From Castellaniella denitrificans (GTDB lineage Bacteria > Pseudomonadota > Gammaproteobacteria > Burkholderiales > Burkholderiaceae_B), in NCBI RefSeq assembly GCF_027214045.1, contig NZ_JAPWHE010000006.1, forward strand, positions 1 to 64,000: 64,000 nucleotides of DNA, in the 5' to 3' direction. The notes under the pieces were generated by a model. That model searched no databases. It was not told the origin of the DNA and saw only the letters and a list, made by a program, of their open reading frames with translations. Below, one piece after another: positions 1 to 64,000 of this stretch (positions are counted from its first letter, which is position 1; every line of letters begins with the position of its first letter). Made by a program: the position numbers and the translations under genes.

Positions 1-49
1 GGCGCTGAAGATGAAAACCCCGGCTGAGGCATTTGCATTAGCCGCCTGA
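1..49 (+). CDS. Possible C-terminal tail of a transposase-like gene (partial)
   Basis: An open frame enters from the left edge and stops with TGA at 47-49, leaving only about 15 codons ending KMKTPAEAFALAA. A Lys/Arg-rich stretch followed by a TPAE-F motif is typical of the extreme C-terminus of IS30-like and integrase-core transposases. That is a weak match on few residues. Nothing upstream is visible. The following 130 bases up to the VOC gene hold no recognisable gene. It could equally be the end of an unrelated gene. Confidence 0.3.
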   Translation, partial: ALKMKTPAEAFALAA

Positions 50-181
50 TCTGTGCAGGTTCTGATGGGTCAATACAATCATTCCAAAAAATCCAGGCGC
101 AATCAAAGGGCAGAAAAATATTAGAATGGGCGCGATCCCGCGTCAGGGAATGACGTTCCGCATCGATCAAACAGTCACGTG

Positions 182-586
182 ATGAAGCCAAATATCCACT
201 ATCAGTTCCACCATATGGGGATTCCGACCGAGCAGGTCCGTCCGGGAGAGATCTTCAGCGCCGCGGCAGGGATGTTCACGACCGACAATCCAGGGAAATT
301 CCGCATCCAATGGCACCGGTTTACTCCGGACTCTCCATTGCATCCATTGATACGAACCGTACCGCATCCCGCGTTCAAGGTGGAAAACCTGAAGGCCGCC
401 ATAGACGGGGAAGAAATTCTGCTTGGGCCTTATGAGCCCATCGATGGTTATTTCGTCGCCATGATCAATGATGGGGGTGCTCCAGTGGAGCTGATCCAGA
501 CGGATCTTTCCGATGAGCAGATCTGGGCGCGTGCAAAGAACGGCCAAGGTTCTCTGTATCGCAAGGCAAGTCTTGACGATCGCTAG
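182..586 (+). CDS. VOC (glyoxalase-fold) family protein
   Basis: This 134-residue protein has the vicinal-oxygen-chelate pattern: an early His pair (HHMGIPT, near residues 10-17), a central HPAFKVENL strand, and a late strand with GGAPVELIQT. The length suits a single two-module VOC domain. Family members are metal-dependent lyases, dioxygenases or resistance proteins. The substrate cannot be told from the sequence. An in-frame GTG lies directly before the chosen ATG. No clear ribosome site is seen before either. The gene runs into the following acetyltransferase with a short overlap, so the two may be transcribed together. Confidence 0.6.
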   Translation: MKPNIHYQFHHMGIPTEQVRPGEIFSAAAGMFTTDNPGKFRIQWHRFTPDSPLHPLIRTVPHPAFKVENLKAAIDGEEILLGPYEPIDGYFVAMINDGGAPVELIQTDLSDEQIWARAKNGQGSLYRKASLDDR

Positions 587-1115
587 CTCGCGCCTGGCGC
601 TTCGGCCATGGCAGGTTCCGGATCTGGACGACCTGCTTGCCTTGAATCGCGACCCCCGGGTGTCTCGCTGGCTGGGCGGGTCTTCTTTGGCCGATGCCTC
701 GGAAACTGCGTTGGTACGCTACAGGACCCAATTCCAGAGTAACGGATACGGTGTATTCCACATATCGGATCGCGCTGGACATTTTCTGGGCCTTGCCGGC
801 GTGCAACCTGTCCGCCAAGGGCTTCCCACGTTTCCCGGGACTGAAGTCGTGTGGCGGTTTCGCTCGGATTGTTGGGGGCGGGGATATGCGTTTGAGGCGA
901 TGACGGCCATTCTGGCGGGGATGCCGTCTCACGCGCCGAAAGATCTGATTGCCGCCATTTCTCGTCCCAATCTGCGGTCGGCCAAGTTGGCGGAACGGCT
1001 GGGATTTTGTCACCATCCAGAAGACGACTACCTCTATCCTGATGACGGTATCGATGCGGTCCTTCGTCCGCATCGGGTGTTCCGCCTGCGGAGCAATTCG
1101 CAGCGCGCCGCTTGA
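573..1115 (+). CDS. GNAT family N-acetyltransferase
   Basis: The protein resembles RimJ/RimL-type GNAT acetyltransferases. It opens with a SSRLALRPW strand, carries a loop with WRFRSDCWGRGYAFEA that fits the acetyl-CoA pyrophosphate-binding motif A (R-x-x-x-x-G-x-G/A), and ends with the ISRPNLRSAKLAERLGF helix typical of motif B. I chose a TTG at 573 because the conserved fold starts right there. An upstream start at 513 would add 20 residues that lie inside the VOC gene. The start therefore remains uncertain. The acceptor is unknown; members modify ribosomal proteins, small amines or antibiotics. Confidence 0.7.
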   Translation: MTIASSRLALRPWQVPDLDDLLALNRDPRVSRWLGGSSLADASETALVRYRTQFQSNGYGVFHISDRAGHFLGLAGVQPVRQGLPTFPGTEVVWRFRSDCWGRGYAFEAMTAILAGMPSHAPKDLIAAISRPNLRSAKLAERLGFCHHPEDDYLYPDDGIDAVLRPHRVFRLRSNSQRAA

Positions 1116-1125
1116 ACTTTTACTC

Positions 1126-1189
1126 GAATTTCAGGTATTTGACGCATATCTGATTAACAGATATATTGCATTTATCTGAATTTCAGGTA
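1126..1189 (+). promoter_or_regulatory. Candidate HipB operator region
   Basis: The region upstream of hipB holds a perfect inverted repeat at 1146-1164 (ATATCTG, 5-base spacer, CAGATAT). It is flanked by two direct copies of GAATTTCAGGTA at 1126-1137 and 1178-1189, starting 52 bases apart. HipB-type antitoxins autorepress by binding several palindromic sites before hipBA, so this is the natural operator. The second direct repeat ends six bases before the hipB ATG. Binding itself is inferred. Confidence 0.55.
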
Positions 1190-1195
1190 AACGCT

Positions 1196-1465
1196 ATGTC
1201 TTCGACATCACATCCGCTGGTCACCGCCGGCCAACTGGGGGCGATGCTCCAGGCCGCGCGCAAGGCGCGGGGGTGGACCCAGTCGGCCCTTGCCGGTCAT
1301 ATCGGCCTGAGCCAGTCACGGGTCTCTCATCTGGAACTCAATGCCCAAGAGATGAGTGTGGAGCAACTCCTTGCATGGTGCGCGGCGCTGGGCCTGGAGC
1401 TGGCCTTGGGGTCCCGGGGCGGCGCGGCAATGTCAGCGACGCCGACGTCGACACCGGATTGGTGA
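1196..1465 (+). CDS. hipB: HipB-like antitoxin, HTH XRE family
   Basis: This 89-residue protein carries one Cro/C1-type helix-turn-helix: GAMLQAARKARGWTQSALA followed by GLSQSRVSHLEL, roughly residues 14-52. This is the domain of HipB antitoxins, which bind DNA and neutralise HipA. An upstream in-frame start would place the operator repeat inside the gene, so the ATG at 1196 is preferred. The stop is separated from the next start by one base, the tight antitoxin-toxin coupling expected. A short Ser/Thr/Pro tail (MSATPTSTPDW) follows the DNA-binding domain. Autoregulation is likely given the palindrome directly upstream. Confidence 0.85.
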   Translation: MSSTSHPLVTAGQLGAMLQAARKARGWTQSALAGHIGLSQSRVSHLELNAQEMSVEQLLAWCAALGLELALGSRGGAAMSATPTSTPDW

Positions 1466-1466
1466 C

Positions 1467-2807
1467 ATGGGGCGCCGATCGCACAGCCGCAGCCTGTCCA
1501 TCTGGGCCAACGGCGTGCGTGTGGGCCGATGGACGATTCCGGCCCGCGGCGAAATGGAACTGCAATATGACGCGGATTGGCTTGCCGCCGCTATCGGCCG
1601 GCCTTTGTCCTTGTCGTTGCCTTTCAATCTGCAGAACTTGCCGGTCAGGGGAGAGAAGGTCGGCAATTATTTCGACAACCTGTTGCCGGACAGCGACGCG
1701 ATCCGCCGCCGTGTGGCCGAGCGATTCCGGACGGGCTCCACCGATCCGTTCGATTTGCTGAAGGCCATCGGGCGCGATTGCGTGGGCGCTGTTCAGATCC
1801 TGGAGGAGGACGAAGTGCCCGCCGGCTTCGACCGGGTCGAAGGCGTACCCCTGACCGAGGAGGATATCGAGCGGCACCTGATCGAAGCCGTTTCACCGCA
1901 GGCCTTCGCTGGAGGCCGAGACCCCGATGCGGACTTCCGCATCTCGCTGGCCGGTGCGCAGGAGAAGATGGCTTTCCTTTGGTGGGGCGGGCAATGGCTC
2001 GCGCCGCGCGGTGCCACACCGACGAGCCATATCTTCAAGCTCCCGCTCGGCCTGATGGGCGGGCGGCGAGCGGACTTCAGCACGTCCGTCGACAATGAAT
2101 GGCTGTGCTTGCGGCTGCTGAAAGCCTATGGCTTGCCCGTGGCGGACGCCCGCATCGCGACCTTTGGCCGGCAGCGCGTGCTGGTGGTGGAGCGCTTCGA
2201 CCGGCGCGTCGCACCCAATGGACAGTGGCTCATGCGTCTGCCGCAGGAGGACTTTTGCCAGGTCGAGGGTTGTCCGCCATGGCGTAAATACGAGAGCGAG
2301 GGCGGTCCGGGGCTCAAGGCGCTGTTCAGTACGGTGCGGCAATCCGTGGATGCCGAGGCCGACATGAAGACGCTGATGGCGGCCCAGGTGCTGTTCTGGT
2401 TATTGCACGCGCCCGATGGCCATGCCAAGAACTTCAGCATCCAGCTTTTGCCGCGCGGGCGGTTCCGACTGGCCCCGCTGTACGACGTGATGTCAGTCTA
2501 TCCGGTGTTAGGCAGCGGCCCGAACCAATGGTCGCCTCACGACATCAAGCTGGCCATGGCCTTGCATGGCAAGAACAGGCACTACGGGATCCAAGGGATT
2601 CAGCGAAGGCATTTCAACAGCACCGTGCAGAAGGTCGGCTATGCATCGACGGCAGAGCCGGTCATCGAGGAAATCCTTGCCCGGACTCCGGCGGCCATTG
2701 CCGAGGTGCAAGCCGATCTGCCTCAGGACTTCTCACCGCGTGTCCGCGATGCCATCCTGGGCGGGCTTGAGCAGGCGGCCCGGACACTGGACGGGATGGC
2801 GCCGTAA
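1467..2807 (+). CDS. hipA: HipA-like serine/threonine kinase toxin
   Basis: This 446-residue protein is a full-length HipA-family kinase; in E. coli HipA phosphorylates glutamyl-tRNA synthetase and causes dormancy. The N-terminal beta domain has NYFDNLLPDS. The flexible loop SLAGAQEKMAF contains Ser160, which corresponds to the autophosphorylated Ser150 of E. coli HipA. The catalytic loop HAPDGHAKNFS gives Asp317 and Asn322, and the metal-binding Asp340 sits in LYDVMS. All key residues are present, so the kinase should be active. The start at 1467 directly follows hipB. A longer frame reading back into hipB is Arg-rich and unlike the family. The target protein may differ from E. coli. Confidence 0.9.
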   Translation: MGRRSHSRSLSIWANGVRVGRWTIPARGEMELQYDADWLAAAIGRPLSLSLPFNLQNLPVRGEKVGNYFDNLLPDSDAIRRRVAERFRTGSTDPFDLLKAIGRDCVGAVQILEEDEVPAGFDRVEGVPLTEEDIERHLIEAVSPQAFAGGRDPDADFRISLAGAQEKMAFLWWGGQWLAPRGATPTSHIFKLPLGLMGGRRADFSTSVDNEWLCLRLLKAYGLPVADARIATFGRQRVLVVERFDRRVAPNGQWLMRLPQEDFCQVEGCPPWRKYESEGGPGLKALFSTVRQSVDAEADMKTLMAAQVLFWLLHAPDGHAKNFSIQLLPRGRFRLAPLYDVMSVYPVLGSGPNQWSPHDIKLAMALHGKNRHYGIQGIQRRHFNSTVQKVGYASTAEPVIEEILARTPAAIAEVQADLPQDFSPRVRDAILGGLEQAARTLDGMAP

Positions 2808-2818
2808 TCAGCGGATGG

Positions 2819-3538
2819 CTACCAGGGCAGGCGCTGGCCGTCGTAAGCCCAGAAGCCGCCGCTGTCTTGAGGCTGCAAGCCGTCGATCACCGCCAACAGG
2901 TCGCGCGCGGCGTCGCGGGCGGGCCGCTTGGCCTTTGCACCCCGAAACGGAGCCGAAAGGGCCGACTCCACGGTGCCCGGGTGCAGTGCCGCGATCACCG
3001 ACAGGGGATGGGTACGGGCCAGTTCGATGGCTGCGGTCTTCACCACCATGTTCAGCGCCGCCTTGGAGGCGCGGTAGCTGTACCAGCCGCCGAGGCGGTT
3101 GTCGCCAATGCTGCCGACCTTGGCGGAAAGCACGGCCAGCACGCTGCGCTCGCCGCGCGCCAGTTGGGGGGCGAAGTGCGCCATCGTCAGGGCCGGCCCG
3201 ATGGTGTTGATGGCAAAGCTGGCCGCCATGTGCTCCGGGTCCAGGTCGGCCAGGCGTTTTTCGGGCGTACCCGTGGGACCTTGCAGCATGCCGGTGGCAA
3301 GCAGCAGCAGGTTCCACGGGCCTTGTGATCGCAACGCGTGCGCCGCCTCGGCAATGCTGGCCGGGGCGTCGAAGTCCACCGCTGGCGTGCTGGCGCGTCC
3401 CAGCACCAGTACTTTGCCGCAGCATGGGTCTTCCCGAAGCTGGGCGGCGAGGGCGGCGCCAATGGCGCCGGAGGCGCCCAGAACCAGCGCGCGATAGCCG
3501 GGTGGGAAAGAGTGCATGTCGTGTCCATTGGGGCGCAT
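2819..3538 (-). CDS. Short-chain dehydrogenase/reductase (C-factor-like)
   Basis: This 239-residue protein is a classical SDR: the cofactor loop is LGASGAIGAALA near the N-terminus, the structural NNAG-type motif is replaced by LLATGML, and the catalytic pair is WYSYRASKAALN (YxxxK). It ends with GGFWAYDGQRLPW, typical of the C-signal/CsgA-like SDRs often found beside photolyases. It starts three bases after the iron-sulfur photolyase stops, so they are very likely one operon. An alternative ATG at 3517 would remove seven residues. The substrate is unknown; linkage to photolyases suggests a role in a light or oxidative response, which is inference. Confidence 0.75.
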   Translation of the reverse strand: MRPNGHDMHSFPPGYRALVLGASGAIGAALAAQLREDPCCGKVLVLGRASTPAVDFDAPASIAEAAHALRSQGPWNLLLLATGMLQGPTGTPEKRLADLDPEHMAASFAINTIGPALTMAHFAPQLARGERSVLAVLSAKVGSIGDNRLGGWYSYRASKAALNMVVKTAAIELARTHPLSVIAALHPGTVESALSAPFRGAKAKRPARDAARDLLAVIDGLQPQDSGGFWAYDGQRLPW

Positions 3539-3541
3539 GGG

Positions 3542-5098
3542 TCAGAGGGTGTCCAGCCGTTCGCGCAACTGTCCGGCCTGTGCGCGCAGGGCTTCGCGCT
3601 GCGACTCGGGCATTTTGCGCAGTTGACGGTACATCAGCGCCAGGCGCGGGTTGCTGGCAAGCGCTGGCTCGTGGCGCTCAAAAAAATCCCAGTACAGGGC
3701 GTTGAAAGGGCAGGCGCGCGCGCCGGTCTTTTGTCTGGGATCGTAGGTGCAACCCTGGCAGTAGTCGCCCATGCGCTGCAGGTAGGCCGCGCTGCTGACA
3801 TAAGGCTTGGTGGCAATCACGCCGCCGTCGGCGCGCTGGCTCATGCCAAGGGTATTGGGCAGTTCCACCCATTCGAAGGCATCGATGTAGATGCCCAGGT
3901 ACCAGCGGTGCAACGCCTGCGGCTCCAGTCCGGCGAGCAGCGCGAAATTGCCGATCACCATCAGCCGCTGAATGTGGTGCGCATGCGCCGTTCTCAGCGA
4001 CTGCGTGATGGCCAGGCGCAGGCAGCGCATGTGGGTGTCCCCGGTCCAGAACCAGCGCGGCAGCGGGGCGTGATGGCCCAGCGCGTTGTGCGACGCGTAG
4101 CCGGGCATGTGCGACCAGTAGATGCCGCGCATGTATTCTCGCCAGCCGATGATCTGGCGCACAAAGCCTTCCACGGCGGCCAGCGGCGCCCGGCCGGCGC
4201 GCCAGGCGGCTTCGGCGCGCCGCACCACTTCCAGGGGGTGCAGCATCTTCAGGTTGAGCGCGAACGACAGCAGCGAATGGAACAGGCGCGGCGCCTCGGC
4301 CGCCAGCGCATCTTCGTAGTCGCCAAAATGCGGCAGCGCCGTGTGGATGAAGGCGTCCAGACAGTCCAGGGCTTCGCTGCGGTTCAGAGGCCAGCGCAGC
4401 GCGACGGCTTGCGGGTCGCCAAAGCTGCGCACCCCCTCGCGCCGGACCATGTCCCACAGATCGCCATGATCATGCCGGGGGCGCCAGTCCGCTGGCTCGG
4501 GAGGGGTGCCGGGCCAGCGCTTGCGATTGTCGCGGTCAAAATTCCACTGCCCGCCGGCCGGGGCGCCGTCGGCGTCGAGCAACAGCTTCCAGCGGCGGCG
4601 CATGTGGCGGTAAAAGTGCTCCATCAACCACTGCTTGCGCCGGCCCATCAGCGAGGCAAGGTCGCCGCGCCGGGTCAGAAAATGCTCACTGTCGACCACG
4701 GCCCATTCCAGTGGCTGGGCGGCGCCCCAGGCCCGCAGTTGGGCATCGAGCCGCCACTCGTCGGGTTGCTGCCATTCGATGCGCCGGGCGCCGTATTGAG
4801 CGGCCAGTCCGGCCAGGTTGCCTTCGATAGACTGACGGTTGCCGACGTCATCCAGCGTCACATAACGCACGCGATGGCCTTCCGCGCGCAGGTGACGCGC
4901 GAAATCGCGCATGGCGGCGAAGATGGCGAGGATTTTCTGCGCGTGGTGCAGCACATAATCGGTCTCCTGGCGCACCTCCATCAACACATGGACCACCTGC
5001 GCGTCCGTCTGGGAAAACCAGCTGTGGCGGGGGTTGAGCTGGTCGCCCAGGACCAGGCGCAGGGTGTGGGCGTGAGCGGGTGTGGCCGGGGCGTTCAC
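3542..5098 (-). CDS. Iron-sulfur photolyase/cryptochrome (FeS-BCP, PhrB/CryB class)
   Basis: This 518-residue flavoprotein belongs to the bacterial (6-4) photolyase group, which repairs UV lesions with light and binds FAD, a lumazine-type antenna and a [4Fe-4S] cluster. It begins with LRLVLGDQLNPRHSW, the family N-terminus. Four cysteines, 359, 447, 450 and 463, have exactly the spacing of the cluster ligands in Agrobacterium PhrB. The C-terminal CxxC segment reads CQGCTYDPRQKTGARACPF. The GTG start at 5098 fits the family length and overlaps the stop of the upstream stump (GTGA), suggesting translational coupling. A much longer frame upstream is open but crosses the small DUF2256 gene and is rejected. 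Confidence 0.9.
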   Translation of the reverse strand: MNAPATPAHAHTLRLVLGDQLNPRHSWFSQTDAQVVHVLMEVRQETDYVLHHAQKILAIFAAMRDFARHLRAEGHRVRYVTLDDVGNRQSIEGNLAGLAAQYGARRIEWQQPDEWRLDAQLRAWGAAQPLEWAVVDSEHFLTRRGDLASLMGRRKQWLMEHFYRHMRRRWKLLLDADGAPAGGQWNFDRDNRKRWPGTPPEPADWRPRHDHGDLWDMVRREGVRSFGDPQAVALRWPLNRSEALDCLDAFIHTALPHFGDYEDALAAEAPRLFHSLLSFALNLKMLHPLEVVRRAEAAWRAGRAPLAAVEGFVRQIIGWREYMRGIYWSHMPGYASHNALGHHAPLPRWFWTGDTHMRCLRLAITQSLRTAHAHHIQRLMVIGNFALLAGLEPQALHRWYLGIYIDAFEWVELPNTLGMSQRADGGVIATKPYVSSAAYLQRMGDYCQGCTYDPRQKTGARACPFNALYWDFFERHEPALASNPRLALMYRQLRKMPESQREALRAQAGQLRERLDTL

Positions 5099-5208
5099 GC
5101 CGTGCTCCCCGGACGTCGATAGGCGCCGCCCGGCGCGCAGTCGGCCCTCAGCGCGGACCGGTCGTGCAGGCGCAGGTCGTTGCGCAACCCGAGCAGCACC
5201 GTGCTCAT
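5095..5208 (-). pseudogene. 37-codon N-terminal remnant of a photolyase/cryptochrome
   Basis: This short frame encodes MSTVLLGLRNDLRLHDRSAL and then loses all similarity, stopping after 37 residues. The opening matches the first strand-loop-helix of DASH-type cryptochromes and class I photolyases (consensus VLLWFRNDLRLHDN-AL). The rest of the domain, more than 400 residues, is missing. Its ATG overlaps the DUF2256 stop (ATGA) and its TGA overlaps the GTG of the iron-sulfur photolyase (GTGA), so the operon stays translationally coupled through it. I read it as the scar of an in-frame internal deletion of a former third photolyase. A retained coupling peptide is the alternative. Confidence 0.65.
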
Positions 5209-5363
5209 GTCCGCTGTCCCCCGGGTTGCGGTCGGGCGCGTTCACGGCGGCAACGCTCGGAGCAGTACTTGACCTCGTCCCAGACCTTGGACCATTTTTT
5301 ACGCCATGCCATCGGGCGCTCGCAACAGGCACAAAGCTTGGTCGGGAGATCGCTTTTTCGCAC
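5205..5363 (-). CDS. DUF2256 family zinc-ribbon protein
   Basis: This 52-residue protein is easy to miss because of its size. It reads from a GTG through LCACCERPMAWRKKWSKVW to EVKYCSERCRRERARP, matching the DUF2256 family (C-x2-C, WRKKW, W-D-x-V-x-YC-S-x-x-C). Cys11, Cys14, Cys34 and Cys38 probably bind zinc. The family has no known biochemical function but is usually found next to photolyase or cryptochrome genes, as here. It lies 33 bases after the class I photolyase and overlaps the next small frame by four bases. The start is uncertain since no ribosome site is obvious, but the conserved core is unaffected. Confidence 0.8.
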   Translation of the reverse strand: MRKSDLPTKLCACCERPMAWRKKWSKVWDEVKYCSERCRRERARPQPGGQRT

Positions 5364-5396
5364 ACCAGTCCACTGAAAAAATCCAGGCGCTTCTGT

Positions 5397-6950
5397 TTAC
5401 AGATCCAGGCAACCTTGCAAGGGCGCCGATGCCTTGCGTCGGTTGGTTCGATTGCGCGGAGTGGCGCCACGGCGCGAGCCGTGTTTTTCCACGATCGCCG
5501 CCTTGGCCGCACGCACGGTTTCTTGGGCGCGCAGCGCGTGCATGCGCGCCTTGGCGGCTTTGGTGGCGCTGGTCAGGTCGACCAGGGGAGCCGGAATGTC
5601 CCGCCCCACGTTCACACCGTAGCGCGCTTGCACATCGGGCGGCATGCGCCAGGGTTCGAACAGCCAGGCGTCGGGCACGCGCCGCAGCGCCGGCACCCAG
5701 CGGCGCACGAACAGGCCCCTAGGGTCATGATCCTGCGCCTGCTTGACCGGGTTGTAGACGCGGGGGGCGTTGATGCCGGTGGTGCCAGCCTGCATTTGCA
5801 TCTGGCTCCAGTGGATGCCGGGTTCGTAGTCCAGGAACTGCCGCGCCAGCCACAGTCCGACCGGGCGCCAATGCAGCCATAGCGGATAAGCGGCCACTGA
5901 CACCAGCATGGCGCGCATGCGGAAGTTGATCCAGCCGGTCTCGCGCAGCATGGCCACGCACGCGTCCACCATGGGCCAGCCGGTCTGGCCCGCTTGCAGG
6001 GCTTCGAAGTAGGCGGGGTTCCATTCATCTTCGCGCAGTCCGTCGTAGCCCCGGTGCAGGTTGCGCCACTCCAGCCCGGGCTCGGATTCGAGCTTCTGGA
6101 TGAAGTGGCAGTGCCAGTGCATCCGGCTCATGAAGGCCGTCAGGCCCTGGCGCAGGCGTCGTGCCTGCGGGTCGTCCATGGCTTTGAGCAGTCTCTGTTG
6201 CCGTTGGGTGGCCTGTACCACTTCACGCATTCCCAGGCTGCCCGACGCCAGATACGGCGACAGGCGCGAGCACGCGGCGGGCGCTGTCAGCGGCGATGAA
6301 ATGCCGCCCCGGTACGAAGCCCCGCGTGCCTCCAGGAAATCGTGCAGCACCCGCATCCCTGTCGTTCGCCCGCCGCGTTGGCGCAGGGGGGGATCGTGCC
6401 TGTCGGCCAGCCCCACCGCCTCGGGCGCCGGCCAGGCGTCGCGCCATGGCAGGGAAACGGATTGCAGGCTGGCTGGCGGCGGCGCCGGCAGACATGGTGC
6501 CTGCATGTGCGCCTGCCACAGGCTGTGCCAGCGATCGCGCGAACGCAGGCGGCGCACGACGCCGTGTTGCGGCCACTCCCGCCATTCCACACCTTGCCGG
6601 ATGCACCAGCGGGCAACAGCGAGGTCGCGGGTATAGGTGGCACCGTTGCCGGTTTCCTCGTGCGACACCAGACGGGCGAAGGGCCGCAGCGCGTGCAGCC
6701 TGGCCAGCACCTCGGACGCCTCGCCCACGGCCAGTTGGAGCGGCGCGCCGCATGTGCGCAGTTGCTGTGCCAGGTCGCGCAGGCTTTCACGCAGAAACTG
6801 GAAGTGCCGCAGGGCGCTGTCCGGCTGCGCCCACAGGCTGGGTTCAAGCACGTACAGGCACAATACCGGCCCATGCGCGGCCGCGTCCAGCAGGGGCGCA
6901 TGGTCGTGTACCCGCAGGTCGCGCTTGAACCAGACGACGGTGTAGGCCAT
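5397..6950 (-). CDS. phr: Class I deoxyribodipyrimidine photolyase / cryptochrome-like
   Basis: This 517-residue protein has the N-terminal antenna domain (VVWFKRDLRVHDHAPL) and the C-terminal FAD domain with SRLSPYLASGSLGMREV, LESEPGLEWRN, GQTGWPMVDA, WINFRMRAM and the FLDYEPGIHWSQMQMQAGTTG-like FAD segment, all typical of light-driven cyclobutane dimer repair. A basic, Arg/Lys-rich tail of about 50 residues follows the FAD domain and is longer than in E. coli Phr. It is the first gene of the minus-strand light-repair cluster and is preceded by a repeated palindromic element at 7009-7037. Whether it is a repair enzyme or a photoreceptor cannot be settled from sequence alone. Confidence 0.88.
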   Translation of the reverse strand: MAYTVVWFKRDLRVHDHAPLLDAAAHGPVLCLYVLEPSLWAQPDSALRHFQFLRESLRDLAQQLRTCGAPLQLAVGEASEVLARLHALRPFARLVSHEETGNGATYTRDLAVARWCIRQGVEWREWPQHGVVRRLRSRDRWHSLWQAHMQAPCLPAPPPASLQSVSLPWRDAWPAPEAVGLADRHDPPLRQRGGRTTGMRVLHDFLEARGASYRGGISSPLTAPAACSRLSPYLASGSLGMREVVQATQRQQRLLKAMDDPQARRLRQGLTAFMSRMHWHCHFIQKLESEPGLEWRNLHRGYDGLREDEWNPAYFEALQAGQTGWPMVDACVAMLRETGWINFRMRAMLVSVAAYPLWLHWRPVGLWLARQFLDYEPGIHWSQMQMQAGTTGINAPRVYNPVKQAQDHDPRGLFVRRWVPALRRVPDAWLFEPWRMPPDVQARYGVNVGRDIPAPLVDLTSATKAAKARMHALRAQETVRAAKAAIVEKHGSRRGATPRNRTNRRKASAPLQGCLDL

Positions 6951-7008
6951 GGCCAGTTGAATTCAGTGGGTGCCAGAGAATGCTTGACGGAAAGGTCCGG
7001 TGAATTAA

Positions 7009-7037
7009 TTGTCTAGTACAAAAATTATTTTGTCTAG
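7009..7037 (-). promoter_or_regulatory. Candidate operator/promoter of the photolyase cluster
   Basis: Two copies of TTGTCTAG (TAGACAA-type on the coding strand) lie exactly 21 bases apart, two helical turns, at 7009-7016 and 7030-7037. Between them is an inverted repeat ACAAAA-ATTA-TTTTGT (7018-7033). On the minus strand TAGACA and GACAAT are 17 bases apart, a plausible weak -35/-10 pair. This is the layout of a repressor site over a promoter. LitR/CarH-type light-sensing MerR regulators often control such genes, but this binding is only inferred. Confidence 0.4.
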
Positions 7038-7071
7038 CCAAGGCGCCGACGGAACGGCGCAGTCAGGTTTC

Positions 7072-7389
7072 TCAGCGTGGCTGAAAGGCGATGATGCCCA
7101 TGCCCGCCAAGGCCACGGCGCCTCCCGTCAGGTCCCAGCTTGTCGGGCGGATGCCGTCCACTGCCCATAGCCACAGGATCGCCGTGGTGATGTACACCCC
7201 GCCGTATGCGGCGTATACGCGGCCGGATGCCGCATCGTGCAGCGTCAGCAGCCACGCGAATGCCGCCAGGCTCGCGACGGCGGGAATCAGCAGCCACGCC
7301 GATCCATTGTGTTTGAGCCAGAGCCATGGCAGATAACAGCCGACGATTTCGGCCAATGCCGTCATGAAATAGAGGCCAAGGGTTTTCAT
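7072..7389 (-). CDS. ynfA: YnfA family (UPF0060) membrane protein
   Basis: This 105-residue protein has four predicted membrane helices and the UPF0060 signatures [32 protein letters not shown] and a C-terminal [13 protein letters not shown]. The family is related to small multidrug resistance transporters, and some members export toxic compounds, but the physiological role is not settled. The ATG at 7389 gives exactly the family length; upstream codons in frame are unrelated. It lies 28 bases downstream of the dbpA stop on the same strand, so the two may share a transcript. Confidence 0.88.
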
Positions 7390-7417
7390 GTTGCCGGATG
7401 TGTTGTGCGCGCCCGGT

Positions 7418-8806
7418 TCAGTGGGTCTCCATAAACCGCATGCGGAATCGTCGCCCCTTGATATTGCTGCCGGATAGCCGCGCAAACGCTTGCTTGGCGA
7501 TCCGGCGGTCCAACGCCACGTAGGCGTTGTATTCAGTGATGTGGATCTTGCCGACCTGCTCGAAGGCCAGGCCGCCGTCGCCGGTCAGGGCGCCCACCAG
7601 ATCGCCGGGGCGCAGTTTGTCTTTTTTGCCGCCCTGGATGCACAAGGTGATCATGGGTGCGCTCAGCGGGCGGTCGGACTTGGGGCGCAGCGCACCAAGG
7701 TCGGCCCATTTCAACGGGGCGCCCTGGTACCGCTCGACCAGTTCGGCCCAGCGCATTTCTTCCGGCGAACACAGACTGAGCGCCAGGCCTTTCCGGTCGC
7801 CCCGGCCGCTGCGGCCGATGCGGTGCACGTGGACCTCGGTGTCCCGCGTCACGTCCACGTTGATCACGGCGTCCAGGTTCTTGATGTCCAGGCCGCGTGC
7901 GGCCACGTCGGTCGCGACCAGGACCGAGCAGCTCTGATTGGCGAACTGGATCAGGATTTCGTCGCGCTCGCGTTGTTCGAGATCGCCGTTGAGCGCCTGG
8001 GCACTGATGCCTTCGGCCCGCAGGCGTTCGATCAGGTCGTAGCCGCGAATCTTGGTATTGCAGAACGCCAGCGTGGAGACCGGGCGGTAGTGGGCCAGCA
8101 GCCTGACCACGGCGTTCAGCCGGTCGTCTTCGTCGATTTCGTAGAAGATCTGTTCGATGCGGCTGGTTTCATCGGCGACTTCGATTCTGATTTCGACCGG
8201 ATTGCGCAGGAAGCGGGCGCTGAGCTTGCGGATGTTGTCCGGGTAGGTCGCCGAAAACAGCAAGGTCTGGCGTTTGTCCGGACAGTGCGAGGCGATCGCG
8301 ACGATGTCCTCGTAAAACCCCATATCGACCATGCGGTCGGCCTCGTCCAGCACCAGCGTGCGCAGCCCGGACAGATCCAGGCTGCCGCGCGCCAGGTGAT
8401 CCTGGATGCGGCCGGGCGTGCCCACCGCCAGGTGGACGCCGCGGGCCAGCGATTCGGCCTGGGGACGCGTGGCGGCGCCACCGCACAGTGTCTGCACCTT
8501 GACATTGGGGATCAGGCGGGCCAGCCGGCGCAGTTCCTGGGCGACCTGGTCCGCCAGTTCCCGGGTGGGGCAGACTACCAGGGCCTGCGGGGCCAGGCGA
8601 TCGACGTCCAGGCGCTGCAGCACGCCCAGGCCGAACGCGGCGGTCTTGCCGCTGCCGGTTCTGGCCTGCGCGATCAGGTCGCGGCCTTCGAGAATGAGCG
8701 GCAGGCTTTCCGCCTGGATGGGCGTCATCCGTTCGAAACCCAGGCTGTGCAGATTGTCTTGCAGGACGGGCAGGAGGGGCAGGGTGGCAAAGGCCGTATC
8801 GGTCAC
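7418..8806 (-). CDS. dbpA: ATP-dependent RNA helicase DbpA
   Basis: This is a DEAD-box helicase with the Q motif GFERMTPIQ, Walker [18 protein letters not shown], the DEAD box LDEADRM, LFSATYP, and motif [15 protein letters not shown]. The C-terminal domain, with GALTGDGGL and the ending [16 protein letters not shown], is the RNA-binding domain that directs DbpA to hairpin 92 of 23S rRNA during large-subunit assembly. The GTG at 8806 gives 462 residues, close to the usual 457. Starts further upstream add residues without similarity and approach the divergent thioesterase gene. No clear ribosome site marks the start, so it could be moved slightly. Confidence 0.9.
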
Positions 8807-8882
8807 GATGAGGGGGGCGCACAAACGCGCAGGAATGGATCGACCGTCAGTGTATGCGTTTTCCGACGCTATACTCTTGCGC

Positions 8883-9701
8883 ATGTCTACCGCCCTCAAT
8901 CAACACCTCGGCCACGACGGCGCCCCCTGTCCGCAGGCTTACTACGTGCGTCGCGGGGAAACCGGATTCCTGTCCACCCTGCATTCCCAGGGCGCCTGGC
9001 AACCGGGCGAGCAGCACCTGGCGGTCGCCGCCGGGCTTGTGCTGGCCGAAGCGGAACGCCGCCTGCCCAGCGACAAGCTGGTGTCCCGGGTGTCGTTCGA
9101 TGTGTTGGGGGTCATCCATTCCGGGCCGTTCACCGTCGATGTGCGGATGCTGCGCCCGGGCCGCTCGATCGAATTGATCGAAGCCAGCATGCGCCATGGG
9201 GACCAGGTCAGCGTCCAGGCCCGCATCTGGCGACTGCTCGCCAGCGACACATCGCAGGAGCAGGGCGATGAATGGACGCCGCTGCCGCCGCCCGAGTCCA
9301 TGCTGCCCTGGGTGTTTTCAGAGGTCTGGGGCGGGGGATACATCGGCTCGCTGCAGGCGCGCCGCAGCGTCGATTCCCGGCCGGGCCGGGGGCGCAGCTG
9401 GATCCGGACCGCTTATCCGTTGGTCGAGGGTGAAACCGATCCGCCCGTCGCCGCCTTCGCCAAGCTCATCGACACCGCCAACGGGCTGGCGGTGCGCGCG
9501 GATCCGAACGCGGTGTTTTTCGCCAATGTGGACCTGACCATTCATTTCACGCGCCAGCCCCAGGCCGGGTGGGTCGGCTTCGACACGCGCGTCAGTTTCG
9601 GCCCCACCGGGCTGGGCGAGACTTTTTCGGTGCTGAGCGACAGCCAGGGGCCTGTCGGCACGGCGGCTCAAAGCTTGACCGTGCGGCTGCGGGACCGGTA
9701 G
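8883..9701 (+). CDS. TesB-like acyl-CoA thioesterase family protein
   Basis: This 272-residue protein has the double hot-dog layout of TesB-like thioesterases. The N-terminal half contains GLVLAEAERRLPSDKLVSRV and VRMLRPGRSIELIEA, and the C-terminal half ends with FGPTGLGETFSVLSDSQG, a typical second-hot-dog pattern. Such enzymes hydrolyse acyl-CoA esters; chain-length preference cannot be read here. A TATACT hexamer ends only seven bases before the ATG, so the mRNA may have a very short leader or none. It is divergent from dbpA, and its last 34 bases overlap the convergent LOG gene. Confidence 0.7.
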   Translation: MSTALNQHLGHDGAPCPQAYYVRRGETGFLSTLHSQGAWQPGEQHLAVAAGLVLAEAERRLPSDKLVSRVSFDVLGVIHSGPFTVDVRMLRPGRSIELIEASMRHGDQVSVQARIWRLLASDTSQEQGDEWTPLPPPESMLPWVFSEVWGGGYIGSLQARRSVDSRPGRGRSWIRTAYPLVEGETDPPVAAFAKLIDTANGLAVRADPNAVFFANVDLTIHFTRQPQAGWVGFDTRVSFGPTGLGETFSVLSDSQGPVGTAAQSLTVRLRDR

Positions 9702-10612
9702 GGAAAGCGCTCCAGCGCGGTCATGATCTCTTCCGCATCATCGGCGTATTCGAACAGTTCCACATCCCCAGGCGCAATATAGCCTTCTTCGATCAGGTAG
9801 TCGAAATCGATCGCGCGGCGCCAGAACGCGCGGCCGACCAGCACGACGGGAATCGGGGTCATCTTGCCGGTCTGGATCAGGGTCAGGACTTCGAACAGTT
9901 CGTCCAGCGTGCCGTAGCCGCCCGGAAAGGAGACCAGACCGCGCGCGTGGATCAGGAAATGCATTTTGCGCAATGCGAAATAATGAAAGCGGAAGGCCAG
10001 TTCGGGCGTGATGTAGGCGTTCGGGACCTGCTCGTGCGGCAGGGTGATGTTCAATCCGATCGAGCGCGCGCCGGCATCGTATGCGCCGCGGTTGGCGGCC
10101 TCCATGATGCCCGGTCCGCCTCCGGTGACGACGACGAAGTCGCACCGTTTCTCCTGCTGGAAGCGTGTCGAGATCAACTGGGCGAAACGCCGCGCTTCTT
10201 CGTAGTGGCGGGCTTGCTCGACGCGGCGGCGCGCCAGGGCCAGCACTGGCCCTGATGGCGGATCGCCGCTGTCCGCTTGCTGTTCCAGCGCCGCGAGCCG
10301 GGTGCGGGCGCTGGCGGCGTCGTGTACGCGCGAGCTGCCGAACACCACCAGGGTCGAATGCACGCCCTGTTCGCGCAGGATCCGTTCCGGTTTGAGCAGT
10401 TCCAGCTGCAGACGCAGCGGGCGCAGATCATCTTGGCTGAGCAGGTCGGGGTCTTCGTAGGCGAGACGATACGTGGGTGAGGCCAGGATGGCGCGCAGCC
10501 GCCCGGCTTCATCCAGCGGCGGATTCATGGCCGGTCCGCCGGGGCAGCCGGCCAGAGGTTCCGGGCCGTTTTCGGACGGCGGAGAGGCCTTGCCGGAGGG
10601 CGTGTCGCTCAT
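9668..10612 (-). CDS. LOG family protein (TIGR00730-type nucleotide hydrolase-like)
   Basis: This 314-residue protein carries the LOG-family fingerprint PGGYGTLDE together with GGGPGIMEAANRGA and an ARGLVSFPGG strand. Family members are often mislabelled lysine decarboxylases; characterised ones are phosphoribohydrolases acting on cytokinin nucleotides or nucleoside monophosphates such as AMP/GMP. The N-terminal extension of about 80 residues before the Rossmann core (which starts near STLVVFGSS) is typical of the longer bacterial subgroup. Its ATG overlaps the stop of the beta-CASP nuclease gene (ATGA), so the two are one operon. The 3' end overlaps the thioesterase by 34 bases tail to tail. 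Confidence 0.85.
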   Translation of the reverse strand: MSDTPSGKASPPSENGPEPLAGCPGGPAMNPPLDEAGRLRAILASPTYRLAYEDPDLLSQDDLRPLRLQLELLKPERILREQGVHSTLVVFGSSRVHDAASARTRLAALEQQADSGDPPSGPVLALARRRVEQARHYEEARRFAQLISTRFQQEKRCDFVVVTGGGPGIMEAANRGAYDAGARSIGLNITLPHEQVPNAYITPELAFRFHYFALRKMHFLIHARGLVSFPGGYGTLDELFEVLTLIQTGKMTPIPVVLVGRAFWRRAIDFDYLIEEGYIAPGDVELFEYADDAEEIMTALERFPYRSRSRTVKL

Positions 10613-12027
10613 CTCATTGCCCCGGAACGGGACGTTTCAGGCCATTCCGCCACCTGGCCTTGTTCCGGGATGTCCACCCGCCAGCCGAATCGTTGGCGCA
10701 GCTTGTCGGCCAATGTTTGCGCCGCCTCCGGTTCGCCGTGCACCACGAAGGTCCGGGTCGGCGGCCGGAGGAAATGGCTTGCCCAGTCCAGCAAGGCGGC
10801 CTGGTCGGCGTGGGCGGAAAGACCGCCGATGGAATGGATCCGTGCGCGCACGGGGATGTCCTCGCCGAACAGGCGCACCCGTTGTGCCCCGTCGACCAGG
10901 CGCCGGCCGAGCGTGCCCTGGGCCTGGAAGCCGGAAATCAGCACACTGCATTCGGGCCGCGGCAGGTTATGGCGCAGGTGGTGGCGGATGCGCCCCGCGT
11001 CGCACATGCCGCTGGCCGAGATGATGATGGCGCCGGAGCGGATCTGATTGAGCGCCATGGATTCCTCCACGCTGGCGGTGAAGTGCAGGTAAGGCAGGTC
11101 GATGCCGCGCGCGTGCCAGCCCGCCAGGCGCCGGGCTTCTTCGTCGAAAAGCTCCAGGTGGCGGCGGGTGATGCGGGTGACTTCGGTGGCCATCGGCGAG
11201 TCGACGAATATCTGGGGATGGCGCAGCCGGCCTTCGGAGACGAACCGGTGCAGATGATAGAGCACCTGCTGGGTGCGGCCGACCGCGAACGCCGGCATGA
11301 TGACGTTGCCGCCGCGCTTGAACAGGGTCTCTTCGATGACGGCGATCATCTCGTCCTCGGTGGCCGCCTGATCCTGATGCAGGCGATCGCCATAGGTGGA
11401 TTCCATGACCAGGATATCGGCTTCCTGGATCGGTGTGGGATCGCGCAGGATCGGGCGTCCGGGTTGTCCCAGATCGCCGCTGAAGACCAGACGGGTGTCG
11501 TGGCCGTGTTCCGTGACGACCACTTCGATGATGGCCGAGCCAAGGATGTGCCCGGCATCGCGGAACCGGCAGCGCACCCGGGTGTGCGGCGAGAATTCCC
11601 GGTCGTAGCCGACACGCTGCACACGTTTCAGGGATGCCCACGTGTCCTCCAGGGTGTAGAGCGGCGGCATCGGACGCTTCCCTCTGGCGTGCCTGGCCTC
11701 GCGCCTGCTGTCCGTTTCCTGGATATGGGCGCTGTCGGGCAGCATCACTTCCAGCAGTTCGGCCGTCGCTTCGGTCGTGTGGATCGGCCCCCGGAAACCG
11801 GCGTGCACGAGTTTGGGCAACAGTCCGCTGTGGTCGATATGGGCATGGGTGAGCAGGACGAAGTCGAGGGCGGCGGGTTCGAACCCGAAGGGTTTGCGGT
11901 TCCTGGCCTCGGCCTCGCGGCCGCCCTGGATCATGCCGCAATCCACGAGAAAACGGACGTGCGCGGTTTCCACCAGAAAGCATGAGCCGGTGACTTCGCG
12001 GGCGGCGCCGAGAAAGCTGAGTTTCAT
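10609..12027 (-). CDS. Metallo-beta-lactamase/beta-CASP RNA exonuclease-like protein
   Basis: This 472-residue protein is a full beta-CASP nuclease of the YsgA/CPSF73-like type. The metal site reads THAHIDHSG (His61, His63, Asp65, His66), DAGHILGSA and SGDLGQPG. The beta-CASP insert is followed by HSIGGLSAHADQ and the C-terminal VHGEPEAAQ histidine motif. Members degrade or process RNA with two zinc ions. All expected ligands are present. It is the first gene of a two-gene operon with the LOG protein and is divergent from the HD-GYP gene across a 152-base gap. The natural RNA target is unknown. Confidence 0.88.
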   Translation of the reverse strand: MKLSFLGAAREVTGSCFLVETAHVRFLVDCGMIQGGREAEARNRKPFGFEPAALDFVLLTHAHIDHSGLLPKLVHAGFRGPIHTTEATAELLEVMLPDSAHIQETDSRREARHARGKRPMPPLYTLEDTWASLKRVQRVGYDREFSPHTRVRCRFRDAGHILGSAIIEVVVTEHGHDTRLVFSGDLGQPGRPILRDPTPIQEADILVMESTYGDRLHQDQAATEDEMIAVIEETLFKRGGNVIMPAFAVGRTQQVLYHLHRFVSEGRLRHPQIFVDSPMATEVTRITRRHLELFDEEARRLAGWHARGIDLPYLHFTASVEESMALNQIRSGAIIISASGMCDAGRIRHHLRHNLPRPECSVLISGFQAQGTLGRRLVDGAQRVRLFGEDIPVRARIHSIGGLSAHADQAALLDWASHFLRPPTRTFVVHGEPEAAQTLADKLRQRFGWRVDIPEQGQVAEWPETSRSGAMR

Positions 12028-12179
12028 GAGGCATTCACTCCGGCATGCGCAATGAACAAGTATCCAGATCCGACCGACAGTGCTTCAACGGTAAAGAAAG
12101 AATACACCGATCGCCGCCTTGCGCCATGGATGGCGTTCCGGCATGAACAGGCGGATACTGGCGACACATTGAAAAAAAA

Positions 12180-15092
12180 ATGGGGAAATCGATGCCACGA
12201 GTCCCTCGCGTGGAGCGCGCATGGCCTGTCCGGTTCGTCATCGCGGGGCTGGCGGTGTCGGCCATGGCGCTTGTCGCGGCGGTGCTGATCACGCTCAGCT
12301 GGTACGGCTCGCGCGCCATCATGCTGGACATGGCCGCCATGATGGCGCGCGACGCCGGCCAGATCGTGGCCGGGCGGGCGCGTCGCCTCGTGGAACCGGG
12401 TTCCTTGTCCTTGCGCAGCCTGGCGTTCGATCCGGTGGTCGATGCCCGGCGGCTCGACGAGCGGCTCGACCGGCGCAGCGTCCTGGCGGCCGAACTGGCC
12501 GACAATCCCCTGATATCGGCCATTCATGTCGGCTATGAGAACGGCGATTTCCTCCTGATGCGCGCCCTGGACCGGCGCGATATCCGCGAACAGTTCCAGG
12601 CGCCGCCCCAGGCCAACTATCTCGTACAGGCGGTCACGCACGGCGATGACGGCCAGCCTCACGGGCTGTACCTGTTTTATGACGCCAGGCACGAACTCGT
12701 GATGCGCCGCCCCATGCCCGACTACCGTTTCGATCCGCGCGTTCGGCCCTGGTACATCGGCGCGATGGAGACGGTATCCACCGTCACCTCCCGGCCCTAT
12801 GTTTTCTTTTCGACCCGTCAGGTGGGGATCACGCTCTCGCGACTGTCGCATTCGGGACGGGCCGTCGTGGCGGTGGACGTGGCGCTGGAAGATCTGGGCG
12901 AGGCGCTGGACGGCCTGCGCATGACCCCCGGCGCCGAACTGGCCCTGGTGGAGAAAAGCGGTGCGGTGATCGGTTATCGCGACATGGGGGCGCTGCTGGT
13001 GCGCAAGGGGGGGGCGGATGACTTCGACATCCGCCTGCTTGGTGACCTGGGTATCGACGCATTGACGCGTCTGTGGCGGACACCGGCCGCCGCCGACGGC
13101 CGGGTCGTTTCCTACGAGTCCGGCGGACGGGAATGGCTGGGCGCGATCCTGCCCTTCGACGGGATCGATGGCGTGGACATGCGGCTGCTGACCGCCACGC
13201 CCATCGACGAACTCCTGGGCGAACTGGTGCGCAGCCGTGCGCGCATGATCCTGATATCGCTTGCGCTGATCGCGCTGATCCTGCCGCTGGGCTGGCAGGT
13301 CGGCAGCGCCGTGGGTCATGCATTGGAAGGGATCGCGGCGCAGTCGCTGCGACTGGCGCGATTCAATTTCCGCCGCCGCAAAGAGCGGTCCGCGTCGGCG
13401 CTGCGCGAAGTGGAAGCCCTCAACGACGTAATGGACAAGGTTGCGGGCTCGATGGAATCGATGCTCGAGATCAGCCGCGTGCTGGGCACCGATCCGCGGA
13501 TCGAAACGATGCTGGTCCAGGTGCTCGAGAAATTCGTCCAGGCCACCCGCTGCGCGGGCGGCGCGGTCTATCTGTTTGAAAATGAGCGCAGCCGTCTGTC
13601 GCGCGCGGCCGCATTCGGAGCGCAGGGCGCGCTGCCGGATTCCATGAGCGCGGCCGAGGGCGAGGCGGCGCTGGCCGGCGCCCGGGAGGGCCGGAATCAG
13701 GCCCCCGGGCATCGCTGCATCGCCTTCAAGCTCCAGGGCCGCGAGACAAAGTCCCAGGGGCTTCTGCTGCTGGTCCACGACGAGGATTGGGATCATTCGG
13801 CGCCCGCGTTCCTGGGCTTTGCCGAACGCCTGACCGGCATGCTCGCCGTCGCCATCGAGACCCGCCGGCTTATCGAGGCGCAACGCCAGTTGCTCGAATC
13901 CATCACTCACATCCTGGCCGATGCCATCGATGCCAAGAGCCCTTACACGGGGGGGCATTGCGAACGCGTGCCGAAGCTGGCCATTCTGCTGGCCGATCGC
14001 CTGCAGGCCGAGGCCAGCGGCCCCTATGCGGATTTTCATCTGGACGAAGGCGAGCGCGAGGCCTTCCGGCTGGCCGCCTGGCTGCATGACTGCGGCAAAG
14101 TCACCAGCCCCGAGCACATCATGGACAAGGCGACCAAGCTGGAGGTCCTCTATAACCGCATCCATGAAATCCGCATGCGCTTCGAGGCCCTTTGGCGGGA
14201 TGCCGAGATCGACTGCCTGTTGGCCCGTCTGCGCGGCGAAGATCGGCATGCCGCCGAGGCGCGCCGCGATGCGCGCCAGGCGCGACTGCATGAAGACCTC
14301 CAGTTCGTCGCCGCGTGCAATATCGGCGGCGAGTTCCTGTCCGACGAGGCCGTCGAGCGGTTGCGGGCCATCGGCGCCCAGACCTGGATGCGGCATTTCG
14401 ACGATGCCCTGGGCCTGGACGCGCAGGAAAGCGCCCGACTGGCCGGCAGCCGCCCGACGCCGCCCGTATTGCCCGTCGCCGAGCCGCTGCTGGCCGATCA
14501 GCCGCATCACATCGTCCCCTGGGACGATGCGCGGCGGCCCGCCGTCGAGCGCGGCGATCCGCGCAACATCTGGGGGTTCGACATGCGCCTGCCCACGCAC
14601 CGGCGCAACATGGGCGAATTGCACAATCTGGCCATCCGGCGCGGTACCTTGACCGATGAAGACCGTTTCGCCATCAACGACCATATCGTGCAGACATACA
14701 TCATGCTCAAGCGCCTGCCGTGGCCGCCCCATCTGGAGCGGGTGCCCGAGATCGCCGCCAATCACCACGAGCGCATGGACGGCGGCGGCTATCCGCGCCG
14801 CCTGCGCGCCGAGCAGCTCGGCACCACCGAGCGGATCATTGCGTTGGTCGACGTGTTCGAGGCGCTGACGGCGGTCGACCGCCCTTACAAAGCGCCCAAG
14901 ACCCTCTCCGAATCGTTGCGCATCATGGTATCGATGTGCAAAGGCGGCCATCTGGATCCTGAATTGTTCCAGTTCTTCATTCGCAGCCGGGTGTGGCAGA
15001 CCTATGCGCAGACCTGCATGCGTCCGGAACAGATCGACGCCGTGGATGTCGAGGCTCTGGCCCGCGCCGCGCAACCGGAGGGCCCGGCATGA
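12180..15092 (+). CDS. Membrane-bound Cache-GAF-HD-GYP phosphodiesterase
   Basis: This 970-residue sensor enzyme probably degrades cyclic di-GMP. A membrane helix (about 16-40) precedes a periplasmic dCache-like domain (about 45-345, with RPWYIGAM), a second helix (about 355-378), a linker, a GAF domain (about 430-560) and an HD-GYP domain (about 575-950). The HD pair is His636-Asp637 in LHDCGKVTSP, and the GYP motif is HHERMDGGGYP starting at residue 862. Between them lies an unusually long insert of about 170 residues. An in-frame ATG at 12192 has a better GGGGA-type ribosome site than the one at 12180. The stop overlaps the next gene (ATGA). Confidence 0.88.
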   Translation: MGKSMPRVPRVERAWPVRFVIAGLAVSAMALVAAVLITLSWYGSRAIMLDMAAMMARDAGQIVAGRARRLVEPGSLSLRSLAFDPVVDARRLDERLDRRSVLAAELADNPLISAIHVGYENGDFLLMRALDRRDIREQFQAPPQANYLVQAVTHGDDGQPHGLYLFYDARHELVMRRPMPDYRFDPRVRPWYIGAMETVSTVTSRPYVFFSTRQVGITLSRLSHSGRAVVAVDVALEDLGEALDGLRMTPGAELALVEKSGAVIGYRDMGALLVRKGGADDFDIRLLGDLGIDALTRLWRTPAAADGRVVSYESGGREWLGAILPFDGIDGVDMRLLTATPIDELLGELVRSRARMILISLALIALILPLGWQVGSAVGHALEGIAAQSLRLARFNFRRRKERSASALREVEALNDVMDKVAGSMESMLEISRVLGTDPRIETMLVQVLEKFVQATRCAGGAVYLFENERSRLSRAAAFGAQGALPDSMSAAEGEAALAGAREGRNQAPGHRCIAFKLQGRETKSQGLLLLVHDEDWDHSAPAFLGFAERLTGMLAVAIETRRLIEAQRQLLESITHILADAIDAKSPYTGGHCERVPKLAILLADRLQAEASGPYADFHLDEGEREAFRLAAWLHDCGKVTSPEHIMDKATKLEVLYNRIHEIRMRFEALWRDAEIDCLLARLRGEDRHAAEARRDARQARLHEDLQFVAACNIGGEFLSDEAVERLRAIGAQTWMRHFDDALGLDAQESARLAGSRPTPPVLPVAEPLLADQPHHIVPWDDARRPAVERGDPRNIWGFDMRLPTHRRNMGELHNLAIRRGTLTDEDRFAINDHIVQTYIMLKRLPWPPHLERVPEIAANHHERMDGGGYPRRLRAEQLGTTERIIALVDVFEALTAVDRPYKAPKTLSESLRIMVSMCKGGHLDPELFQFFIRSRVWQTYAQTCMRPEQIDAVDVEALARAAQPEGPA

Positions 15093-15679
15093 TCCCTTTC
15101 CTGCGCCACCGGGGACAAACCTCCGGGCGCCGCCGGCGCCGCACGGACGGACGCCGTCTCGTGCTGCTCGGCGGGTTCTACCTGGGCCTGCTGGCTGTTA
15201 TGGCCGTCCTCATCGTGACCTTCATCCGTCCACGGGACATCAGGGTGCCCGCCGCGCGAGCGGCGGTTGCGGGCGTCACCGTGCTGACCGTGGAAAGCCG
15301 CGGACAGCGCACCCGGTTCGACATGCGGGCGCTGGAGGCGTTGCCGCAACGCACTTATCGTGTGACCACGCCCTGGTATTTGCGCCCCGTGACGTTCCGG
15401 GGACCTTTGCTGCGCGATGTGCTGGCCGCCGCCGGCGCCAGCGGCACCCACATCGAAGCGGTCGCGGTCAATGATTACACCGCCGACATCCCCTTCGAGG
15501 ACGTCGAGGCCTACGACGTGATCATTGCGCTGCGCATGGACGGCAAACCCATGTCGCCGCGTGACAAGGGGCCGCTGTTCGTGGTGTACCCCTACGACCG
15601 GCTGCCGCCGGAGATGCTCCCGCGGTCTTTCGACTGGTCGGTCTGGCAGCTGGATGGGCTCAGGGTGAAGGGGCCGTAA
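15089..15679 (+). CDS. Membrane-anchored SUOX-fold (molybdopterin-binding-like) protein without cysteine
   Basis: This 196-residue protein has an Arg-rich N-terminus, one membrane helix (about 30-52) and a domain resembling the oxidoreductase molybdopterin-binding fold: FRGPLLRDVLAAAG, AVNDYTADIPFEDV, RDKGPLFVVYPYD and RSFDWSVWQLDGL. Sulfite oxidase-type enzymes bind molybdenum through a conserved Cys, but this protein contains no cysteine at all, so enzymatic activity is doubtful. It overlaps the HD-GYP gene by four bases and is probably its functional partner, perhaps a sensory or scaffold component; that role is inference. Confidence 0.65.
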   Translation: MIPFLRHRGQTSGRRRRRTDGRRLVLLGGFYLGLLAVMAVLIVTFIRPRDIRVPAARAAVAGVTVLTVESRGQRTRFDMRALEALPQRTYRVTTPWYLRPVTFRGPLLRDVLAAAGASGTHIEAVAVNDYTADIPFEDVEAYDVIIALRMDGKPMSPRDKGPLFVVYPYDRLPPEMLPRSFDWSVWQLDGLRVKGP

Positions 15680-15848
15680 GTAGTGCTTCTGATTTCCCTC
15701 TTTCCTCATCTATTCCTCGAATTATCTTCTTTTCGCGTCTCGTATACTTTCCTGGGCATCCTGTGCTGAATTGAACGTCAGCAGCGACAGGGCCTACAGC
15801 AAAAGTTCCAATTACACCTAGTTGATTGCAACATCTAAGGAATCGCTT

Positions 15849-16622
15849 GTGAAAGCAGTCATCCTGGCCGGGGGGCTGGGCACCCGGATTTCAGAGGAAA
15901 CGCACCTGAAACCCAAGCCGATGGTGGAGATCGGAGGCAAGCCCATTCTGTGGCACATCCTGAAGATGTATTCGCATCACGGCATCCAGGACTTCGTGAT
16001 CTGCTGCGGCTATAAGGGCTATGTGATCAAGGAGTATTTTGCCAATTACTTTCTGCATATGTCGGACGTGACCTTCGACATGAGCACCAATCGCATGGAA
16101 GTGCATCAGCGGCATGCCGAGCCCTGGCGGGTGACGCTGGTCGATACGGGCGAGGACACGCTCACGGGCGGGCGCCTGAGGCGGGTGCGCGACTATGTGC
16201 GGGAAGAAGAGGCTTTTTGCTTCACCTATGGGGATGGCGTCAGCGACGTGGACATCGGCGCTTCGGTCCGGTTCCACCAGCGGCATGGCCGCCTGGCGAC
16301 GGTGACGGCGGTGCAGCCGCCGGGTCGCTATGGCGCGCTCAGGCGCGACGGCGACCTGGTGGCGGGATTTACAGAAAAGCCTCGCGGTGACGGGGGGCTG
16401 ATCAATGGCGGGTTTTTCGTGCTTTCACCCAAGTGCCTGGATCGGATCGAGAGCGATCAGACCAGTTGGGAAGGCGAGCCGCTGATGTCGCTCGCGCGCG
16501 ACGGCCAACTGATGGCGTTTGAGCACAATGGCTTCTGGCAGCCGATGGATACCCTGCGGGAGAAAAACCTGCTCGAAGACCTGTGGGTGTCGGGCCAGGC
16601 GCCGTGGAAGAGCTGGGCGTGA
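15849..16622 (+). CDS. rfbF: Glucose-1-phosphate cytidylyltransferase
   Basis: RfbF makes CDP-glucose from glucose-1-phosphate and CTP, the entry step of CDP-6-deoxyhexose synthesis. The 257-residue length is exactly that of the family. Visible motifs are the nucleotide-binding loop [16 protein letters not shown], the substrate segment [29 protein letters not shown] and the late [12 protein letters not shown]. The GTG at 15849 begins the conserved VKAVILAGG; codons upstream do not match. It is the first gene of the CDP-sugar run and overlaps rfbG by one base. A TATACT at 15743-15748, about 100 bases upstream, is a possible -10 element, without a good -35. Confidence 0.93.
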
Positions 16623-17707
16623 TGCGCACGGAAGGTTCCGCTCCGGTCAATCCAGATCCCGCATTCTGGCGGGGCCGGCGGGTGCTGCTGACCGGTCACA
16701 CGGGGTTCAAGGGCGGCTGGCTGACGCTGTGGCTGCATCGGTTGGGCGCGCGGGTGACGGGCATCGCGCTGCCGCCGGCCAGTGAGCCGAACCTGTATGC
16801 CCTGGCGCGGATGGACGAGCTGTGCGACAGCCATGTCGTCGACATCCGCGATGCGCGGGCCGTGGCCCAGCGGATTCGCCGGGCCGAGCCCGAGATCGTC
16901 TTTCACCTGGCCGCGCAGGCGCTGGTGCGGGCTGGCTACGAGGATCCACTGGCGACCTATGCCGCCAACGTCATGGGCACGGCGCATGTGCTCGACGCGC
17001 TGCGCGGCCTGGAGAGCGTGCGGGCCACGGTGGTGGTGACCACCGACAAGGTCTATCGCAACCTGGAGCAGGCCTGGCCCTATCGCGAGGACGATGCGCT
17101 GGGCGGGCACGATCCTTACAGCGCCAGCAAGGCGGCCAGCGAACTGGTGATTGCCAGCTACCGTGACGCCTGGCTGTGTGCCCAGGGCGTGGCGGTGGCC
17201 TCGGCGCGGGCGGGCAATGTCATTGGTGGGGGCGATTGGGCGGCCGAGCGCCTGATTCCCGACGCGGTGCGCTGCTGGCAGGCGGGCAAGGCCTTGCCGA
17301 TCCGGCGCCCGCAGGCGATCCGGCCCTGGCAGCATGTGCTCGAGCCGCTCGGAGGCTATCTGCGTCTGGCCGAGACCCTGCATGCGCGGCCGGCGTCGGC
17401 GGGCGCTTACAACTTTGGCCCGCATACACACGAAGCCGCGACGGTGCGCCAGGTGATCGAGCAGGCCCGGCAAGCCTATGGGCATGGAGACGTCCTCTGG
17501 GGCGACGGTACCGAGGGACCGCACGAAGCCGGCTGGCTGGCCCTGGAGACCGCCCGGGCGCGCGTGGCGTTGGGCGTACGACCGCGCTGGGGACTGGAGG
17601 CCTCGATCGACAGGACGATGGCCTGGTATCGCCGCCAGCACGAGGGCGCGCACGCCCGTGCGCTGTGCGAGGCTGAGATCCAGGCCTTCGAGGCGGCGAG
17701 ATCATGA
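16622..17707 (+). CDS. rfbG: CDP-glucose 4,6-dehydratase
   Basis: This 361-residue extended SDR converts CDP-glucose to CDP-4-dehydro-6-deoxyglucose with bound NAD. The cofactor loop is LLTGHTGFKGGWL, followed by VVVTTDKVYRN, the catalytic YSASK preceded by GGHDP, and the family segments SARAGNVIGGGDWA, RRPQAIRPWQHVLEPLGGYL and YNFGPHTHE. All are hallmarks of RfbG. The ATG overlaps the rfbF stop (TGATG), so an upstream in-frame start inside rfbF is not needed. The gene overlaps the following epimerase by four bases. It is high in GC, like rfbF. Confidence 0.93.
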   Translation: MRTEGSAPVNPDPAFWRGRRVLLTGHTGFKGGWLTLWLHRLGARVTGIALPPASEPNLYALARMDELCDSHVVDIRDARAVAQRIRRAEPEIVFHLAAQALVRAGYEDPLATYAANVMGTAHVLDALRGLESVRATVVVTTDKVYRNLEQAWPYREDDALGGHDPYSASKAASELVIASYRDAWLCAQGVAVASARAGNVIGGGDWAAERLIPDAVRCWQAGKALPIRRPQAIRPWQHVLEPLGGYLRLAETLHARPASAGAYNFGPHTHEAATVRQVIEQARQAYGHGDVLWGDGTEGPHEAGWLALETARARVALGVRPRWGLEASIDRTMAWYRRQHEGAHARALCEAEIQAFEAARS

Positions 17708-18270
17708 GCCGTTTCACCCTCATCGAAACGGGCATCGGGGGTTTGCGCATCGTCGAGCGCCAGCGCCTGGGCGATGAGCGGGGATTCCTGTCGCGGCTCT
17801 TTTGCGCCGAGGAACTGGCGTCTGCGGGCTGGGACAAGCCTGTGGCCCAGATCAATCACACCTGGACCCAGGCGCGGGGCACGGTGCGGGGCCTGCATTT
17901 CCAGCGCCCGCCGCATGCCGAGATGAAACTCGTCACCTGCCTGCGCGGGGCGGTGTGGGACGTGGGCCTGGACCTGCGGGCCGGATCGCCCACGTTCCTG
18001 CACTGGCGCGCCGTGGAGCTGTCCGCCGACAATGGCCGCGCCCTGCTGATCCCGCAGGGGTTTGCGCACGGCTTTCAGGCGCTCACCGACGATTGCGAGC
18101 TGTTGTACCTGCACTCCGCACCTTATGCCGCCCAGGCCGAGGGGGGCTTGTCGGCCACCGATCCGGCCCTGGGCATCAATTGGCCCTTGCCGATCGCCCT
18201 GCGGTCCGGGCGCGACGAGCGTCATCCCGGCGTGACCCCGGAATTCACCGGACTGGATTTGAATTCATGA
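17704..18270 (+). CDS. dTDP-4-dehydrorhamnose 3,5-epimerase family protein, acting in a CDP-sugar pathway
   Basis: This 188-residue cupin-fold protein is an RmlC/RfbC-type sugar epimerase. It shows DERGFLSRLF, INHTWTQARGTVRGLHFQ with the His used as catalytic base, VWDVGLDLRAGSPTF and the LIPQGFAHGFQAL segment. No dTDP-sugar genes are nearby; the enzyme is embedded between rfbG and the C-methyltransferase with four-base overlaps on both sides. Its natural substrate is therefore probably CDP-4-dehydro-6-deoxyglucose or its methylated product. Whether it epimerises at C3, C5 or both is not decidable from sequence. Confidence 0.88.
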   Translation: MSRFTLIETGIGGLRIVERQRLGDERGFLSRLFCAEELASAGWDKPVAQINHTWTQARGTVRGLHFQRPPHAEMKLVTCLRGAVWDVGLDLRAGSPTFLHWRAVELSADNGRALLIPQGFAHGFQALTDDCELLYLHSAPYAAQAEGGLSATDPALGINWPLPIALRSGRDERHPGVTPEFTGLDLNS

Positions 18271-19493
18271 ATTGCCGTCATTGCGGCGCGCCATTGCGCC
18301 ATACGTTCCTGGACCTGGGCTTTGCGCCACCTTCCAACGCCTACCTGAAGGCGGAGGACCTGAGCCGGCCCGAGATCTGGTTTCCTCTGAAGATCCGCGT
18401 CTGCGACCGGTGCTGGCTGGTGCAGACCGAGGACTATGCGCGCGCCGACGAGTTGTTCAGCCCCGACTATGCCTACTTTTCCAGCACCTCGGCCGGGTGG
18501 CTGGCGCATGCGCGGCGCTACGCGCAGGCGATCACCGGGCGCCTGGGCCTGGGGCCCGGCAGCTTCGTGATCGAAGTCGCCTCCAACGATGGCTACCTGC
18601 TGAAGAATTTCGTCGTGGCCGGCATCCCGTGCCTGGGCATCGAGCCCACGGCCGGCACGGCGGCCGCGGCCGAGGCGATCGGCGTGCCGGTGCTGCGCGA
18701 ATTCTTCGGCGAGGCGCTGGGTCGCCGGCTGGCTGGCGAGGGACGCCAGGCCGACCTGATCGCGGGCAACAACGTCTACGCGCATGTGCCCGACATCAAC
18801 GATTTCACGCGCGGTCTGGCGGCGGCGCTCAAGCCCGAGGGCACGATCACGCTGGAGTTTCCGCACCTGCTGCGCCTGATCGAGAACAATCAGTTCGACA
18901 CGGTCTATCACGAGCACTTTTCGTACTTGTCCCTGCATGCGGTGCAACGGATCTTCGAGGCGGCCGGCTTGCGGATCTACGACGTCGAGGAACTGCCCAC
19001 GCACGGCGGCAGCGTACGGGTCTACGGCTGCCATGCGGCCGCAGCCATGGCGCAGTGGCCCGAGGTCGAGCGCGTGCTGCGTCTGGAGGCCGAGTGCGGC
19101 CTGCTGGAGCTGGCCACCTACCAGGCCTTTCAGCCGCGCGCCGACCGGATCAAGGACGCGCTGCTGGGCTTCCTGCTGGAGCAAAAGCGCCTGGGCAAGA
19201 CCGTGGCGGCCTATGGCGCCGCGGCCAAGGGCAATACTTTGCTGAATTACGCGGGTGTGAAACCCGATCTGCTGCCGTTCGTGTGCGATGCGGCACCAGC
19301 CAAGCAGGGCAAGTACCTGCCGGGCAGCCACATTCCGATCCTGGCGCCGCAGGCGCTGGCAGAGCGGCGGCCGGACTACGTGCTGATCCTGCCGTGGAAC
19401 ATCGCGGCAGAGGTCAGAAGTCAGAATCGGTACTTGGAAAGTTATGGTACAAAATTTGTGGTTGCGGTGCCTAAACTGGCCCTGGTGTACTGA
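18267..19493 (+). CDS. SAM-dependent sugar C-methyltransferase (TylC3/NovU-like)
   Basis: This 408-residue protein has the three-part layout of C-methyltransferases acting on 4-keto-6-deoxysugars. The N-terminal zinc-binding domain has CRHCG and CDRCWLVQT. The central SAM domain has VIEVASNDGYLLKNF and YHEHFSYLSLHA. The C-terminal nucleotide-binding domain has VAAYGAAAKGNTLLNY and ILPWNIAAEV. The family adds a methyl group to C3 of a nucleotide-bound keto sugar. The ATG overlaps the epimerase stop (ATGA). The product would be a branched CDP-6-deoxy-3-C-methylhexose, comparable in type to virenose or mycarose. That product assignment is inference. Confidence 0.88.
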   Translation: MNCRHCGAPLRHTFLDLGFAPPSNAYLKAEDLSRPEIWFPLKIRVCDRCWLVQTEDYARADELFSPDYAYFSSTSAGWLAHARRYAQAITGRLGLGPGSFVIEVASNDGYLLKNFVVAGIPCLGIEPTAGTAAAAEAIGVPVLREFFGEALGRRLAGEGRQADLIAGNNVYAHVPDINDFTRGLAAALKPEGTITLEFPHLLRLIENNQFDTVYHEHFSYLSLHAVQRIFEAAGLRIYDVEELPTHGGSVRVYGCHAAAAMAQWPEVERVLRLEAECGLLELATYQAFQPRADRIKDALLGFLLEQKRLGKTVAAYGAAAKGNTLLNYAGVKPDLLPFVCDAAPAKQGKYLPGSHIPILAPQALAERRPDYVLILPWNIAAEVRSQNRYLESYGTKFVVAVPKLALVY

Positions 19494-19549
19494 AGTTAGG
19501 CAGTTAGGTCCTTTCTGCTTTTTTGTAGTGAAAATCAGGAATATTTCTT

Positions 19550-20623
19550 ATGAGCAATGATCCTCGCGACCATGGCGGGTTGCGCTTGAAGCAAGCCTTG
19601 CTGCAACTGGGACGCAACGAGATGTTGCGTGCCGAGTTAGTGCGGTGGCTAAAGGCGGCTGAACAGCATTTTGACAGTACCCTCTCTGTGCGAGATGAAA
19701 TTACGGGTCCCATCATCGACGCGTTGCACGCAGATAGCGATCAGTACGAGAAGTCTCTGGAAGATGGGACCAAGTTCAGTTTCTACTATCGAACGAAGAT
19801 TGCTCGCGATTTTTTACTCTCTGATCGAGAGCATCCCTCGCATGTATGGGAACCTCAAACAACACGTTTGTTGAAATACCTGTCTCAGCAAAACGAGGGG
19901 GATGTGCTGGTGGGTGGGGCGTACTTTGGCGATCATGCCATCTTGCTGGGTCGTCAGTTGGTCGGATCCTGCCGTCAGGTGCATTGTTTTGAGCCCAACG
20001 CCGCTCAGGCGGAAATGCTGCAGAAGAACGTTGCTCTGAATCAGCTGTCCAATTTGGTCATTAATCGGACGGGTATCTGGGATGCGACCAACCAACTTCT
20101 CAAGCTCGACGGCTTCGACTCCTTTGCCAATGCAGTGCTGGTGGACGGTGGTGAGGATTCTTTCCCCACAACGACGATAGATGATTACTGCCAACAGGCT
20201 GGTCGTCAGTTGGGCTTGCTGATGTTGGATATCGAGGGGGCAGAGTATCGGGCACTCAAGGGTGCCTTGAATATGCTCAAACGGGATCGCCCTGCGGTCG
20301 TGTTCGAGCTTCACCGTGAATATGTAGATTGGACCTCTGGGTTGTTGCATACGCCGATTTGTGAGTTACTGACCAGCTTGGGGTATACGTTATATGCCAT
20401 CCGTGACTTTAATAGCCATCGTGAGATGGGGAATCAGTTGATTGAATTGATTCCAGCCGGGTCTGTATATTTGGAAGGTCCTCCGCATGGATTCAACATG
20501 CTCGCAGTGCAGGACCGTGCCGTGATAGAGACGGCTTTGTTTCGTATCGTGTCCGGCGTAAGCCCCAAGCTACTGGTACATAAGGACCCTAAGCTGCACC
20601 ATCCTCTTGATGGATTGCAATGA
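19550..20623 (+). CDS. FkbM family methyltransferase
   Basis: This 357-residue protein contains a class I methyltransferase domain of the FkbM type in about residues 110-260: VLVGGAYFGDHAILLGRQL for the SAM loop, HCFEPNAAQAEML, and LMLDIEGAEYRALKGA, the family hallmark. FkbM enzymes usually O-methylate sugars or polyketides, and are common in surface-glycan and flagellin-modification loci. The N-terminal 100 residues are helical and not recognised. GC drops visibly from here compared with the rfb genes, and the 56-base gap before it is AT-rich. Its stop overlaps the next gene by four bases. It probably decorates the sugar or glycan made here. Confidence 0.85.
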   Translation: MSNDPRDHGGLRLKQALLQLGRNEMLRAELVRWLKAAEQHFDSTLSVRDEITGPIIDALHADSDQYEKSLEDGTKFSFYYRTKIARDFLLSDREHPSHVWEPQTTRLLKYLSQQNEGDVLVGGAYFGDHAILLGRQLVGSCRQVHCFEPNAAQAEMLQKNVALNQLSNLVINRTGIWDATNQLLKLDGFDSFANAVLVDGGEDSFPTTTIDDYCQQAGRQLGLLMLDIEGAEYRALKGALNMLKRDRPAVVFELHREYVDWTSGLLHTPICELLTSLGYTLYAIRDFNSHREMGNQLIELIPAGSVYLEGPPHGFNMLAVQDRAVIETALFRIVSGVSPKLLVHKDPKLHHPLDGLQ

Positions 20624-21495
20624 AAGATCAGAGACGCTCTTGTGAGGCTTCTGCGCCACAGGCAACGATCCTAGGCGGTCATGGATTTATCGGCCAAGCG
20701 CTCCACAGCCGCTTGACGCATTTAGGGTGGTCGGTTTGGGTGCCTGAGCGTCAACATCTTTGGCCGGAGGCCGAGCGTGCCTTGGGGCATGTGTTCTATT
20801 GTGCAGGGTTGACGGCAGACTATTTGCAGCGGCCCGCAGATACTGCCCATGCCCATATATGCCTGCTTAATCAGGTGCTGCAATCGGCGCGCTACACCTC
20901 GTTGGTCTACCTGTCTTCTACTCGAGTATATGATGCCTTGGCTGGACACGTGAGGCAGGCGACGGAAGAAATGTCATTACCAGTCCAACCTAGCAATCCT
21001 CGGCATCTGTATGACCTGAGCAAACTTGCAGGCGAGGCGCTGTGCCATGCGCTGGGGGCCGGACGGGCGCGCGTCGCACGTCTCTCGTGTGTTTACCAGG
21101 AAACCAAAGAGGCAACAGGTTTTTTGCCTGATCTGTTGCGCCTGGTCAGCAGCTCAACTACGAGAATTGAGCTTGATTCTTCACCATATTACGTCCGAGA
21201 TTATATTCATTTGGATGATGTGCTAAGAGCGTTGATTGATATTGCCGTTCAGGGTAGGCAAGCAACATATAACGTTGCTTCTGGCGCCAATGTCAGCAAC
21301 GCAGAGTTGGCCGCCTATATCCATCAGGTCAGTGGGAAGCAACTGCATTTTCTGCAGCACGCACAGGGAGAGCCAGGGCCTGTGGCCGATATTACGCGTC
21401 TAGCCGATGAGTTCGGATGGCGCCCGGAGCCTGTGCAGGCCCGGATCTATCGTTATTTGTTAGGTCTGACACATGCTGAAAACGGTTCATATTGA
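20620..21495 (+). CDS. NAD-dependent epimerase/dehydratase (probable 4-ketoreductase)
   Basis: This 291-residue extended SDR has the cofactor loop LGGHGFIGQAL near the N-terminus, VYLSSTRVYD, the catalytic HLYDLSKLAGE (YxxxK), YYVRDYIHLDDVLRAL and TYNVASGANVSN. The pathway in this locus otherwise lacks an enzyme to reduce the C4 keto group after methylation, so this is the natural candidate for that step. A true epimerase role is possible. It overlaps fkbM by four bases and the acyltransferase gene by 23 bases. Codon use is less GC-rich than in rfbFG. Confidence 0.78.
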   Translation: MKDQRRSCEASAPQATILGGHGFIGQALHSRLTHLGWSVWVPERQHLWPEAERALGHVFYCAGLTADYLQRPADTAHAHICLLNQVLQSARYTSLVYLSSTRVYDALAGHVRQATEEMSLPVQPSNPRHLYDLSKLAGEALCHALGAGRARVARLSCVYQETKEATGFLPDLLRLVSSSTTRIELDSSPYYVRDYIHLDDVLRALIDIAVQGRQATYNVASGANVSNAELAAYIHQVSGKQLHFLQHAQGEPGPVADITRLADEFGWRPEPVQARIYRYLLGLTHAENGSY

Positions 21496-22123
21496 GCAAG
21501 AACATATGGTTGCGTATGTGCGGACGCAGTTAGAACGGTTGTTTCCCCTGCCAGATATGCCCGATTTGACTGTGTTGGTTCGATGTATGCCGGTTGCATT
21601 GAAGCGATTGCATCGTTGCATTAATGAAGTCAAGCTCTGGGCGCCGGATCGATTTGATGTCTTGCATTCGACGCAGTATTGCATTTTTTTATACTACTTG
21701 GCCAATACGATTTGGAAGGAAACCGGCGAGCGAAGCGTCTGTACCCTATTGTTCTTGCTGAACAAGGCGCTTAATGGCATTGACCTGTTCTACGAGATCG
21801 AGATGCCAGAGGTCTTTTTTATTGGACACTCAGTGGGGATCGTGCTTGCCAAAGCGTCCTATGGCAACTATCTCGTACTGTATCAAAACTCGACTGTAGG
21901 GAAAAACCATGGAGTGGCGCCCGTGTTGGAGGATCGCGTCATCATGTATCCAAACACGGCGATCATTGGACGCAGCCATGTGAGATCCGGTTCGGTGATT
22001 GCTCAAGGCGTCAGCGTGATTAATACAGATACACCGGGAGATTGCTTGGTCTTTTCTGGATCTGATGGGCGTATTTTGTTTAAAGATGTTAAAAGAGATT
22101 TTTTCAGAGATTTTTTTAATTAG
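21473..22123 (+). CDS. Left-handed beta-helix (serine acetyltransferase-like) acyltransferase
   Basis: This 216-residue protein has an alpha-helical N-terminal part and a C-terminal hexapeptide-repeat region: IDLFYEIEMPEVFFIGHSVG, then VLYQNSTVGKN, LEDRVIMYPNTAIIG and VRSGSVIAQGVSV. The arrangement is that of CysE-like acetyltransferases. In this context it more likely O- or N-acetylates a sugar than serine, since no cysteine genes are near. The start at 21473 lies inside the preceding gene. An ATG at 21506 is an alternative. It is the last gene before an AT-rich gap of about 110 bases (22124-22235) that may hold a separate promoter. Confidence 0.72.
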   Translation: MLKTVHIEQEHMVAYVRTQLERLFPLPDMPDLTVLVRCMPVALKRLHRCINEVKLWAPDRFDVLHSTQYCIFLYYLANTIWKETGERSVCTLLFLLNKALNGIDLFYEIEMPEVFFIGHSVGIVLAKASYGNYLVLYQNSTVGKNHGVAPVLEDRVIMYPNTAIIGRSHVRSGSVIAQGVSVINTDTPGDCLVFSGSDGRILFKDVKRDFFRDFFN

Positions 22124-22235
22124 ATTAAGCCTGCCTGATTTTATAGATTTAATTCATTAAATTATAAATTAATTTCAATTAAATATTTTTACTGTGCAGC
22201 TAAATTTTGTGCAAAACAATAGGGTGGATTGATAT

Positions 22236-25200
22236 ATGTTTTCTGGGGATTTGATTGACTTTCCTGCCATCCCTGAGTCGGCAAAATTTGCTATTCTGAT
22301 TCCTACTGCAAGATGGGATTTTAAAGTTAGAGCTATTCTAGCTTCTTTGATTGGTGTTGCGGGTGGGGATGTTGTAGTTTTGATTTCTGATAACAGTGAA
22401 ATCACAGAAAAGCATGAATTTTTAATGAATATAAAAAATATAAATAATAATATATTTTTCTATGCTCATAAAAAAAATATTGGCGCCATCGATAATTTTT
22501 ATTTCCTCCATCAGTGGTGTGCCAATGTTGAGTTTAGTGCCATTATGGCTGACGATGATTTTGTTTCCCCGGAATATTATTTGGATGCCTATAATTCATT
22601 TTTGAAGAATGGGCGGGCATCATGCATATCTGCTGGTGCGGTTTTTGTTGACTTTGGTAATCGACAATTTCATAAAATTAATCAACCTACAATGGAAGGT
22701 GAGTGTCCAATTGATAGGATACGTTATTGGAACGGCTGGGCACCACGAGTTACTATGTACGATGTTAGTCGGCGAGTAACACTTAATCCGGCTATTGATT
22801 TTTTAATAAATACTCCTCTCCAAGGGCTCACCTTGATGGAGAGTATTTTTGAGCTAAGTAGATTATCACAAGGAGATTTCCATCAACTTTCAGGAAAGGG
22901 TTTCTTTGTTCATTATCCCTTTCATGGAGGAGGTGGCGGAGAGGAATTTGATAGGTTTTATAAATTGCTTTTCGAGGGCGTTGGATTAAAATTTCCAATG
23001 GTTTACTTCATGAAGCTTAGCACTGCCGTGCAGTGCGCTGTTTTTCTTCAAGGGAGGTTTTCTCCAATTGTTGATGAAAATCAAAAAAAGATATGTGCGC
23101 AGCATGTTTTTCGGCATTTGTTTTTTGATGGTTTTATTGCGGCCGATTTATCCAGGGATGGGGTTCGGATTTTTATAAGAGGTTTGCTTAAAGACAGCGA
23201 TTCTGCTTTAGTTGGATTTGATTATTATTGTAATTTAAAAGATAAAAATTCAATTGAATTTGATTTTGGTTTTGTAAAGTGGTTCTTGGAGATAGTTAAG
23301 TTATTTGAATCTCCTGCTGAAGACGGGAAGGAACTGCTTTCGGAAAAATTTGCCAAATTTTGCGCAGATGCTTTGAATGTGGGTGTTTCGGCTATAGATC
23401 AAGCGGTTATCGGTAGGGATTCCAGTGCAATTTCGAGTGATGAAAGGGCATTGCAATGGTCTGTCCCCAATTGGATGAATGAGCGCGCTCCATCTGCCGC
23501 CCGCATTCTCGCCATTCAAGCCATGTTGCAAACCAACCCTGATGTGGGGACGCTGGGTGTTGCCGTGGTTGTGCCGGATGACTCAGACCCGCATGTTCTG
23601 GTCGATACCTTGGATAGCTTGGCCGCACAGCACAGGCCTGTAGATAGTATCTGGCTTATTGGCCCCCAGATTCCGCCTGAAGCAGTAGGTGGGATGGTTG
23701 AAGCCGTCATCGGCAATGAACCCTGGCCTGCGCTGTTGTCCCGTAAAATCGAGCAAGGTAGCGCACCTGATTTCCTATGGATTTTGTATGCGGGAGATCA
23801 ACTGCTCCCTCATGCCTCTTTGACGCTGGGCGAATACCGCTTGCGCAATCCAGATCCTTTGATCTGGTATGCCGATGAAACCGTTTTGCAAAACGGTGTG
23901 GCGGCCAACCCGATGCTCAAACCCGATCTCAATATCGATCTGTTACGCAGCTACCCCTATGTTGGCCGGAATCTTGTGCTTAGTACTGCAATGATTCAGG
24001 CGGTAGGCGGGCTTGATGCGAGGGTGGCCGACCTAGCCCCGATCGATTTGGTCTGGCGCCTGGTCGAGCAGGCGGGTCCGCCTGTGGTGGGGCATATTCC
24101 CGAGGTCTTGCTGCATGCGTCGGTCGGTTTGATGGACTGGGTCCGGGATACGAGTACGCAGGTCTGGTCCCCCGTAGTGACACAGATGCACTTTGAACGC
24201 ATGGGAGTAGATGCGCAAGTTCAGCTTGGACCTGCTTTGGGATTTTTCCGTGTGGAATATCCCTTGTCTGAGCGGCCCTTGGTGTCCATCATCATTCCAA
24301 CACGCGATCACTTTGTCGTGCTGCGTGATTGCGTTGAAGGCTTGATGGAACATACCGCCTACCCAAACTACGAACTGTTGATCGTGGATAACGGTAGCGT
24401 GGATCAAGAGGCTTTGGGCTTTTTGTCCGGTCTGGAAGGCATGGGCACGAATCAGGTACGCGTGTTGCGTTGGCCACAAGCCTTTGATTTTGCCGCTATC
24501 AATAACTTTGCCGTTGAACAGGCGCGAGGCGATGTCTTGCTCTTTCTGAACAACGACATTCAATTTTCGCCTCAGACGCGCTCGGATTGGCTGGAACGTC
24601 TGCTGCGGCTGGCCGTGCGCCCCGAGGTCGGCATGGCTGGTGCTCGACTTGACTTGCCCGATGGTCAGGTTGATCAGTATGGCCTGGTGCTTGGATTGGA
24701 TAATAGTGTGGGGGCGGCATTCCGGGGGATGGCCTCCGACGCACAGGGGTATATGTATCGTCTGGTTGTGCAGCAGAACGCCAGTGCGCTGAGCGCGTCG
24801 TGCCTGATGATGCGGCGGACGGTTTTCCAGGAATTGGGCGGCTTTGACACGCAGGCGTTCCCGGTGTATCACGCAGATACAGATTTGTCTTTGAAAGCGA
24901 CGCAGGCGGGTTATCTACTGGCTTTGGAACCCGAGACCGGTTTGCAGCATATGGGTGGAGCCACCCGTTTGCTGAAGGAGAAATTCGGCCTAGAGGCTCA
25001 TCCAGACGACGATCAGCGCGATCGCCTCTACGCCCGCTGGCTACCACAACTGGCGCGTGACCTGTATTACCATCCAGCATTTGATAAATCTATTCCCGGA
25101 TTTAGTTTGAGTCGGGATGCTGCGCGGATTCACGACCCCTTGCCGGGGCGCCCCTTGCCAGTGGTGTTGGCCTCGCATTCGGATTGGCACGGTTGTGGTC

Positions 25201-28200
25201 ATTATCGGATTCTTCATCCATTCCAGGCTCTGGCGGGTGAGTTGCGCACTGAAGGCGGTGTTAAATACCGGGATTTTCACTTTACAGATGTAGCGCGTAT
25301 CCAACCGGATGTGATTGTGCTGCAAGGGGCTTGGCTCAATGAAGGTATTTTGACCCAGATCAGGCGTTACCGCGAGATTACCGGCGCCAAGGTTGTGCTG
25401 GAGTTTGATGACTATTTACCCAACATCCCGACCCGCAGCGCTTATCGCAAGACGTTTAAGCAAAGCTGGATCAAGCAGATGCGCCGGGCCATCGAGCAGG
25501 TGGATTGGCTGGTGGTATCCACTCCTGTGCTGGCTCAGGAGTATGCCGGGTTCCATGGTGATATCCGGGTCGCTCAGAATGGCTTGCTGCCTGCGTGGTG
25601 GGGGGGACTGGAGGGTCGTCGCCGTGCGGGCAAGAAGATGCGCGTGGGTTGGGCGGGCGGTAGCAGTCATACCGGAGATTTGGCTGAGCTCCGTGCTGTC
25701 ATCAGAGATCTGCAAGACGACGTAGAATGGGTATTCATGGGCTCGAAGCCGGACGGTATTTCATGTGAGTTTCATGCTGGCGTCCCGATTGCGCAATACC
25801 CAGCCAAGCTGGCATCATTGAATTTGGACTTGGCGGTCGTGCCTCTGGAAATGAACCAGTTCAACCGCAGCAAGAGCAACCTACGCTTGTTGGAACTGGG
25901 CGCGTGTGGGGTACCGGTAATCTGTACAGATATCGAACCTTACCAAGGGGAGCTGCCTGTTTCACGCGTGCGCAATCGCCCTCAGGACTGGGTGCGGACG
26001 ATTCGCGAGCAACTGGCAGATCCTGTGGCCTTGGCACAGCAGGGCGACGCGCTGTGCGATGCGGTGCTACGCGATTGGATGCTGGAGGGCGCTTTCCTGG
26101 ATCAGTGGGTCCGTGCGTGGGGCGTGGCGCCTGCGGGGGAGCCCGAACCGCTAGCTCGGCAGGAGATCGTGGTGACGTCTCAGTCGGAATTGGTTGAGTC
26201 TGGCGCTGTGATCAAACCTCAGGAATCTGGTGCGTTAACTACAAATCCGACGGCAGCCCCCCTTCCTTCTGCTGCTGTGCGTGAAATGAGGGTAGCGAAG
26301 TCTCGGTCACCAAGCTCTGACTCAGAGGATCCATTGTCTCGTTGGCTGGCTAAGCGGGTATTCAGTCCAGCGCAATCCAGATTGTTGACTGAATATTTTT
26401 CTCAACAAGGCGGTATGCCCAAGGTTGCACTGTTTATTCAGTGGATAGAGCAGGATGCCGGCGCCTTGGCGCGTACGTTGCGTAGCCTGGAATCCCTATG
26501 TGACGGTTTTTCTCCGACGCAAATTTTTGTCGTCGGAGGGCAAGCGTCGAATTTACCCTCCACCATGCCACAGTTGCAGCATGCGCCCGCCGGCGATGCG
26601 GTTCAAGTGCTGGATGTCGTCAACCGCCTGGCGGGCGAACTGGCATGCGACTGGCTATTGGTCGTTGATGCGGGAGATGAGTTCACCTCCGCGGGCTTGC
26701 ATATGCTGGCCCAGCATATATTGGCTGCGCCGGATACGCGCGCGGTGTATGGCGATGAAATGGCGCGCGATGCGTCGGGGCAGTTGTCGGCCTTTTTTCG
26801 CCCGGATTTCAATCTGGACTTATTGCGCTCGACACCCGCCACGATGGCGCGCCATTGGGTCTTCCGCCGGGATGTGTTCCTGAAAGCTGGGGGCTTTGAC
26901 CCGGATTTTGGCGATGCGGCAGAATTTGATCTGTTGTTGCGCTTGATTGATAGAGGGGGGGTGGCCGGCTTGGCGCACATCGCGGAGCCTGTGTTGGTGA
27001 CCTCGATGCCGGTCTTTGAAACCAAGGCATCCGAAGAAAAAGCGCTGCTGCGCCATGTGCGTAACCAAGGCTATGAGTATGCGGCGGTTTCCGCGCATCT
27101 GCCAGGCTGCTATCGGGTGCAATATGGACATCAGGAAAAGCCCGGTGTATCCATCATCATCCCGACGCGCAATCAGTTGCCCATGCTGCTGCGCTGCGTG
27201 GATAGTTTGCTGGAAAAAACCACCTATCAAAATTACGAGGTTCTGATCGTAGACAATGGCAGCGACGAGGCGGATGCCTGCGCGTGGCTGGATGGGATCG
27301 AGGCGATGAACAGCCCCCAATTGCGTGTGTTGCGCTACCCGTATCCCTTCAATTATTCAGCTATGAACAACCTAGCGGCCAGCCAGGCGCGGGGTGAATA
27401 CCTGGTGCTGTTGAATAACGACACGGCCATTCTGCAGTCCGATTGGCTGGATGCCATGCTGAATCATGCCCAGCGCCCGGAGGTAGGTGTGGTGGGGGCC
27501 AAGCTTTTGTATCCTGATGGTCGCATTCAGCATGCCGGCGTTGTGTTAGGCCTGCGCGGGCCGGCGGATCACCCCTTTATCGGTGGCGATTCCAACCAGC
27601 CGGGTTACATGTATCGGCTGCAGGTGGATCAGGACTACAGCGCCGTCACTGCGGCATGCTTGATGATACGTGCGTCGCTTTATTGTGACGTGGGCGGGCT
27701 GGACGAAGGCGCGTTCAAAGTTTCCTATAACGACGTTGATCTGTGCTTGAAGGTGCGTGAATCGGGGCATCTGCTGGTCTGGACGCCTCATGCCGTGTTG
27801 ATGCATGAAGGCAGCGTCAGCCAGAACAAAGTAGATATCACGGCGGTGCAGACCAAAATACAGCGATTCCGGGCAGAGCAGGATGCGTGTTATGCCAAGT
27901 GGATGCCGACCATTGCGCGTGACCCTGCGTACTCTCCGCTCCTGACCTTACAAGGGCATGGCTTCAGTGTGAATACGCGGGCGGAACTCAATTGGCAGCC
28001 GCTGCGTTGGCGGCCTTTGCCCGTGGTGCTGGCTGTGCCTGCGGATCGTCAGGCTAGCGGCTATTATCGGGTTGTGCATCCCGGCCGGACGCTGAATATC
28101 TCAGGTCTGGCGGCAATCGGCATTAGCGATCAAAGCGACCTACTGATTGAAACAGAACGCCTAGCTCCGGATACCGTAGTATTTCAGCGCCAGGTTCGGG

Positions 28201-29003
28201 TGGATCAGATTGATGCGCAGCAGCGCTTGGCGAAATTCTCCCATTGTTTTAAGGTGGCGGATCTGGATGATTACTTGCCCACTCTGCCTGGCAATAGCGC
28301 GTACCGAGAGCACCAACCCAAAGAAATCTTGAAGTTCATGCGGGAATCCTTGGCGCTGGTGGATCGTCTTATCGTGTCTACCGAGCCATTGGCGGAAGCC
28401 TTGAAGGGCTTGCACCCTGATGTTCGAGTGGTGGAAAACCGGCTTTTCGTGCCGGATTGGTCCTCACTATCCAGTTTGCGCCGACAGGGACGAAAACCGC
28501 GCGTGGGCTGGGCCAGCGGGTTGGATCATTACAATGATTTGGATCTGATCGTGGATGTGCTCAAGGCTTTGGCGGATGAGGTTGAGTGGGTCTTCCTTGG
28601 AGCTTGCCCCGATGCAATCCGGCGCTATGCGTATGAGTGGCATGCTGAAACCAGCATGGATGACTATCCTGCGCAACTGGCCAGCCTGAATCTTGATGTG
28701 GCCTTGGCGCCGCTGGCAGACACGCGCTTCAACCAATGCACAAGCAACCGGCGTGTGCTGGAGTACGGCGCTTGTGGTATCCCGGTCGTTTGCAGTGATG
28801 TGCAGCCTTATCGCGGCAATCTGCCGGTCACGCGGGTCAACAAGCCGCGCTTCAAGGATTGGGTGAATGCGATCCGCATGCATACGTATGATCTGGATGC
28901 GTCCGCCCAGGCAGGCAATGTCTTGCGCGATGCGGTGCTACGCTCTTGGATGTTGGATGAGAGACATGCGGAGACTTGGCGAGCGCAGTGGGTGGGGAAT
29001 TGA
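22236..29003 (+). CDS. Giant multidomain glycosyltransferase (2255 aa, duplicated GT modules)
   Basis: Seven sections can be read. Residues 1 to about 395 form an AT-rich GT-A-like domain (FAILIPTARWD, MADDDF). About 400-675 is a degenerate GT2 domain (WYADE). About 680-945 is an intact GT2 (VSIIIPTRDHF, LLFLNNDIQF, YHADTDLSLK). About 976-1298 is a GT-B-like domain (HYRILHPFQAL, LEFDDYLPNIP, LELGACGVPVIC). A Ser-rich linker follows to about 1390. The set then repeats: degenerate GT2 (1395-1625), GT2 (1635-1905, VSIIIPTRNQL, LVLLNNDTAIL) and GT-B (1930-2255, LEYGACGIPVVC). No signal peptide or membrane segment is seen. It lies 155 bases before fliC, so a flagellin target is likely but unproven. 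Confidence 0.85.
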   Translation: MFSGDLIDFPAIPESAKFAILIPTARWDFKVRAILASLIGVAGGDVVVLISDNSEITEKHEFLMNIKNINNNIFFYAHKKNIGAIDNFYFLHQWCANVEFSAIMADDDFVSPEYYLDAYNSFLKNGRASCISAGAVFVDFGNRQFHKINQPTMEGECPIDRIRYWNGWAPRVTMYDVSRRVTLNPAIDFLINTPLQGLTLMESIFELSRLSQGDFHQLSGKGFFVHYPFHGGGGGEEFDRFYKLLFEGVGLKFPMVYFMKLSTAVQCAVFLQGRFSPIVDENQKKICAQHVFRHLFFDGFIAADLSRDGVRIFIRGLLKDSDSALVGFDYYCNLKDKNSIEFDFGFVKWFLEIVKLFESPAEDGKELLSEKFAKFCADALNVGVSAIDQAVIGRDSSAISSDERALQWSVPNWMNERAPSAARILAIQAMLQTNPDVGTLGVAVVVPDDSDPHVLVDTLDSLAAQHRPVDSIWLIGPQIPPEAVGGMVEAVIGNEPWPALLSRKIEQGSAPDFLWILYAGDQLLPHASLTLGEYRLRNPDPLIWYADETVLQNGVAANPMLKPDLNIDLLRSYPYVGRNLVLSTAMIQAVGGLDARVADLAPIDLVWRLVEQAGPPVVGHIPEVLLHASVGLMDWVRDTSTQVWSPVVTQMHFERMGVDAQVQLGPALGFFRVEYPLSERPLVSIIIPTRDHFVVLRDCVEGLMEHTAYPNYELLIVDNGSVDQEALGFLSGLEGMGTNQVRVLRWPQAFDFAAINNFAVEQARGDVLLFLNNDIQFSPQTRSDWLERLLRLAVRPEVGMAGARLDLPDGQVDQYGLVLGLDNSVGAAFRGMASDAQGYMYRLVVQQNASALSASCLMMRRTVFQELGGFDTQAFPVYHADTDLSLKATQAGYLLALEPETGLQHMGGATRLLKEKFGLEAHPDDDQRDRLYARWLPQLARDLYYHPAFDKSIPGFSLSRDAARIHDPLPGRPLPVVLASHSDWHGCGHYRILHPFQALAGELRTEGGVKYRDFHFTDVARIQPDVIVLQGAWLNEGILTQIRRYREITGAKVVLEFDDYLPNIPTRSAYRKTFKQSWIKQMRRAIEQVDWLVVSTPVLAQEYAGFHGDIRVAQNGLLPAWWGGLEGRRRAGKKMRVGWAGGSSHTGDLAELRAVIRDLQDDVEWVFMGSKPDGISCEFHAGVPIAQYPAKLASLNLDLAVVPLEMNQFNRSKSNLRLLELGACGVPVICTDIEPYQGELPVSRVRNRPQDWVRTIREQLADPVALAQQGDALCDAVLRDWMLEGAFLDQWVRAWGVAPAGEPEPLARQEIVVTSQSELVESGAVIKPQESGALTTNPTAAPLPSAAVREMRVAKSRSPSSDSEDPLSRWLAKRVFSPAQSRLLTEYFSQQGGMPKVALFIQWIEQDAGALARTLRSLESLCDGFSPTQIFVVGGQASNLPSTMPQLQHAPAGDAVQVLDVVNRLAGELACDWLLVVDAGDEFTSAGLHMLAQHILAAPDTRAVYGDEMARDASGQLSAFFRPDFNLDLLRSTPATMARHWVFRRDVFLKAGGFDPDFGDAAEFDLLLRLIDRGGVAGLAHIAEPVLVTSMPVFETKASEEKALLRHVRNQGYEYAAVSAHLPGCYRVQYGHQEKPGVSIIIPTRNQLPMLLRCVDSLLEKTTYQNYEVLIVDNGSDEADACAWLDGIEAMNSPQLRVLRYPYPFNYSAMNNLAASQARGEYLVLLNNDTAILQSDWLDAMLNHAQRPEVGVVGAKLLYPDGRIQHAGVVLGLRGPADHPFIGGDSNQPGYMYRLQVDQDYSAVTAACLMIRASLYCDVGGLDEGAFKVSYNDVDLCLKVRESGHLLVWTPHAVLMHEGSVSQNKVDITAVQTKIQRFRAEQDACYAKWMPTIARDPAYSPLLTLQGHGFSVNTRAELNWQPLRWRPLPVVLAVPADRQASGYYRVVHPGRTLNISGLAAIGISDQSDLLIETERLAPDTVVFQRQVRVDQIDAQQRLAKFSHCFKVADLDDYLPTLPGNSAYREHQPKEILKFMRESLALVDRLIVSTEPLAEALKGLHPDVRVVENRLFVPDWSSLSSLRRQGRKPRVGWASGLDHYNDLDLIVDVLKALADEVEWVFLGACPDAIRRYAYEWHAETSMDDYPAQLASLNLDVALAPLADTRFNQCTSNRRVLEYGACGIPVVCSDVQPYRGNLPVTRVNKPRFKDWVNAIRMHTYDLDASAQAGNVLRDAVLRSWMLDERHAETWRAQWVGN

Positions 29004-29050
29004 TACGAACTGAATCGGAGTTGGAGTACAAAAATTTTTCCAGCTGCCCC

Positions 29051-29077
29051 TAAAGTTCTCCGTTTCACCTCCGTTAA
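29051..29077 (+). promoter_or_regulatory. Sigma-28 (FliA)-type promoter of fliC
   Basis: TAAAGTTC (29051-29058), an 11-base spacer, and TCCGTTAA (29070-29077) fit the flagellar class 3 consensus TAAAGTTT-N11-GCCGATAA closely, with seven and six of eight matches. Transcription would start near 29085, about 75 bases before the flagellin ATG. The spacing and position make this the expected late flagellar promoter. Confidence 0.85.
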
Positions 29078-29123
29078 CGAGGCAGAACAGGAGGTCACTC
29101 GGTTTGTCATCCTGGGCAAAAAG

Positions 29124-29138
29124 GGCGAATCCTTCGCC
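29124..29138 (+). promoter_or_regulatory. Hairpin in the fliC leader
   Basis: GGCGAA, a three-base loop and TTCGCC form a compact six-base-pair hairpin ten bases before the AGGAG ribosome site (29148-29152) of fliC. It lies within the predicted leader transcribed from the sigma-28 promoter. It may stabilise the abundant flagellin mRNA or influence translation; that function is inferred from position only. Confidence 0.4.
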
Positions 29139-29158
29139 GAATCTCTTAGGAGTCTCTC

Positions 29159-29989
29159 ATGGCTGTTATCAACACCAATTACCTCGCTCTGGTCTCCCAG
29201 AACAATCTGAACAAGTCCCAAAATTCCCTGGGTACCGCGATCCAGCGTCTGTCCTCGGGCCTGCGCATCAACAGCGCCAAGGATGACGCCGCTGGCCAAG
29301 CCATTGCCAACCGTATGACCGCCCAGATTCGCGGTATGACCCAGGCTGCCCGCAATGCTAACGACGGTATTTCGCTGGCTCAAACGGCTGAAGGCAACCT
29401 GAGCGAAATCAACAATAACCTGCAGCGTATCCGCGAACTGGCCGTGCAAGCCGCCAACGACGTAAACGGTACGGCCGATCGAACTTCCATTCAGGAAGAA
29501 ATCAAGTCGCGTCTGGAGGAAATCGATCGCGTGGCTAAGGGTGCCAAGTTCAACGAGACCCAACTGTTGAACGGCACGGGCACCATCAACCTGCAGGTTG
29601 GTGCCAACACGACCGCCAATGACTCGATCGCCATTAGCACGACTGATGCGACGGTTTCGGGTCTGGGCATCAGTGGTACGGCGTCGGGCGGTGACGTGTC
29701 TACCAGCGGTAATGCGCAGACCATGATCAATGCGATGGATGCGGCTATCAAGAAGGTTGATTCGGCTCGTAGTACTCTGGGCACCTACCAGAACCGTCTG
29801 GAGTCCACCGTTGCCAACCTGAACAACACCATCACCAACCTGTCGGCCTCGCGTTCGCGGATCGAAGACGCGGACTACGCGACGGAAGTCTCCAACATGA
29901 CGCGTTCTCAGATCCTGCAACAGGCCGGCACCGCCGTGCTGGCGCAGGCCAACCAGGTCCCGCAGACCATGCTGTCCCTGCTGCGTTAA
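29159..29989 (+). CDS. fliC: Flagellin
   Basis: This 276-residue protein forms the flagellar filament after export through the type III flagellar apparatus. The N-terminal D0/D1 region reads [20 protein letters not shown] and continues with [19 protein letters not shown]; the C-terminal region ends [12 protein letters not shown]. Both are canonical. The central domain is very short and rich in Ser, Thr, Gly and Ala (about residues 140-185), offering many possible O-glycosylation sites but little folded surface. It has an AGGAG site six bases before the ATG, a sigma-28-type promoter and a strong terminator, so it is probably monocistronic. Its position between glycosyltransferase genes suggests that it is modified. 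Confidence 0.97.
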
Positions 29990-30036
29990 TTCGACGCTGC
30001 AGTCCGGGGCGGTTCCGGCCGCTCCGGGGTTTCAAG

Positions 30037-30066
30037 AACCACCAGGTCTTCCCTGGTGGTTTTTTT
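30037..30066 (+). terminator. Rho-independent terminator after fliC
   Basis: AACCACCAGG and CCTGGTGGTT form a perfect ten-base-pair stem around a five-base loop (TCTTC), followed directly by a run of seven T residues. It sits 48 bases after the fliC stop and should end the flagellin transcript before the next glycosyltransferase gene. Confidence 0.93.
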
Positions 30067-30108
30067 CTTTCCGGGTATCGAGTAAGCTCCAGCCATTTCC
30101 TATGTCCC

Positions 30109-31188
30109 ATGCACACGGATGAATCCAATTCCATGACGGATCCAACGATTGCCCTGGTCATGATCGTCAAGAACGGTGCGGCCACGCTGCCCCGCTGCCT
30201 GTCCAGCGTCCAGGGCTGCGTCGACGAGATCATCGTGCTGGACACGGGCTCGACCGATGACACCGTCGCGATTGCCAGGCGCTTCGGCGCCCTGGTCCAT
30301 CACTTCAAATGGGTCGATGACTTTTCCGCCGCGAGGAACGCGGCGCTGAGCCATGCTTCTTGCGACTGGATCCTGATCCTGGATGACGACAACTGGCTGG
30401 AATCGGGCCACGAGCAGTTGCGTCGGCTGGGTTCGGAACCGTTCCTGGGGCAAATCGCCATCGTCAATCGCTTCATGCAGAATGGCGCGATCCGCGAGTC
30501 CACGGAGTGGGTGACCCGGATTCTGCCGCGCGGCACGATGTATGCCGGCCGGATCCACGAACAGGCGGTCAACACCGCCGGACTCCCTTGGCGACGCCTG
30601 GATATCCGCGTGGGCCACGACGGTTACATGCCGGAGGGCCTGGAAGCCAAGAAAGGGCGCAACGAGGCCTTGTTGCGCTTGGCGCTGGAGGAATCCCCCG
30701 GGGATCCGTACTGGCTCTATCAGTTGGGCAAGGAACTGGCGATCTACGATCGTCATGCCGAGGCGTCCGAGCACTTTCTGCAGGCGATCGACCGGTCCGC
30801 GCAGGGTGATCCGTTCAGGCATGATCTGATCATGCGGTCGCTATACACGCTGAAGCAGGCCGGCCGTCTGGAGCAGGCGATCCTGCTGGCGGAAAACGAA
30901 TTCGCCAACTGGCCCGATTCCCCTGATTATTTCTTCTGTGTCGCGGACGTCTTCCTGGATTGGGCGATCCGGTATCCCGCCGAGGCGGAATCCCAATTCC
31001 TGCCGATCGTGGAATCCAGCTGGCTGAAGTGCCTGGAGATCGGCGAACGCCCGGATCTGTCGGAATCCGTCGCTGGCCGGGGCAGCTATCTGGCCGCACA
31101 GAACCTGTCCGTGTTGTACGAGAATACCGGGCGGAAAGCGCTGGCGGCCGACTATCGGGAAAAGGCCCGGGAAATGCGCGGGGTGTAG
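30109..31188 (+). CDS. GT2 glycosyltransferase with C-terminal TPR-like region
   Basis: This 359-residue protein has a GT-A domain of the SunS/WaaE-like GT2 type in about residues 10-220: IALVMIVKNGAATLPRCL, VDEIIVLDTGSTDDTVAIA, the metal site LILDDDNWLE and an acceptor segment ending AGRIHEQAV. The remainder is helical and repeat-like (residues about 225-359, YWLYQLGKELAIYDRHAEAS), resembling TPR units that bind protein substrates. This architecture is seen in enzymes that glycosylate flagellin or other proteins. It directly follows fliC but beyond the terminator, so it needs its own promoter, not identified. A second ATG at 30133 would remove eight residues. Confidence 0.82.
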   Translation: MHTDESNSMTDPTIALVMIVKNGAATLPRCLSSVQGCVDEIIVLDTGSTDDTVAIARRFGALVHHFKWVDDFSAARNAALSHASCDWILILDDDNWLESGHEQLRRLGSEPFLGQIAIVNRFMQNGAIRESTEWVTRILPRGTMYAGRIHEQAVNTAGLPWRRLDIRVGHDGYMPEGLEAKKGRNEALLRLALEESPGDPYWLYQLGKELAIYDRHAEASEHFLQAIDRSAQGDPFRHDLIMRSLYTLKQAGRLEQAILLAENEFANWPDSPDYFFCVADVFLDWAIRYPAEAESQFLPIVESSWLKCLEIGERPDLSESVAGRGSYLAAQNLSVLYENTGRKALAADYREKAREMRGV

Positions 31189-31246
31189 GCCGCGGTATCC
31201 GGATCGTCCGTTGCCGGAGGCTGAATGGCGTGTTCCATGTCCTGCC

Positions 31247-31654
31247 TCAGGTCGGTCTGATGTCCCCATCCACATAAACCCAGACGCCTTCCACCCGCGT
31301 GAACCGGCTGATTTCGTGGATTCTGGAGGCGCGGCCTTGAATCCGCACCCGCGCGACGAATTCCACGATCTCATGATCGGCGTCGATCCTGTCATGGCGG
31401 CGCACGTCAAGCCCCAGCCAGCGTGCCCCCGCTTCGTTGGGTTCCAGCGCGGCCGGCCGGGTGTCCGGATGCCAGGTTCGCAGCAGGTAGTCCAGCTCAT
31501 CCAGCACGTAGGCGCTGTACCGAGAGCGCATCAAGACCTGCGCGTCGGGCGCCTGCAGATACTGCGGGCCGTGGTGCCAGCGGCCGCAGCAGTCGGCGTA
31601 GGCGGCCGGAAGGCCGCAGGGGCAGGCGGCGGGGAGGGCGGAGGCGCGTTTCAT
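31247..31654 (-). CDS. YchJ family protein with SEC-C zinc motif
   Basis: This 135-residue protein belongs to UPF0225. The N-terminus carries the SEC-C-like zinc motif ACPCGLPAAYADCCGRWH, and the middle has AQVLMRSRYSAYVL followed by YLLRTWHPDTRP, the family fingerprint. The fold is NTF2-like. No biochemical function is established. It lies 26 bases after the permease stop on the same strand and may be read through from the transporter operon. It converges with the preceding glycosyltransferase gene over a 58-base gap that has no clear terminator. Confidence 0.85.
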   Translation of the reverse strand: MKRASALPAACPCGLPAAYADCCGRWHHGPQYLQAPDAQVLMRSRYSAYVLDELDYLLRTWHPDTRPAALEPNEAGARWLGLDVRRHDRIDADHEIVEFVARVRIQGRASRIHEISRFTRVEGVWVYVDGDIRPT

Positions 31655-31680
31655 CGTGGCGGGATGGCGGGTCGCGGCTT

Positions 31681-32364
31681 CTATTCCCCCGAGCGGATCC
31701 CCAGGCCGCGCTCCACCAGCCAGGCGCAGCCGAGCAGGGTGACGTTGATGGCCAGGTACAGGATGCCGGCGATGACGAAGGTTTCGACGATCAGGTAGCT
31801 CTGGCTCATCAGGCGGCGGGCAAAGCCGGTCAGCTCCATCACGGCGATGGTGGAGGCCAGGCTGGTGCCCTTGATGGCCAGCACCAGTTCGTTGCTGTAG
31901 GCCGGGAAGGCCTGGCGGATGGCCAGGGGAAAGCGGATGCGGCGGAAGATCTGCAGGCCGCTCATGCCGCAGGATGCGGCGGCGTCCAACTGGCCGGCGG
32001 GCACGGATTGCAGGCCGCCGCGAATGGCTTCGCTCATGTAGGCGCCGCTGTTCAGGGCGATCGCCAGGATGGCGCAGCGCGCACCGTCGGAAAACAGCCA
32101 CCACAGGATGGGCTGGTCGTGCACGAACGCCAGGGTGCCGATGCCGTAGTACAGCAGGAACAGCTGGATCAGCAGCGGCGTGCCGCGAAAGACGGTGCTG
32201 TAGGCGAGGGCGGTGCCCGATACCAGCGGATGGCGCGCGGTGCGCATCAGCGCCGCGCCCAGACCCAGCAGCGAGGCGAACAGGATGGAGAACAGGCCGA
32301 TGCGCAGGGTGACCCAGAAGCCTTCGATCAGGACCGGGACGGCTTTTTCAAACAGGTCGATCAT
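31681..32364 (-). CDS. Polar amino acid ABC transporter permease (HisM/ArtM type)
   Basis: This 227-residue inner-membrane protein has five or so membrane helices and the permease loop LDAAASCGMSGLQIFRRIRFP that docks the ATPase (EAA-like motif). The segment TVFRGTPLLIQLFLLYYG is typical of the HisMQ family. It overlaps the second permease by four bases and pairs with it to form the membrane channel for basic or polar amino acids. No ATPase gene lies in this cluster. YchJ follows on the same strand. Confidence 0.9.
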   Translation of the reverse strand: MIDLFEKAVPVLIEGFWVTLRIGLFSILFASLLGLGAALMRTARHPLVSGTALAYSTVFRGTPLLIQLFLLYYGIGTLAFVHDQPILWWLFSDGARCAILAIALNSGAYMSEAIRGGLQSVPAGQLDAAASCGMSGLQIFRRIRFPLAIRQAFPAYSNELVLAIKGTSLASTIAVMELTGFARRLMSQSYLIVETFVIAGILYLAINVTLLGCAWLVERGLGIRSGE

Positions 32365-33077
32365 CGTCCGGCCCCCCGCATGCCGCGCCCGAAATGGCGC
32401 TCGGCCCAGGCGAACAGCCCCTGGCTGCAGGCGCCGATCAGGAAATACAGGATGCCGGCCATGAGATACAGGGCCAGGGGCGCGCGCGTGGCGGCCGAAC
32501 CCAGCACGGCGGCGCGCATCAGTTCGACCAGGCCGACCAGCGAGACCAGGGCGGTGTCCTTCAGGGCGGCCTGCCAGACGTTGTTGGCGCCGGGCAGGGC
32601 GTACCAGAAGAGCTGCGGCAGGGTGATGCGTCGCAGGCACTGGCGGCGGTCCATGCCGATGGCGCGGGCGGCCTCCAGTTGGCCGGGGTCGATGGCCTTG
32701 AAGGCGCCGCGGAAGACCTCCACGCTGTAGGAGCCCGAGATCAGGGCGATGGCGAGGATGCCGATCAGCATCGGAAAGACGGTGCTCATCAGGTCGTCCC
32801 ATTCCAGCCAGTCGGCCAGGTCGGCGGCGGGTTGTACGGCTCCGAAGAACAACAGGTAGATGATGAGCAATTCCGGGACGCTGCGCACGATCAGGGTGTA
32901 CAGGCTGACGAGCGCGCGTGCCGGACGGTTGGCGCCGGTCTTGGCGGCCGCGCCGGCGATGCCGATGGCCATGCCCAGGACGATGCCGCACACGCTGATG
33001 AAGACGGTCATGGCCGCGCCGCGCAGCAGCATGCCGCCCCAGCCGGCGCTCAGGATGTCGTGCAGGGTCTGAATCAT
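32361..33077 (-). CDS. Polar amino acid ABC transporter permease (HisQ/ArtQ type)
   Basis: This 238-residue membrane protein is the partner permease: MTVFISVCGIVLGMAIG for the first helix, YTLIVRSVPELLIIYLLFFG for the conserved second loop, and LEAARAIGMDRRQCLRRITLP as the EAA-type ATPase-docking loop. Its stop overlaps the start of the following permease (ATGA). It lies 100 bases after the substrate-binding protein gene, so the order is binding protein, permease, permease, as in hisJQM. Confidence 0.9.
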   Translation of the reverse strand: MIQTLHDILSAGWGGMLLRGAAMTVFISVCGIVLGMAIGIAGAAAKTGANRPARALVSLYTLIVRSVPELLIIYLLFFGAVQPAADLADWLEWDDLMSTVFPMLIGILAIALISGSYSVEVFRGAFKAIDPGQLEAARAIGMDRRQCLRRITLPQLFWYALPGANNVWQAALKDTALVSLVGLVELMRAAVLGSAATRAPLALYLMAGILYFLIGACSQGLFAWAERHFGRGMRGAGR

Positions 33078-33177
33078 GACGTTGATTGAAAACCCCAGGG
33101 CGGTGCCGGCGCGCGGCGATCGGCGGCCCTGGGGGAGTGGCGCCGGCCCGAGGAGGAACCGGCGGCGCGGTCAGGCA

Positions 33178-33996
33178 TTACTTCTTGCAGGCGGCGTAAT
33201 TGGACAGATCGACGCCGAACCACTTGGTGCTGGAGGCCTTGATGGTGCCGTCGGCGATCAGCTCGCACAGCGCCTTGTCCACCTTGGCTTTCAGTTCGGT
33301 GTTCTTCTGGTTGATGCCCGCCCCGATGCCCAGGCCCAGGATTTCCGGGTCGGCGCTGCTCTTGACCACGGCGTCGGCCAGGGCGAACTTGCCCTTGCCG
33401 GCGGTGTCCAGGAACTGGCTCTGGGGGGTGACTTCGGAGAAGGTCGCGTCCAGGCGGCCGGCCGACAGGTCCATTTGCATCTGGTCCTGGGTCTCGTAGG
33501 TCTTGAGCTTCAGGTCCGGAGCGTATTTCTGCAGGAAGGCGCCCTGGGTGGTGCCGCTTTGCACGCCCACGGTCTTGCCCGCCAGGCCGGCCATCAGGGC
33601 CTTGGGATCGGCGGCCTTCAGCAGGGCGTCGTTCTTGGGCAGGACGAAGGCCGAGTCTTCGGTGGCGTAGGGAATGCTGAAAGAGATCACCTTGGCGCGT
33701 TCCGCGGTGACGGACATGCCCGAGATCACCAGGTCGAAACGATCGGCCTGCAGAGCGGGGATCAGGCTGTCGAAGGCCTGGACCACGAAACGGCATTTCA
33801 TGTCGAGCTTCTTGCACAGGGCGTGGCCGACGTCGGCGTCGAAACCGGTGACCTTGCCGCTGGCGTCGACCATGCTCCAGGGCGGGTAGCCGCCCTCGGT
33901 GCCGATTTTCAGCGTGGCGGCCGAAACCGTGGTGGCCAGGCCTGCAAGGCCGAGGGCGGCGCACAGCGCCGCCTGTCGTGCGATGGAAATCACCAT
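33178..33996 (-). CDS. Periplasmic amino acid-binding protein of an ABC transporter
   Basis: This 272-residue protein has a signal peptide of about 26 residues ending TTVSA and a family 3 solute-binding fold: LKIGTEGGYPPWSMVDASGK, VTGFDADVGHALCKKL, FDLVISGMSVTAERAKVI and GVQSGTTQGAFLQ. This is the HisJ/ArtJ/LAO group for basic or polar amino acids. The start at 33996 gives a proper signal peptide and has an AGGA-type ribosome site; an upstream in-frame start adds an implausible Tyr/Phe-rich run. The two cysteines near residues 60-68 may form the disulfide seen in such proteins. It is the first gene of the transporter operon. Confidence 0.9.
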   Translation of the reverse strand: MVISIARQAALCAALGLAGLATTVSAATLKIGTEGGYPPWSMVDASGKVTGFDADVGHALCKKLDMKCRFVVQAFDSLIPALQADRFDLVISGMSVTAERAKVISFSIPYATEDSAFVLPKNDALLKAADPKALMAGLAGKTVGVQSGTTQGAFLQKYAPDLKLKTYETQDQMQMDLSAGRLDATFSEVTPQSQFLDTAGKGKFALADAVVKSSADPEILGLGIGAGINQKNTELKAKVDKALCELIADGTIKASSTKWFGVDLSNYAACKK

Positions 33997-34060
33997 GGAC
34001 GGGATCCTAAAGAAAGGTGGGGACTGAAAAAAGTAATAGTAGTACATCGGGCGCCGCGAT

Positions 34061-35425
34061 TCATCCGATCTGCACGACGGTCTCCGGGTAGCGCACCCGG
34101 CTGCGGCGTTGCGTGCCGAGGCTGTAGACCAGGGTCAGGGGCCCCAGCCGTCCGATGAACATCAGCAGGATCAGCACGGTCTGGCTGGGCAGGCTCAGGG
34201 TTCTGGTCAGATCGGGGCTGATGCCGGTCGTGGTGAAGGCCGACATCACCTCCATGACCACCGCGATGAAGGGCTGGTTTTCAAACAGGCTGACCAGAAA
34301 AATGCCCAGGCAGACCAGCAGGCCCGAGACCATCATCAGGGCCAGGGCCTTCTGGATGGTTTCCGGGGCGATGGTGCGGTGCATCAGCACGACTTCCTTG
34401 CGTTGCAGGATGTAGGCCCGGACGACCGCCAGCAGGACGATGAAAGTGGCGAGCTTGATGCCGCTGGTGGTGGACAGCGAACCGCCGCCGATGAACATCA
34501 GACCGGTGAGCAGAAAGCGCGAACTGTCATATAACTGGCCGACGTCCATGCTGGTGAAACCGGCCGTGCGCGCCGCAATGACCTGGGTCCAGGCCGCCAG
34601 GCCCTGGCTGGCGACCGGCAGCGCGCCCAGGGTGTGGGGGTTGCGCGCCTCGATCAGCCAGAACAGCGCGAAGCTGGCCAGGTTCAGGATCAGCGTGCCG
34701 ATCAGCATCAGCCGCGTGTAATAAGCCAGCGAGGCCCAGCTGCGTTTCTGTTGGATGTCGGCCAGCACGCTGAACCCCAGCCCCCCGAGGATGATGCAGC
34801 CGGTGATGACGAAGGTGGTGACCGGATCCCCGGTGAAGCCCGCCAGGCTATGGGGAAAGAGCGACATGCCGGCGTTGTTGAAGGCCGATACGGCATGGAA
34901 TCCGGCCAGCAGGAAGGCATGCTCCAGGCTGTCGTGACGCCACCACCACAGGGTCAGGATCAGGATGGCGGCACCCTCGATCACGAGGGAGAATTTCAGC
35001 ACGGTCATCGCCGTCTGGCGGATGCGGGACACGCTGGTCTGGTTGAAGGCTTCCAGTGCCAGCGCCTGGTATTTCAGGCTGACGCGCCTGCCCAGCGTCA
35101 GGGTGGCGATGATGGCGAAGGTGACGAAGCCGATGCCGCCGATCTGCACCAGGGCCAGCAGCACGGCCTGGCCGAAGAAACTCAGGTCCGTGGCCGGGTC
35201 GATGATCATCAGGCCGGTGACGGTGACGGCGGATGTGGCGGAGAACAGCGCCTCGAATATGCCGAAGGGCTGACGTTGCGCGATCGGCAGGGAAAGCAGC
35301 GCGGTTCCGGCCAGGATCAGCAAGAGGAAGCTGCCGGCCAGGACGGCGGGCGGGCTGGCCTGCAATTGGCCGGTGTGGCGCGCCTGACGGTAGGCCCGCA
35401 GCGGGTGGATGTGAATGCGGGCCAT
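34061..35425 (-). CDS. KtrB/TrkH-type potassium uptake membrane subunit
   Basis: This 454-residue protein has the four-repeat channel design of the Trk/Ktr family. The selectivity-filter glycines appear in SATSAVTVTGLM, FHAVSAFNNAGMSLFP, AARTAGFTSMD and MSAFTTTGISPD. The length suits KtrB rather than the longer TrkH. Together with the KtrA-like gating protein encoded 43 bases upstream it should take up potassium, possibly coupled to sodium. Transcription runs ktrA to ktrB on the minus strand. It lies upstream of the amino acid transporter, with a gap of 64 bases. Confidence 0.9.
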   Translation of the reverse strand: MARIHIHPLRAYRQARHTGQLQASPPAVLAGSFLLLILAGTALLSLPIAQRQPFGIFEALFSATSAVTVTGLMIIDPATDLSFFGQAVLLALVQIGGIGFVTFAIIATLTLGRRVSLKYQALALEAFNQTSVSRIRQTAMTVLKFSLVIEGAAILILTLWWWRHDSLEHAFLLAGFHAVSAFNNAGMSLFPHSLAGFTGDPVTTFVITGCIILGGLGFSVLADIQQKRSWASLAYYTRLMLIGTLILNLASFALFWLIEARNPHTLGALPVASQGLAAWTQVIAARTAGFTSMDVGQLYDSSRFLLTGLMFIGGGSLSTTSGIKLATFIVLLAVVRAYILQRKEVVLMHRTIAPETIQKALALMMVSGLLVCLGIFLVSLFENQPFIAVVMEVMSAFTTTGISPDLTRTLSLPSQTVLILLMFIGRLGPLTLVYSLGTQRRSRVRYPETVVQIG

Positions 35426-35468
35426 GGTCAGTCTGGACGGTAGGAGGGGCGGGCCACGGATGTGCCGT

Positions 35469-36125
35469 TCAGATCAGCTTGGGCGCGGCGGTTTTCAGAT
35501 CCTGCAGCGAGCCGAACAGGATCAGTGTGTCCTTGGCGCGCACGACGAACTGGTCCGTGGGCTGCACGGTGGTCTCGCTTCTGCGCTTGACGGCCAGGGC
35601 GTGGATGGCGCCCGGTGGGTCGGTGGTCAGCGCATCGCCCAGGGTGCGGCCGTCCAGTTGTGCGCTGGCTTCAATTTCGACCACGAACTCGCCGTTGCCC
35701 AGGGAAATGTAGTCGTTGACCATGGGGTAGCTGAGCACCTGGGCGATGCGGATGCCCATTTCGTCTTCGGGGTGGATGATCCGGCTGGCGCCCAGTTTGG
35801 CCAGGATCAGGTGGTGCGCGCGCGAGGAGGCCTTGACCCACAGGACCTTTACACCCAGCGATTTCAGATGCACGGTGCAGACCAGGCTGGCCTGGAGATC
35901 TTCGCCAATGGCGACCAGCACCACGTCGTATTCTGGCAAACCCAGTTCCGCCAGGGCGTCGCGGTCGGTGACGTCGGCGATGGCGGCGCGGGTCAGCCTG
36001 TCGGCCATCTGATCGACGACGCGGCTGTCGGCGTCCACGCCCAGGACCGAGTGACCCAGCCGCATCAGTTCCAGAGAGGTGGCGCTGCCGAAGCGGCCCA
36101 GGCCGATGACGGCGAATTGTCCCAT
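35469..36125 (-). CDS. KtrA/TrkA-type potassium channel regulatory (RCK) subunit
   Basis: This 218-residue cytoplasmic protein has an RCK_N Rossmann domain (VIGLGRFGSATSLELMRLG, VLGVDADSRVVDQM, VVLVAIGEDLQASL) and an RCK_C domain in the last 80 residues. Such rings bind ATP/ADP or NAD(H) and gate the KtrB channel. The gene is the first of the ktrAB pair. The 167 bases upstream, divergent with the OYE-family gene, contain AT-rich sequence that may hold promoters, but no clear element was found. Confidence 0.9.
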   Translation of the reverse strand: MGQFAVIGLGRFGSATSLELMRLGHSVLGVDADSRVVDQMADRLTRAAIADVTDRDALAELGLPEYDVVLVAIGEDLQASLVCTVHLKSLGVKVLWVKASSRAHHLILAKLGASRIIHPEDEMGIRIAQVLSYPMVNDYISLGNGEFVVEIEASAQLDGRTLGDALTTDPPGAIHALAVKRRSETTVQPTDQFVVRAKDTLILFGSLQDLKTAAPKLI

Positions 36126-36292
36126 GATGTTCCTTCGTGCGGGTCCCGGATGGCGTTTCCGCCATGGTCAGGGACGTGAAAATCTGGTAAAAACCCTGAT
36201 GGATTTTCGTATGAATTTGATATCTGGATGGTGCGTTGCAGCAAATTACGATAGGGAATGCGCTGAACCAGCCCCGCTTTTTCCCGCATGAT

Positions 36293-37291
36293 ATGACAAG
36301 TTTGTTCGATCCGGTCAGGCTGGGTGAAATCGAACTGCCCAACCGTATCGTCATGGCGCCGCCGGCGGGCGGGTGGCCTGTGCAGCGTCGCGTGCCCGAC
36401 GACGGCATGCGCGCGTACTACGCTCAACGCGCCGACGCGGGCCTGATCCTGGCCGGGGCCGCCTCGGTGTCGCCGTTGGGCATCGGGCATCCGGATACGC
36501 CGGGCATCTGGAATTCCGCCCAGGCGCAGGCCTGGCGGTCGGTGACGGACGCCGTGCACCGGCGCGGCGGGCGCATCGTCCTGCAGTTGTGGCATGCCGG
36601 GCGGGTATCGGACCCGGAATACCTGTCGGGCGAAATGCCGGTGGCGCCCAGCGCCATTGCTTGCGGCTTGGGATCGAGCCCTCAGGCCGATGGTTTCGTC
36701 GTGCCGCGCAGCCTGCGGCTCGACGAGATCCGGCGCGTGATCGCGGATTTCGAGCAGGCGGCCCGACACGCCTGGCAGGCGGAGTTCGACGGGGTGGAAG
36801 TGCATGCCGGGGACGGGTACCTGATCGACCAGTTTCTGCACGATGGCTCCAACGGTCGTCAGGACGACTATGGCGGCTCTGTGTGCAAACGCAGCCGCTT
36901 CCTGCTGGAAATCGTCGACGCCTGCGCCGGCATCTGGGGGGCGGGGCGTGTCGGGGTGCATCTGTCGCCGCGGGGCGATCGCCACGACATGCGGGATTCC
37001 GATCCGGCGGCGTTGTACCGCCACGTAGCCCGAGAACTGGGCAAGCGTCGCGTCGCGTTCATCTGCGTGCGAGAGCGCGAGGGCGCGGATGCGCTGACTC
37101 CGGTGATCCGGGACGCTTTCAGCGGCGCGTTGGTGCTGAGCGAGGGCTATGATCCGGATTCCGCGCTGCGCGCCGTCCAGGCGGAACGCGGCGAGGCGGT
37201 TGCCTTCGGCCGGGCGTTCGTGCGCAATCCCGACCTGGTCCGGCAGGTCCGGGACGGTCTGCCGCTGGTGCCGGAGGCCGCTGCGGGCTGA
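36293..37291 (+). CDS. Old yellow enzyme-family protein with altered active site
   Basis: This 332-residue FMN-type TIM barrel matches OYE/NADH:flavin oxidoreductases: LFDPVRLGEIELPNRIVMAP, ILQLWHAGRVSDPEYL, FEQAARHAWQAEFDGVEVHA, YLIDQFLHDGSNGRQDDYGG and the end AFGRAFVRNPDLV. Two sites differ from the family. The substrate-binding HxxN/H pair is His171-Ala-Gly-Asp174, with Asp instead of Asn or His. The usual MAP-x-T-R-x-R loop after the first strand is APPAGGWPVQR. It is slightly short. It may have an unusual substrate or reduced ene-reductase activity. The ATG at 36293 starts the conserved region. Confidence 0.78.
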   Translation: MTSLFDPVRLGEIELPNRIVMAPPAGGWPVQRRVPDDGMRAYYAQRADAGLILAGAASVSPLGIGHPDTPGIWNSAQAQAWRSVTDAVHRRGGRIVLQLWHAGRVSDPEYLSGEMPVAPSAIACGLGSSPQADGFVVPRSLRLDEIRRVIADFEQAARHAWQAEFDGVEVHAGDGYLIDQFLHDGSNGRQDDYGGSVCKRSRFLLEIVDACAGIWGAGRVGVHLSPRGDRHDMRDSDPAALYRHVARELGKRRVAFICVREREGADALTPVIRDAFSGALVLSEGYDPDSALRAVQAERGEAVAFGRAFVRNPDLVRQVRDGLPLVPEAAAG

Positions 37292-37299
37292 ATCAGCCG

Positions 37300-37383
37300 G
37301 GCTCGCATTCGACCGGAGCACGAGGATGAGGCTGGACACGGAATAGTCCCCGCGGACTATTCCGAGCCTGTCGAATCCGAGCC
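37300..37383. repeat. Large imperfect inverted repeat in the OYE-yqeY gap
   Basis: Two nested pairs of arms are visible. The inner arms GGAATAGTCC and GGACTATTCC (37340-37349 and 37354-37363) are perfect with a four-base loop. The outer arms at 37300-37313 and 37370-37383 match in 13 of 14 bases (GGCTCGCATTCGAC against the reverse of GTCGAATCCGAGCC). The left half has extra unpaired bases. No T-run follows, so it is not a standard terminator. It could be a REP-like element, a mobile-element remnant or a structured RNA between convergent genes. Confidence 0.6.
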
Positions 37384-37476
37384 GCTTGCAAGTCGCGAGG
37401 TGGGCAAAGCCGAAGACAGTGCTGTTGCACGGCGAGGCGAACCAGCGACGTGTGATCCGGCCGAATGCGGGTCCGG

Positions 37477-37932
37477 CTACAGCCGGGCGCGGACCTGGGC
37501 GGATACGGCGGCCATGTCGGCGCGGCCCGCCAGGGCCTTTTTCAGCTGGCCCATGACGGCGCCCATGGCGGCGCCGCCCTGCAGACCCTGGCCTGCGGCC
37601 TGGGCGAACGCGGCGTCGATGGCGGCCGCAATCTCCTCGGGCGAGGCGCCCTGGGGCAGGAATTCCCGCAGAATGTCCAGTTCTGCGCGTTCCTGGTCGG
37701 CGCTGGCGGTGCGGCCGGCCGATTCGAAGGCCGCGATGGACTCGCGGCGTTGCTTGACCTGCTTTTCGATGATCGCCAGGATCGCCGCGTCGTCGGGTTC
37801 GACGCGCTCGTCCACGGCTTTCTGCTTGATGGCGGCTTGCAGCAGCCGCAGGGTACCCAGGCGGGTGCTGTCGTGCGCGCGCATGGCGGTCTTGATGGCG
37901 TCGGATATCTGGCTGGCGAGCCCGGTGCTCAT
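37477..37932 (-). CDS. GatB/YqeY domain-containing protein
   Basis: This 151-residue protein matches the YqeY family in full: an N-terminal helical part (LASQISDAIKTAMRAHD, RLGTLRLLQAAIKQ), the central EKQVKQRRESIAAFESAGR and the late GAAMGAVMGQLKKALAGRADM. The fold resembles the C-terminal tRNA-binding tail of GatB amidotransferase, but free-standing YqeY has no proven function. In many bacteria it lies next to rpsU-dnaG, which are not in this window. It is downstream of the NRDE/TANGO2 gene by 33 bases on the same strand. Confidence 0.88.
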   Translation of the reverse strand: MSTGLASQISDAIKTAMRAHDSTRLGTLRLLQAAIKQKAVDERVEPDDAAILAIIEKQVKQRRESIAAFESAGRTASADQERAELDILREFLPQGASPEEIAAAIDAAFAQAAGQGLQGGAAMGAVMGQLKKALAGRADMAAVSAQVRARL

Positions 37933-37965
37933 GAGGATTTCCTGTGAGGCGTGAAAAGCGGCATT

Positions 37966-38730
37966 TTACAACCGCCAGTCGTGGCGCTCGAGCGGCCGGC
38001 CGGCCGCGTCGTAGCCTTGTTCGCAGAAGAAAATCCGGCCGTCGGCGGCCCTGGCCAGCACCGTCGAGCAGCGGGTGCCGTAGTCCGGGCTGATGATGAA
38101 GGGGCTGCTCAGCAGGCGCTCACGCTCCAGTGCGAGGCCCGTGTCCGGCAGTCGCGCATCCTCGGCCGGTGTGGTGTCGCGCAGTCGTTCCAGGATCTTG
38201 TCGGGCGCCGATGCCCAGTCCGAGGGCGGCAGATCGTCCAGCGCGGCGCGCAGACGCGCGGCCTTGGGCCAGGGCGTGTCGAGCAGGTGGTTCGACAGCA
38301 CATAGCGGCCGCCGCCCAGTTGGCGAGGCGCGCGCGCGGGGTCACGGTTGCCCAGGCACCAGGTCTGGCGCGCGTCGCCCACGATCAGATTGAAGCCCGC
38401 CCAGTCGTCCGCCCGGGCCGCGACTGCGGCGATCCAGGCGGCGGGGTCTTCCTCGCTCAGCAGGAAGTCGCGCACCAGCAAACCGCGCGAAGGGGCGCCG
38501 GGCGGCGTCGGATGCCCCGGCTCGCGGTAGTTGGTCAAGAGGGCGTGGCGACCGTCGACGGTCGCGCCCATCCAGGTGCCGCCACCCCGCAGGTCACACC
38601 CGGCGATCAGGCGCGGCGCTTCCGGCCAGGGGCCCGCCGCCCGGGTCGGGCGTGTGTGGAATTCGTCGCGGTTCGCGGCGATCAGCAGGGGCCATTCGGG
38701 ATCCCCCAGAAAAAGGTAGGCGATGCACAT
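37966..38730 (-). CDS. NRDE/TANGO2 family protein
   Basis: This 254-residue protein begins with MCIAYLFLGDPEWPLLIAAN, directly followed by RDEFHTRPT, the defining NRDE motif with Cys2 as the probable Ntn-type nucleophile. Further family features are GGGTWMGATVDGRHALLTNY and the late YGTRCSTVLA. Eukaryotic TANGO2 has been linked to Golgi organisation, lipid and heme handling; bacterial members have been implicated in heme release. A hydrolase role is suggested by the N-terminal Cys but is unproven. It is divergent from the chemoreceptor gene. Confidence 0.85.
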   Translation of the reverse strand: MCIAYLFLGDPEWPLLIAANRDEFHTRPTRAAGPWPEAPRLIAGCDLRGGGTWMGATVDGRHALLTNYREPGHPTPPGAPSRGLLVRDFLLSEEDPAAWIAAVAARADDWAGFNLIVGDARQTWCLGNRDPARAPRQLGGGRYVLSNHLLDTPWPKAARLRAALDDLPPSDWASAPDKILERLRDTTPAEDARLPDTGLALERERLLSSPFIISPDYGTRCSTVLARAADGRIFFCEQGYDAAGRPLERHDWRL

Positions 38731-38904
38731 GAGCGTGGGCCGGCGGGACAGAAATCCCGGAATATGGCCTTTTTTCGGTGGCTTGTAGCGAATCTTTCAA
38801 TCGTATACTACTTTCGCGACCGCGCTGAGATCCGCTGGCGGCCGTCCCGGGGTGCGCCTTGGGAGCATCCGGATTGCGGCGGACAATAACAAAAGGCAGA
38901 CATC

Positions 38905-40509
38905 ATGTCACGGTCATTCAAGGCCTGGACGCGCACGACCGCGTTCAAATTTTCTTTATTCACTCTGTTGGCGATCATCGGCATCGTCGTGTTGACCGCC
39001 TCCTTTCTGTGGATGGAGCGCAATGCCCTGCTGCAGGAACGCCAGATCGGCGCGCGCCAGGCCGTCGAAACGGCGTACGGAGTGATCACTTATTACCAGC
39101 GCCAGGCAGAGAGCGGCGTCCTGACCGAAGAGCAGGCCAAGCAGCAGGCCATGGATGCCATCCGCGGCATGCGCTACAGCGGCCAGGAGTATTTCTGGGT
39201 CAACGACATGACGCCACGCATGTTGATGCATCCGATCAAGCCCGAGCTCGAAGGCAAGGACCTGGCGGGCATGAAGGATCCCAACGGCCTGAAACTGTTC
39301 GTGGCCTTTGTGGACACCGTCAAGGCCAGCCCGACGCACGACGGCTATGTCTATTATTTGTGGCCCAAGCCGGGCGTCGAGCAGCCCGTGCAGAAGGTTT
39401 CCTACGTCAAGGCATTCACGCCCTGGGGCTGGATCCTGGGTTCGGGCGTCTACCTGGACACGGTTGACGCCGTCGTCTGGGGGCAGGCCGGCGACTTCGC
39501 GCTGGCGGCGATCCTCCTGGCGCTGGTCCTGCTGGTCCTGGGCCGGGTCCTGTCGCGCCGCCTGGTGCGGCAGCTGGGTGCCGAGCCCGATGCCGTCATC
39601 CGGATCGCCGACCGGATGTCGCAAGGCGACCTGCGTGTGGAAATTCCGGTGCGTCCGGGCGACGAGGCCAGCCTGATGCACGCCATGCGGCTCATGCGCG
39701 ACGGCATCGCCCAGGCCGTGGCCCAGGTCCGCCAGGGCACCGAGTGGATCGGCCAGTCCGTCGGCCAGATTGTCCACGGCAACCTGGAACTGTCGGCGCG
39801 CACCGAACAACAGGCCGCCTCGCTGCAGGAGACCGCCGCCAGCATGGAACAGATCACCAGCACGGTGGGCCACAACGCGGCCAACGCCCAGCAGGCCAAC
39901 ACGCTGGCGGCCACGGCTTCGGAAGTCGCCTTGCGGGGCGGCCAGACCGTGTCCCGGGTGGTCGAAACCATGGGCGAAGTCAACGCTTCGACGCGCCAGA
40001 TGTCGGATATCGTCGGCGTGATCGACAGCATCGCTTTTCAGACCAACATCCTGGCCCTGAACGCGGCGGTAGAGGCCGCCCGGGCGGGCGAGCAGGGCAA
40101 GGGGTTCGCGGTGGTGGCCTCCGAGGTCCGCGCGCTGGCGCAACGGTCCTCGAACGCCGCCAAGGAAATCCGCGGCCTCATCGATTCCACCGTGCAGAGG
40201 ATCCAGGCCGGCGCCGAACTGGCCGAGGGCGCCGGGCAGACCATGACCGAGGTCGTCTCCAGTGTGCGACGTGTGGCCGACATCATGTCGGAAATCACGC
40301 TGGCGAGCCGCGAGCAGGCTTCGGGCATCGAGCAGATCAACCTGGCCATCGGCCAGATGGATCAGGTGACCCAGCAGAACGCCGCGCTGGTGGTCGAGGC
40401 GGGCACGGCCGCCCAGTCCTTGAACGACCAGATGAATGGCCTGAGCCGGGCCGTCGGGGTCTTCCAGTTGAGCGGGCCGGGCGCCGCGCCCGCCTTGCCG
40501 CGGGAATGA
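38905..40509 (+). CDS. Methyl-accepting chemotaxis protein with Cache sensor
   Basis: This 534-residue chemoreceptor has a first membrane helix (about 15-36), a periplasmic single Cache domain (about 40-185: EYFWVNDMTPRMLMHPIKP, GYVYYLWPKPG), a second helix (about 195-218), a HAMP segment and a signalling domain with the hairpin tip IAFQTNILALNAAVEAARAG. It binds CheA/CheW and is methylated by CheR. The sCache_2-type fold with WVND often senses small organic acids or amino acids. No C-terminal CheR-binding pentapeptide is present. The stop overlaps the FlhE-like gene (ATGA). A TATACT at 38804 is a possible -10 element with a poor -35. Confidence 0.93.
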   Translation: MSRSFKAWTRTTAFKFSLFTLLAIIGIVVLTASFLWMERNALLQERQIGARQAVETAYGVITYYQRQAESGVLTEEQAKQQAMDAIRGMRYSGQEYFWVNDMTPRMLMHPIKPELEGKDLAGMKDPNGLKLFVAFVDTVKASPTHDGYVYYLWPKPGVEQPVQKVSYVKAFTPWGWILGSGVYLDTVDAVVWGQAGDFALAAILLALVLLVLGRVLSRRLVRQLGAEPDAVIRIADRMSQGDLRVEIPVRPGDEASLMHAMRLMRDGIAQAVAQVRQGTEWIGQSVGQIVHGNLELSARTEQQAASLQETAASMEQITSTVGHNAANAQQANTLAATASEVALRGGQTVSRVVETMGEVNASTRQMSDIVGVIDSIAFQTNILALNAAVEAARAGEQGKGFAVVASEVRALAQRSSNAAKEIRGLIDSTVQRIQAGAELAEGAGQTMTEVVSSVRRVADIMSEITLASREQASGIEQINLAIGQMDQVTQQNAALVVEAGTAAQSLNDQMNGLSRAVGVFQLSGPGAAPALPRE

Positions 40510-40943
40510 AGCACGCGCGCCGGGTTCTGCGCGGCGCCATCGCGGCCACGCTGATTCTGGCCGCAGGCGCGGTCTGGGCTGGCGGCGATCAGGCCTGGAC
40601 CCTGGACCGGGTCAGCCAGGGCTTGCAGGCGCTGGGCCGTGCGGTGGCGGTCCGCTACGAACCCGGTCCCCGGGGCCCGGAGGTGCCGGCCGCCGCCCGC
40701 ATCACCCGGGTCTATGCCTCGCGGGACTTCGAAAGCTCCGCCCAGGTCGCCACCTTCTTGTGCTGGGGAACGGAACAGGGGCCGTGCGTGCCGCTGCGAG
40801 GACACAGTGTCGAAACGCATGCCTTTGACGGGCGCGCGGCGCATGGGCCGCTGCTGCTGGTGCATCGGGTCGATGGATGGGGCGCCGATCACCCGCCATT
40901 GTTCGTCCGGGGCACGGTGACGGTGTGGTTCGATGGCCGTTAG
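40506..40943 (+). CDS. Probable periplasmic FlhE-like flagellar protein
   Basis: This 145-residue protein has a signal peptide ending VWA (about residue 25). The C-terminal half aligns by eye with enterobacterial FlhE: a Cys-x(n)-Cys pair in FLCWGTEQGPCVPLRG, then THAFDG, a PLLLVHRV strand and a terminal GTVTVWF strand. FlhE is a periplasmic protein that affects flagellar type III secretion and proton leakage. Its four-base overlap with the chemoreceptor gene supports a motility role. Similarity is low in the N-terminal half, so the assignment is tentative. Confidence 0.6.
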   Translation: MKHARRVLRGAIAATLILAAGAVWAGGDQAWTLDRVSQGLQALGRAVAVRYEPGPRGPEVPAAARITRVYASRDFESSAQVATFLCWGTEQGPCVPLRGHSVETHAFDGRAAHGPLLLVHRVDGWGADHPPLFVRGTVTVWFDGR

Positions 40944-40983
40944 CTTCGTCGGCCGCGCGCCATCGGCTGAAAATATATCGGGT

Positions 40984-41005
40984 TATACTAGCAAGCTTAC
41001 CTAGT
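40984..41005 (+). promoter_or_regulatory. Candidate fabAB promoter -10 and palindrome
   Basis: TATACT at 40984-40989 is a good -10 hexamer 73 bases before the fabA ATG; no convincing -35 is seen at 17 bases. An inverted repeat ACTAG-N9-CTAGT (40987-40991 and 41001-41005) overlaps its downstream edge and the likely start site, a suitable place for repressor binding. In gamma-proteobacteria FabR and FadR control fabA; a comparable regulator here is inference. Confidence 0.4.
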
Positions 41006-41062
41006 TTGTAGGGCGCCTTGCGCCCGGAATGGCCGCCGAGCCGGGGATCTCAGACGGAAATC

Positions 41063-41575
41063 ATGCAAAAGAACAGCTATAGCTACGACGAACTGCTGGC
41101 GTGCGGGCGCGGGGAACTCTTCGGGCCCGGCAATGCCCAACTGCCGTTGCCGCCCATGTTGATGCTCGACCGGATCACGCATATCGATGACAAGGGCGGC
41201 GCGCACGACAAGGGCCAGATCGTGGCCGAGCTCGACATCCGTCCCGACCTGTGGTTCTTCGACTGCCATTTCCAGGGGGATCCGGTCATGCCGGGCTGCC
41301 TGGGACTGGACGCCATGTGGCAATTGGTGGGATTCTTTCTGGGCTGCTGCGGCGGCCAGGGACGGGGCCGCGCCCTGGGTGTGGGCGAAGTCAAGTTCAC
41401 CGGCCAGGTCCTGCCTACCGGCAAGCTGGTCCGATATACCATCGACATGAAGCGCGTCATGATGCGCAAGCTGGTGATGGGGATCGCGGACGCCCGCATG
41501 GAAGTCGACGGCCACGAGATTTACGTCGCCCATGATCTGCGCGTGGGTCTGTTCACCCGCACGGACAATTTCTAG
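41063..41575 (+). CDS. fabA: 3-hydroxydecanoyl-ACP dehydratase/isomerase FabA
   Basis: FabA dehydrates 3-hydroxydecanoyl-ACP and isomerises the product to cis-3-decenoyl-ACP, the branch point to unsaturated fatty acids. The 170-residue length matches E. coli. The active site reads [20 protein letters not shown] with His69 and Asp83 corresponding to His70 and Asp84. The ATG at 41063 aligns with the family start ([20 protein letters not shown]). It lies 11 bases before fabB, whose GGAGG ribosome site overlaps the end of fabA, so the two are one operon. The presence of the fabA-fabB pair indicates the anaerobic-type route to unsaturated lipids. Confidence 0.97.
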
Positions 41576-41586
41576 GAGGTTCGATC

Positions 41587-42804
41587 ATGCGTCGTGTCGT
41601 CGTCACCGGCATGGGCATCGTGTCCAGCCTGGGCAACAACCAGTCCGAGGTCCTCGACAGTCTGCGCCAGGGGCGCTCCGGCATCAGCTTCCAGCCGGAA
41701 TACGCCGAGCAAGGCTTGCGTTCGCACGTGGCGGGTTCGGTGCGTCTGGACGCGCTCGGCCTGATCGACCGCAAACTCGGCCGCTTCATGGCCAACGGCC
41801 ACGCTTATGCCTGGCTGGCCATGCAGGAAGCCATCCAGGACGCCGGACTGACGCCCGACCAGGTATCCAATCCGCGCACCGGCCTGATCGTCGGTGCCGG
41901 GGGCGCTTCGCATTCCTCGATCAATGACGGCATCCAGACGCTGCACGAAAAAGGCGTGCGCCGCGTCGGTCCCTACATGGTCACCAAGGCCATGGCCAGC
42001 GGCGTGTCCGCCTGCCTGGCCACCGGCGCCCAGATCAAGGGCGTGAATTATTCCATCAGCTCGGCCTGCTCGACCAGTGCGCATTGCATCGGCAACGCGG
42101 TCGAGCAGATCCAGCTGGGCAAGCAGGACATCGTGTTCGCCGGCGGCGCCGAAGAAGAACACTGGTCGTTGTCGTTCATGTTCGATGCCATGGGAGCGCT
42201 GTCCACGCGCTACAACGAGACACCGGAACGCGCGTCGCGCACCTATGACGCCGAACGCGACGGCTTCGTCATTTCCGGCGGCGGCGGCATCCTGGTGGTC
42301 GAGGAATATGAACACGCCAAGGCGCGAGGCGCCCGCATCCTGGCCGAAATCGTCGGCTATGGGGCGACCTCCGACGGCTATGACATGGTGGCGCCGTCCG
42401 GCGAGGGCGCGGCGCGCTGCATGCGCCAGGCGTTGACGGATGTGACCACGCGCGTGGATTACATCAACACCCACGGCACCAGCACGCCGGTGGGCGATGT
42501 CAAGGAACTCGAGGCCATCCGGGAGGTCTTCGGCGACGACCAGCCCTGGATCGCCTCCACCAAGTCCCTGTCCGGCCACGCGCTGGGCGCGGCGGGCGTG
42601 AACGAGGCGGTCTACACGCTGTTGATGATGCAGCATGGCTTCGTGGCCGCCTCGGCCAACATCGACACGCTGGATCCGGCGGCCGATGGCATGAACATCT
42701 TGCGCGAAACCCTGCCGCAGGCTCGCATCGAGACCGCATTGTCCAACAGTTTCGGCTTCGGCGGCACCAACGCCACCCTGGTGTTCTCGCGCGCGGGGCT
42801 CTGA
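41587..42804 (+). CDS. fabB: 3-oxoacyl-ACP synthase I FabB
   Basis: This 405-residue condensing enzyme elongates cis-3-decenoyl-ACP and so works directly with FabA. The Cys-His-His active site is visible: Cys161 in [16 protein letters not shown], a His in [13 protein letters not shown] and a His in [15 protein letters not shown]. The glycine-rich end [17 protein letters not shown] is standard. A TAGGAGGTT ribosome site precedes the ATG. The gene is followed by a strong bidirectional hairpin terminator. Sequence and neighbour make FabB, rather than FabF, the right call. Confidence 0.97.
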
Positions 42805-42836
42805 ACCCGCTTCCCGGGACCGTTCCAGTTCGCACC

Positions 42837-42886
42837 ATCACGACGGCCCGCCGCGCCCCTCAGCGCGGCGGGCCGTCGTGATTTTC
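42837..42886 (+). terminator. Rho-independent terminator between fabB and the convergent MFS gene
   Basis: A perfect 20-base-pair stem (42837-42856 with 42863-42882) encloses a six-base loop and is followed by TTTTC. It sits 32 bases after the fabB stop and ends two bases before the convergent MFS reading frame, so it should terminate fabAB and may slow transcription from the other side. The stem is very GC-rich. Confidence 0.92.
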
Positions 42887-44081
42887 AGCGGACCCGATCC
42901 CGGACGACGGTGGCGCGCACCAGCGCGTTGCGGCCCGCCGCCCAGCCGGCCAGCGCCGTGCAGAGGCCGAGCGCGGCCACCAATCCGGTCGAGGCCCGGA
43001 AATCGCCCGTCCAGTCGTGCAGCACTCCGATCAACAGGGGGCCGCCCGCGGCCAGGACGTATCCCGTCGTCTGGGACATGCTGGAGAGATGGGCGGCCAC
43101 GTGGGCGTCACCGGAGCGCAGCACGATCAGCATCACGGCCAGGGCGAACAGTCCTCCCTGGCCGACGCCCTGGATCAGGGCCAGAGGCCAGATGGCCCCG
43201 CGCGGCCCCAGGATCATGCCGGTCAAGGCCAGGGTCGCCGAGGCGGACAGCAGGACGGCCAGGCCGCGCTGATCCCGGCAGCGCGAGGCCACCACGGGCG
43301 TCAACAGGCAGGCGGCGACCTGCACGAGAATCGACATCGAGGTCACCAGGCCGGCCTCGGTGCCGCCCAGGCCGCGATCGCGCAGCATCGGCGCCATCCA
43401 GCCCAGCACACAATAGGCCAGCGCCGATTGCAGGCCCATGAAGAGCGTGACGGCCAGGGCCAGGCGATCGCGTCGCAAGCCCTCGACCGGCAGAATATGA
43501 CGCCCGCCCGCCGGGCGACCGGAAGCGCGCAGGGCGATGGGCGTCCAGGCCGCAAGCGCCACCAGGCCCGGGACGGCCCACAGGGCCAGGCCCAGATCCC
43601 AGCGGTTGCCCAAGGACCGGGTGAGCGGCAGCGTGACGGCTGCCGCCAGGGCGGCGCCGCCCACGAGGCTCATGGTGTAGAGGCCGGTCATCAGGGCCGC
43701 GCGGTCGGGAAAATCGCGCTTCACCAGGCTGGGCAGCAGCACATTGCCCAGCGCGATGCCCGCGCCCGCCAGGCCGGTGCCCAGGAACAGGCCTGCGATA
43801 CCCAGGACGCCACGCAGCGCCGTGCCGGCGATGATCAGCGCCAGCACCAGCGCCAGGGTACGCTCGATGCCGGCGCGCTGTGCCAGGCGGGGTGCGAATG
43901 GGGCGAACAGTCCCATGCACAGCACGGGTAGCGTGGTCAGGTAGCCGGCCTGTGCGCCGGACAGGTGCAGGGCCTGCTTCAGTTCGGGCAGCAGAATGGC
44001 GGTGCTGGGAAAAAGAGGGCGCAGGTTGAGGGCCAGCAGCAGCAGGCAGGCCGCCGTCAGCCAGGCACCGGGTCGTTTCAT
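42885..44081 (-). CDS. MFS transporter, CynX/NimT family
   Basis: This 398-residue membrane protein has about 12 helices. It opens LALNLRPLFPSTAILLPELK, a good match to the CynX/NimT (cyanate/2-nitroimidazole) group whose members share a LR-x(2)-P segment in the first helix. TLPVLCMGLFAPFAPRLAQR is the conserved helix 2-3 loop. The direction and substrate of transport are unknown. Its ATG overlaps the stop of the upstream MFS gene (ATGA), an unusual tandem of two unrelated MFS transporters. It converges on fabB. Confidence 0.83.
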   Translation of the reverse strand: MKRPGAWLTAACLLLLALNLRPLFPSTAILLPELKQALHLSGAQAGYLTTLPVLCMGLFAPFAPRLAQRAGIERTLALVLALIIAGTALRGVLGIAGLFLGTGLAGAGIALGNVLLPSLVKRDFPDRAALMTGLYTMSLVGGAALAAAVTLPLTRSLGNRWDLGLALWAVPGLVALAAWTPIALRASGRPAGGRHILPVEGLRRDRLALAVTLFMGLQSALAYCVLGWMAPMLRDRGLGGTEAGLVTSMSILVQVAACLLTPVVASRCRDQRGLAVLLSASATLALTGMILGPRGAIWPLALIQGVGQGGLFALAVMLIVLRSGDAHVAAHLSSMSQTTGYVLAAGGPLLIGVLHDWTGDFRASTGLVAALGLCTALAGWAAGRNALVRATVVRDRVR

Positions 44082-45295
44082 GTCGAGCGGCGCCGCGTGT
44101 CGGGCAGGAAAAAGGCCGCCAGGCCAAGCAGAGGCAGAAAAGCGCACACATGGTAGACGAAGGCGATGCTGGTGGCGTCGGCCAGCCTGCCCAGCGCGGC
44201 GGCGCCGATGCCGCCCATGCCGAAGGCCAGGCCGAAGAACAGGCCCGAGACCGTGCCGGTCTTGCCGGGCATCAGTTCCTGTGCGTAAACGACGATGGCG
44301 GGGAAGGCCGAGGCGATCATGAATCCGGCGCAAAAAACCAGGATCAGTGTCCAGTGCAGATTGGCGTAGGGCAGGGCCAGCGAGAAGGGCGCGGTGCCCA
44401 GGATCGAGGCCCAGATCACACGCTTGCGCCCGATGCGGTCGCCGATCGGACCGCCCGTCAGTGTCCCCGCGGCCGCTCCCGCCAGGAACACGAACAGGGC
44501 GTATTGGGCTTGCTGGATGTCCAGGCCGAAGCGGTCGATCAGGAAGAAGGTGAAATAGCTGTTCAGCCCGGCCAGGTAGAAATACTTGCTGAAGATGAGC
44601 AGCAGCAGGATGAGGATGGCACCGCGCACCTGGCGCGGCGACAGGCCGTTGTCGACCTTGCCCAGGGACGCCCGGCCGCGCAGGCCGGACAGGTTGGCGG
44701 CATACCAGCGGCTGACTCCGATCAGGATGCAGATGCCGAGCAGGGCGGCCAGCGACACCCAGGCGACGCTCCCTTGGCCGTGAGGCACGATCAGCAGCGC
44801 GGCCAGGAGGGGGCCGATCGAGGAGCCGATGTTGCCGCCCACCTGGAAGATCGATTGGGCCAGGCCGTGCTGGCCGGCCGAGGCCATGCGCGCCACCCGC
44901 GAGGACTCCGGATGGAAGACCGAGGATCCGGCGCCCACCAGCGTGGCGGCCAGCACCACCAGCGGGAAACTCCAGGCCTGGGATAACAGCAGCAGGCCGC
45001 AGCAAGTGAAGCCCATGCCGACCGGCAGGGAATAGGGCATGGGGTGGCGATCCGTGAATCGCCCCACCAGCGGCTGCAGGAGCGAAGAAGAAAACTGGAA
45101 GGCCAGGGTGATGATGCCGACCTGGGCGAAGCTGAGGTCGAAGCGGCCCTGCAGCACCGGATAGATCGCCAGCAGCACCGACTGCATCATGTCGTTGAGC
45201 AGGTGGGTCAGGCTGATGGCGCCCAGGACGGGAAAGGCGACGCCGGGTTCGGGCCGGACCGTGCCGGATGGCGCCGTGGCGAGGGTGTTTTTCAT
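44078..45295 (-). CDS. MFS transporter, fosmidomycin-resistance (Fsr)-like
   Basis: This 405-residue protein has 12 predicted helices. The opening LGAISLTHLLNDMMQSVLLA, the loop GRFTDRHPMPYSLPVGMGF and GSSVFHPESSRVARMASAGQ are characteristic of the Fsr/YfnC-like exporters, where E. coli Fsr gives fosmidomycin resistance. GPIGDRIGRKRVI is the second-half MFS motif A. It is the first of two overlapping MFS genes on the minus strand. The natural substrate in this organism is unknown. Confidence 0.85.
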   Translation of the reverse strand: MKNTLATAPSGTVRPEPGVAFPVLGAISLTHLLNDMMQSVLLAIYPVLQGRFDLSFAQVGIITLAFQFSSSLLQPLVGRFTDRHPMPYSLPVGMGFTCCGLLLLSQAWSFPLVVLAATLVGAGSSVFHPESSRVARMASAGQHGLAQSIFQVGGNIGSSIGPLLAALLIVPHGQGSVAWVSLAALLGICILIGVSRWYAANLSGLRGRASLGKVDNGLSPRQVRGAILILLLLIFSKYFYLAGLNSYFTFFLIDRFGLDIQQAQYALFVFLAGAAAGTLTGGPIGDRIGRKRVIWASILGTAPFSLALPYANLHWTLILVFCAGFMIASAFPAIVVYAQELMPGKTGTVSGLFFGLAFGMGGIGAAALGRLADATSIAFVYHVCAFLPLLGLAAFFLPDTRRRST

Positions 45296-45448
45296 GAGAT
45301 TGAACGGGCGATGATACCCAATGGATTGTACGCCGGTCCGCTTCATGCGCCGGACGTGATGGACACCATGCCGCGCGCCGTATCCGCCCTCATCGTCTCC
45401 GCAGTACGATCGCGGCTCGGGTTCCATTCTTTCTCTCGGGTTTCCATC

Positions 45449-46330
45449 ATGCCTGTGCGGATTCGCAATTCCTTTGGCGTTGTGTTCGGACGCATGCTGC
45501 TGCGCGGGATCGGTCAGATCTATCTGCTGCCCAGCGCCCGTGCGGGCGCGATCCTGCTGGGCGCTCTGGCCTGGCAGTCCTGGACGCTGGCGGGCGCCTG
45601 TCTGCTGGGCGTGTTGACCGGCACCGCATGGGGTCTGTCCGCGGGCGATGCCGCCGGCAGTCGCGCAGGGCTGGACGGCTACAACGGCGCATTGACCGGG
45701 CTGGGGGTCATGGCCGTGCTGCCGTCCGGGCCGCTCGCCTGGTCCCTGGTGGCGCCGTTGGCCTGTCTGGCCGCCTGGATGACCCATGCCTGGCGCCGCC
45801 GGTGCGCCGTACCGCCTTATACGGCGCCGTTCGTACTCGTGACCTGGCTGCTGATGGCGATGGTGGCCGGCCTGGATTTTCCGCAGGCGGCGGCGCCGGC
45901 CGCCGCCGACCCAGGCTGGGGTGGGGCGACTCAGGGCGTGCTGCGCGGAGTCGGTCAGGTGATGTTCCTGGATGATCCCCGGGCCGGCGCCCTGTGCCTG
46001 CTGGGGCTGGCGCTGGGCGCCCCCCGGGCGGCGCTGTCCGCCGCCCTGGCGTCCGGCCTGTGCCTGTGGGTGGCAGGCCTGGCGGGCTTCCCGGCCGACG
46101 CGGCACAGTCGGGCTTGTATGGTTTCAACGCCGTGCTGGCGGCCGAGGCGCTGCGGATGGTCCGCCCGGGCCGCTGGCTGTGGCCGTGCCTGGGCGCGCT
46201 GCTCAGCCTGGGCCTGATGCGCGGCTTTCAGTTGCTGGAGCTGCCCTCGCTGACGGCGCCGTTCCTGCTGGCGACTTGGGCGGTGCGCCAGGCCGCCCTG
46301 CGCCGGCCGGCTCAGGCACGGACAGCCTGA
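45449..46330 (+). CDS. Urea transporter family protein
   Basis: This 293-residue membrane protein has the twofold repeated design of UT-type urea channels: a first half with RGIGQIYLLPSARAGAILLG and GLDGYNGALTGLGVMAVL, and a second half with RGVGQVMFLDDPRAGALCLL and GLYGFNAVLAAEAL. The paired YNGALTG/FNAVLAA loops line the pore in this family, and the GIGQ-x-x-L/F repeats are typical. It probably conducts urea across the inner membrane. No urease genes are in the window. The ATG at 45449 is chosen because upstream codons lack similarity. Its 3' end overlaps convergent norB by 19 bases. Confidence 0.82.
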   Translation: MPVRIRNSFGVVFGRMLLRGIGQIYLLPSARAGAILLGALAWQSWTLAGACLLGVLTGTAWGLSAGDAAGSRAGLDGYNGALTGLGVMAVLPSGPLAWSLVAPLACLAAWMTHAWRRRCAVPPYTAPFVLVTWLLMAMVAGLDFPQAAAPAAADPGWGGATQGVLRGVGQVMFLDDPRAGALCLLGLALGAPRAALSAALASGLCLWVAGLAGFPADAAQSGLYGFNAVLAAEALRMVRPGRWLWPCLGALLSLGLMRGFQLLELPSLTAPFLLATWAVRQAALRRPAQARTA

Positions 46331-48009
46331 TCGGCGGATTGCCCGAAGTCCGCAGGTGCCGGCCCGGGGGCCGGCCGGGCTTCCAGCGAGGCGAGGAAGC
46401 GCCAGACGAACAGCAACGTGATCAGCAGCAGGCCCGGGTAGCCCAGCCCCGCCAGGATATAGGGGATGGTCGGGTCGCCCTGGGCCACGGCGTCCAGGTT
46501 GAAGCTGAGCAGGCCCAGGGTGATGAAAGCGCCGAAGATCCACATTCCCGCCAGCCACAAGCCGGCTTCCGTGCCGTGCAGCGTGCGGCGCCAGCGGCCC
46601 GGGTTGGCTGCCCGGAAGACCGCCCGGGGCCGGGAGGCGTTGCGCGCGCGCAGTCCCAGCGTCAGCAGATCGTAGATCAGCAGGCCGGCGCCCGCCAGGA
46701 AGATCAGGCCGAACACCGGTACCAGGACCTTGTAGAACTGCATGGCGGGGAAGATTTGTCCGCCGAACCAGCTCAGGCCCATGGCGCGGTACAGGAAGAC
46801 CTGGATCGTGCCGCCGATCGCGAAGGCGAAAGCGATGCCCAGCATGCCGGCGAAGACCAGCCAGAAAGCGATCCGGCCCAGCCGCTGGTCGAAGTCCTTG
46901 ACGCCTCGCAGCAGGGGAATCGCGTAATAGGCCGCCGCGATGCCCAGCATGCCGAAAGTGCCGAACAGCGCCAGGTGGGCGTGGCTGGGCGTGACCCAGG
47001 TGCCGTGCGACCACACGTTGGTCAGCGCGAAGGTCATGGTGAACCCCAGGATGCCCGCCCCGACCTGCTCCAGCACCACCGAGCCCAGGATGAAGTAGAA
47101 GGCCGGCGCGTTTGCCAGCGGTCGGCGATCCTGGTGGGCATCCAGGTAGATGTGCCAGAAGCAGAACACCAGGGGCAGCGGTTCCAGGGCGCTGAACAGC
47201 GACCCCCAGAACTGCCAGAATTCCGGCGTGCCGATCCAGAAATAGTGGTGGGCATTGCCGATCAGGCCCGACAGCCAGACCAGCGCGACCCCCCAGAACA
47301 CGGCGTAGCCGACCGCCTTGACGTCGGCCTTGAACATCAGCACCAGAAGGAAGCCCACCAGGCTGATGTGGATGACTTCCCAGACGCCCTCGACCCAGTA
47401 GTGCACCACGTACCAGCGGAAATATTCCTGCAGGTCCAGCCGCTCGATGAAGAACACGCCGAACAGCCAGACGAAGGTCAGGGCGGTGACTCCGATCGCC
47501 AGCCCCCAGTGGATCTCGTTCCAGTCGCGGCGCGCCGGGAAGGTGCGCAGCACCACCCAGGCCAGAATGGCGAAGCCGACGAAGATGACGACGTCGGCGG
47601 CGCGCCCGGCCTCCAGGTATTCCAGGCCTTCCTGCAGCCAGGGCTGCCCCAGCCACCAGCCGGCGATACCCCGCGCCGCCAGGGACTGGGTGGCGATGTT
47701 CCACAGGGTGACCGCCAGCAGGGCCCAGAACAGGAAGCGGATCAGTCCGGGGGCGGCCAGTTCGCGGCGCGACAGCAGGGGGCCGACGAACAGGATGGTG
47801 CCGATGAAGCCCGACAGGATCCAGAGGATGCCGAGGTTGGTGTGCTCGGCGCGCAGGATGTTGAAGTTGAGAATGCCCGAGAGCAGGCGCGGGTCCACGT
47901 GCTGCACGGCGATCAGCAGGCCGAACAGGACCTGGAACCCGAACAGGATCAGCATCAGCAGGAAGAAGCGCAGGCTCAGGCGCTGCGTGTGGAAATCGAT
48001 CTGGATCAT
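46312..48009 (-). CDS. norB: Nitric oxide reductase catalytic subunit (NorB-like, extended)
   Basis: This 565-residue heme-copper oxidase superfamily protein reduces NO to N2O. All reference residues of cNOR are present at a constant offset of four: His56 and His345 (heme b), His343 (heme b3), His203, His254 and His255 (FeB), and Glu207, Glu211 and Glu276, in VVHYWVEGVWE, GNAHHYFWIG and FSALEPLPL. This distinguishes it from cbb3 oxidases. It is about 100 residues longer than Pseudomonas NorB, with two further membrane helices at the C-terminus (about 475-550). It follows the cytochrome gene by 13 bases. Its C-terminus overlaps the convergent urea transporter gene. Confidence 0.85.
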   Translation of the reverse strand: MIQIDFHTQRLSLRFFLLMLILFGFQVLFGLLIAVQHVDPRLLSGILNFNILRAEHTNLGILWILSGFIGTILFVGPLLSRRELAAPGLIRFLFWALLAVTLWNIATQSLAARGIAGWWLGQPWLQEGLEYLEAGRAADVVIFVGFAILAWVVLRTFPARRDWNEIHWGLAIGVTALTFVWLFGVFFIERLDLQEYFRWYVVHYWVEGVWEVIHISLVGFLLVLMFKADVKAVGYAVFWGVALVWLSGLIGNAHHYFWIGTPEFWQFWGSLFSALEPLPLVFCFWHIYLDAHQDRRPLANAPAFYFILGSVVLEQVGAGILGFTMTFALTNVWSHGTWVTPSHAHLALFGTFGMLGIAAAYYAIPLLRGVKDFDQRLGRIAFWLVFAGMLGIAFAFAIGGTIQVFLYRAMGLSWFGGQIFPAMQFYKVLVPVFGLIFLAGAGLLIYDLLTLGLRARNASRPRAVFRAANPGRWRRTLHGTEAGLWLAGMWIFGAFITLGLLSFNLDAVAQGDPTIPYILAGLGYPGLLLITLLFVWRFLASLEARPAPGPAPADFGQSADQAVRA

Positions 48010-48022
48010 GAGGGCTTCCTTT

Positions 48023-49006
48023 TCACAGGCTGCGCAGGTAGGCCACGATGGCCTTCATGTCGGCCTCGTCGATCAGCGCGTCGTAGGACGGCATGACATG
48101 CGGCGGGTAGTCGGCGACGATCTGGGCGTCGGGCTGGCGGATCGAGCGGACCAGGTAGGCCTCGTCCGCCGTGACGGTCGTGCCGTCGGTCAGCCGGACC
48201 TCGTGGCCGGCCACGCCGCCCCATCCCGGGCCCACCGTGCGCTTCTGGTCGCTGGCGTGGCAGGCCACGCAGCCCAGGTCGGAGACGAGTTGCCGGCCGC
48301 GCGTCACGGGATCCTGGGCTTGAGCGTCGGCCGTGGCAGTGGCCGGAACCGACGGGGCGGTTGCGGCGGCCTGGCCGGATGCCGCGCCGTTTCCGACTGC
48401 CTGCGTGTGTCCGGCCAGGCCGCCGGGAATCCGCCGGTCCTCGCGCGGCTTGGGCGGCCAGCCCTCGGTGTGCAGGGCCGAGGTGTATTTCAGGAAAGCG
48501 ATCAGCGCCGTGACTTCATGGGCGCTGAGCGGCAGGTTGGGCATCAGGGTATGCTGTCCGCCGCGCCGGTCCAGGCGCTCGGCGGCGCCGGGGTAGCGCC
48601 GCAGGTAGGCTTGAAGATCCGCTGTGCCGGCGTCCTCCCGGGCGGCCGGGTTCTGCAATTGGACCCGCACGGCGGCGGACGTGGGCCAGCCGCCCGCCGA
48701 GGGCAGGAAGGCGGCCAACCAGGCGGCGCCGGCGTCGGCGTGGATGCGCGTCAGGTCGGGCCCGAAATAGGCGCCGTTGCCGACGATGGTGTGACAGCCC
48801 ATGCAGTTGTAGGCCTGGAAGACGCGCTTGCCTTCCACCGCGCCGGCGCCGCCGTACTGGATGTCGTCGGGGACGGCCTGTCCGCGCGAAGGCAGGAAGG
48901 ACCAGGCGGACAGCAGCAGGAAGATCGCCAGCATCAGCGCCAGCACGGCCAGGGCTGAGCGGCGTTTGGCCGTTTCACGGCAGTCGGTTCCGTTCAGGCA
49001 GCTCAT
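48023..49006 (-). CDS. Membrane-anchored di-heme cytochrome c: NorC-like domain fused to a COX2-type cytochrome domain
   Basis: This 327-residue protein has one N-terminal membrane helix (about 17-37), then a NorC-like heme domain (CMGCH at 68-72, with IVGNGAYFGPDLTR). A Pro/Ala-rich linker (about 190-225) follows, then a second heme c domain (CVACH at 246-250) ending in DGTTVTADEAYLVRSIRQP and YPPHVMPSYDALI, the pattern of the cytochrome tail of cytochrome oxidase subunit II. No CuA cysteines are seen. Standard NorC is about 150 residues with one heme. It should deliver electrons to the NorB-like subunit. Its ATG overlaps the stop of the small membrane gene. Confidence 0.85.
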   Translation of the reverse strand: MSCLNGTDCRETAKRRSALAVLALMLAIFLLLSAWSFLPSRGQAVPDDIQYGGAGAVEGKRVFQAYNCMGCHTIVGNGAYFGPDLTRIHADAGAAWLAAFLPSAGGWPTSAAVRVQLQNPAAREDAGTADLQAYLRRYPGAAERLDRRGGQHTLMPNLPLSAHEVTALIAFLKYTSALHTEGWPPKPREDRRIPGGLAGHTQAVGNGAASGQAAATAPSVPATATADAQAQDPVTRGRQLVSDLGCVACHASDQKRTVGPGWGGVAGHEVRLTDGTTVTADEAYLVRSIRQPDAQIVADYPPHVMPSYDALIDEADMKAIVAYLRSL

Positions 49007-49263
49007 GGCCGTTCCTCCCGCGCCAGGCTGTCGCGCCCGGCATCCGGGCGCGCCTGTTCGTCGTGCAGGAACAGGGTGCGCAGGCTGCCCAGGAAAACGT
49101 AGAACACGTAGACCGCCAGGACATAGCCCGCGGCGATGTACAGCCACCACAGGGCATGGGATTCCGGCCAATACTCGAAATCCCGCCAATAGGGCCAGGA
49201 CAGCAGCACGCTGACCAGGCCGGCCAGGGCCGACAGCACCCCGTCGATGATGCGTTGCGCCAT
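49003..49263 (-). CDS. Small two-helix membrane protein of the NO reductase operon
   Basis: This 86-residue protein has two hydrophobic stretches (about 5-24 and 38-63) and a charged tail (HDEQARPDAGRDSLAREERP). It matches no family I can name. It is the first gene of the operon and overlaps the cytochrome gene by four bases, so it is probably an accessory or third subunit, comparable in size to CcoQ-like or CoxIV-like subunits. The aromatic-rich loop SWPYWRDFEYWPESHALWWL between the helices is notable. Confidence 0.6.
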   Translation of the reverse strand: MAQRIIDGVLSALAGLVSVLLSWPYWRDFEYWPESHALWWLYIAAGYVLAVYVFYVFLGSLRTLFLHDEQARPDAGRDSLAREERP

Positions 49264-49802
49264 GATTGTCTCCCCTCCGTATCGTGGATGGCGGAACCAG
49301 TCTAGGAGCGGGGGGCGGGCGGGTGCCTAGAAGCCATCACCCCGGATGAGGGATATGGTTGATGCGCAATCGTTCAAAAAACATCAAACGATGGTTTTGA
49401 TTGCTGCGATGCGGGATGGGGCTGGGTTGGCAGTCTGAAATTCAACAGGTAAGCATTAAAACATTATCATTTATAATCAATTATTTATATCGTATTTTTA
49501 ATGTATTGCTTTAATTTTGGAAACGTGGATGTCGAAGATAGGGCGTGCGTGGCTTTGCTCAGATGGATCTTCTTTTCCGGAAAATGCCTTAACTTGTATC
49601 AAGTCGGTGCGGGAATAGGGATTTTCCCCTGAACCATCCCTGAGACCATGCTGCCGCTGGAGCAGCGCCGGGTCGGCGGCCTGCCCGAGCCCCGATCCGG
49701 GGCTGAATCCGGCCCGAGTGCGAATGCCGCGCGGCCTGACGCGCTCTGATGCGCGATTGGTCAGGACACGGTGGTGGTGCCAGCGTGCCTAGGGTTCGTC
49801 GC
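49264..49802. other. 539-base intergenic region upstream of the NO reductase operon
   Basis: No gene is supported here. The part next to the operon contains inverted-repeat elements: ATCGTT-N12-AACGAT (49369-49392) and ATCAAA-N7-TTTGAT (49383-49401). A very AT-rich block (about 49450-49515) follows, then an FNR-like motif at 49589-49602. A GC hairpin at 49688-49704 (AGCCCCG-ATC-CGGGGCT), lacking a T-run, lies beyond the yicC end. The region probably controls the NO reductase genes transcribed to the left and could hold a small RNA. Confidence 0.45.
49589..49602. promoter_or_regulatory. FNR/DNR-like site (weak)
   Basis: TTAAC-TTGT-ATCAA agrees with the FNR/CRP-family consensus TTGAT-N4-ATCAA in eight of ten positions and sits inside a short palindrome CTTG-TAT-CAAG. 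FNR- or DNR-type regulators normally activate NO reductase genes. The distance of about 325 bases to the operon start is large, so the role is uncertain. Confidence 0.3.
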
Positions 49803-50714
49803 TCATTCGATATTCTGCGCCTGTTCCCGCATCTGCTCGATCAGCAGCTTCAGATCGATGGCGGCCTGGGTGACGGACAAGGCGGCGGCTTTGGAACCCA
49901 GGGTGTTGGCCTCGCGGTTCATTTCCTGGAACAGGAAGTCCAGGCGTTTGCCGCTGCCACCGCGCGTGGAGGATGCGTGGCGGCCAGACAGGATCTCACG
50001 CAATTCCTGCAAGTGGGAGCGCAGCCGGGTGAGTTCCTCGGCCACATCCACGCGCAGGCCGAACAGGCTGGCCTCCTGGGCGATGCGGGCGGTCAGCTCG
50101 GCTCCGCCGATAGCGGCGAAGCCCTCCGGGCTGGCGGACTCCAGGGCCTCGCGCAGGCGCTGGGCGACGCGGTCCTGATGCTGGCGCACCAGATCGGGCA
50201 GTTCGGCTTCCACGCGCACCACGATCCCGTCGATCTCGTCGGCCATGCCCAGCATGGCCTGCGCCAGCCGGGCGCCCTCGCGCAGGCGCGTGGCGCCGAA
50301 TTCCTCCAGCGCCTGCTCGCAGGCCTGTTCGCACAGGGGCAGCCAGACCTCCGCGTCCAGGCCGCCGCGCATCGCGCCTTCGCGCGGGAGTTCGGCCAGC
50401 GTCGGCGCGGGCAGATCCGGGATGAGCCGGCGCGCCCATTGCAACTGCTCGGCCAGCGCGCGCACGGCTTCGGCGTCGATGGGCCGCAGAGCCTCGCGAT
50501 CGATCGCGGCATAGGACAGTTTGAGTTCGACCTTGCCGCGCAGGGCCTGGCGGCCGACGAGATCGCGGACGCGGGATTCGGCGAAACGCAGGTCTTCGGG
50601 GATCCGCAGGCTCAGGTCCAGGTAGCGGTTGTTGACGCTGCGGATCTCTGCGCTGATCGAACCCGCGTCGGAGTCCAGGCGGGCGGAGCCAAAGGCGGTC
50701 ATGCTGCGGATCAT
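49803..50714 (-). CDS. yicC: YicC family endoribonuclease
   Basis: This 303-residue protein shows the YicC fingerprints [40 protein letters not shown] and the C-terminal [21 protein letters not shown]. coli YicC is a ribonuclease that helps degrade small RNAs such as RyhB. The full-length start is at the first Met. It is divergent from rph across 82 bases, an arrangement widespread in proteobacteria. The stop is followed by the long intergenic region before the NO reductase operon. Confidence 0.93.
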
Positions 50715-50796
50715 GGGGCGGTCTCGTCGGCGTTTCTCTACAATGGAGCCTTATTGTAGTCCGGCCCCGTTGGGCTTTCTGGCAGGAAATTTCTTC

Positions 50797-51549
50797 ATGA
50801 CGATCCCCCCCACCCACGATTCCGCCCCCGGGCGGCCGGCCGGCCGCCGGCCGGATGAACTGCGCCGCGTCGAACTGCTGACCGGCTATACGTGCCACGC
50901 CGAGGGCTCGGTGCTGGCCTGCATGGGCGATACCCGTGTGCTGTGCAATGCCAGCGTGCTGGACAAAGTCCCGCCTTTCCTGAAGGGGCGGGGGCAGGGC
51001 TGGGTCACGGCGGAATACGGCATGCTGCCGCGCGCCACGCACACCCGGGGCGACCGCGAGGCGGCCCGGGGCAAGCAGAGTGGCCGCACCCAGGAAATCC
51101 AGCGCCTGATCGGCCGCGCCCTACGCGCGGTGTTCGACCTGGAGGCGCTGGGCGAACGCACCCTGCATCTGGACTGTGATGTGCTGCAGGCCGACGGCGG
51201 CACCCGCTGCGCCAGCATTACCGGCGCCTGGGTGGCGGCGGCCCTGGCGGTGCGCGGACTGATGGCCAGCGGCCAGTTGGCGGCCGACCCGCTGCGCGGC
51301 CAAGTGGCCGCCGTCTCGGTCGGCATCGTGGACGGGCGTCCGGTGCTGGATCTGGACTATCCTGAAGACTCCGCCTGCGACACGGACATGAACGTGGTCA
51401 TGACCGGCGTCGGGGATTTCGTCGAGGTCCAGGGAACGGGCGAGGGCGGCAGTTTCCGCCGCGATGAGCTGAACGGCCTGCTGGACCTGGCGACCGGTGG
51501 CGTCCGTGAACTGATCCGCGCGCAGGCCGCCGCGCTGGAGGCCACATGA
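50797..51549 (+). CDS. rph: Ribonuclease PH
   Basis: RNase PH trims tRNA 3' ends by phosphorolysis. The 250-residue protein contains [77 protein letters not shown] and the final DMNVVMTG / [17 protein letters not shown] segments, all diagnostic. The ATG at 50797 has an AGGAAA-type site upstream; it gives an N-terminus slightly longer than E. coli Rph. The stop overlaps rdgB by four bases, and rdgB overlaps hemW in the same way, so the three form one operon. Confidence 0.95.
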
Positions 51550-52199
51550 AAAATGGCTGCCACGCCGCGATGAAAAAGGTCGTGCTGGCCTCGGGCAACC
51601 CCGGGAAGCTGAAGGAATTTTCCGCCAGTCTGTCGGCGGCCGGCATCGAAATGGTGCCGCAAAGCGCATTGGGGGTACCCGAGGTCGATGAGCCCTTCCA
51701 CACTTTCGTGGAAAATGCCCTGGCCAAGGCGCGCCATGCCAGCCGCGTCACCGGCCTGCCGGCCCTGGCCGATGATTCCGGCCTGTGCGTTCACGCCCTG
51801 GGCGGCGCGCCCGGCGTCCATTCGGCGCGCTACGCCCAGGCGCCGGACGGCACGCGCTCGGACACGGCCAACAATGAAAAACTGGTGGCCGAAATGGCAG
51901 GCCGGGCCGACCGGCGCGGCAGCTATGTCGCGGTTCTGGTCTATGTCCGCAGCGCCGACGATCCGCGCCCGATCGTGGTCGAAGGCGCCTGGGACGGCGA
52001 GGTTCTGGAGGCCCCCAGAGGAATCAATGGATTCGGCTATGACCCGTATTTCTACCTGCCCGACCTGGGCATGACCGCCGCCGAATTGCCTCTGGAACAA
52101 AAGAATATCCTCAGCCATCGCGCCCGCGCCCTGCGCGGCCTGCTGCGGGCGCTGCGCGGCGAATTCGGTCAGGACGTCGGGAAAGCGGAGAAACAATGA
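51546..52199 (+). CDS. rdgB: XTP/dITP diphosphatase (Ham1 family)
   Basis: RdgB hydrolyses non-canonical purine triphosphates such as dITP and XTP, keeping them out of DNA. The 217-residue protein has [18 protein letters not shown] at the start, [13 protein letters not shown], the Asp pair in [26 protein letters not shown] and [14 protein letters not shown], the full set for the family. Residues 1-8 before the second Met (51570) may be untranslated if that start is used. It is in a tight operon with rph and hemW. Confidence 0.95.
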
Positions 52200-53428
52200 A
52201 AAGACTGGTTCCCGTCCCCACGCCCGAGCGCGAGGGCGATGGCCGTCCCGGCGTGCGCGGCAAGCCCGGGCTGGTGGCGTTGCCTCCCTTGTCGCTGTAT
52301 GTGCACGTGCCCTGGTGCGTGCACAAATGTCCGTATTGTGATTTCAATTCGCACGAGCGCACCGGCGACCTGCCGGAAGAGGCCTATCTGCAGGCGCTGC
52401 AAGCCGATCTGGAGCAGGCCGTGCCCGATGTCTGGGGCCGGCCGGTCACGACGGTGTTTTTCGGCGGAGGCACGCCCAGCCTGTTGTCGGCGGATGCGAT
52501 CGACAGGATCATCGGTCTGTTCCGCGCTTACCTGAATCTGCCTCCCGATGTGGAGATCACCCTGGAGGCCAATCCGGGCACGGCCGAGGCGGCCCGCTTC
52601 CAGGGCTATGCCCAGGCCGGAGTGAACAGGATTTCGTTGGGCATCCAGAGTTTCGACGACGACAAGCTGCGCCGCCTTGGGCGCATCCACGATGGCGCCC
52701 AGGCGCGGGCGGCCATCGAAATGGCCCAGCGCGCCGTGGACCGGGTCAACCTGGACCTGATGTTCGCGCTGCCGGAGCAGACCCTGTCCGAGTGCGAACG
52801 GGATGTGCGCGAGGCCCTGGCATTCGGCACGGGCCATCTGTCGATGTATCACCTGACGCTCGAGCCCAATACGGTTTTCGCCAAATTTCCGCCTCGCGTT
52901 CCGAATGACGAGCTGGGGGCCGCGATGCAGGACCGGGTGGCCGAACTCATCCAGGCGGCGGGGTTCGACCGCTACGAGGTCTCGGCCTACGCGCGGCCGC
53001 ACCAGGCGTGCCAGCACAACCTGAACTACTGGCGTTTCGGCGATTATCTGGGCATCGGCCCCGGGGCGCATTCCAAGATTTCCTTCCAGGATCGCATCAC
53101 GCGCCAGGCGCGGGCGCGCATGCCGGACGCCTGGATGCGGCTGGCGACCGAAGGCTCGGGCAGGCATGTGGTCGAACACCGCGAACTCACCCGCGACGAC
53201 CTGGGCTTCGAGTTCATGCTGAACGCGCTGCGTCTGCGCGAAGGCGTTGAGGGCGGGCTGTTCATCGAACGCACCGGCCTGTCATTGATGGCCATTCTGT
53301 CGGCCATGCGCCGCGCGGTCGATCGAGGCCTGCTTCAACCGGGTCTCGACCGGATCTGTGCCACGCCGCAAGGCTGGAATTTTCTGAACGAACTGCAAAT
53401 GGAATTCCTGGATGAAACCGGGGGCTGA
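52196..53428 (+). CDS. hemW: HemW-type radical SAM protein (heme chaperone)
   Basis: This 410-residue protein is HemW, often annotated as oxygen-independent coproporphyrinogen oxidase-like. The radical SAM cluster motif is VPWCVHKCPYCDFNSHE (CxxxCxxC). It continues with VFFGGGTPSLL, ITLEANPGTAE, RISLGIQSFDD and QHNLNYWRFGDYLGIGPGAH. HemW binds heme and may insert it into respiratory enzymes, fitting the nearby heme-rich NO reductase, although this link is only circumstantial. The first 35 residues before the radical SAM domain are an unusual basic/Pro-rich extension. It overlaps rdgB by four bases. Confidence 0.9.
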   Translation: MKRLVPVPTPEREGDGRPGVRGKPGLVALPPLSLYVHVPWCVHKCPYCDFNSHERTGDLPEEAYLQALQADLEQAVPDVWGRPVTTVFFGGGTPSLLSADAIDRIIGLFRAYLNLPPDVEITLEANPGTAEAARFQGYAQAGVNRISLGIQSFDDDKLRRLGRIHDGAQARAAIEMAQRAVDRVNLDLMFALPEQTLSECERDVREALAFGTGHLSMYHLTLEPNTVFAKFPPRVPNDELGAAMQDRVAELIQAAGFDRYEVSAYARPHQACQHNLNYWRFGDYLGIGPGAHSKISFQDRITRQARARMPDAWMRLATEGSGRHVVEHRELTRDDLGFEFMLNALRLREGVEGGLFIERTGLSLMAILSAMRRAVDRGLLQPGLDRICATPQGWNFLNELQMEFLDETGG

Positions 53429-53490
53429 CCGTGCTGTGAATCTTTCAAGGTCGCCGACCCCAAAAGTTCATTTGCAACGCCCTCACATGG

Positions 53491-53548
53491 TGCATCCATT
53501 TTGGGGCGCATTGAAATACGCACTAAAATGGTGCGCTGATGCACCATT
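53491..53548 (+). promoter_or_regulatory. NtrC-like binding sites upstream of glnA
   Basis: A strong match to TGCACC-N5-GGTGCA-type NtrC sites lies at 53519-53535 (CGCACTAAAATGGTGCG, a clear dyad). A weaker one is TGCATCCATTTTGGGGCGCA at 53491-53510, and a half-site TGCACCAT follows near 53540. They lie 60-115 bases upstream of the sigma-54-type promoter, the usual enhancer distance. NtrC itself is encoded downstream of glnA. Confidence 0.75.
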
Positions 53549-53606
53549 GCAATCATCGCGCAGTCCGTCAGCGGACATTGCGGCCTGCAATAGTCCTCTG
53601 AAAAGT

Positions 53607-53622
53607 TGGCACGATCATTGCT
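53607..53622 (+). promoter_or_regulatory. Sigma-54 promoter of glnA
   Basis: TGGCAC-GATCA-TTGCT matches the RpoN consensus TGGCAC-N5-TTGCW at every conserved base, with the -24 GG (53608-53609) and -12 GC (53620-53621) at the required spacing. Transcription should begin near 53634, leaving a leader of about 50 bases before the glnA ATG. Confidence 0.95.
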
Positions 53623-53685
53623 TATGAATCTGATGAAGCCTAGGGGCTTTTCCCTTTGACGATATGACTTGGCGCAGGAGCTTTT

Positions 53686-55098
53686 ATGTCCACCCCTGAA
53701 AACGTTGTGCAGATGATCGCCGAACGCGAAGTGGCGTTCGTGGATTGCCGCTTTACCGACACCCTGGGTCGGGAGCACCACCTGACCGTTCCCGCCGGTC
53801 AGATGGACGAAGACCGCATGGAATCGGGCGTCGCTTTCGACGGATCGTCGATCGCCGGCTGGAAGGGCATCGAGGCGTCCGACATGATCCTGGTCCCGGA
53901 TGCCAACACCGCCCGCCTGGATCCGTTCCGCGAGGAAACCACGTTGATCCTGACCTGCGACGTGGTCGAGCCCTCCGACCTGAAAGGCTATGACCGCGAC
54001 CCGCGTTCCCTGGCGCGCCGCGCCGAGGCCTACCTGAAGTCCAGCGGCCTGGGCGACACCGCCTATTTCGGTCCGGAACCCGAGTTCTTCGTCTTCGACG
54101 GCGTGAGCTGGAACGCGGACATGAGCGGCAGCTTTGTGAAGATCTCTTCGGACGAGGGCGTCTGGTCGAACGCCAACGAGGCCAATGGCAACAATCTGGG
54201 CTATCGCCCGAGCGTCAAAGGCGGCTATGTGCCCGTGCCCCCGATCGATTCCTTCGCCGACATGCGTTCGGAAATGTGTTTGCTGATGGAACAGATGGGC
54301 GTGCCCGTCGAGGTCCATCACCATGAGGTCGCGAACTGCGGCCAGCTGGAAATCGGCACCCGGTTTTCCACCCTGGTGCAGCGTGCCGACTGGACTCAGA
54401 TCATGAAGTACGTGATCCGCAATGTGGCCCACGTCTATGGCAAGACCGCGACCTTCATGCCCAAGCCCGTGGTAGGCGACAACGGCTCGGGCATGCACGT
54501 GCACCAGTCCATCTGGAAGGACGGCCAGAACCTGTTCGCCGGCAACGGCTATGGCGGCCTGTCGGAGTTCGCCCTGTACTATATCGGCGGGGTCATCCAT
54601 CATGCCCGCGCCTTGAACGCCATCACCAATCCGGGCACGAATTCCTACAAACGCCTGGTGCCGCACTATGAAGCCCCGGTCAAGCTCGCGTATTCCGCCC
54701 GCAACCGTTCGGCCTCGATCCGCATCCCCTACGTCAGCAACCCCAAGGCGCGCCGCGTCGAAACGCGCTTTCCGGATCCCCTGGCCAACCCGTACCTGGC
54801 GTTTTCGGCGCTGATGATGGCGGGCCTGGACGGCGTCCAGAACAAGATCCACCCGGGCGACCCGGCCGACAAGAACCTGTACGACCTGCCGCCGGAAGAA
54901 GACGCCAAGATCCCGACGGTGTGCGCGTCGCTGGACCAGGCGCTGGAGGCGCTGGACCGCGACCGCGAGTTCCTGACGCGCGGCGGGGTCTTCAGCAACG
55001 ATCTGCTGGACGCTTACCTGGATCTGAAGTCCAACGAACTCGACCGCCTGCGCGTGACCCCGCATCCGGTCGAATTCGACATGTACTACACACTCTAG
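53686..55098 (+). CDS. glnA: Glutamine synthetase type I
   Basis: GlnA condenses glutamate and ammonia with ATP and is the main ammonium-assimilating enzyme. The 470-residue length is standard for the dodecameric beta form. Seen are the beta-grasp motif [19 protein letters not shown], the metal/ATP site [43 protein letters not shown] and the adenylylation Tyr399 in [10 protein letters not shown]. Control by GlnE adenylylation is therefore likely. A perfect sigma-54-type promoter and NtrC-like sites lie upstream, so transcription rises under nitrogen limitation. ntrB follows after 11 bases. Confidence 0.98.
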
Positions 55099-55109
55099 CG
55101 AGACGCGCG

Positions 55110-56063
55110 GTGGACACGACCAGCCTCGACCTGCTGTGCACCGCGGTCCTGCTGCTGGACGAGTCCCACCGCATCCGCCACGCCAATGGCGCGGCGGAGG
55201 AATTGCTGGGCCAGTCCCGCCGCCAATTGGCGGGGCAGCCCGCGCAGCCCTGGCTGGATGGCCGCGACAGCGTCCTGAAAACCCCGCTGCGGGGCCAGCC
55301 CTGGGCCTGGCTGATCGAAATCCCCGTCCACCAGGGCGTCCATCTGGACGACCTGCGGCAGGCACGGGGCAGCCAGGAGGCGCAGCGCGAGACCTTGCGC
55401 AACCTGGCGCACGAAATCCGCAACCCCCTGGCGGGCCTGCGGGCCGCCGCCCAGTTGCTGGAAATGGAACTGCCGCGCGACGATCTGCGCGAATACACCC
55501 GCGTGATCGTGGCCGAAGCCGACCGGCTGGCCGGCCTGGTGGCCCGGCTGGCCTCGTCCAGCCAGCCTGCCGCGGCACCCAGTGTGTTCAATGTCCACGA
55601 AGTGTGCGAACGGGTCCTGTCCCTCATTCGTCTGGAATTCGGCGAACGGATCCGTCTGGAGCGCGACTATGACGCTTCGGTGCCCGACATGCGCGCCGAT
55701 CGCGATCCGTTGCTGCAGGCGCTGCTGAACGTGGCGCGCAATGGCGCGCAGGCGCTGGCCGAAGCCCCCGGCAAGGCCGACCCCGTGCTCCGGCTGAGCA
55801 CCCGCATCCTGCATCAACCCATGCTGGCCGACGGCCAGTACCGCATGGGATTGCGGATCACGGTCACCGACAATGGGCCGGGCGTGCCCGAGGCGCTGCG
55901 CGACAAACTTTTTCATCCCCTGGTCACCGGCCGGGCCCAGGGCACCGGCCTGGGGCTGAGTCTCGCCCAGGAATGCCTGCAGCGTCAGGGTGGCCTGCTG
56001 GAGTTCGACTCCGTTCCGGGCCGCACCGAGTTCCGCCTGTCGCTGCCGCTGGAGGTTGCATGA
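55110..56063 (+). CDS. glnL: Nitrogen regulation histidine kinase NtrB
   Basis: This 317-residue cytoplasmic kinase has a short PAS domain (about 1-80), a HisKA domain with the phosphorylated His101 in LAHEIRNPLAGLR, and an ATPase domain with LLNVARNGAQAL, TVTDNGPGVPEAL and GTGLGLSLAQE. It phosphorylates NtrC under nitrogen limitation, controlled by PII proteins. GTG at 55110 is the probable start, since upstream codons lie in glnA. It is slightly shorter than E. coli NtrB (349). The glnA-ntrB-ntrC order is the classic one. Confidence 0.93.
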   Translation: MDTTSLDLLCTAVLLLDESHRIRHANGAAEELLGQSRRQLAGQPAQPWLDGRDSVLKTPLRGQPWAWLIEIPVHQGVHLDDLRQARGSQEAQRETLRNLAHEIRNPLAGLRAAAQLLEMELPRDDLREYTRVIVAEADRLAGLVARLASSSQPAAAPSVFNVHEVCERVLSLIRLEFGERIRLERDYDASVPDMRADRDPLLQALLNVARNGAQALAEAPGKADPVLRLSTRILHQPMLADGQYRMGLRITVTDNGPGVPEALRDKLFHPLVTGRAQGTGLGLSLAQECLQRQGGLLEFDSVPGRTEFRLSLPLEVA

Positions 56064-56082
56064 GAACGGGACGGGAAACGGC

Positions 56083-57654
56083 ATGAACACGATCTGGATC
56101 CTGGACGATGAACCCGGCATGCGCTGGGTGCTGGAAAAGGCCCTGGACAAGGCTGGCTGGCCGGTGCGCAGTTTCGCCGACGGCGCGGCGTTGAAGGCGG
56201 CGCTCGATGCCCTGGAGGGCGCGCAGGATCCGCAAGCGCCCGCCGTACTGGTGTCCGACATCCGCATGCCCGGCCCCGATGGCCTGACGCTGCTGGCCGC
56301 GGTGCGTGCGCGCCTGCCGAGCCTGCCCGTCATCATGATGACGGCCTATACCGACCTGGACACGACCGTGGCGGCCTTCGAGCAGGGCGCCTTCGACTAC
56401 CTGGCCAAGCCATTCGACATCCAGGCCGCCGTCGAACTGATCGCCCGCGCCGCCCAGTCGGCGCCATCCCGGTCCGGAAGCGATGCCGTGCGGGAAGATC
56501 AGGCCGATGCCGGCATCGTGCTCGGCGAGGCGGAAATGGCGCCTTCGCAGTCGCCGGCCATGCAGGATGTGTTCCGCGCCATCGGCCGTCTGTCCCAATC
56601 CGGCGCCACCGTGCTCATCACCGGGGAATCCGGGACCGGCAAGGAACTCGTGGCCCGTGCCTTGCACCGGCACAGCCGCCGCGCCGCGGGCCCTTTCGTG
56701 GCGGTGAACGCGGCCGCGATCCCGCGCGATTTGCTGGAGGCGGAACTGTTCGGCCATGAGCGCGGCGCCTTCACCGGCGCGGTCCAGTCGCGTCGGGGGC
56801 GCTTCGAGGAAGCCGACGGTGGGACGCTCTTCCTGGACGAGATCGGAGACATGCCGGCCGAACTGCAGACCCGCCTGCTGCGGGTGTTGGCCGAAGGCGC
56901 TTTCTACCGGGTGGGTGGCGCGCGGCCCGTCCAGGCGGATGTGCGTATCGTGGCCGCGACGCACCAGCCGCTCGAAGAGCGCGTACGGGCGGGCCTGTTT
57001 CGCGCCGACCTGTTCCATCGTTTGAACGTCATCCGCCTGCGCCTGCCGCCGCTGCGGGAACGCCGCGAGGACATCGAGTCCCTGGCGCGGCATTTCCTGG
57101 CGCGCAGCGCGGCGGAGCTCGGCGTGCCGGTGCGCCGGCTCGACCGCGCCGCGCTGGATGCCTTGCGCCGTTTCGACTACCCCGGCAACATCCGTCAACT
57201 GGAGAACGTCTGCCAGTGGCTGACGGTCATGGCGCCCAGCGCCGAAGTCGGCCTCGAGGATCTGCCGCCCGAGATTCTGGACGCCGATGCCGCAGGGATG
57301 CCCGGACAGGGCACGCAACCCGGGCTGGACGATCCGCCGTTTCGCGTGCCGGATACGGCGGCCGCCCCGGCACTCACAGGGGGAGACGCCGCGCCGCTGC
57401 GGTCCGACTGGCGTGCGGGGCTGGAAGCCGAGGCATTGGACCGTCTGGCTCGTCGCGAATCCGGCGTGATGGATAGGCTGCAGCGGGATTTCGAGCGGAC
57501 GTTGTTGCGGGTCGGTCTGCGCCAGGCCGGGGGACGTCGTGGCGAGGCCGCGCTGCGTCTGGGCATCGGCCGCAACACGCTGACCCGCAAATGCCGGGAA
57601 TTGGGCCTCGACAACCCCGATGGGGACGAGGCGCCCGGGGCCTCAGGCGGCTGA
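56083..57654 (+). CDS. glnG: Nitrogen regulator NtrC (sigma-54 activator)
   Basis: This 523-residue response regulator has a receiver domain with the phosphorylation site Asp59 in VLVSDIRMPGPDGL, an AAA+ domain with Walker A TGESGTGKE, the sigma-54 contact loop GAFTGA (residues 228-233) and Walker B GGTLFLDEIGD, and a Fis-type C-terminal helix-turn-helix (GRRGEAALRLGIGRNTLTRK). It is about 50 residues longer than usual because of a linker between the AAA+ and DNA-binding domains. It activates glnA and other sigma-54 promoters. Its last 12 bases overlap the convergent ABC ATPase gene. Confidence 0.95.
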   Translation: MNTIWILDDEPGMRWVLEKALDKAGWPVRSFADGAALKAALDALEGAQDPQAPAVLVSDIRMPGPDGLTLLAAVRARLPSLPVIMMTAYTDLDTTVAAFEQGAFDYLAKPFDIQAAVELIARAAQSAPSRSGSDAVREDQADAGIVLGEAEMAPSQSPAMQDVFRAIGRLSQSGATVLITGESGTGKELVARALHRHSRRAAGPFVAVNAAAIPRDLLEAELFGHERGAFTGAVQSRRGRFEEADGGTLFLDEIGDMPAELQTRLLRVLAEGAFYRVGGARPVQADVRIVAATHQPLEERVRAGLFRADLFHRLNVIRLRLPPLRERREDIESLARHFLARSAAELGVPVRRLDRAALDALRRFDYPGNIRQLENVCQWLTVMAPSAEVGLEDLPPEILDADAAGMPGQGTQPGLDDPPFRVPDTAAAPALTGGDAAPLRSDWRAGLEAEALDRLARRESGVMDRLQRDFERTLLRVGLRQAGGRRGEAALRLGIGRNTLTRKCRELGLDNPDGDEAPGASGG

Positions 57655-58422
57655 AGGCGCGCCCCGCAGGCTGGCCTGGGCACGCCGGGCCATCAGGGCC
57701 TCGCGGTGAATGAAGGCCGCGATCTCCGGTGTGGCGGGATGGTGGTGCATCCCGTAGGGTGTGTCCCATTGAGCCAGCCGGCCTTCCTTCAGGATGCCGA
57801 TCCGGTCGGCCACGGCAAAGGCCTCCGCCTGGTTGTGAGTGACCAGCAGCGCGGTGCGTCCGGTCGCCTTCAGCAGATCGCGCAACTCGAAAGCCAGCCG
57901 TTCCCTGGCATCCACGTCCAGATTGGAAAAAGGCTCGTCGAGCAGCAGCAGCTCGGGCTCGGGCGCCAGCGCCCGTGCCAGCGCCACGCGCTGCTGCTGT
58001 CCGCCGGACAGTTCATGGGGGTGGCGCGCCGCCTGGTCGGCCAGGCCCACGAGATCCAGCATGGCGCGCACACGCCTGTCTCGCTCGGCCGCGTTCAGCC
58101 TGCGCAGGCCGAAGCCGACGTTGGCCGCCACATTCAGGTGGGGGAACAGTGCGTAGTCCTGAAACATCATGCCCACGCGGCGGTGTTCGGGTTCGACGCG
58201 CACGCCTTTGTCCGACAGCGATCGCCCGTCCAGCCGGATCGAACCGCCGTCCAGCGGTTCGAAACCGGCGATGGCGCGCAGCACGCTGGTCTTGCCGCAG
58301 CCCGAGGCGCCCAGCAGACAGGCGATCTGGCCGGCCTCCAGGGACAGAGTCAGTTCGCGCAGCACCGTGCGTCGGCCGCCATCGGCGGCGTAGCTCAGGG
58401 AAATCCGGTTCAGTTCCAGCAT
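57643..58422 (-). CDS. fbpC: Ferric iron ABC transporter ATP-binding protein (FbpC-like)
   Basis: This 259-residue ATPase has Walker A LLGASGCGKTSVL, the Q loop MMFQDYALFPHL, the signature HELSGGQQQRVALARAL and Walker B LLLDEPFSNLD. It belongs to the CUT/FbpC group but lacks the extra C-terminal regulatory domain of the 350-residue members. It provides energy for the FbpB permease, with whose gene it is separated by 8 bases. Last gene of the iron operon. It ends tail to tail with ntrC, overlapping by 12 bases. Confidence 0.9.
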   Translation of the reverse strand: MLELNRISLSYAADGGRRTVLRELTLSLEAGQIACLLGASGCGKTSVLRAIAGFEPLDGGSIRLDGRSLSDKGVRVEPEHRRVGMMFQDYALFPHLNVAANVGFGLRRLNAAERDRRVRAMLDLVGLADQAARHPHELSGGQQQRVALARALAPEPELLLLDEPFSNLDVDARERLAFELRDLLKATGRTALLVTHNQAEAFAVADRIGILKEGRLAQWDTPYGMHHHPATPEIAAFIHREALMARRAQASLRGAPSAA

Positions 58423-58430
58423 ATCGTGTC

Positions 58431-60080
58431 TCAGGAGGCGGGGCGGTCCAGCAGGCGGGCCAGCAGGATCACGGGCAGCAGGCCGGCGGCGACGATACCC
58501 AGGGCGGCAATGGCGCCTTCCTCGTAGGTACCGCGCGCGGCTTCGGCATACAGCCAGGTCGCCAGGGTATCGAAATTCAGGGGCCGCAGCAGCAGCGTGG
58601 CGGGCAGTTCCTTCATCGCATCCACGAACACCAGCAGCGCCGAGGCGGCCAGGGCCGGACGCAGCAGGGGCAGGTGAACGCGTCGCAGCATGCCGTGAAC
58701 GTTTTCGCCCAGCAGGCGCGCAGCCTGGTCGATGGACGGCGGGATACGGTCCAGGCCCGCTTCCAGCGTTCCCACGGGAATGGTCAGGAAACGGATCACA
58801 TAGGCCAGTGCCAGGGCGGCCGGGGTGCCCAGCAGCACCAGGCCCGTCGGGTCCAGGCCGATTGTCGCGCGCAGCGCCGCCAGCCCCCGCTCGATCGCCA
58901 TCAGAGGGAACAGCAGGCCGATCGCCAGGACGGTGCCGGGCACGGCGTAGCCCAGCGTCGTCAGCCGGGACAGGGCGCTGCGCCAGGCGCGCGCGCGGGG
59001 AAGGATGCGGCGGCTCCAGGCAACGACCAGGCCGATGGCCAGGACGATGACCGTGGCCAGTGCCGAGACGGTCAGTGTCTGCCCGGCGGCGCGAAGCAGG
59101 GCGGGCGAGGGGCCTTGGCCGCCGCCCAGGCGTTCGAGCGCGAGGGCCAGCAGATAGGCGGCCGGCGCGACGAAGCCGATCAAGACGGGCGTCACACCCA
59201 GCAGGGTGGCGAGCCAGCCCGCCGCGCCGGGCAGCCGGCGCGGACGGATCGGCGCCGCGCGGCGGTTGCCGGTGTAGCGCAGGCGCCGGCGGCCGTGGCG
59301 TTCGACCGCGATCAGGACGGTCACCAGCGTCAGGGTCACCAGCGCGATCTGGGCGGCGCCCGCCAGATCGGAACGGGTCACCCAGGTGGTGTAGATGGTG
59401 ACCGTCAGCGTCTGGACCCCCAGGAATTCGGAGGCGCCGATGTCGTTCAAGGTTTCCAGCAGCACCAGGCACAGGCCCACGGCGATGGCCGGCCGGGCCA
59501 GGGGCAGGGCGACATGCCGGAATGCGCCCCAGGGGCCGTATCCGAGCAGCCGGGCGGCTTCCATCAGGTGGGCCGCCTGGCTGGCGAACATGCTGCGGGT
59601 GGTCAGGTAGACGTAGGGATACAGCACGAACGACAGCAGCACGATGGCGCCTGGCAGGCTGCGCGGGTCCGGCAGCCGGAATTCGCGCGGGCTGGCATAG
59701 CCCAGGAGGGCGCGGACAGCCTCCTGGACGGGGCCGATGGGGTGCAGGATGTCGAGGTAGGCGTAGGCCACGATGTAGGTGGGCACGGCCAGCGGCAGCA
59801 GCAGCGCCCAGGAAAGGACCTTGCGGGCGGGGAAGTCGTAGGCCGTGACCAGCCAGGCGGCGCCCACCCCCAGGGCGGCGGCCAGCAGGCCCACGCCGGC
59901 GAGCAGGAACAGGGTTTGGGCCAGCGCGTCCGGCAGCACGAATTGCAGCAGATGGTCCCAGTGGGCGCCCGATCCCTGGACGGCCTGCCCCACCAGGGCC
60001 AGGACCGGGGCCAGCACGGCGAGCGCCGTCAGGACCGTCCCGGTGTGCCAAGGCCAGGCCTGGAACCGGCCGGTCGCCAT
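58431..60080 (-). CDS. fbpB: Ferric iron ABC transporter permease (FbpB-like)
   Basis: This 549-residue inner-membrane protein is the typical fused double permease of ferric iron transporters, with two copies of the EAA loop: one near residues 175-200 (LMEAARLLGYGPWGAFRHVA) and one near 450-475 (IDQAARLLGENVHGMLRRVH). About 12 membrane helices are visible. It pairs with FbpA in the periplasm and FbpC in the cytoplasm to import Fe3+. It lies 13 bases after fbpA on the minus strand. Confidence 0.92.
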   Translation of the reverse strand: MATGRFQAWPWHTGTVLTALAVLAPVLALVGQAVQGSGAHWDHLLQFVLPDALAQTLFLLAGVGLLAAALGVGAAWLVTAYDFPARKVLSWALLLPLAVPTYIVAYAYLDILHPIGPVQEAVRALLGYASPREFRLPDPRSLPGAIVLLSFVLYPYVYLTTRSMFASQAAHLMEAARLLGYGPWGAFRHVALPLARPAIAVGLCLVLLETLNDIGASEFLGVQTLTVTIYTTWVTRSDLAGAAQIALVTLTLVTVLIAVERHGRRRLRYTGNRRAAPIRPRRLPGAAGWLATLLGVTPVLIGFVAPAAYLLALALERLGGGQGPSPALLRAAGQTLTVSALATVIVLAIGLVVAWSRRILPRARAWRSALSRLTTLGYAVPGTVLAIGLLFPLMAIERGLAALRATIGLDPTGLVLLGTPAALALAYVIRFLTIPVGTLEAGLDRIPPSIDQAARLLGENVHGMLRRVHLPLLRPALAASALLVFVDAMKELPATLLLRPLNFDTLATWLYAEAARGTYEEGAIAALGIVAAGLLPVILLARLLDRPAS

Positions 60081-60093
60081 GCGCGCGTCCCGC

Positions 60094-61146
60094 CTACTGG
60101 TTCAGGCCGGCGCGATCGACCAGTTCGCTGGCCTGCTTGCGGTGGCGCGCAATCTCGGTCAGCGGCAGGGTGTCGATCGTGAGGGGGCCGAAGCTGGCCA
60201 CGGTCGGGTCAAGCGTCACGCCCGCCCTGACGGGGTATTCGTAGTTGGCTCGCGCGTAGAGGCTCTGGGCTTTGTCCGATACCAGATATTCCAGCAACTG
60301 GACGGCCTCGGCGCGGTGCGGCGCGTGACGCGCCACGGCGGCTCCCGACACGTTGACGTGGGTGCCTGGCGCGTTCTTGAACGTGGGCCGAATGACGCGG
60401 ATGGCATCGCCCCACCGGCGGGCATCGCTGCCTTCGGCGGCGTTCTTCATGTGGCCTGCGTAGTAAGCGTTGGCGATGCCGATGTCGCAAATGCCGCCCA
60501 GGATGTCGCGCGCCACATCCCGGTCGCCGCCGGTGGCGGGCCGTGCCAGGTTGGCTTTCACGCCGCGCAGCCATTGTTCGGCCGCCTCGGCACCGTCGTG
60601 GGCGATCAGGGCGGCGATGAGCGCGGTGTTGTAAGGATGCTGGCCGGAACGGATGCAGACTTTCCCTTTCCAGCGCGGGTCGGCCAGTTCTTCATAGTGG
60701 AAAGACTGGATGTCCAGGTCTTTGGCGACGTAGGCCACCCGGTCACGCAGCGACAGGGCGAACCACTGGCCATCGGCCGCGCGCAGGTTGGCGGGAATGG
60801 CGGTCCGCAGCGCGGCGGAGTCGACCGGCTGGGTGACTTCGCCGTCCACCAGGTCCAGCAGGTTGCCGATATCCACCGTCATCAACACATCGGCCGGCGA
60901 TTGCGCCCCCTCGGCGCGCACCCGTTCGAGCAGGCCATCCTTGACGAAGACCGTATTGACCTTGACGCCGGTATCCTGCGTGAAGGCGGTGAGTAGCGGT
61001 TCGACGAGCCTGGGTTCGCGGGTGGTGTACAGATTGACTTCCGTCGCCAGGACGGGCCCGGCCGTCAGCGACATGGCGGCGGCCAGCAGGGACAGGCGTC
61101 GGGCGAAGGACGGGGCGCGGAAGCGGATCGGCATGACGGTGCTCAT
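60094..61146 (-). CDS. fbpA: Periplasmic ferric iron-binding protein (FbpA-like)
   Basis: This 350-residue protein has a signal peptide ending around AGPVLA and the FbpA/AfuA fold: VNLYTTREPRLVEPLLTAF, SPADVLMTVDIGNL, YEELADPRWKGKVCIRSG, GICDIGIANAYYAGHM (paired tyrosines that bind iron) and NVSGAAVARHAPHR. It delivers ferric iron to FbpB. I chose the ATG at 61146 because it gives a plausible signal peptide; 61134 is nearly as good, while the frame open to 61191 would cover the Fur box. It is the first gene of the iron operon. Confidence 0.9.
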   Translation of the reverse strand: MSTVMPIRFRAPSFARRLSLLAAAMSLTAGPVLATEVNLYTTREPRLVEPLLTAFTQDTGVKVNTVFVKDGLLERVRAEGAQSPADVLMTVDIGNLLDLVDGEVTQPVDSAALRTAIPANLRAADGQWFALSLRDRVAYVAKDLDIQSFHYEELADPRWKGKVCIRSGQHPYNTALIAALIAHDGAEAAEQWLRGVKANLARPATGGDRDVARDILGGICDIGIANAYYAGHMKNAAEGSDARRWGDAIRVIRPTFKNAPGTHVNVSGAAVARHAPHRAEAVQLLEYLVSDKAQSLYARANYEYPVRAGVTLDPTVASFGPLTIDTLPLTEIARHRKQASELVDRAGLNQ

Positions 61147-61162
61147 AGCAATAAATGAAAAA

Positions 61163-61177
61163 TGAGAATGGTTCTCA
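61163..61177 (-). promoter_or_regulatory. Fur box upstream of the iron operon
   Basis: TGAGAATGGTTCTCA is a near-perfect palindrome within AAATGAGAATGGTTCTCAAAA and fits the 7-1-7 Fur consensus TGATAAT-N-ATTATCA in most positions. It lies 17 bases before the preferred fbpA start, a location for iron-dependent repression. This strongly supports that the operon is Fur-regulated. Confidence 0.8.
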
Positions 61178-61203
61178 AAATGGATTAGCAATTTATCACC
61201 GCA

Positions 61204-61235
61204 TTCAGCTTAAAGCAAGCTGAACGGGCTAAAAT
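61204..61235 (+). promoter_or_regulatory. Palindromic operator and possible -10 element before fpr
   Basis: TTCAGCTT-AAAGC-AAGCTGAA (61204-61224) is a perfect inverted repeat with eight-base arms, directly followed by a -10-like TAAAAT (61230-61235). The palindrome covers the -35 zone, the usual place for a LysR- or MarR-type regulator. Transcription would run toward fpr, leaving a leader of about 155 bases. In Pseudomonas fpr is controlled by FinR; a comparable regulator is inferred. Confidence 0.45.
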
Positions 61236-61394
61236 GCGTCGCGATCCAGGAGCCGCCGGGTTTCGCGCCTCAGCCTTGCGCGAAATCAAGAAACGCTCCT
61301 CGACACGCGGGGATCCGTCTTGCGTTTCCCGGCCATCGCCGTACCATCTCTTTCATAGACATTCATTCTCGAATCCTGGAGTCCGACCTTCGTC

Positions 61395-62171
61395 ATGGCC
61401 GCTTTCAATTCCGAGCAAGTCCTCAGTGTGCGCCACTGGAACGACACGCTGTTTTCCTTCAAGACCACCCGCGACCCCGGCCTGCGCTTCCACAATGGCC
61501 ATTTCGTGATGCTGGGCCTGGAGGTCGAGGGCAAGCCGTTGATGCGTGCGTACAGCATCGCCAGCGCCAACCACGAGGACAACCTGGAGTTCTTCAGCAT
61601 CAAGGTGCCGAACGGCCCGCTCACCTCGCGCCTGCAGCACCTGAAGCCGGGCGACGCCGTGCTGGTCAGCCGCAAGCCGGTCGGCACGCTGGTGGCCGAC
61701 GACCTGAGGCCGGGCCGCCACCTGTACCTGTTCGCCACCGGCACGGGGCTGGCGCCGTTCCTCAGCATCATCAAGGATCCGGAGGTCTACGACCGTTTCG
61801 AAAAAATCGTCCTGATGCACGGTGTGCGCTTCGTCAGCGAACTCGCCTACGCCGACTACATCCGCCGCGAGTTGCCGCAGGACGAATACCTGGGCGAAAT
61901 GGTGCGCGACAAGCTGATCTACTATCCCACGGTGACGCGCGAACCTTATGAACACCAGGGCCGGCTGACGACGCTGGTCGAAAGCGGCAAGTTGTTTGAC
62001 GATATCGGTCTGCCGCCCTTGGATCCGGCCGTCGATCGCGCCATGATCTGCGGCAGCCCGGCCATGCTGACCGACATCCGCGCCATGCTGGACGCCCGGG
62101 GCTTCGTCGTTTCGCCGGGGGTCGGCGAACCGGGCGATTATGTCTACGAGCGTGCCTTCGCCGAAAAATGA
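61395..62171 (+). CDS. fpr: Ferredoxin-NADP+ reductase
   Basis: This 258-residue flavoenzyme exchanges electrons between NADPH and ferredoxin or flavodoxin, important under oxidative stress and for iron-sulfur and biotin metabolism. The FAD-binding motif is MRAYSIASANHED, the NADP motif FATGTGLAPFLSII, MICGSPAMLTDI is the nicotinamide site, and the C-terminus YVYERAFAEK is the signature of bacterial subclass I enzymes. It follows a long leader with a palindromic operator and is terminated by a small hairpin. Confidence 0.95.
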   Translation: MAAFNSEQVLSVRHWNDTLFSFKTTRDPGLRFHNGHFVMLGLEVEGKPLMRAYSIASANHEDNLEFFSIKVPNGPLTSRLQHLKPGDAVLVSRKPVGTLVADDLRPGRHLYLFATGTGLAPFLSIIKDPEVYDRFEKIVLMHGVRFVSELAYADYIRRELPQDEYLGEMVRDKLIYYPTVTREPYEHQGRLTTLVESGKLFDDIGLPPLDPAVDRAMICGSPAMLTDIRAMLDARGFVVSPGVGEPGDYVYERAFAEK

Positions 62172-62182
62172 GCCTGGCGCGG

Positions 62183-62204
62183 AGCCGCCCCGGCTTTTAT
62201 TTTT
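62183..62204 (+). terminator. Rho-independent terminator after fpr
   Basis: AGCCG and CGGCT form a five-base-pair GC-rich stem with a CCC loop (62183-62195), followed by TTTATTTTT. It lies 11 bases after the fpr stop and separates it from ridA. Confidence 0.75.
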
Positions 62205-62257
62205 CGCTATTGATCGGTACACTCTGATAGTCTTTTAACCATTACCGAGTGTCCACC

Positions 62258-62644
62258 ATGAGCAAGGCAATCATCCATACCGATGCCGCCCCGGCCGCCG
62301 TCGGCCCGTATTCCCAGGCGGTCAGCGCGCCGGCCGGCAAACTGGTCTTCCTGTCGGGCCAGATCGGGCTGGAACCCGGCACGGGCGAACTGGTGTCGGA
62401 AAACTTCGAAGGCCAGGTCCGCCAGTCTTTCGCCAATATGCAGGCCGTCATCGAGGCGGCCGGCGGCACGCTGAGCGATATCGTCAAGCTGACCCTGTTC
62501 CTGACGGACCTCAGCAAGTTCGCCAGCGCCAACGCCATCATGGCGGAAATCATTCCGCAACCCTACCCGGCGCGTTCGACCCTGGGGGTCGCCAGTCTGC
62601 CCAAGGGCGCTCAATTCGAAGTCGAAGCCATTCTGGCGCTCTGA
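62258..62644 (+). CDS. ridA: RidA family reactive-intermediate deaminase
   Basis: RidA hydrolyses reactive 2-aminoacrylate and other imines released by PLP enzymes. The 128-residue protein is full length, with AAPAAVGPYSQAVSA, FLSGQIGLEPGTGEL, NMQAVIEAAGGTLSDIVKLT and the substrate-binding Arg in YPARSTLGVASLPKGA, the expected family pattern. The ATG at 62258 matches the family start; a GTG nine bases earlier is in frame. It lies directly upstream of recG, 30 bases apart, and the two may be co-transcribed. Confidence 0.95.
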   Translation: MSKAIIHTDAAPAAVGPYSQAVSAPAGKLVFLSGQIGLEPGTGELVSENFEGQVRQSFANMQAVIEAAGGTLSDIVKLTLFLTDLSKFASANAIMAEIIPQPYPARSTLGVASLPKGAQFEVEAILAL

Positions 62645-62674
62645 CATCCGCCGCCGTCCGCCGGGACACGCACC

Positions 62675-64000
62675 GTGAATTCGGCTGAAAAGCCGCGCCG
62701 GGCCGTGACCGGCGCCCGAAAGCCGGCAGGCGTGCCGCAAGCACGCCTGTTCGAACGCCTGGGCCTGCGCACGGCCGCCGATTTCGCGACGCACCTGCCG
62801 CTGCGCTACGAGGACGAGACCCGCATCACACCCATTGGCGATGCCCGACCCGGCGTTCACGCGCTGTTCGAAGGCGAGATTGCCGACAGCGAAATCCGCT
62901 TCGGTCCCCGGCGGACGCTGCAGGCCACGCTGACCGACGATTCCGGCCGCCTGGGCCTGCGCTGGCTGCACGTCTACCCGGGGCAGCAGGCCCGTCTGCA
63001 TGCCGGTCGCCGGATCCGTGCACGGGGCGAAGTCCGGGCGGGTTTTCATGGCCTGGAAATCGTGCATCCGCTGGTGACGGAGCCGGACAAGCCGCTGCCC
63101 GACACCCTGACGCCCGTCTACCCCACGACCCAGGGCCTGTCCCAGTCCGCTCTGCGCAAGGCCATCGCCCGCTCCCTGGACGAAGCCGACCTGGGCGATA
63201 CCTTGCCGTCCGCCGTGCGCGAAGCCTACGGGCTCGCCGATTTCGAGCCATCCCTGCGTCTGCTGCACAATCCGGGGCCGGATATTTCCCTGGACTCGCT
63301 GGCCCGGCACAGTCATCCCGCCTGGCGGCGCATCAAGTTCGATGAGTTGCTGGCGCAGCAACTGGCCCTGGCCGATGCCCGGGCCGCACGCCGCGCTCAG
63401 TCCGCGCGCAGTCTGCGGGGGGATGGCGGCCTGACGGGCCGCCTGCTGGCCGGCCTGCCGTTCGCGCCCACCGGCGCCCAGTCCCGCGCCGCGGCGCAGA
63501 TCGGCGAGGACCTGGCGCGCACGCACCCCATGCATCGTCTGTTGCAGGGCGATGTGGGCAGCGGCAAGACGCTGGTGGCGGCGCTCGCGGCCGCCCAGGC
63601 CATCGAGGCCGGCGCCCAGGTCGCCGTGATGGCGCCCACGGAAATCCTGGCGGAGCAGCTCTGGCGCAAGCTGTCCGATTGGCTGGGGCCGCTGGGTGTG
63701 GCGCCGGTCTGGCTGGCTGGCGGCCTGCCGGCCGCCGAGCGTCGCCAGGCCCTGCGGGCCATGGCGTCCGGCGAGGCCCGGCTGGCGGTCGGTACCCAGG
63801 CCCTGATCCAGGACAAGGTGGAATTCGAATCGCTGGGACTGGTGATCAGCGACGAGCAACACCGTTTCGGCGTCGGGCAGCGCCTGGCACTGAATCTCAA
63901 GGGCGACCGGGCCCGGTTCCGCCCGCACCAGCTCAGCATGAGCGCCACACCCATTCCGCGCACCCTGGCGATGGCCTTTTTTGCCGACATGGACGTCTCG
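62675..64000 (+). CDS. recG: ATP-dependent DNA helicase RecG (partial, 5' part)
   Basis: The frame from a GTG at 62675 stays open for exactly 442 codons to the window end. It starts with the RecG wedge domain (RLFERLGLRTAADFATHLPL, RYEDETRI, TLTDDSGRLGLRWL) and continues into helicase domain 1 with Walker A LLQGDVGSGKT, APTEILAEQLW, DEQHRFGVGQR and MSATPIPRTL. About 250 residues including the second RecA domain lie beyond the window. RecG regresses stalled forks and processes R-loops. The short basic N-terminal tail VNSAEKPRRAVTGARKP is specific to this group. The GTG start is inferred from the conserved region. Confidence 0.93.
   Translation, partial: MNSAEKPRRAVTGARKPAGVPQARLFERLGLRTAADFATHLPLRYEDETRITPIGDARPGVHALFEGEIADSEIRFGPRRTLQATLTDDSGRLGLRWLHVYPGQQARLHAGRRIRARGEVRAGFHGLEIVHPLVTEPDKPLPDTLTPVYPTTQGLSQSALRKAIARSLDEADLGDTLPSAVREAYGLADFEPSLRLLHNPGPDISLDSLARHSHPAWRRIKFDELLAQQLALADARAARRAQSARSLRGDGGLTGRLLAGLPFAPTGAQSRAAAQIGEDLARTHPMHRLLQGDVGSGKTLVAALAAAQAIEAGAQVAVMAPTEILAEQLWRKLSDWLGPLGVAPVWLAGGLPAAERRQALRAMASGEARLAVGTQALIQDKVEFESLGLVISDEQHRFGVGQRLALNLKGDRARFRPHQLSMSATPIPRTLAMAFFADMDVS

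Follow-up and report, generated by a model that had tools for sequence, protein, structure and literature searches.

Organization of the operon

The window, that is, the whole stretch of 64,000 nucleotides analysed here, comes from the genome of Castellaniella denitrificans (3.1 Mb in 50 contigs) and carries on its minus strand, at 46312-49263, a tight operon of three genes that runs from a small protein through a di-heme cytochrome to a NorB-like catalytic subunit (Table 1). The genes of P0003 and P0002 share an ATGA overlap, and P0001 starts 13 bases past the end of P0002. The first-pass annotation of this DNA had described a small two-helix protein as opening the operon; the position of its gene was confirmed, and two hydrophobic stretches are predicted from its sequence. 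P0003 had no match of its own in Pfam, and Thermus NorH was not supported as a relative of P0003, at 19% identity and with a differing layout. On the plus strand, a urea transporter gene (PF03253) occupies 45137-46330 and shares its last 19 bases with the 3′ end of norB.

Table 1. Features of the operon and its upstream region (positions in the window; residue numbers refer to the respective protein)
Feature	Position	Strand	Description
P0001, NorB-like catalytic subunit	46312..48009	-	565 aa; 12 core helices plus helices 13 (479-509) and 14 (514-543)
P0001, ligand-type residues			H56, H203, E207, E211, H254, H255, E276, H343, H345
P0002, di-heme cytochrome subunit	48023..49006	-	327 aa
P0002, parts			N-terminal helix 11-37; NorC-like heme domain (C68-C71-H72, M155); linker; caa3/COX2-tail type cytochrome c domain (C246-C249-H250, M305)
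P0003, small membrane-type protein	49003..49263	-	86 aa; first gene of the operon
FNR/DNR-type box TTGATACAAGTTAA	49589..49602	-	9/10 consensus positions; 325 bp upstream of the operon start

Distribution of the three-gene cassette

A single scan of a species-genome collection, which favours close relatives because its search patterns were derived from the protein itself, recovered 75 loci with a NorB at 64-96% identity, the closest named one (96%) belonging to a Castellaniella MAG. In this family, a P0002-like sequence lies beside NorB in 75/75 loci and P0003 is found in 72, the remaining three (L072, L084 and L089) being cut by contig ends. Of these 72 loci, 71 preserve the order of the three frames on a single strand, the exception being L041 from a Roseovarius MAG, where the cytochrome gene (5036-5987) was matched as two pieces, reflecting either a frameshift or an assembly error.

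Family members were found in environmental genera such as Castellaniella, Rhodanobacter, Lysobacter, Luteimonas and Mesorhizobium; others come from MAGs classified as Deinococcota, Verrucomicrobiota, Gemmatimonadota, Planctomycetota and Kiritimatiellota. Among 398 evenly drawn Pseudomonadota genomes, the whole cytochrome was matched only in the genome under study and in one other (60%), indicating that the family is uncommon. It was present in 6 of the 111 Deinococcota genomes searched, and therefore represents more than a single stray contig in that phylum, as well as in 1 of 249 Gemmatimonadota genomes. Spread by plasmids was considered and rejected: 317 plasmid records matched NorB, none of them at 60% identity or above and none covering 80%. 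Within Castellaniella itself, each of ten genomes encodes either this family (G000, G001, G003-G005, G007, G008) or a Thermus-type cNOR (G002, G006, G009), none encoding both, and replacement of one NOR type by the other is thus possible in the genus. A three-gene layout combining a 14-helix NorB with a di-heme cytochrome was not found described in the portions of the literature available to our search.

Active site, fold and C-terminal extension of NorB

The cNOR residues of NorB had been reported to lie at a constant offset of four, and alignment to P. aeruginosa NorB (3o0r_B) reproduced this offset at the ligand-holding blocks. All the ligand-type residues listed in Table 1 were invariant in the 76 family rows, 36 cNORs and 10 qNORs aligned, and family NorB thereby carries both the histidine ligands and the active-site glutamate of C-family NORs. 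Moreover, N300, N331, H335 and R408 are cNOR-type residues, shared with 36/36 cNORs but with only 0, 3, 3 and 0 of the 10 qNORs, respectively. In searches against the PDB, all 13 sequences matched at E <=0.001 were named NO reductases, with the cNORs 4xyd (E 3.3e-61) and 3o0r as best matches. An AlphaFold2 model of NorB (54 sequences, mean pLDDT 81.4, pTM 0.88) likewise retrieved 4xyd and 3o0r on top in Foldseek, with the cbb3 oxidase as a weaker match. The NCBIfam NOR models gave no match for P0001, which is uninformative because none of five tested NorB/qNOR proteins matched a NOR model.

The roughly 100 additional C-terminal residues with two further helices that had been proposed for NorB were borne out by both protein length and structural modeling. 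Family NorB proteins measure 553-610 aa (median 566), compared with 444-479 aa (median 467) in 36 cNORs, and the model displays 14 long helices, the last two of which (479-509 and 514-543) lie beyond residue 446, near which the sequence match to cNOR stops. At three positions checked, the extension region corresponds to gaps in all 36 cNORs and 10 qNORs aligned, while E481 and R537 within it are present in 76/76 family rows. The possibility that the extra helices are a copy of the small protein was rejected (hhalign probability 0.6). In the catalytic core, H214 (helix 6), N252 (helix 7) and E314 (helix 9) are found in all 76 family rows and in 0/36 cNORs and 0/10 qNORs at those positions; N104 is likewise absent from its position in these cNORs and qNORs. 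H286 and D290 (helix 8) also occur in 17/36 cNORs, a number that fits the Thermus-type branch, the individual rows not being itemised.

Domain structure of the di-heme cytochrome

Sequence and fold matches uphold the earlier description of the cytochrome subunit, in which a NorC-like domain is joined to another heme domain resembling the tail of COX2, without CuA. Residues 52-92 and 153-186 of P0002 match P. aeruginosa NorC, and residues 236-325 match the cytochrome c domain of caa3 oxidase (1w2l) in sequence (E 2.7e-15) and in fold (target TM-score 0.90, rmsd 1.3). Domain searches of the cytochrome returned no match to a CuA/COX2 or cupredoxin domain. The second heme domain is therefore of the caa3 type in both fold and sequence, but unlike in caa3 oxidase it is attached to a NorC domain and lacks the CuA domain. 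The separate, membrane-anchored NorC heme c subunit of cNORs is hence present, with the extra heme domain on top. C68/C71/H72, C246/C249/H250, M155 and M305 were invariant in 40/40 aligned cytochromes, and the two methionines probably serve as axial heme ligands. Across 78 distinct NorB loci, 74 cytochrome frames contain two CxxCH motifs, two (L072 and L089) contain one at a contig end, and L041 and L084 offer no usable frame.

Fusion of NorC with a further cytochrome c is also seen next to a short NorB in Alcaligenaceae-family loci (L010, L011, L012, L014, L015), in Gemmatimonadota (L178-L182) and in one Deinococcota genome (L164). These cNORs resemble the family in this fusion but lack the C-terminal NorB helices, and the five Alcaligenaceae-family loci have NorQ adjacent and no P0003 match in their 1.5-kb flanks. 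A tree of the second heme domain placed the family domain with COX2-tail cytochromes, apart from the di-heme cNORs (90/80); a single origin with the latter was not rejected (AU p 0.42), in a short alignment that splits the family's own domains.

Phylogenetic position

Identity of NorB has a floor of 64% inside the family and reaches at most 39% outside it (27-39% for other NORs), as compared in relatives, Deinococcota, Gemmatimonadota, other named genomes and plasmids, the 39% case being a fragment from Deinococcota; intermediate forms may exist in further phyla. Phylogeny of the catalytic subunit against cNOR and qNOR, which had been suggested as a check, revealed a separate deep branch. In one careful tree the family formed one branch (96/100), 23 cNORs another (100/97) and qNOR a third; in the other, the family was one clade (99/98), all 22 cNORs (classic, di-heme and Thermus-type) came together (100/98) and qNOR was again third. 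Both trees contain long branches and are read without an inferred root. A quick tree with a distant ccoN outgroup recovered the same groups (cNOR 94) and left the root open. Grouping the family with the di-heme cNORs was rejected (AU p 0.017, for a group picked after earlier trees and with long branches).

The family therefore falls outside all sampled cNORs, and its position beyond the clade of all 22 supports the initial proposal that this is not the standard norCB layout and may be a distinct NOR subclass. Two elements of that layout proved unsuitable as subclass marks, since a di-heme NorC occurs in some ordinary cNORs and adjacent norQ/norD are missing from the Thermus-type as well, while the remainder held. 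The features that set the family apart are its 14-helix NorB, the COX2-tail character of the second heme domain, a small protein at the head of the operon and the depth of its branch. We regard the family as a real and well-delimited deep NOR lineage relative to the cNORs and qNORs sampled here. The lineage is not categorically new, because both its active site and its overall architecture follow cNOR. Membership in eNOR, sNOR, gNOR or bNOR was rejected: according to the available portions of PMC8756737, these replace the active-site Glu by Gln, Asn or Asp, whereas the family retains Glu, and the cupredoxin-type second subunit that we took as their mark is absent, with no cupredoxin/CuA match.

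Compared with classic cNOR (NorCB; 3o0r from P. aeruginosa, 4xyd from R. denitrificans), the family shares the ligands, the catalytic fold, the NorC-like heme domain and N300/N331/H335/R408, at about 31-37% NorB identity and on a separate branch. However, classic NorB is ~100 aa shorter and lacks the last two helices, classic NorC has a single heme, and NorQ/NorD lie close by in 4/5 classic loci of a 61-genome set, unlike in the family. The Thermus-type cNOR resembles the family in having no adjacent NorQ/NorD and a small membrane-type protein in its operon, but its gene order is norC-norB-norH (T. thermophilus SG0.5JP17-16), so that the small gene lies downstream rather than first, and it possesses a single-heme NorC of ~221 aa and a NorB of ~476 aa. 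qNOR has the same active-site ligands at 27-32% identity and, in the accessible part of PMC3413370, is described as a single chain with a cytochrome fold without heme.

Maturation genes

The claim that no norQ, norD, norE or norF genes flank the operon stood for NorQ and NorD, which tblastn recovered in control loci; the absence of NorE and NorF was weakly probed, their queries having matched only their source record. None of the four gave a match in the window or in the 75 family loci (flanks of at most 6 kb, less where a contig ended). In a set of 61 genomes, 17 carried a non-family cNOR and 8 the family. NorQ (PF08406) and NorD lay within ~5 kb of the non-family cNOR in 10 of the 17, namely in 10/11 genomes of the classic and di-heme side and 0/6 of the Thermus-type branch (branches assigned from the quick tree, G029 by NorQ/NorD and identity only). 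In G055, both genes are present but far from norB.

Among the 8 family genomes, G029 alone has NorD, next to the second, short cNOR of that genome. NorQ was found there too, and a weak match over the cut-off appeared in G000, 98 kb away and at 26 bits, versus 95-112 bits for cNOR-adjacent NorQ. NorD is thus missing from the family and NorQ is doubtful at best. The family accordingly lacks the NorQ/NorD pair of cNORs, which is not a strict mark, as four Thermus-type genomes (G002, G006, G009, G036) are without both.

Regulation and genomic context

The gene context points to NO metabolism. Among the most repeated groups in the flanking ORFs of the 75 loci were NsrR-like Rrf2 regulators (10), CRP/FNR-type regulators (9) and RIC (6), together with an ABC-type ATPase (8) and a cytochrome b561-like protein (8), the last two named by eye. 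One RIC representative scored above its cut-off, and one CRP/FNR representative fitted FixK best, below the cut-off. In 72 upstream regions we identified 26 perfect FNR/DNR-type boxes and 16 at 9/10, against 0 and about 1.7 expected from mononucleotide shuffles of the same regions (20 each), with related loci counted several times and hence not independent. Boxes of at least 9 were found in 0/10 NsrR-linked loci versus 42/62 others (Fisher p 5.6e-5). Two sister loci carry theirs at similar distances to that in the window (L032, 9/10, at 327 bp; L033, 10/10, at 329 bp). The genome under study also contains three nirK matches over the cut-off and one nosZ, and the available portions of PMC11046850 report that Castellaniella MT123 reduces nitrate to N2 and call the genes of the genus norBC, cytochrome-c dependent.

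Proposed function and alternatives

Gene layout, conserved residues, heme motifs, tree position, and regulatory and genomic context, all directly observed, suggest that the three-gene complex is very probably a cytochrome-c-fed NO reductase of the cNOR kind that serves denitrification. We infer its activity, electron order, donor, maturation route and the role of its small protein as follows. A periplasmic cytochrome c or cupredoxin would deliver electrons to the C-terminal caa3-like heme domain, an entry point suggested by the caa3 comparison, from where they would travel via the NorC-like heme and then heme b to the heme b3/FeB site of NorB, at which two NO would be converted to N2O. The tethered second cytochrome may then supply electrons from within the complex, as happens in caa3 oxidases, while NorB helices 13-14 and the small protein could be structural or assembly elements. 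The enzyme would mature without NorD and probably without NorQ, and the operon would be made under low oxygen or NO, with qNOR as a second NO reductase of the genome. We counted against this reading that the one NsrR-like representative, although matching NsrR best, falls under the NCBIfam cut-off; that 20/62 loci without a nearby NsrR have no good box; that the box in the window deviates from the consensus and lies far upstream of the operon; that 15/18 genomes checked hold another NOR match besides the family; and that the genome under study itself encodes a qNOR. In the other 3/18, including Mesorhizobium denitrificans LA-28, the family is the only NOR match, whereas Castellaniella defragrans DSM 12141 has a single qNOR-type match in addition to it.

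With the same activity, the complex might instead be a divergent cNOR that is functionally no different, its helices, second heme and small protein being decoration. The four cNOR-type residues, rare or absent in qNORs, the cNOR fold match of NorB and the di-heme NorC of some ordinary cNORs all fit this idea, which we consider plausible yet not the better choice, as the family lies outside every sampled cNOR and as both the NorB extension, with E481 and R537 conserved throughout, and the small protein are found again in different phyla. A role chiefly in NO detoxification rather than respiration would agree with the NsrR-like regulators near 10/75 loci and the RIC repair genes beside 6/75, but seems unlikely given the boxes in 42/62 of the other upstream regions, nirK and nosZ in the same genome, and a presumed cytochrome-c coupling that would suit respiration. 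Least probable by far is a low-tension O2 reductase, or an enzyme that reduces O2 as well as NO, fed by a caa3-like donor: the caa3-type domain and the weaker cbb3 match hint in this direction, whereas the NOR-site glutamates E207 and E276 are invariant and Table A4 of PMC8756737, in the portion available, lists Tyr for oxygen reductases versus Glu for cNOR/qNOR.

It is also rather improbable, although conceivable from the sequence, that the family constitutes a third glutamate-type NOR lineage that ranks with cNOR and qNOR and has an electron wire of its own and a path that leads protons in from the cytoplasm. Judging from sequence and helix order alone, H214, N252 and E314 together with H286 and D290 could form a K-channel-like route; if so, NO reduction would be electrogenic, unlike in classic cNOR. 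NO reductases produce the greenhouse gas N2O. The family lends itself to the study of FeB insertion where NorD is missing; it also allows a natural test of whether NO turnover is accelerated by a tethered cytochrome, and possibly one of electrogenic NO reduction.

Apart from the operon, the window contains a low-GC stretch at 19550-29989 (0.41 at 22-24 kb), which holds a 2255-aa multi-domain glycosyltransferase frame, an FkbM methyltransferase, an epimerase and flagellin, and is perhaps a flagellin glycosylation island.
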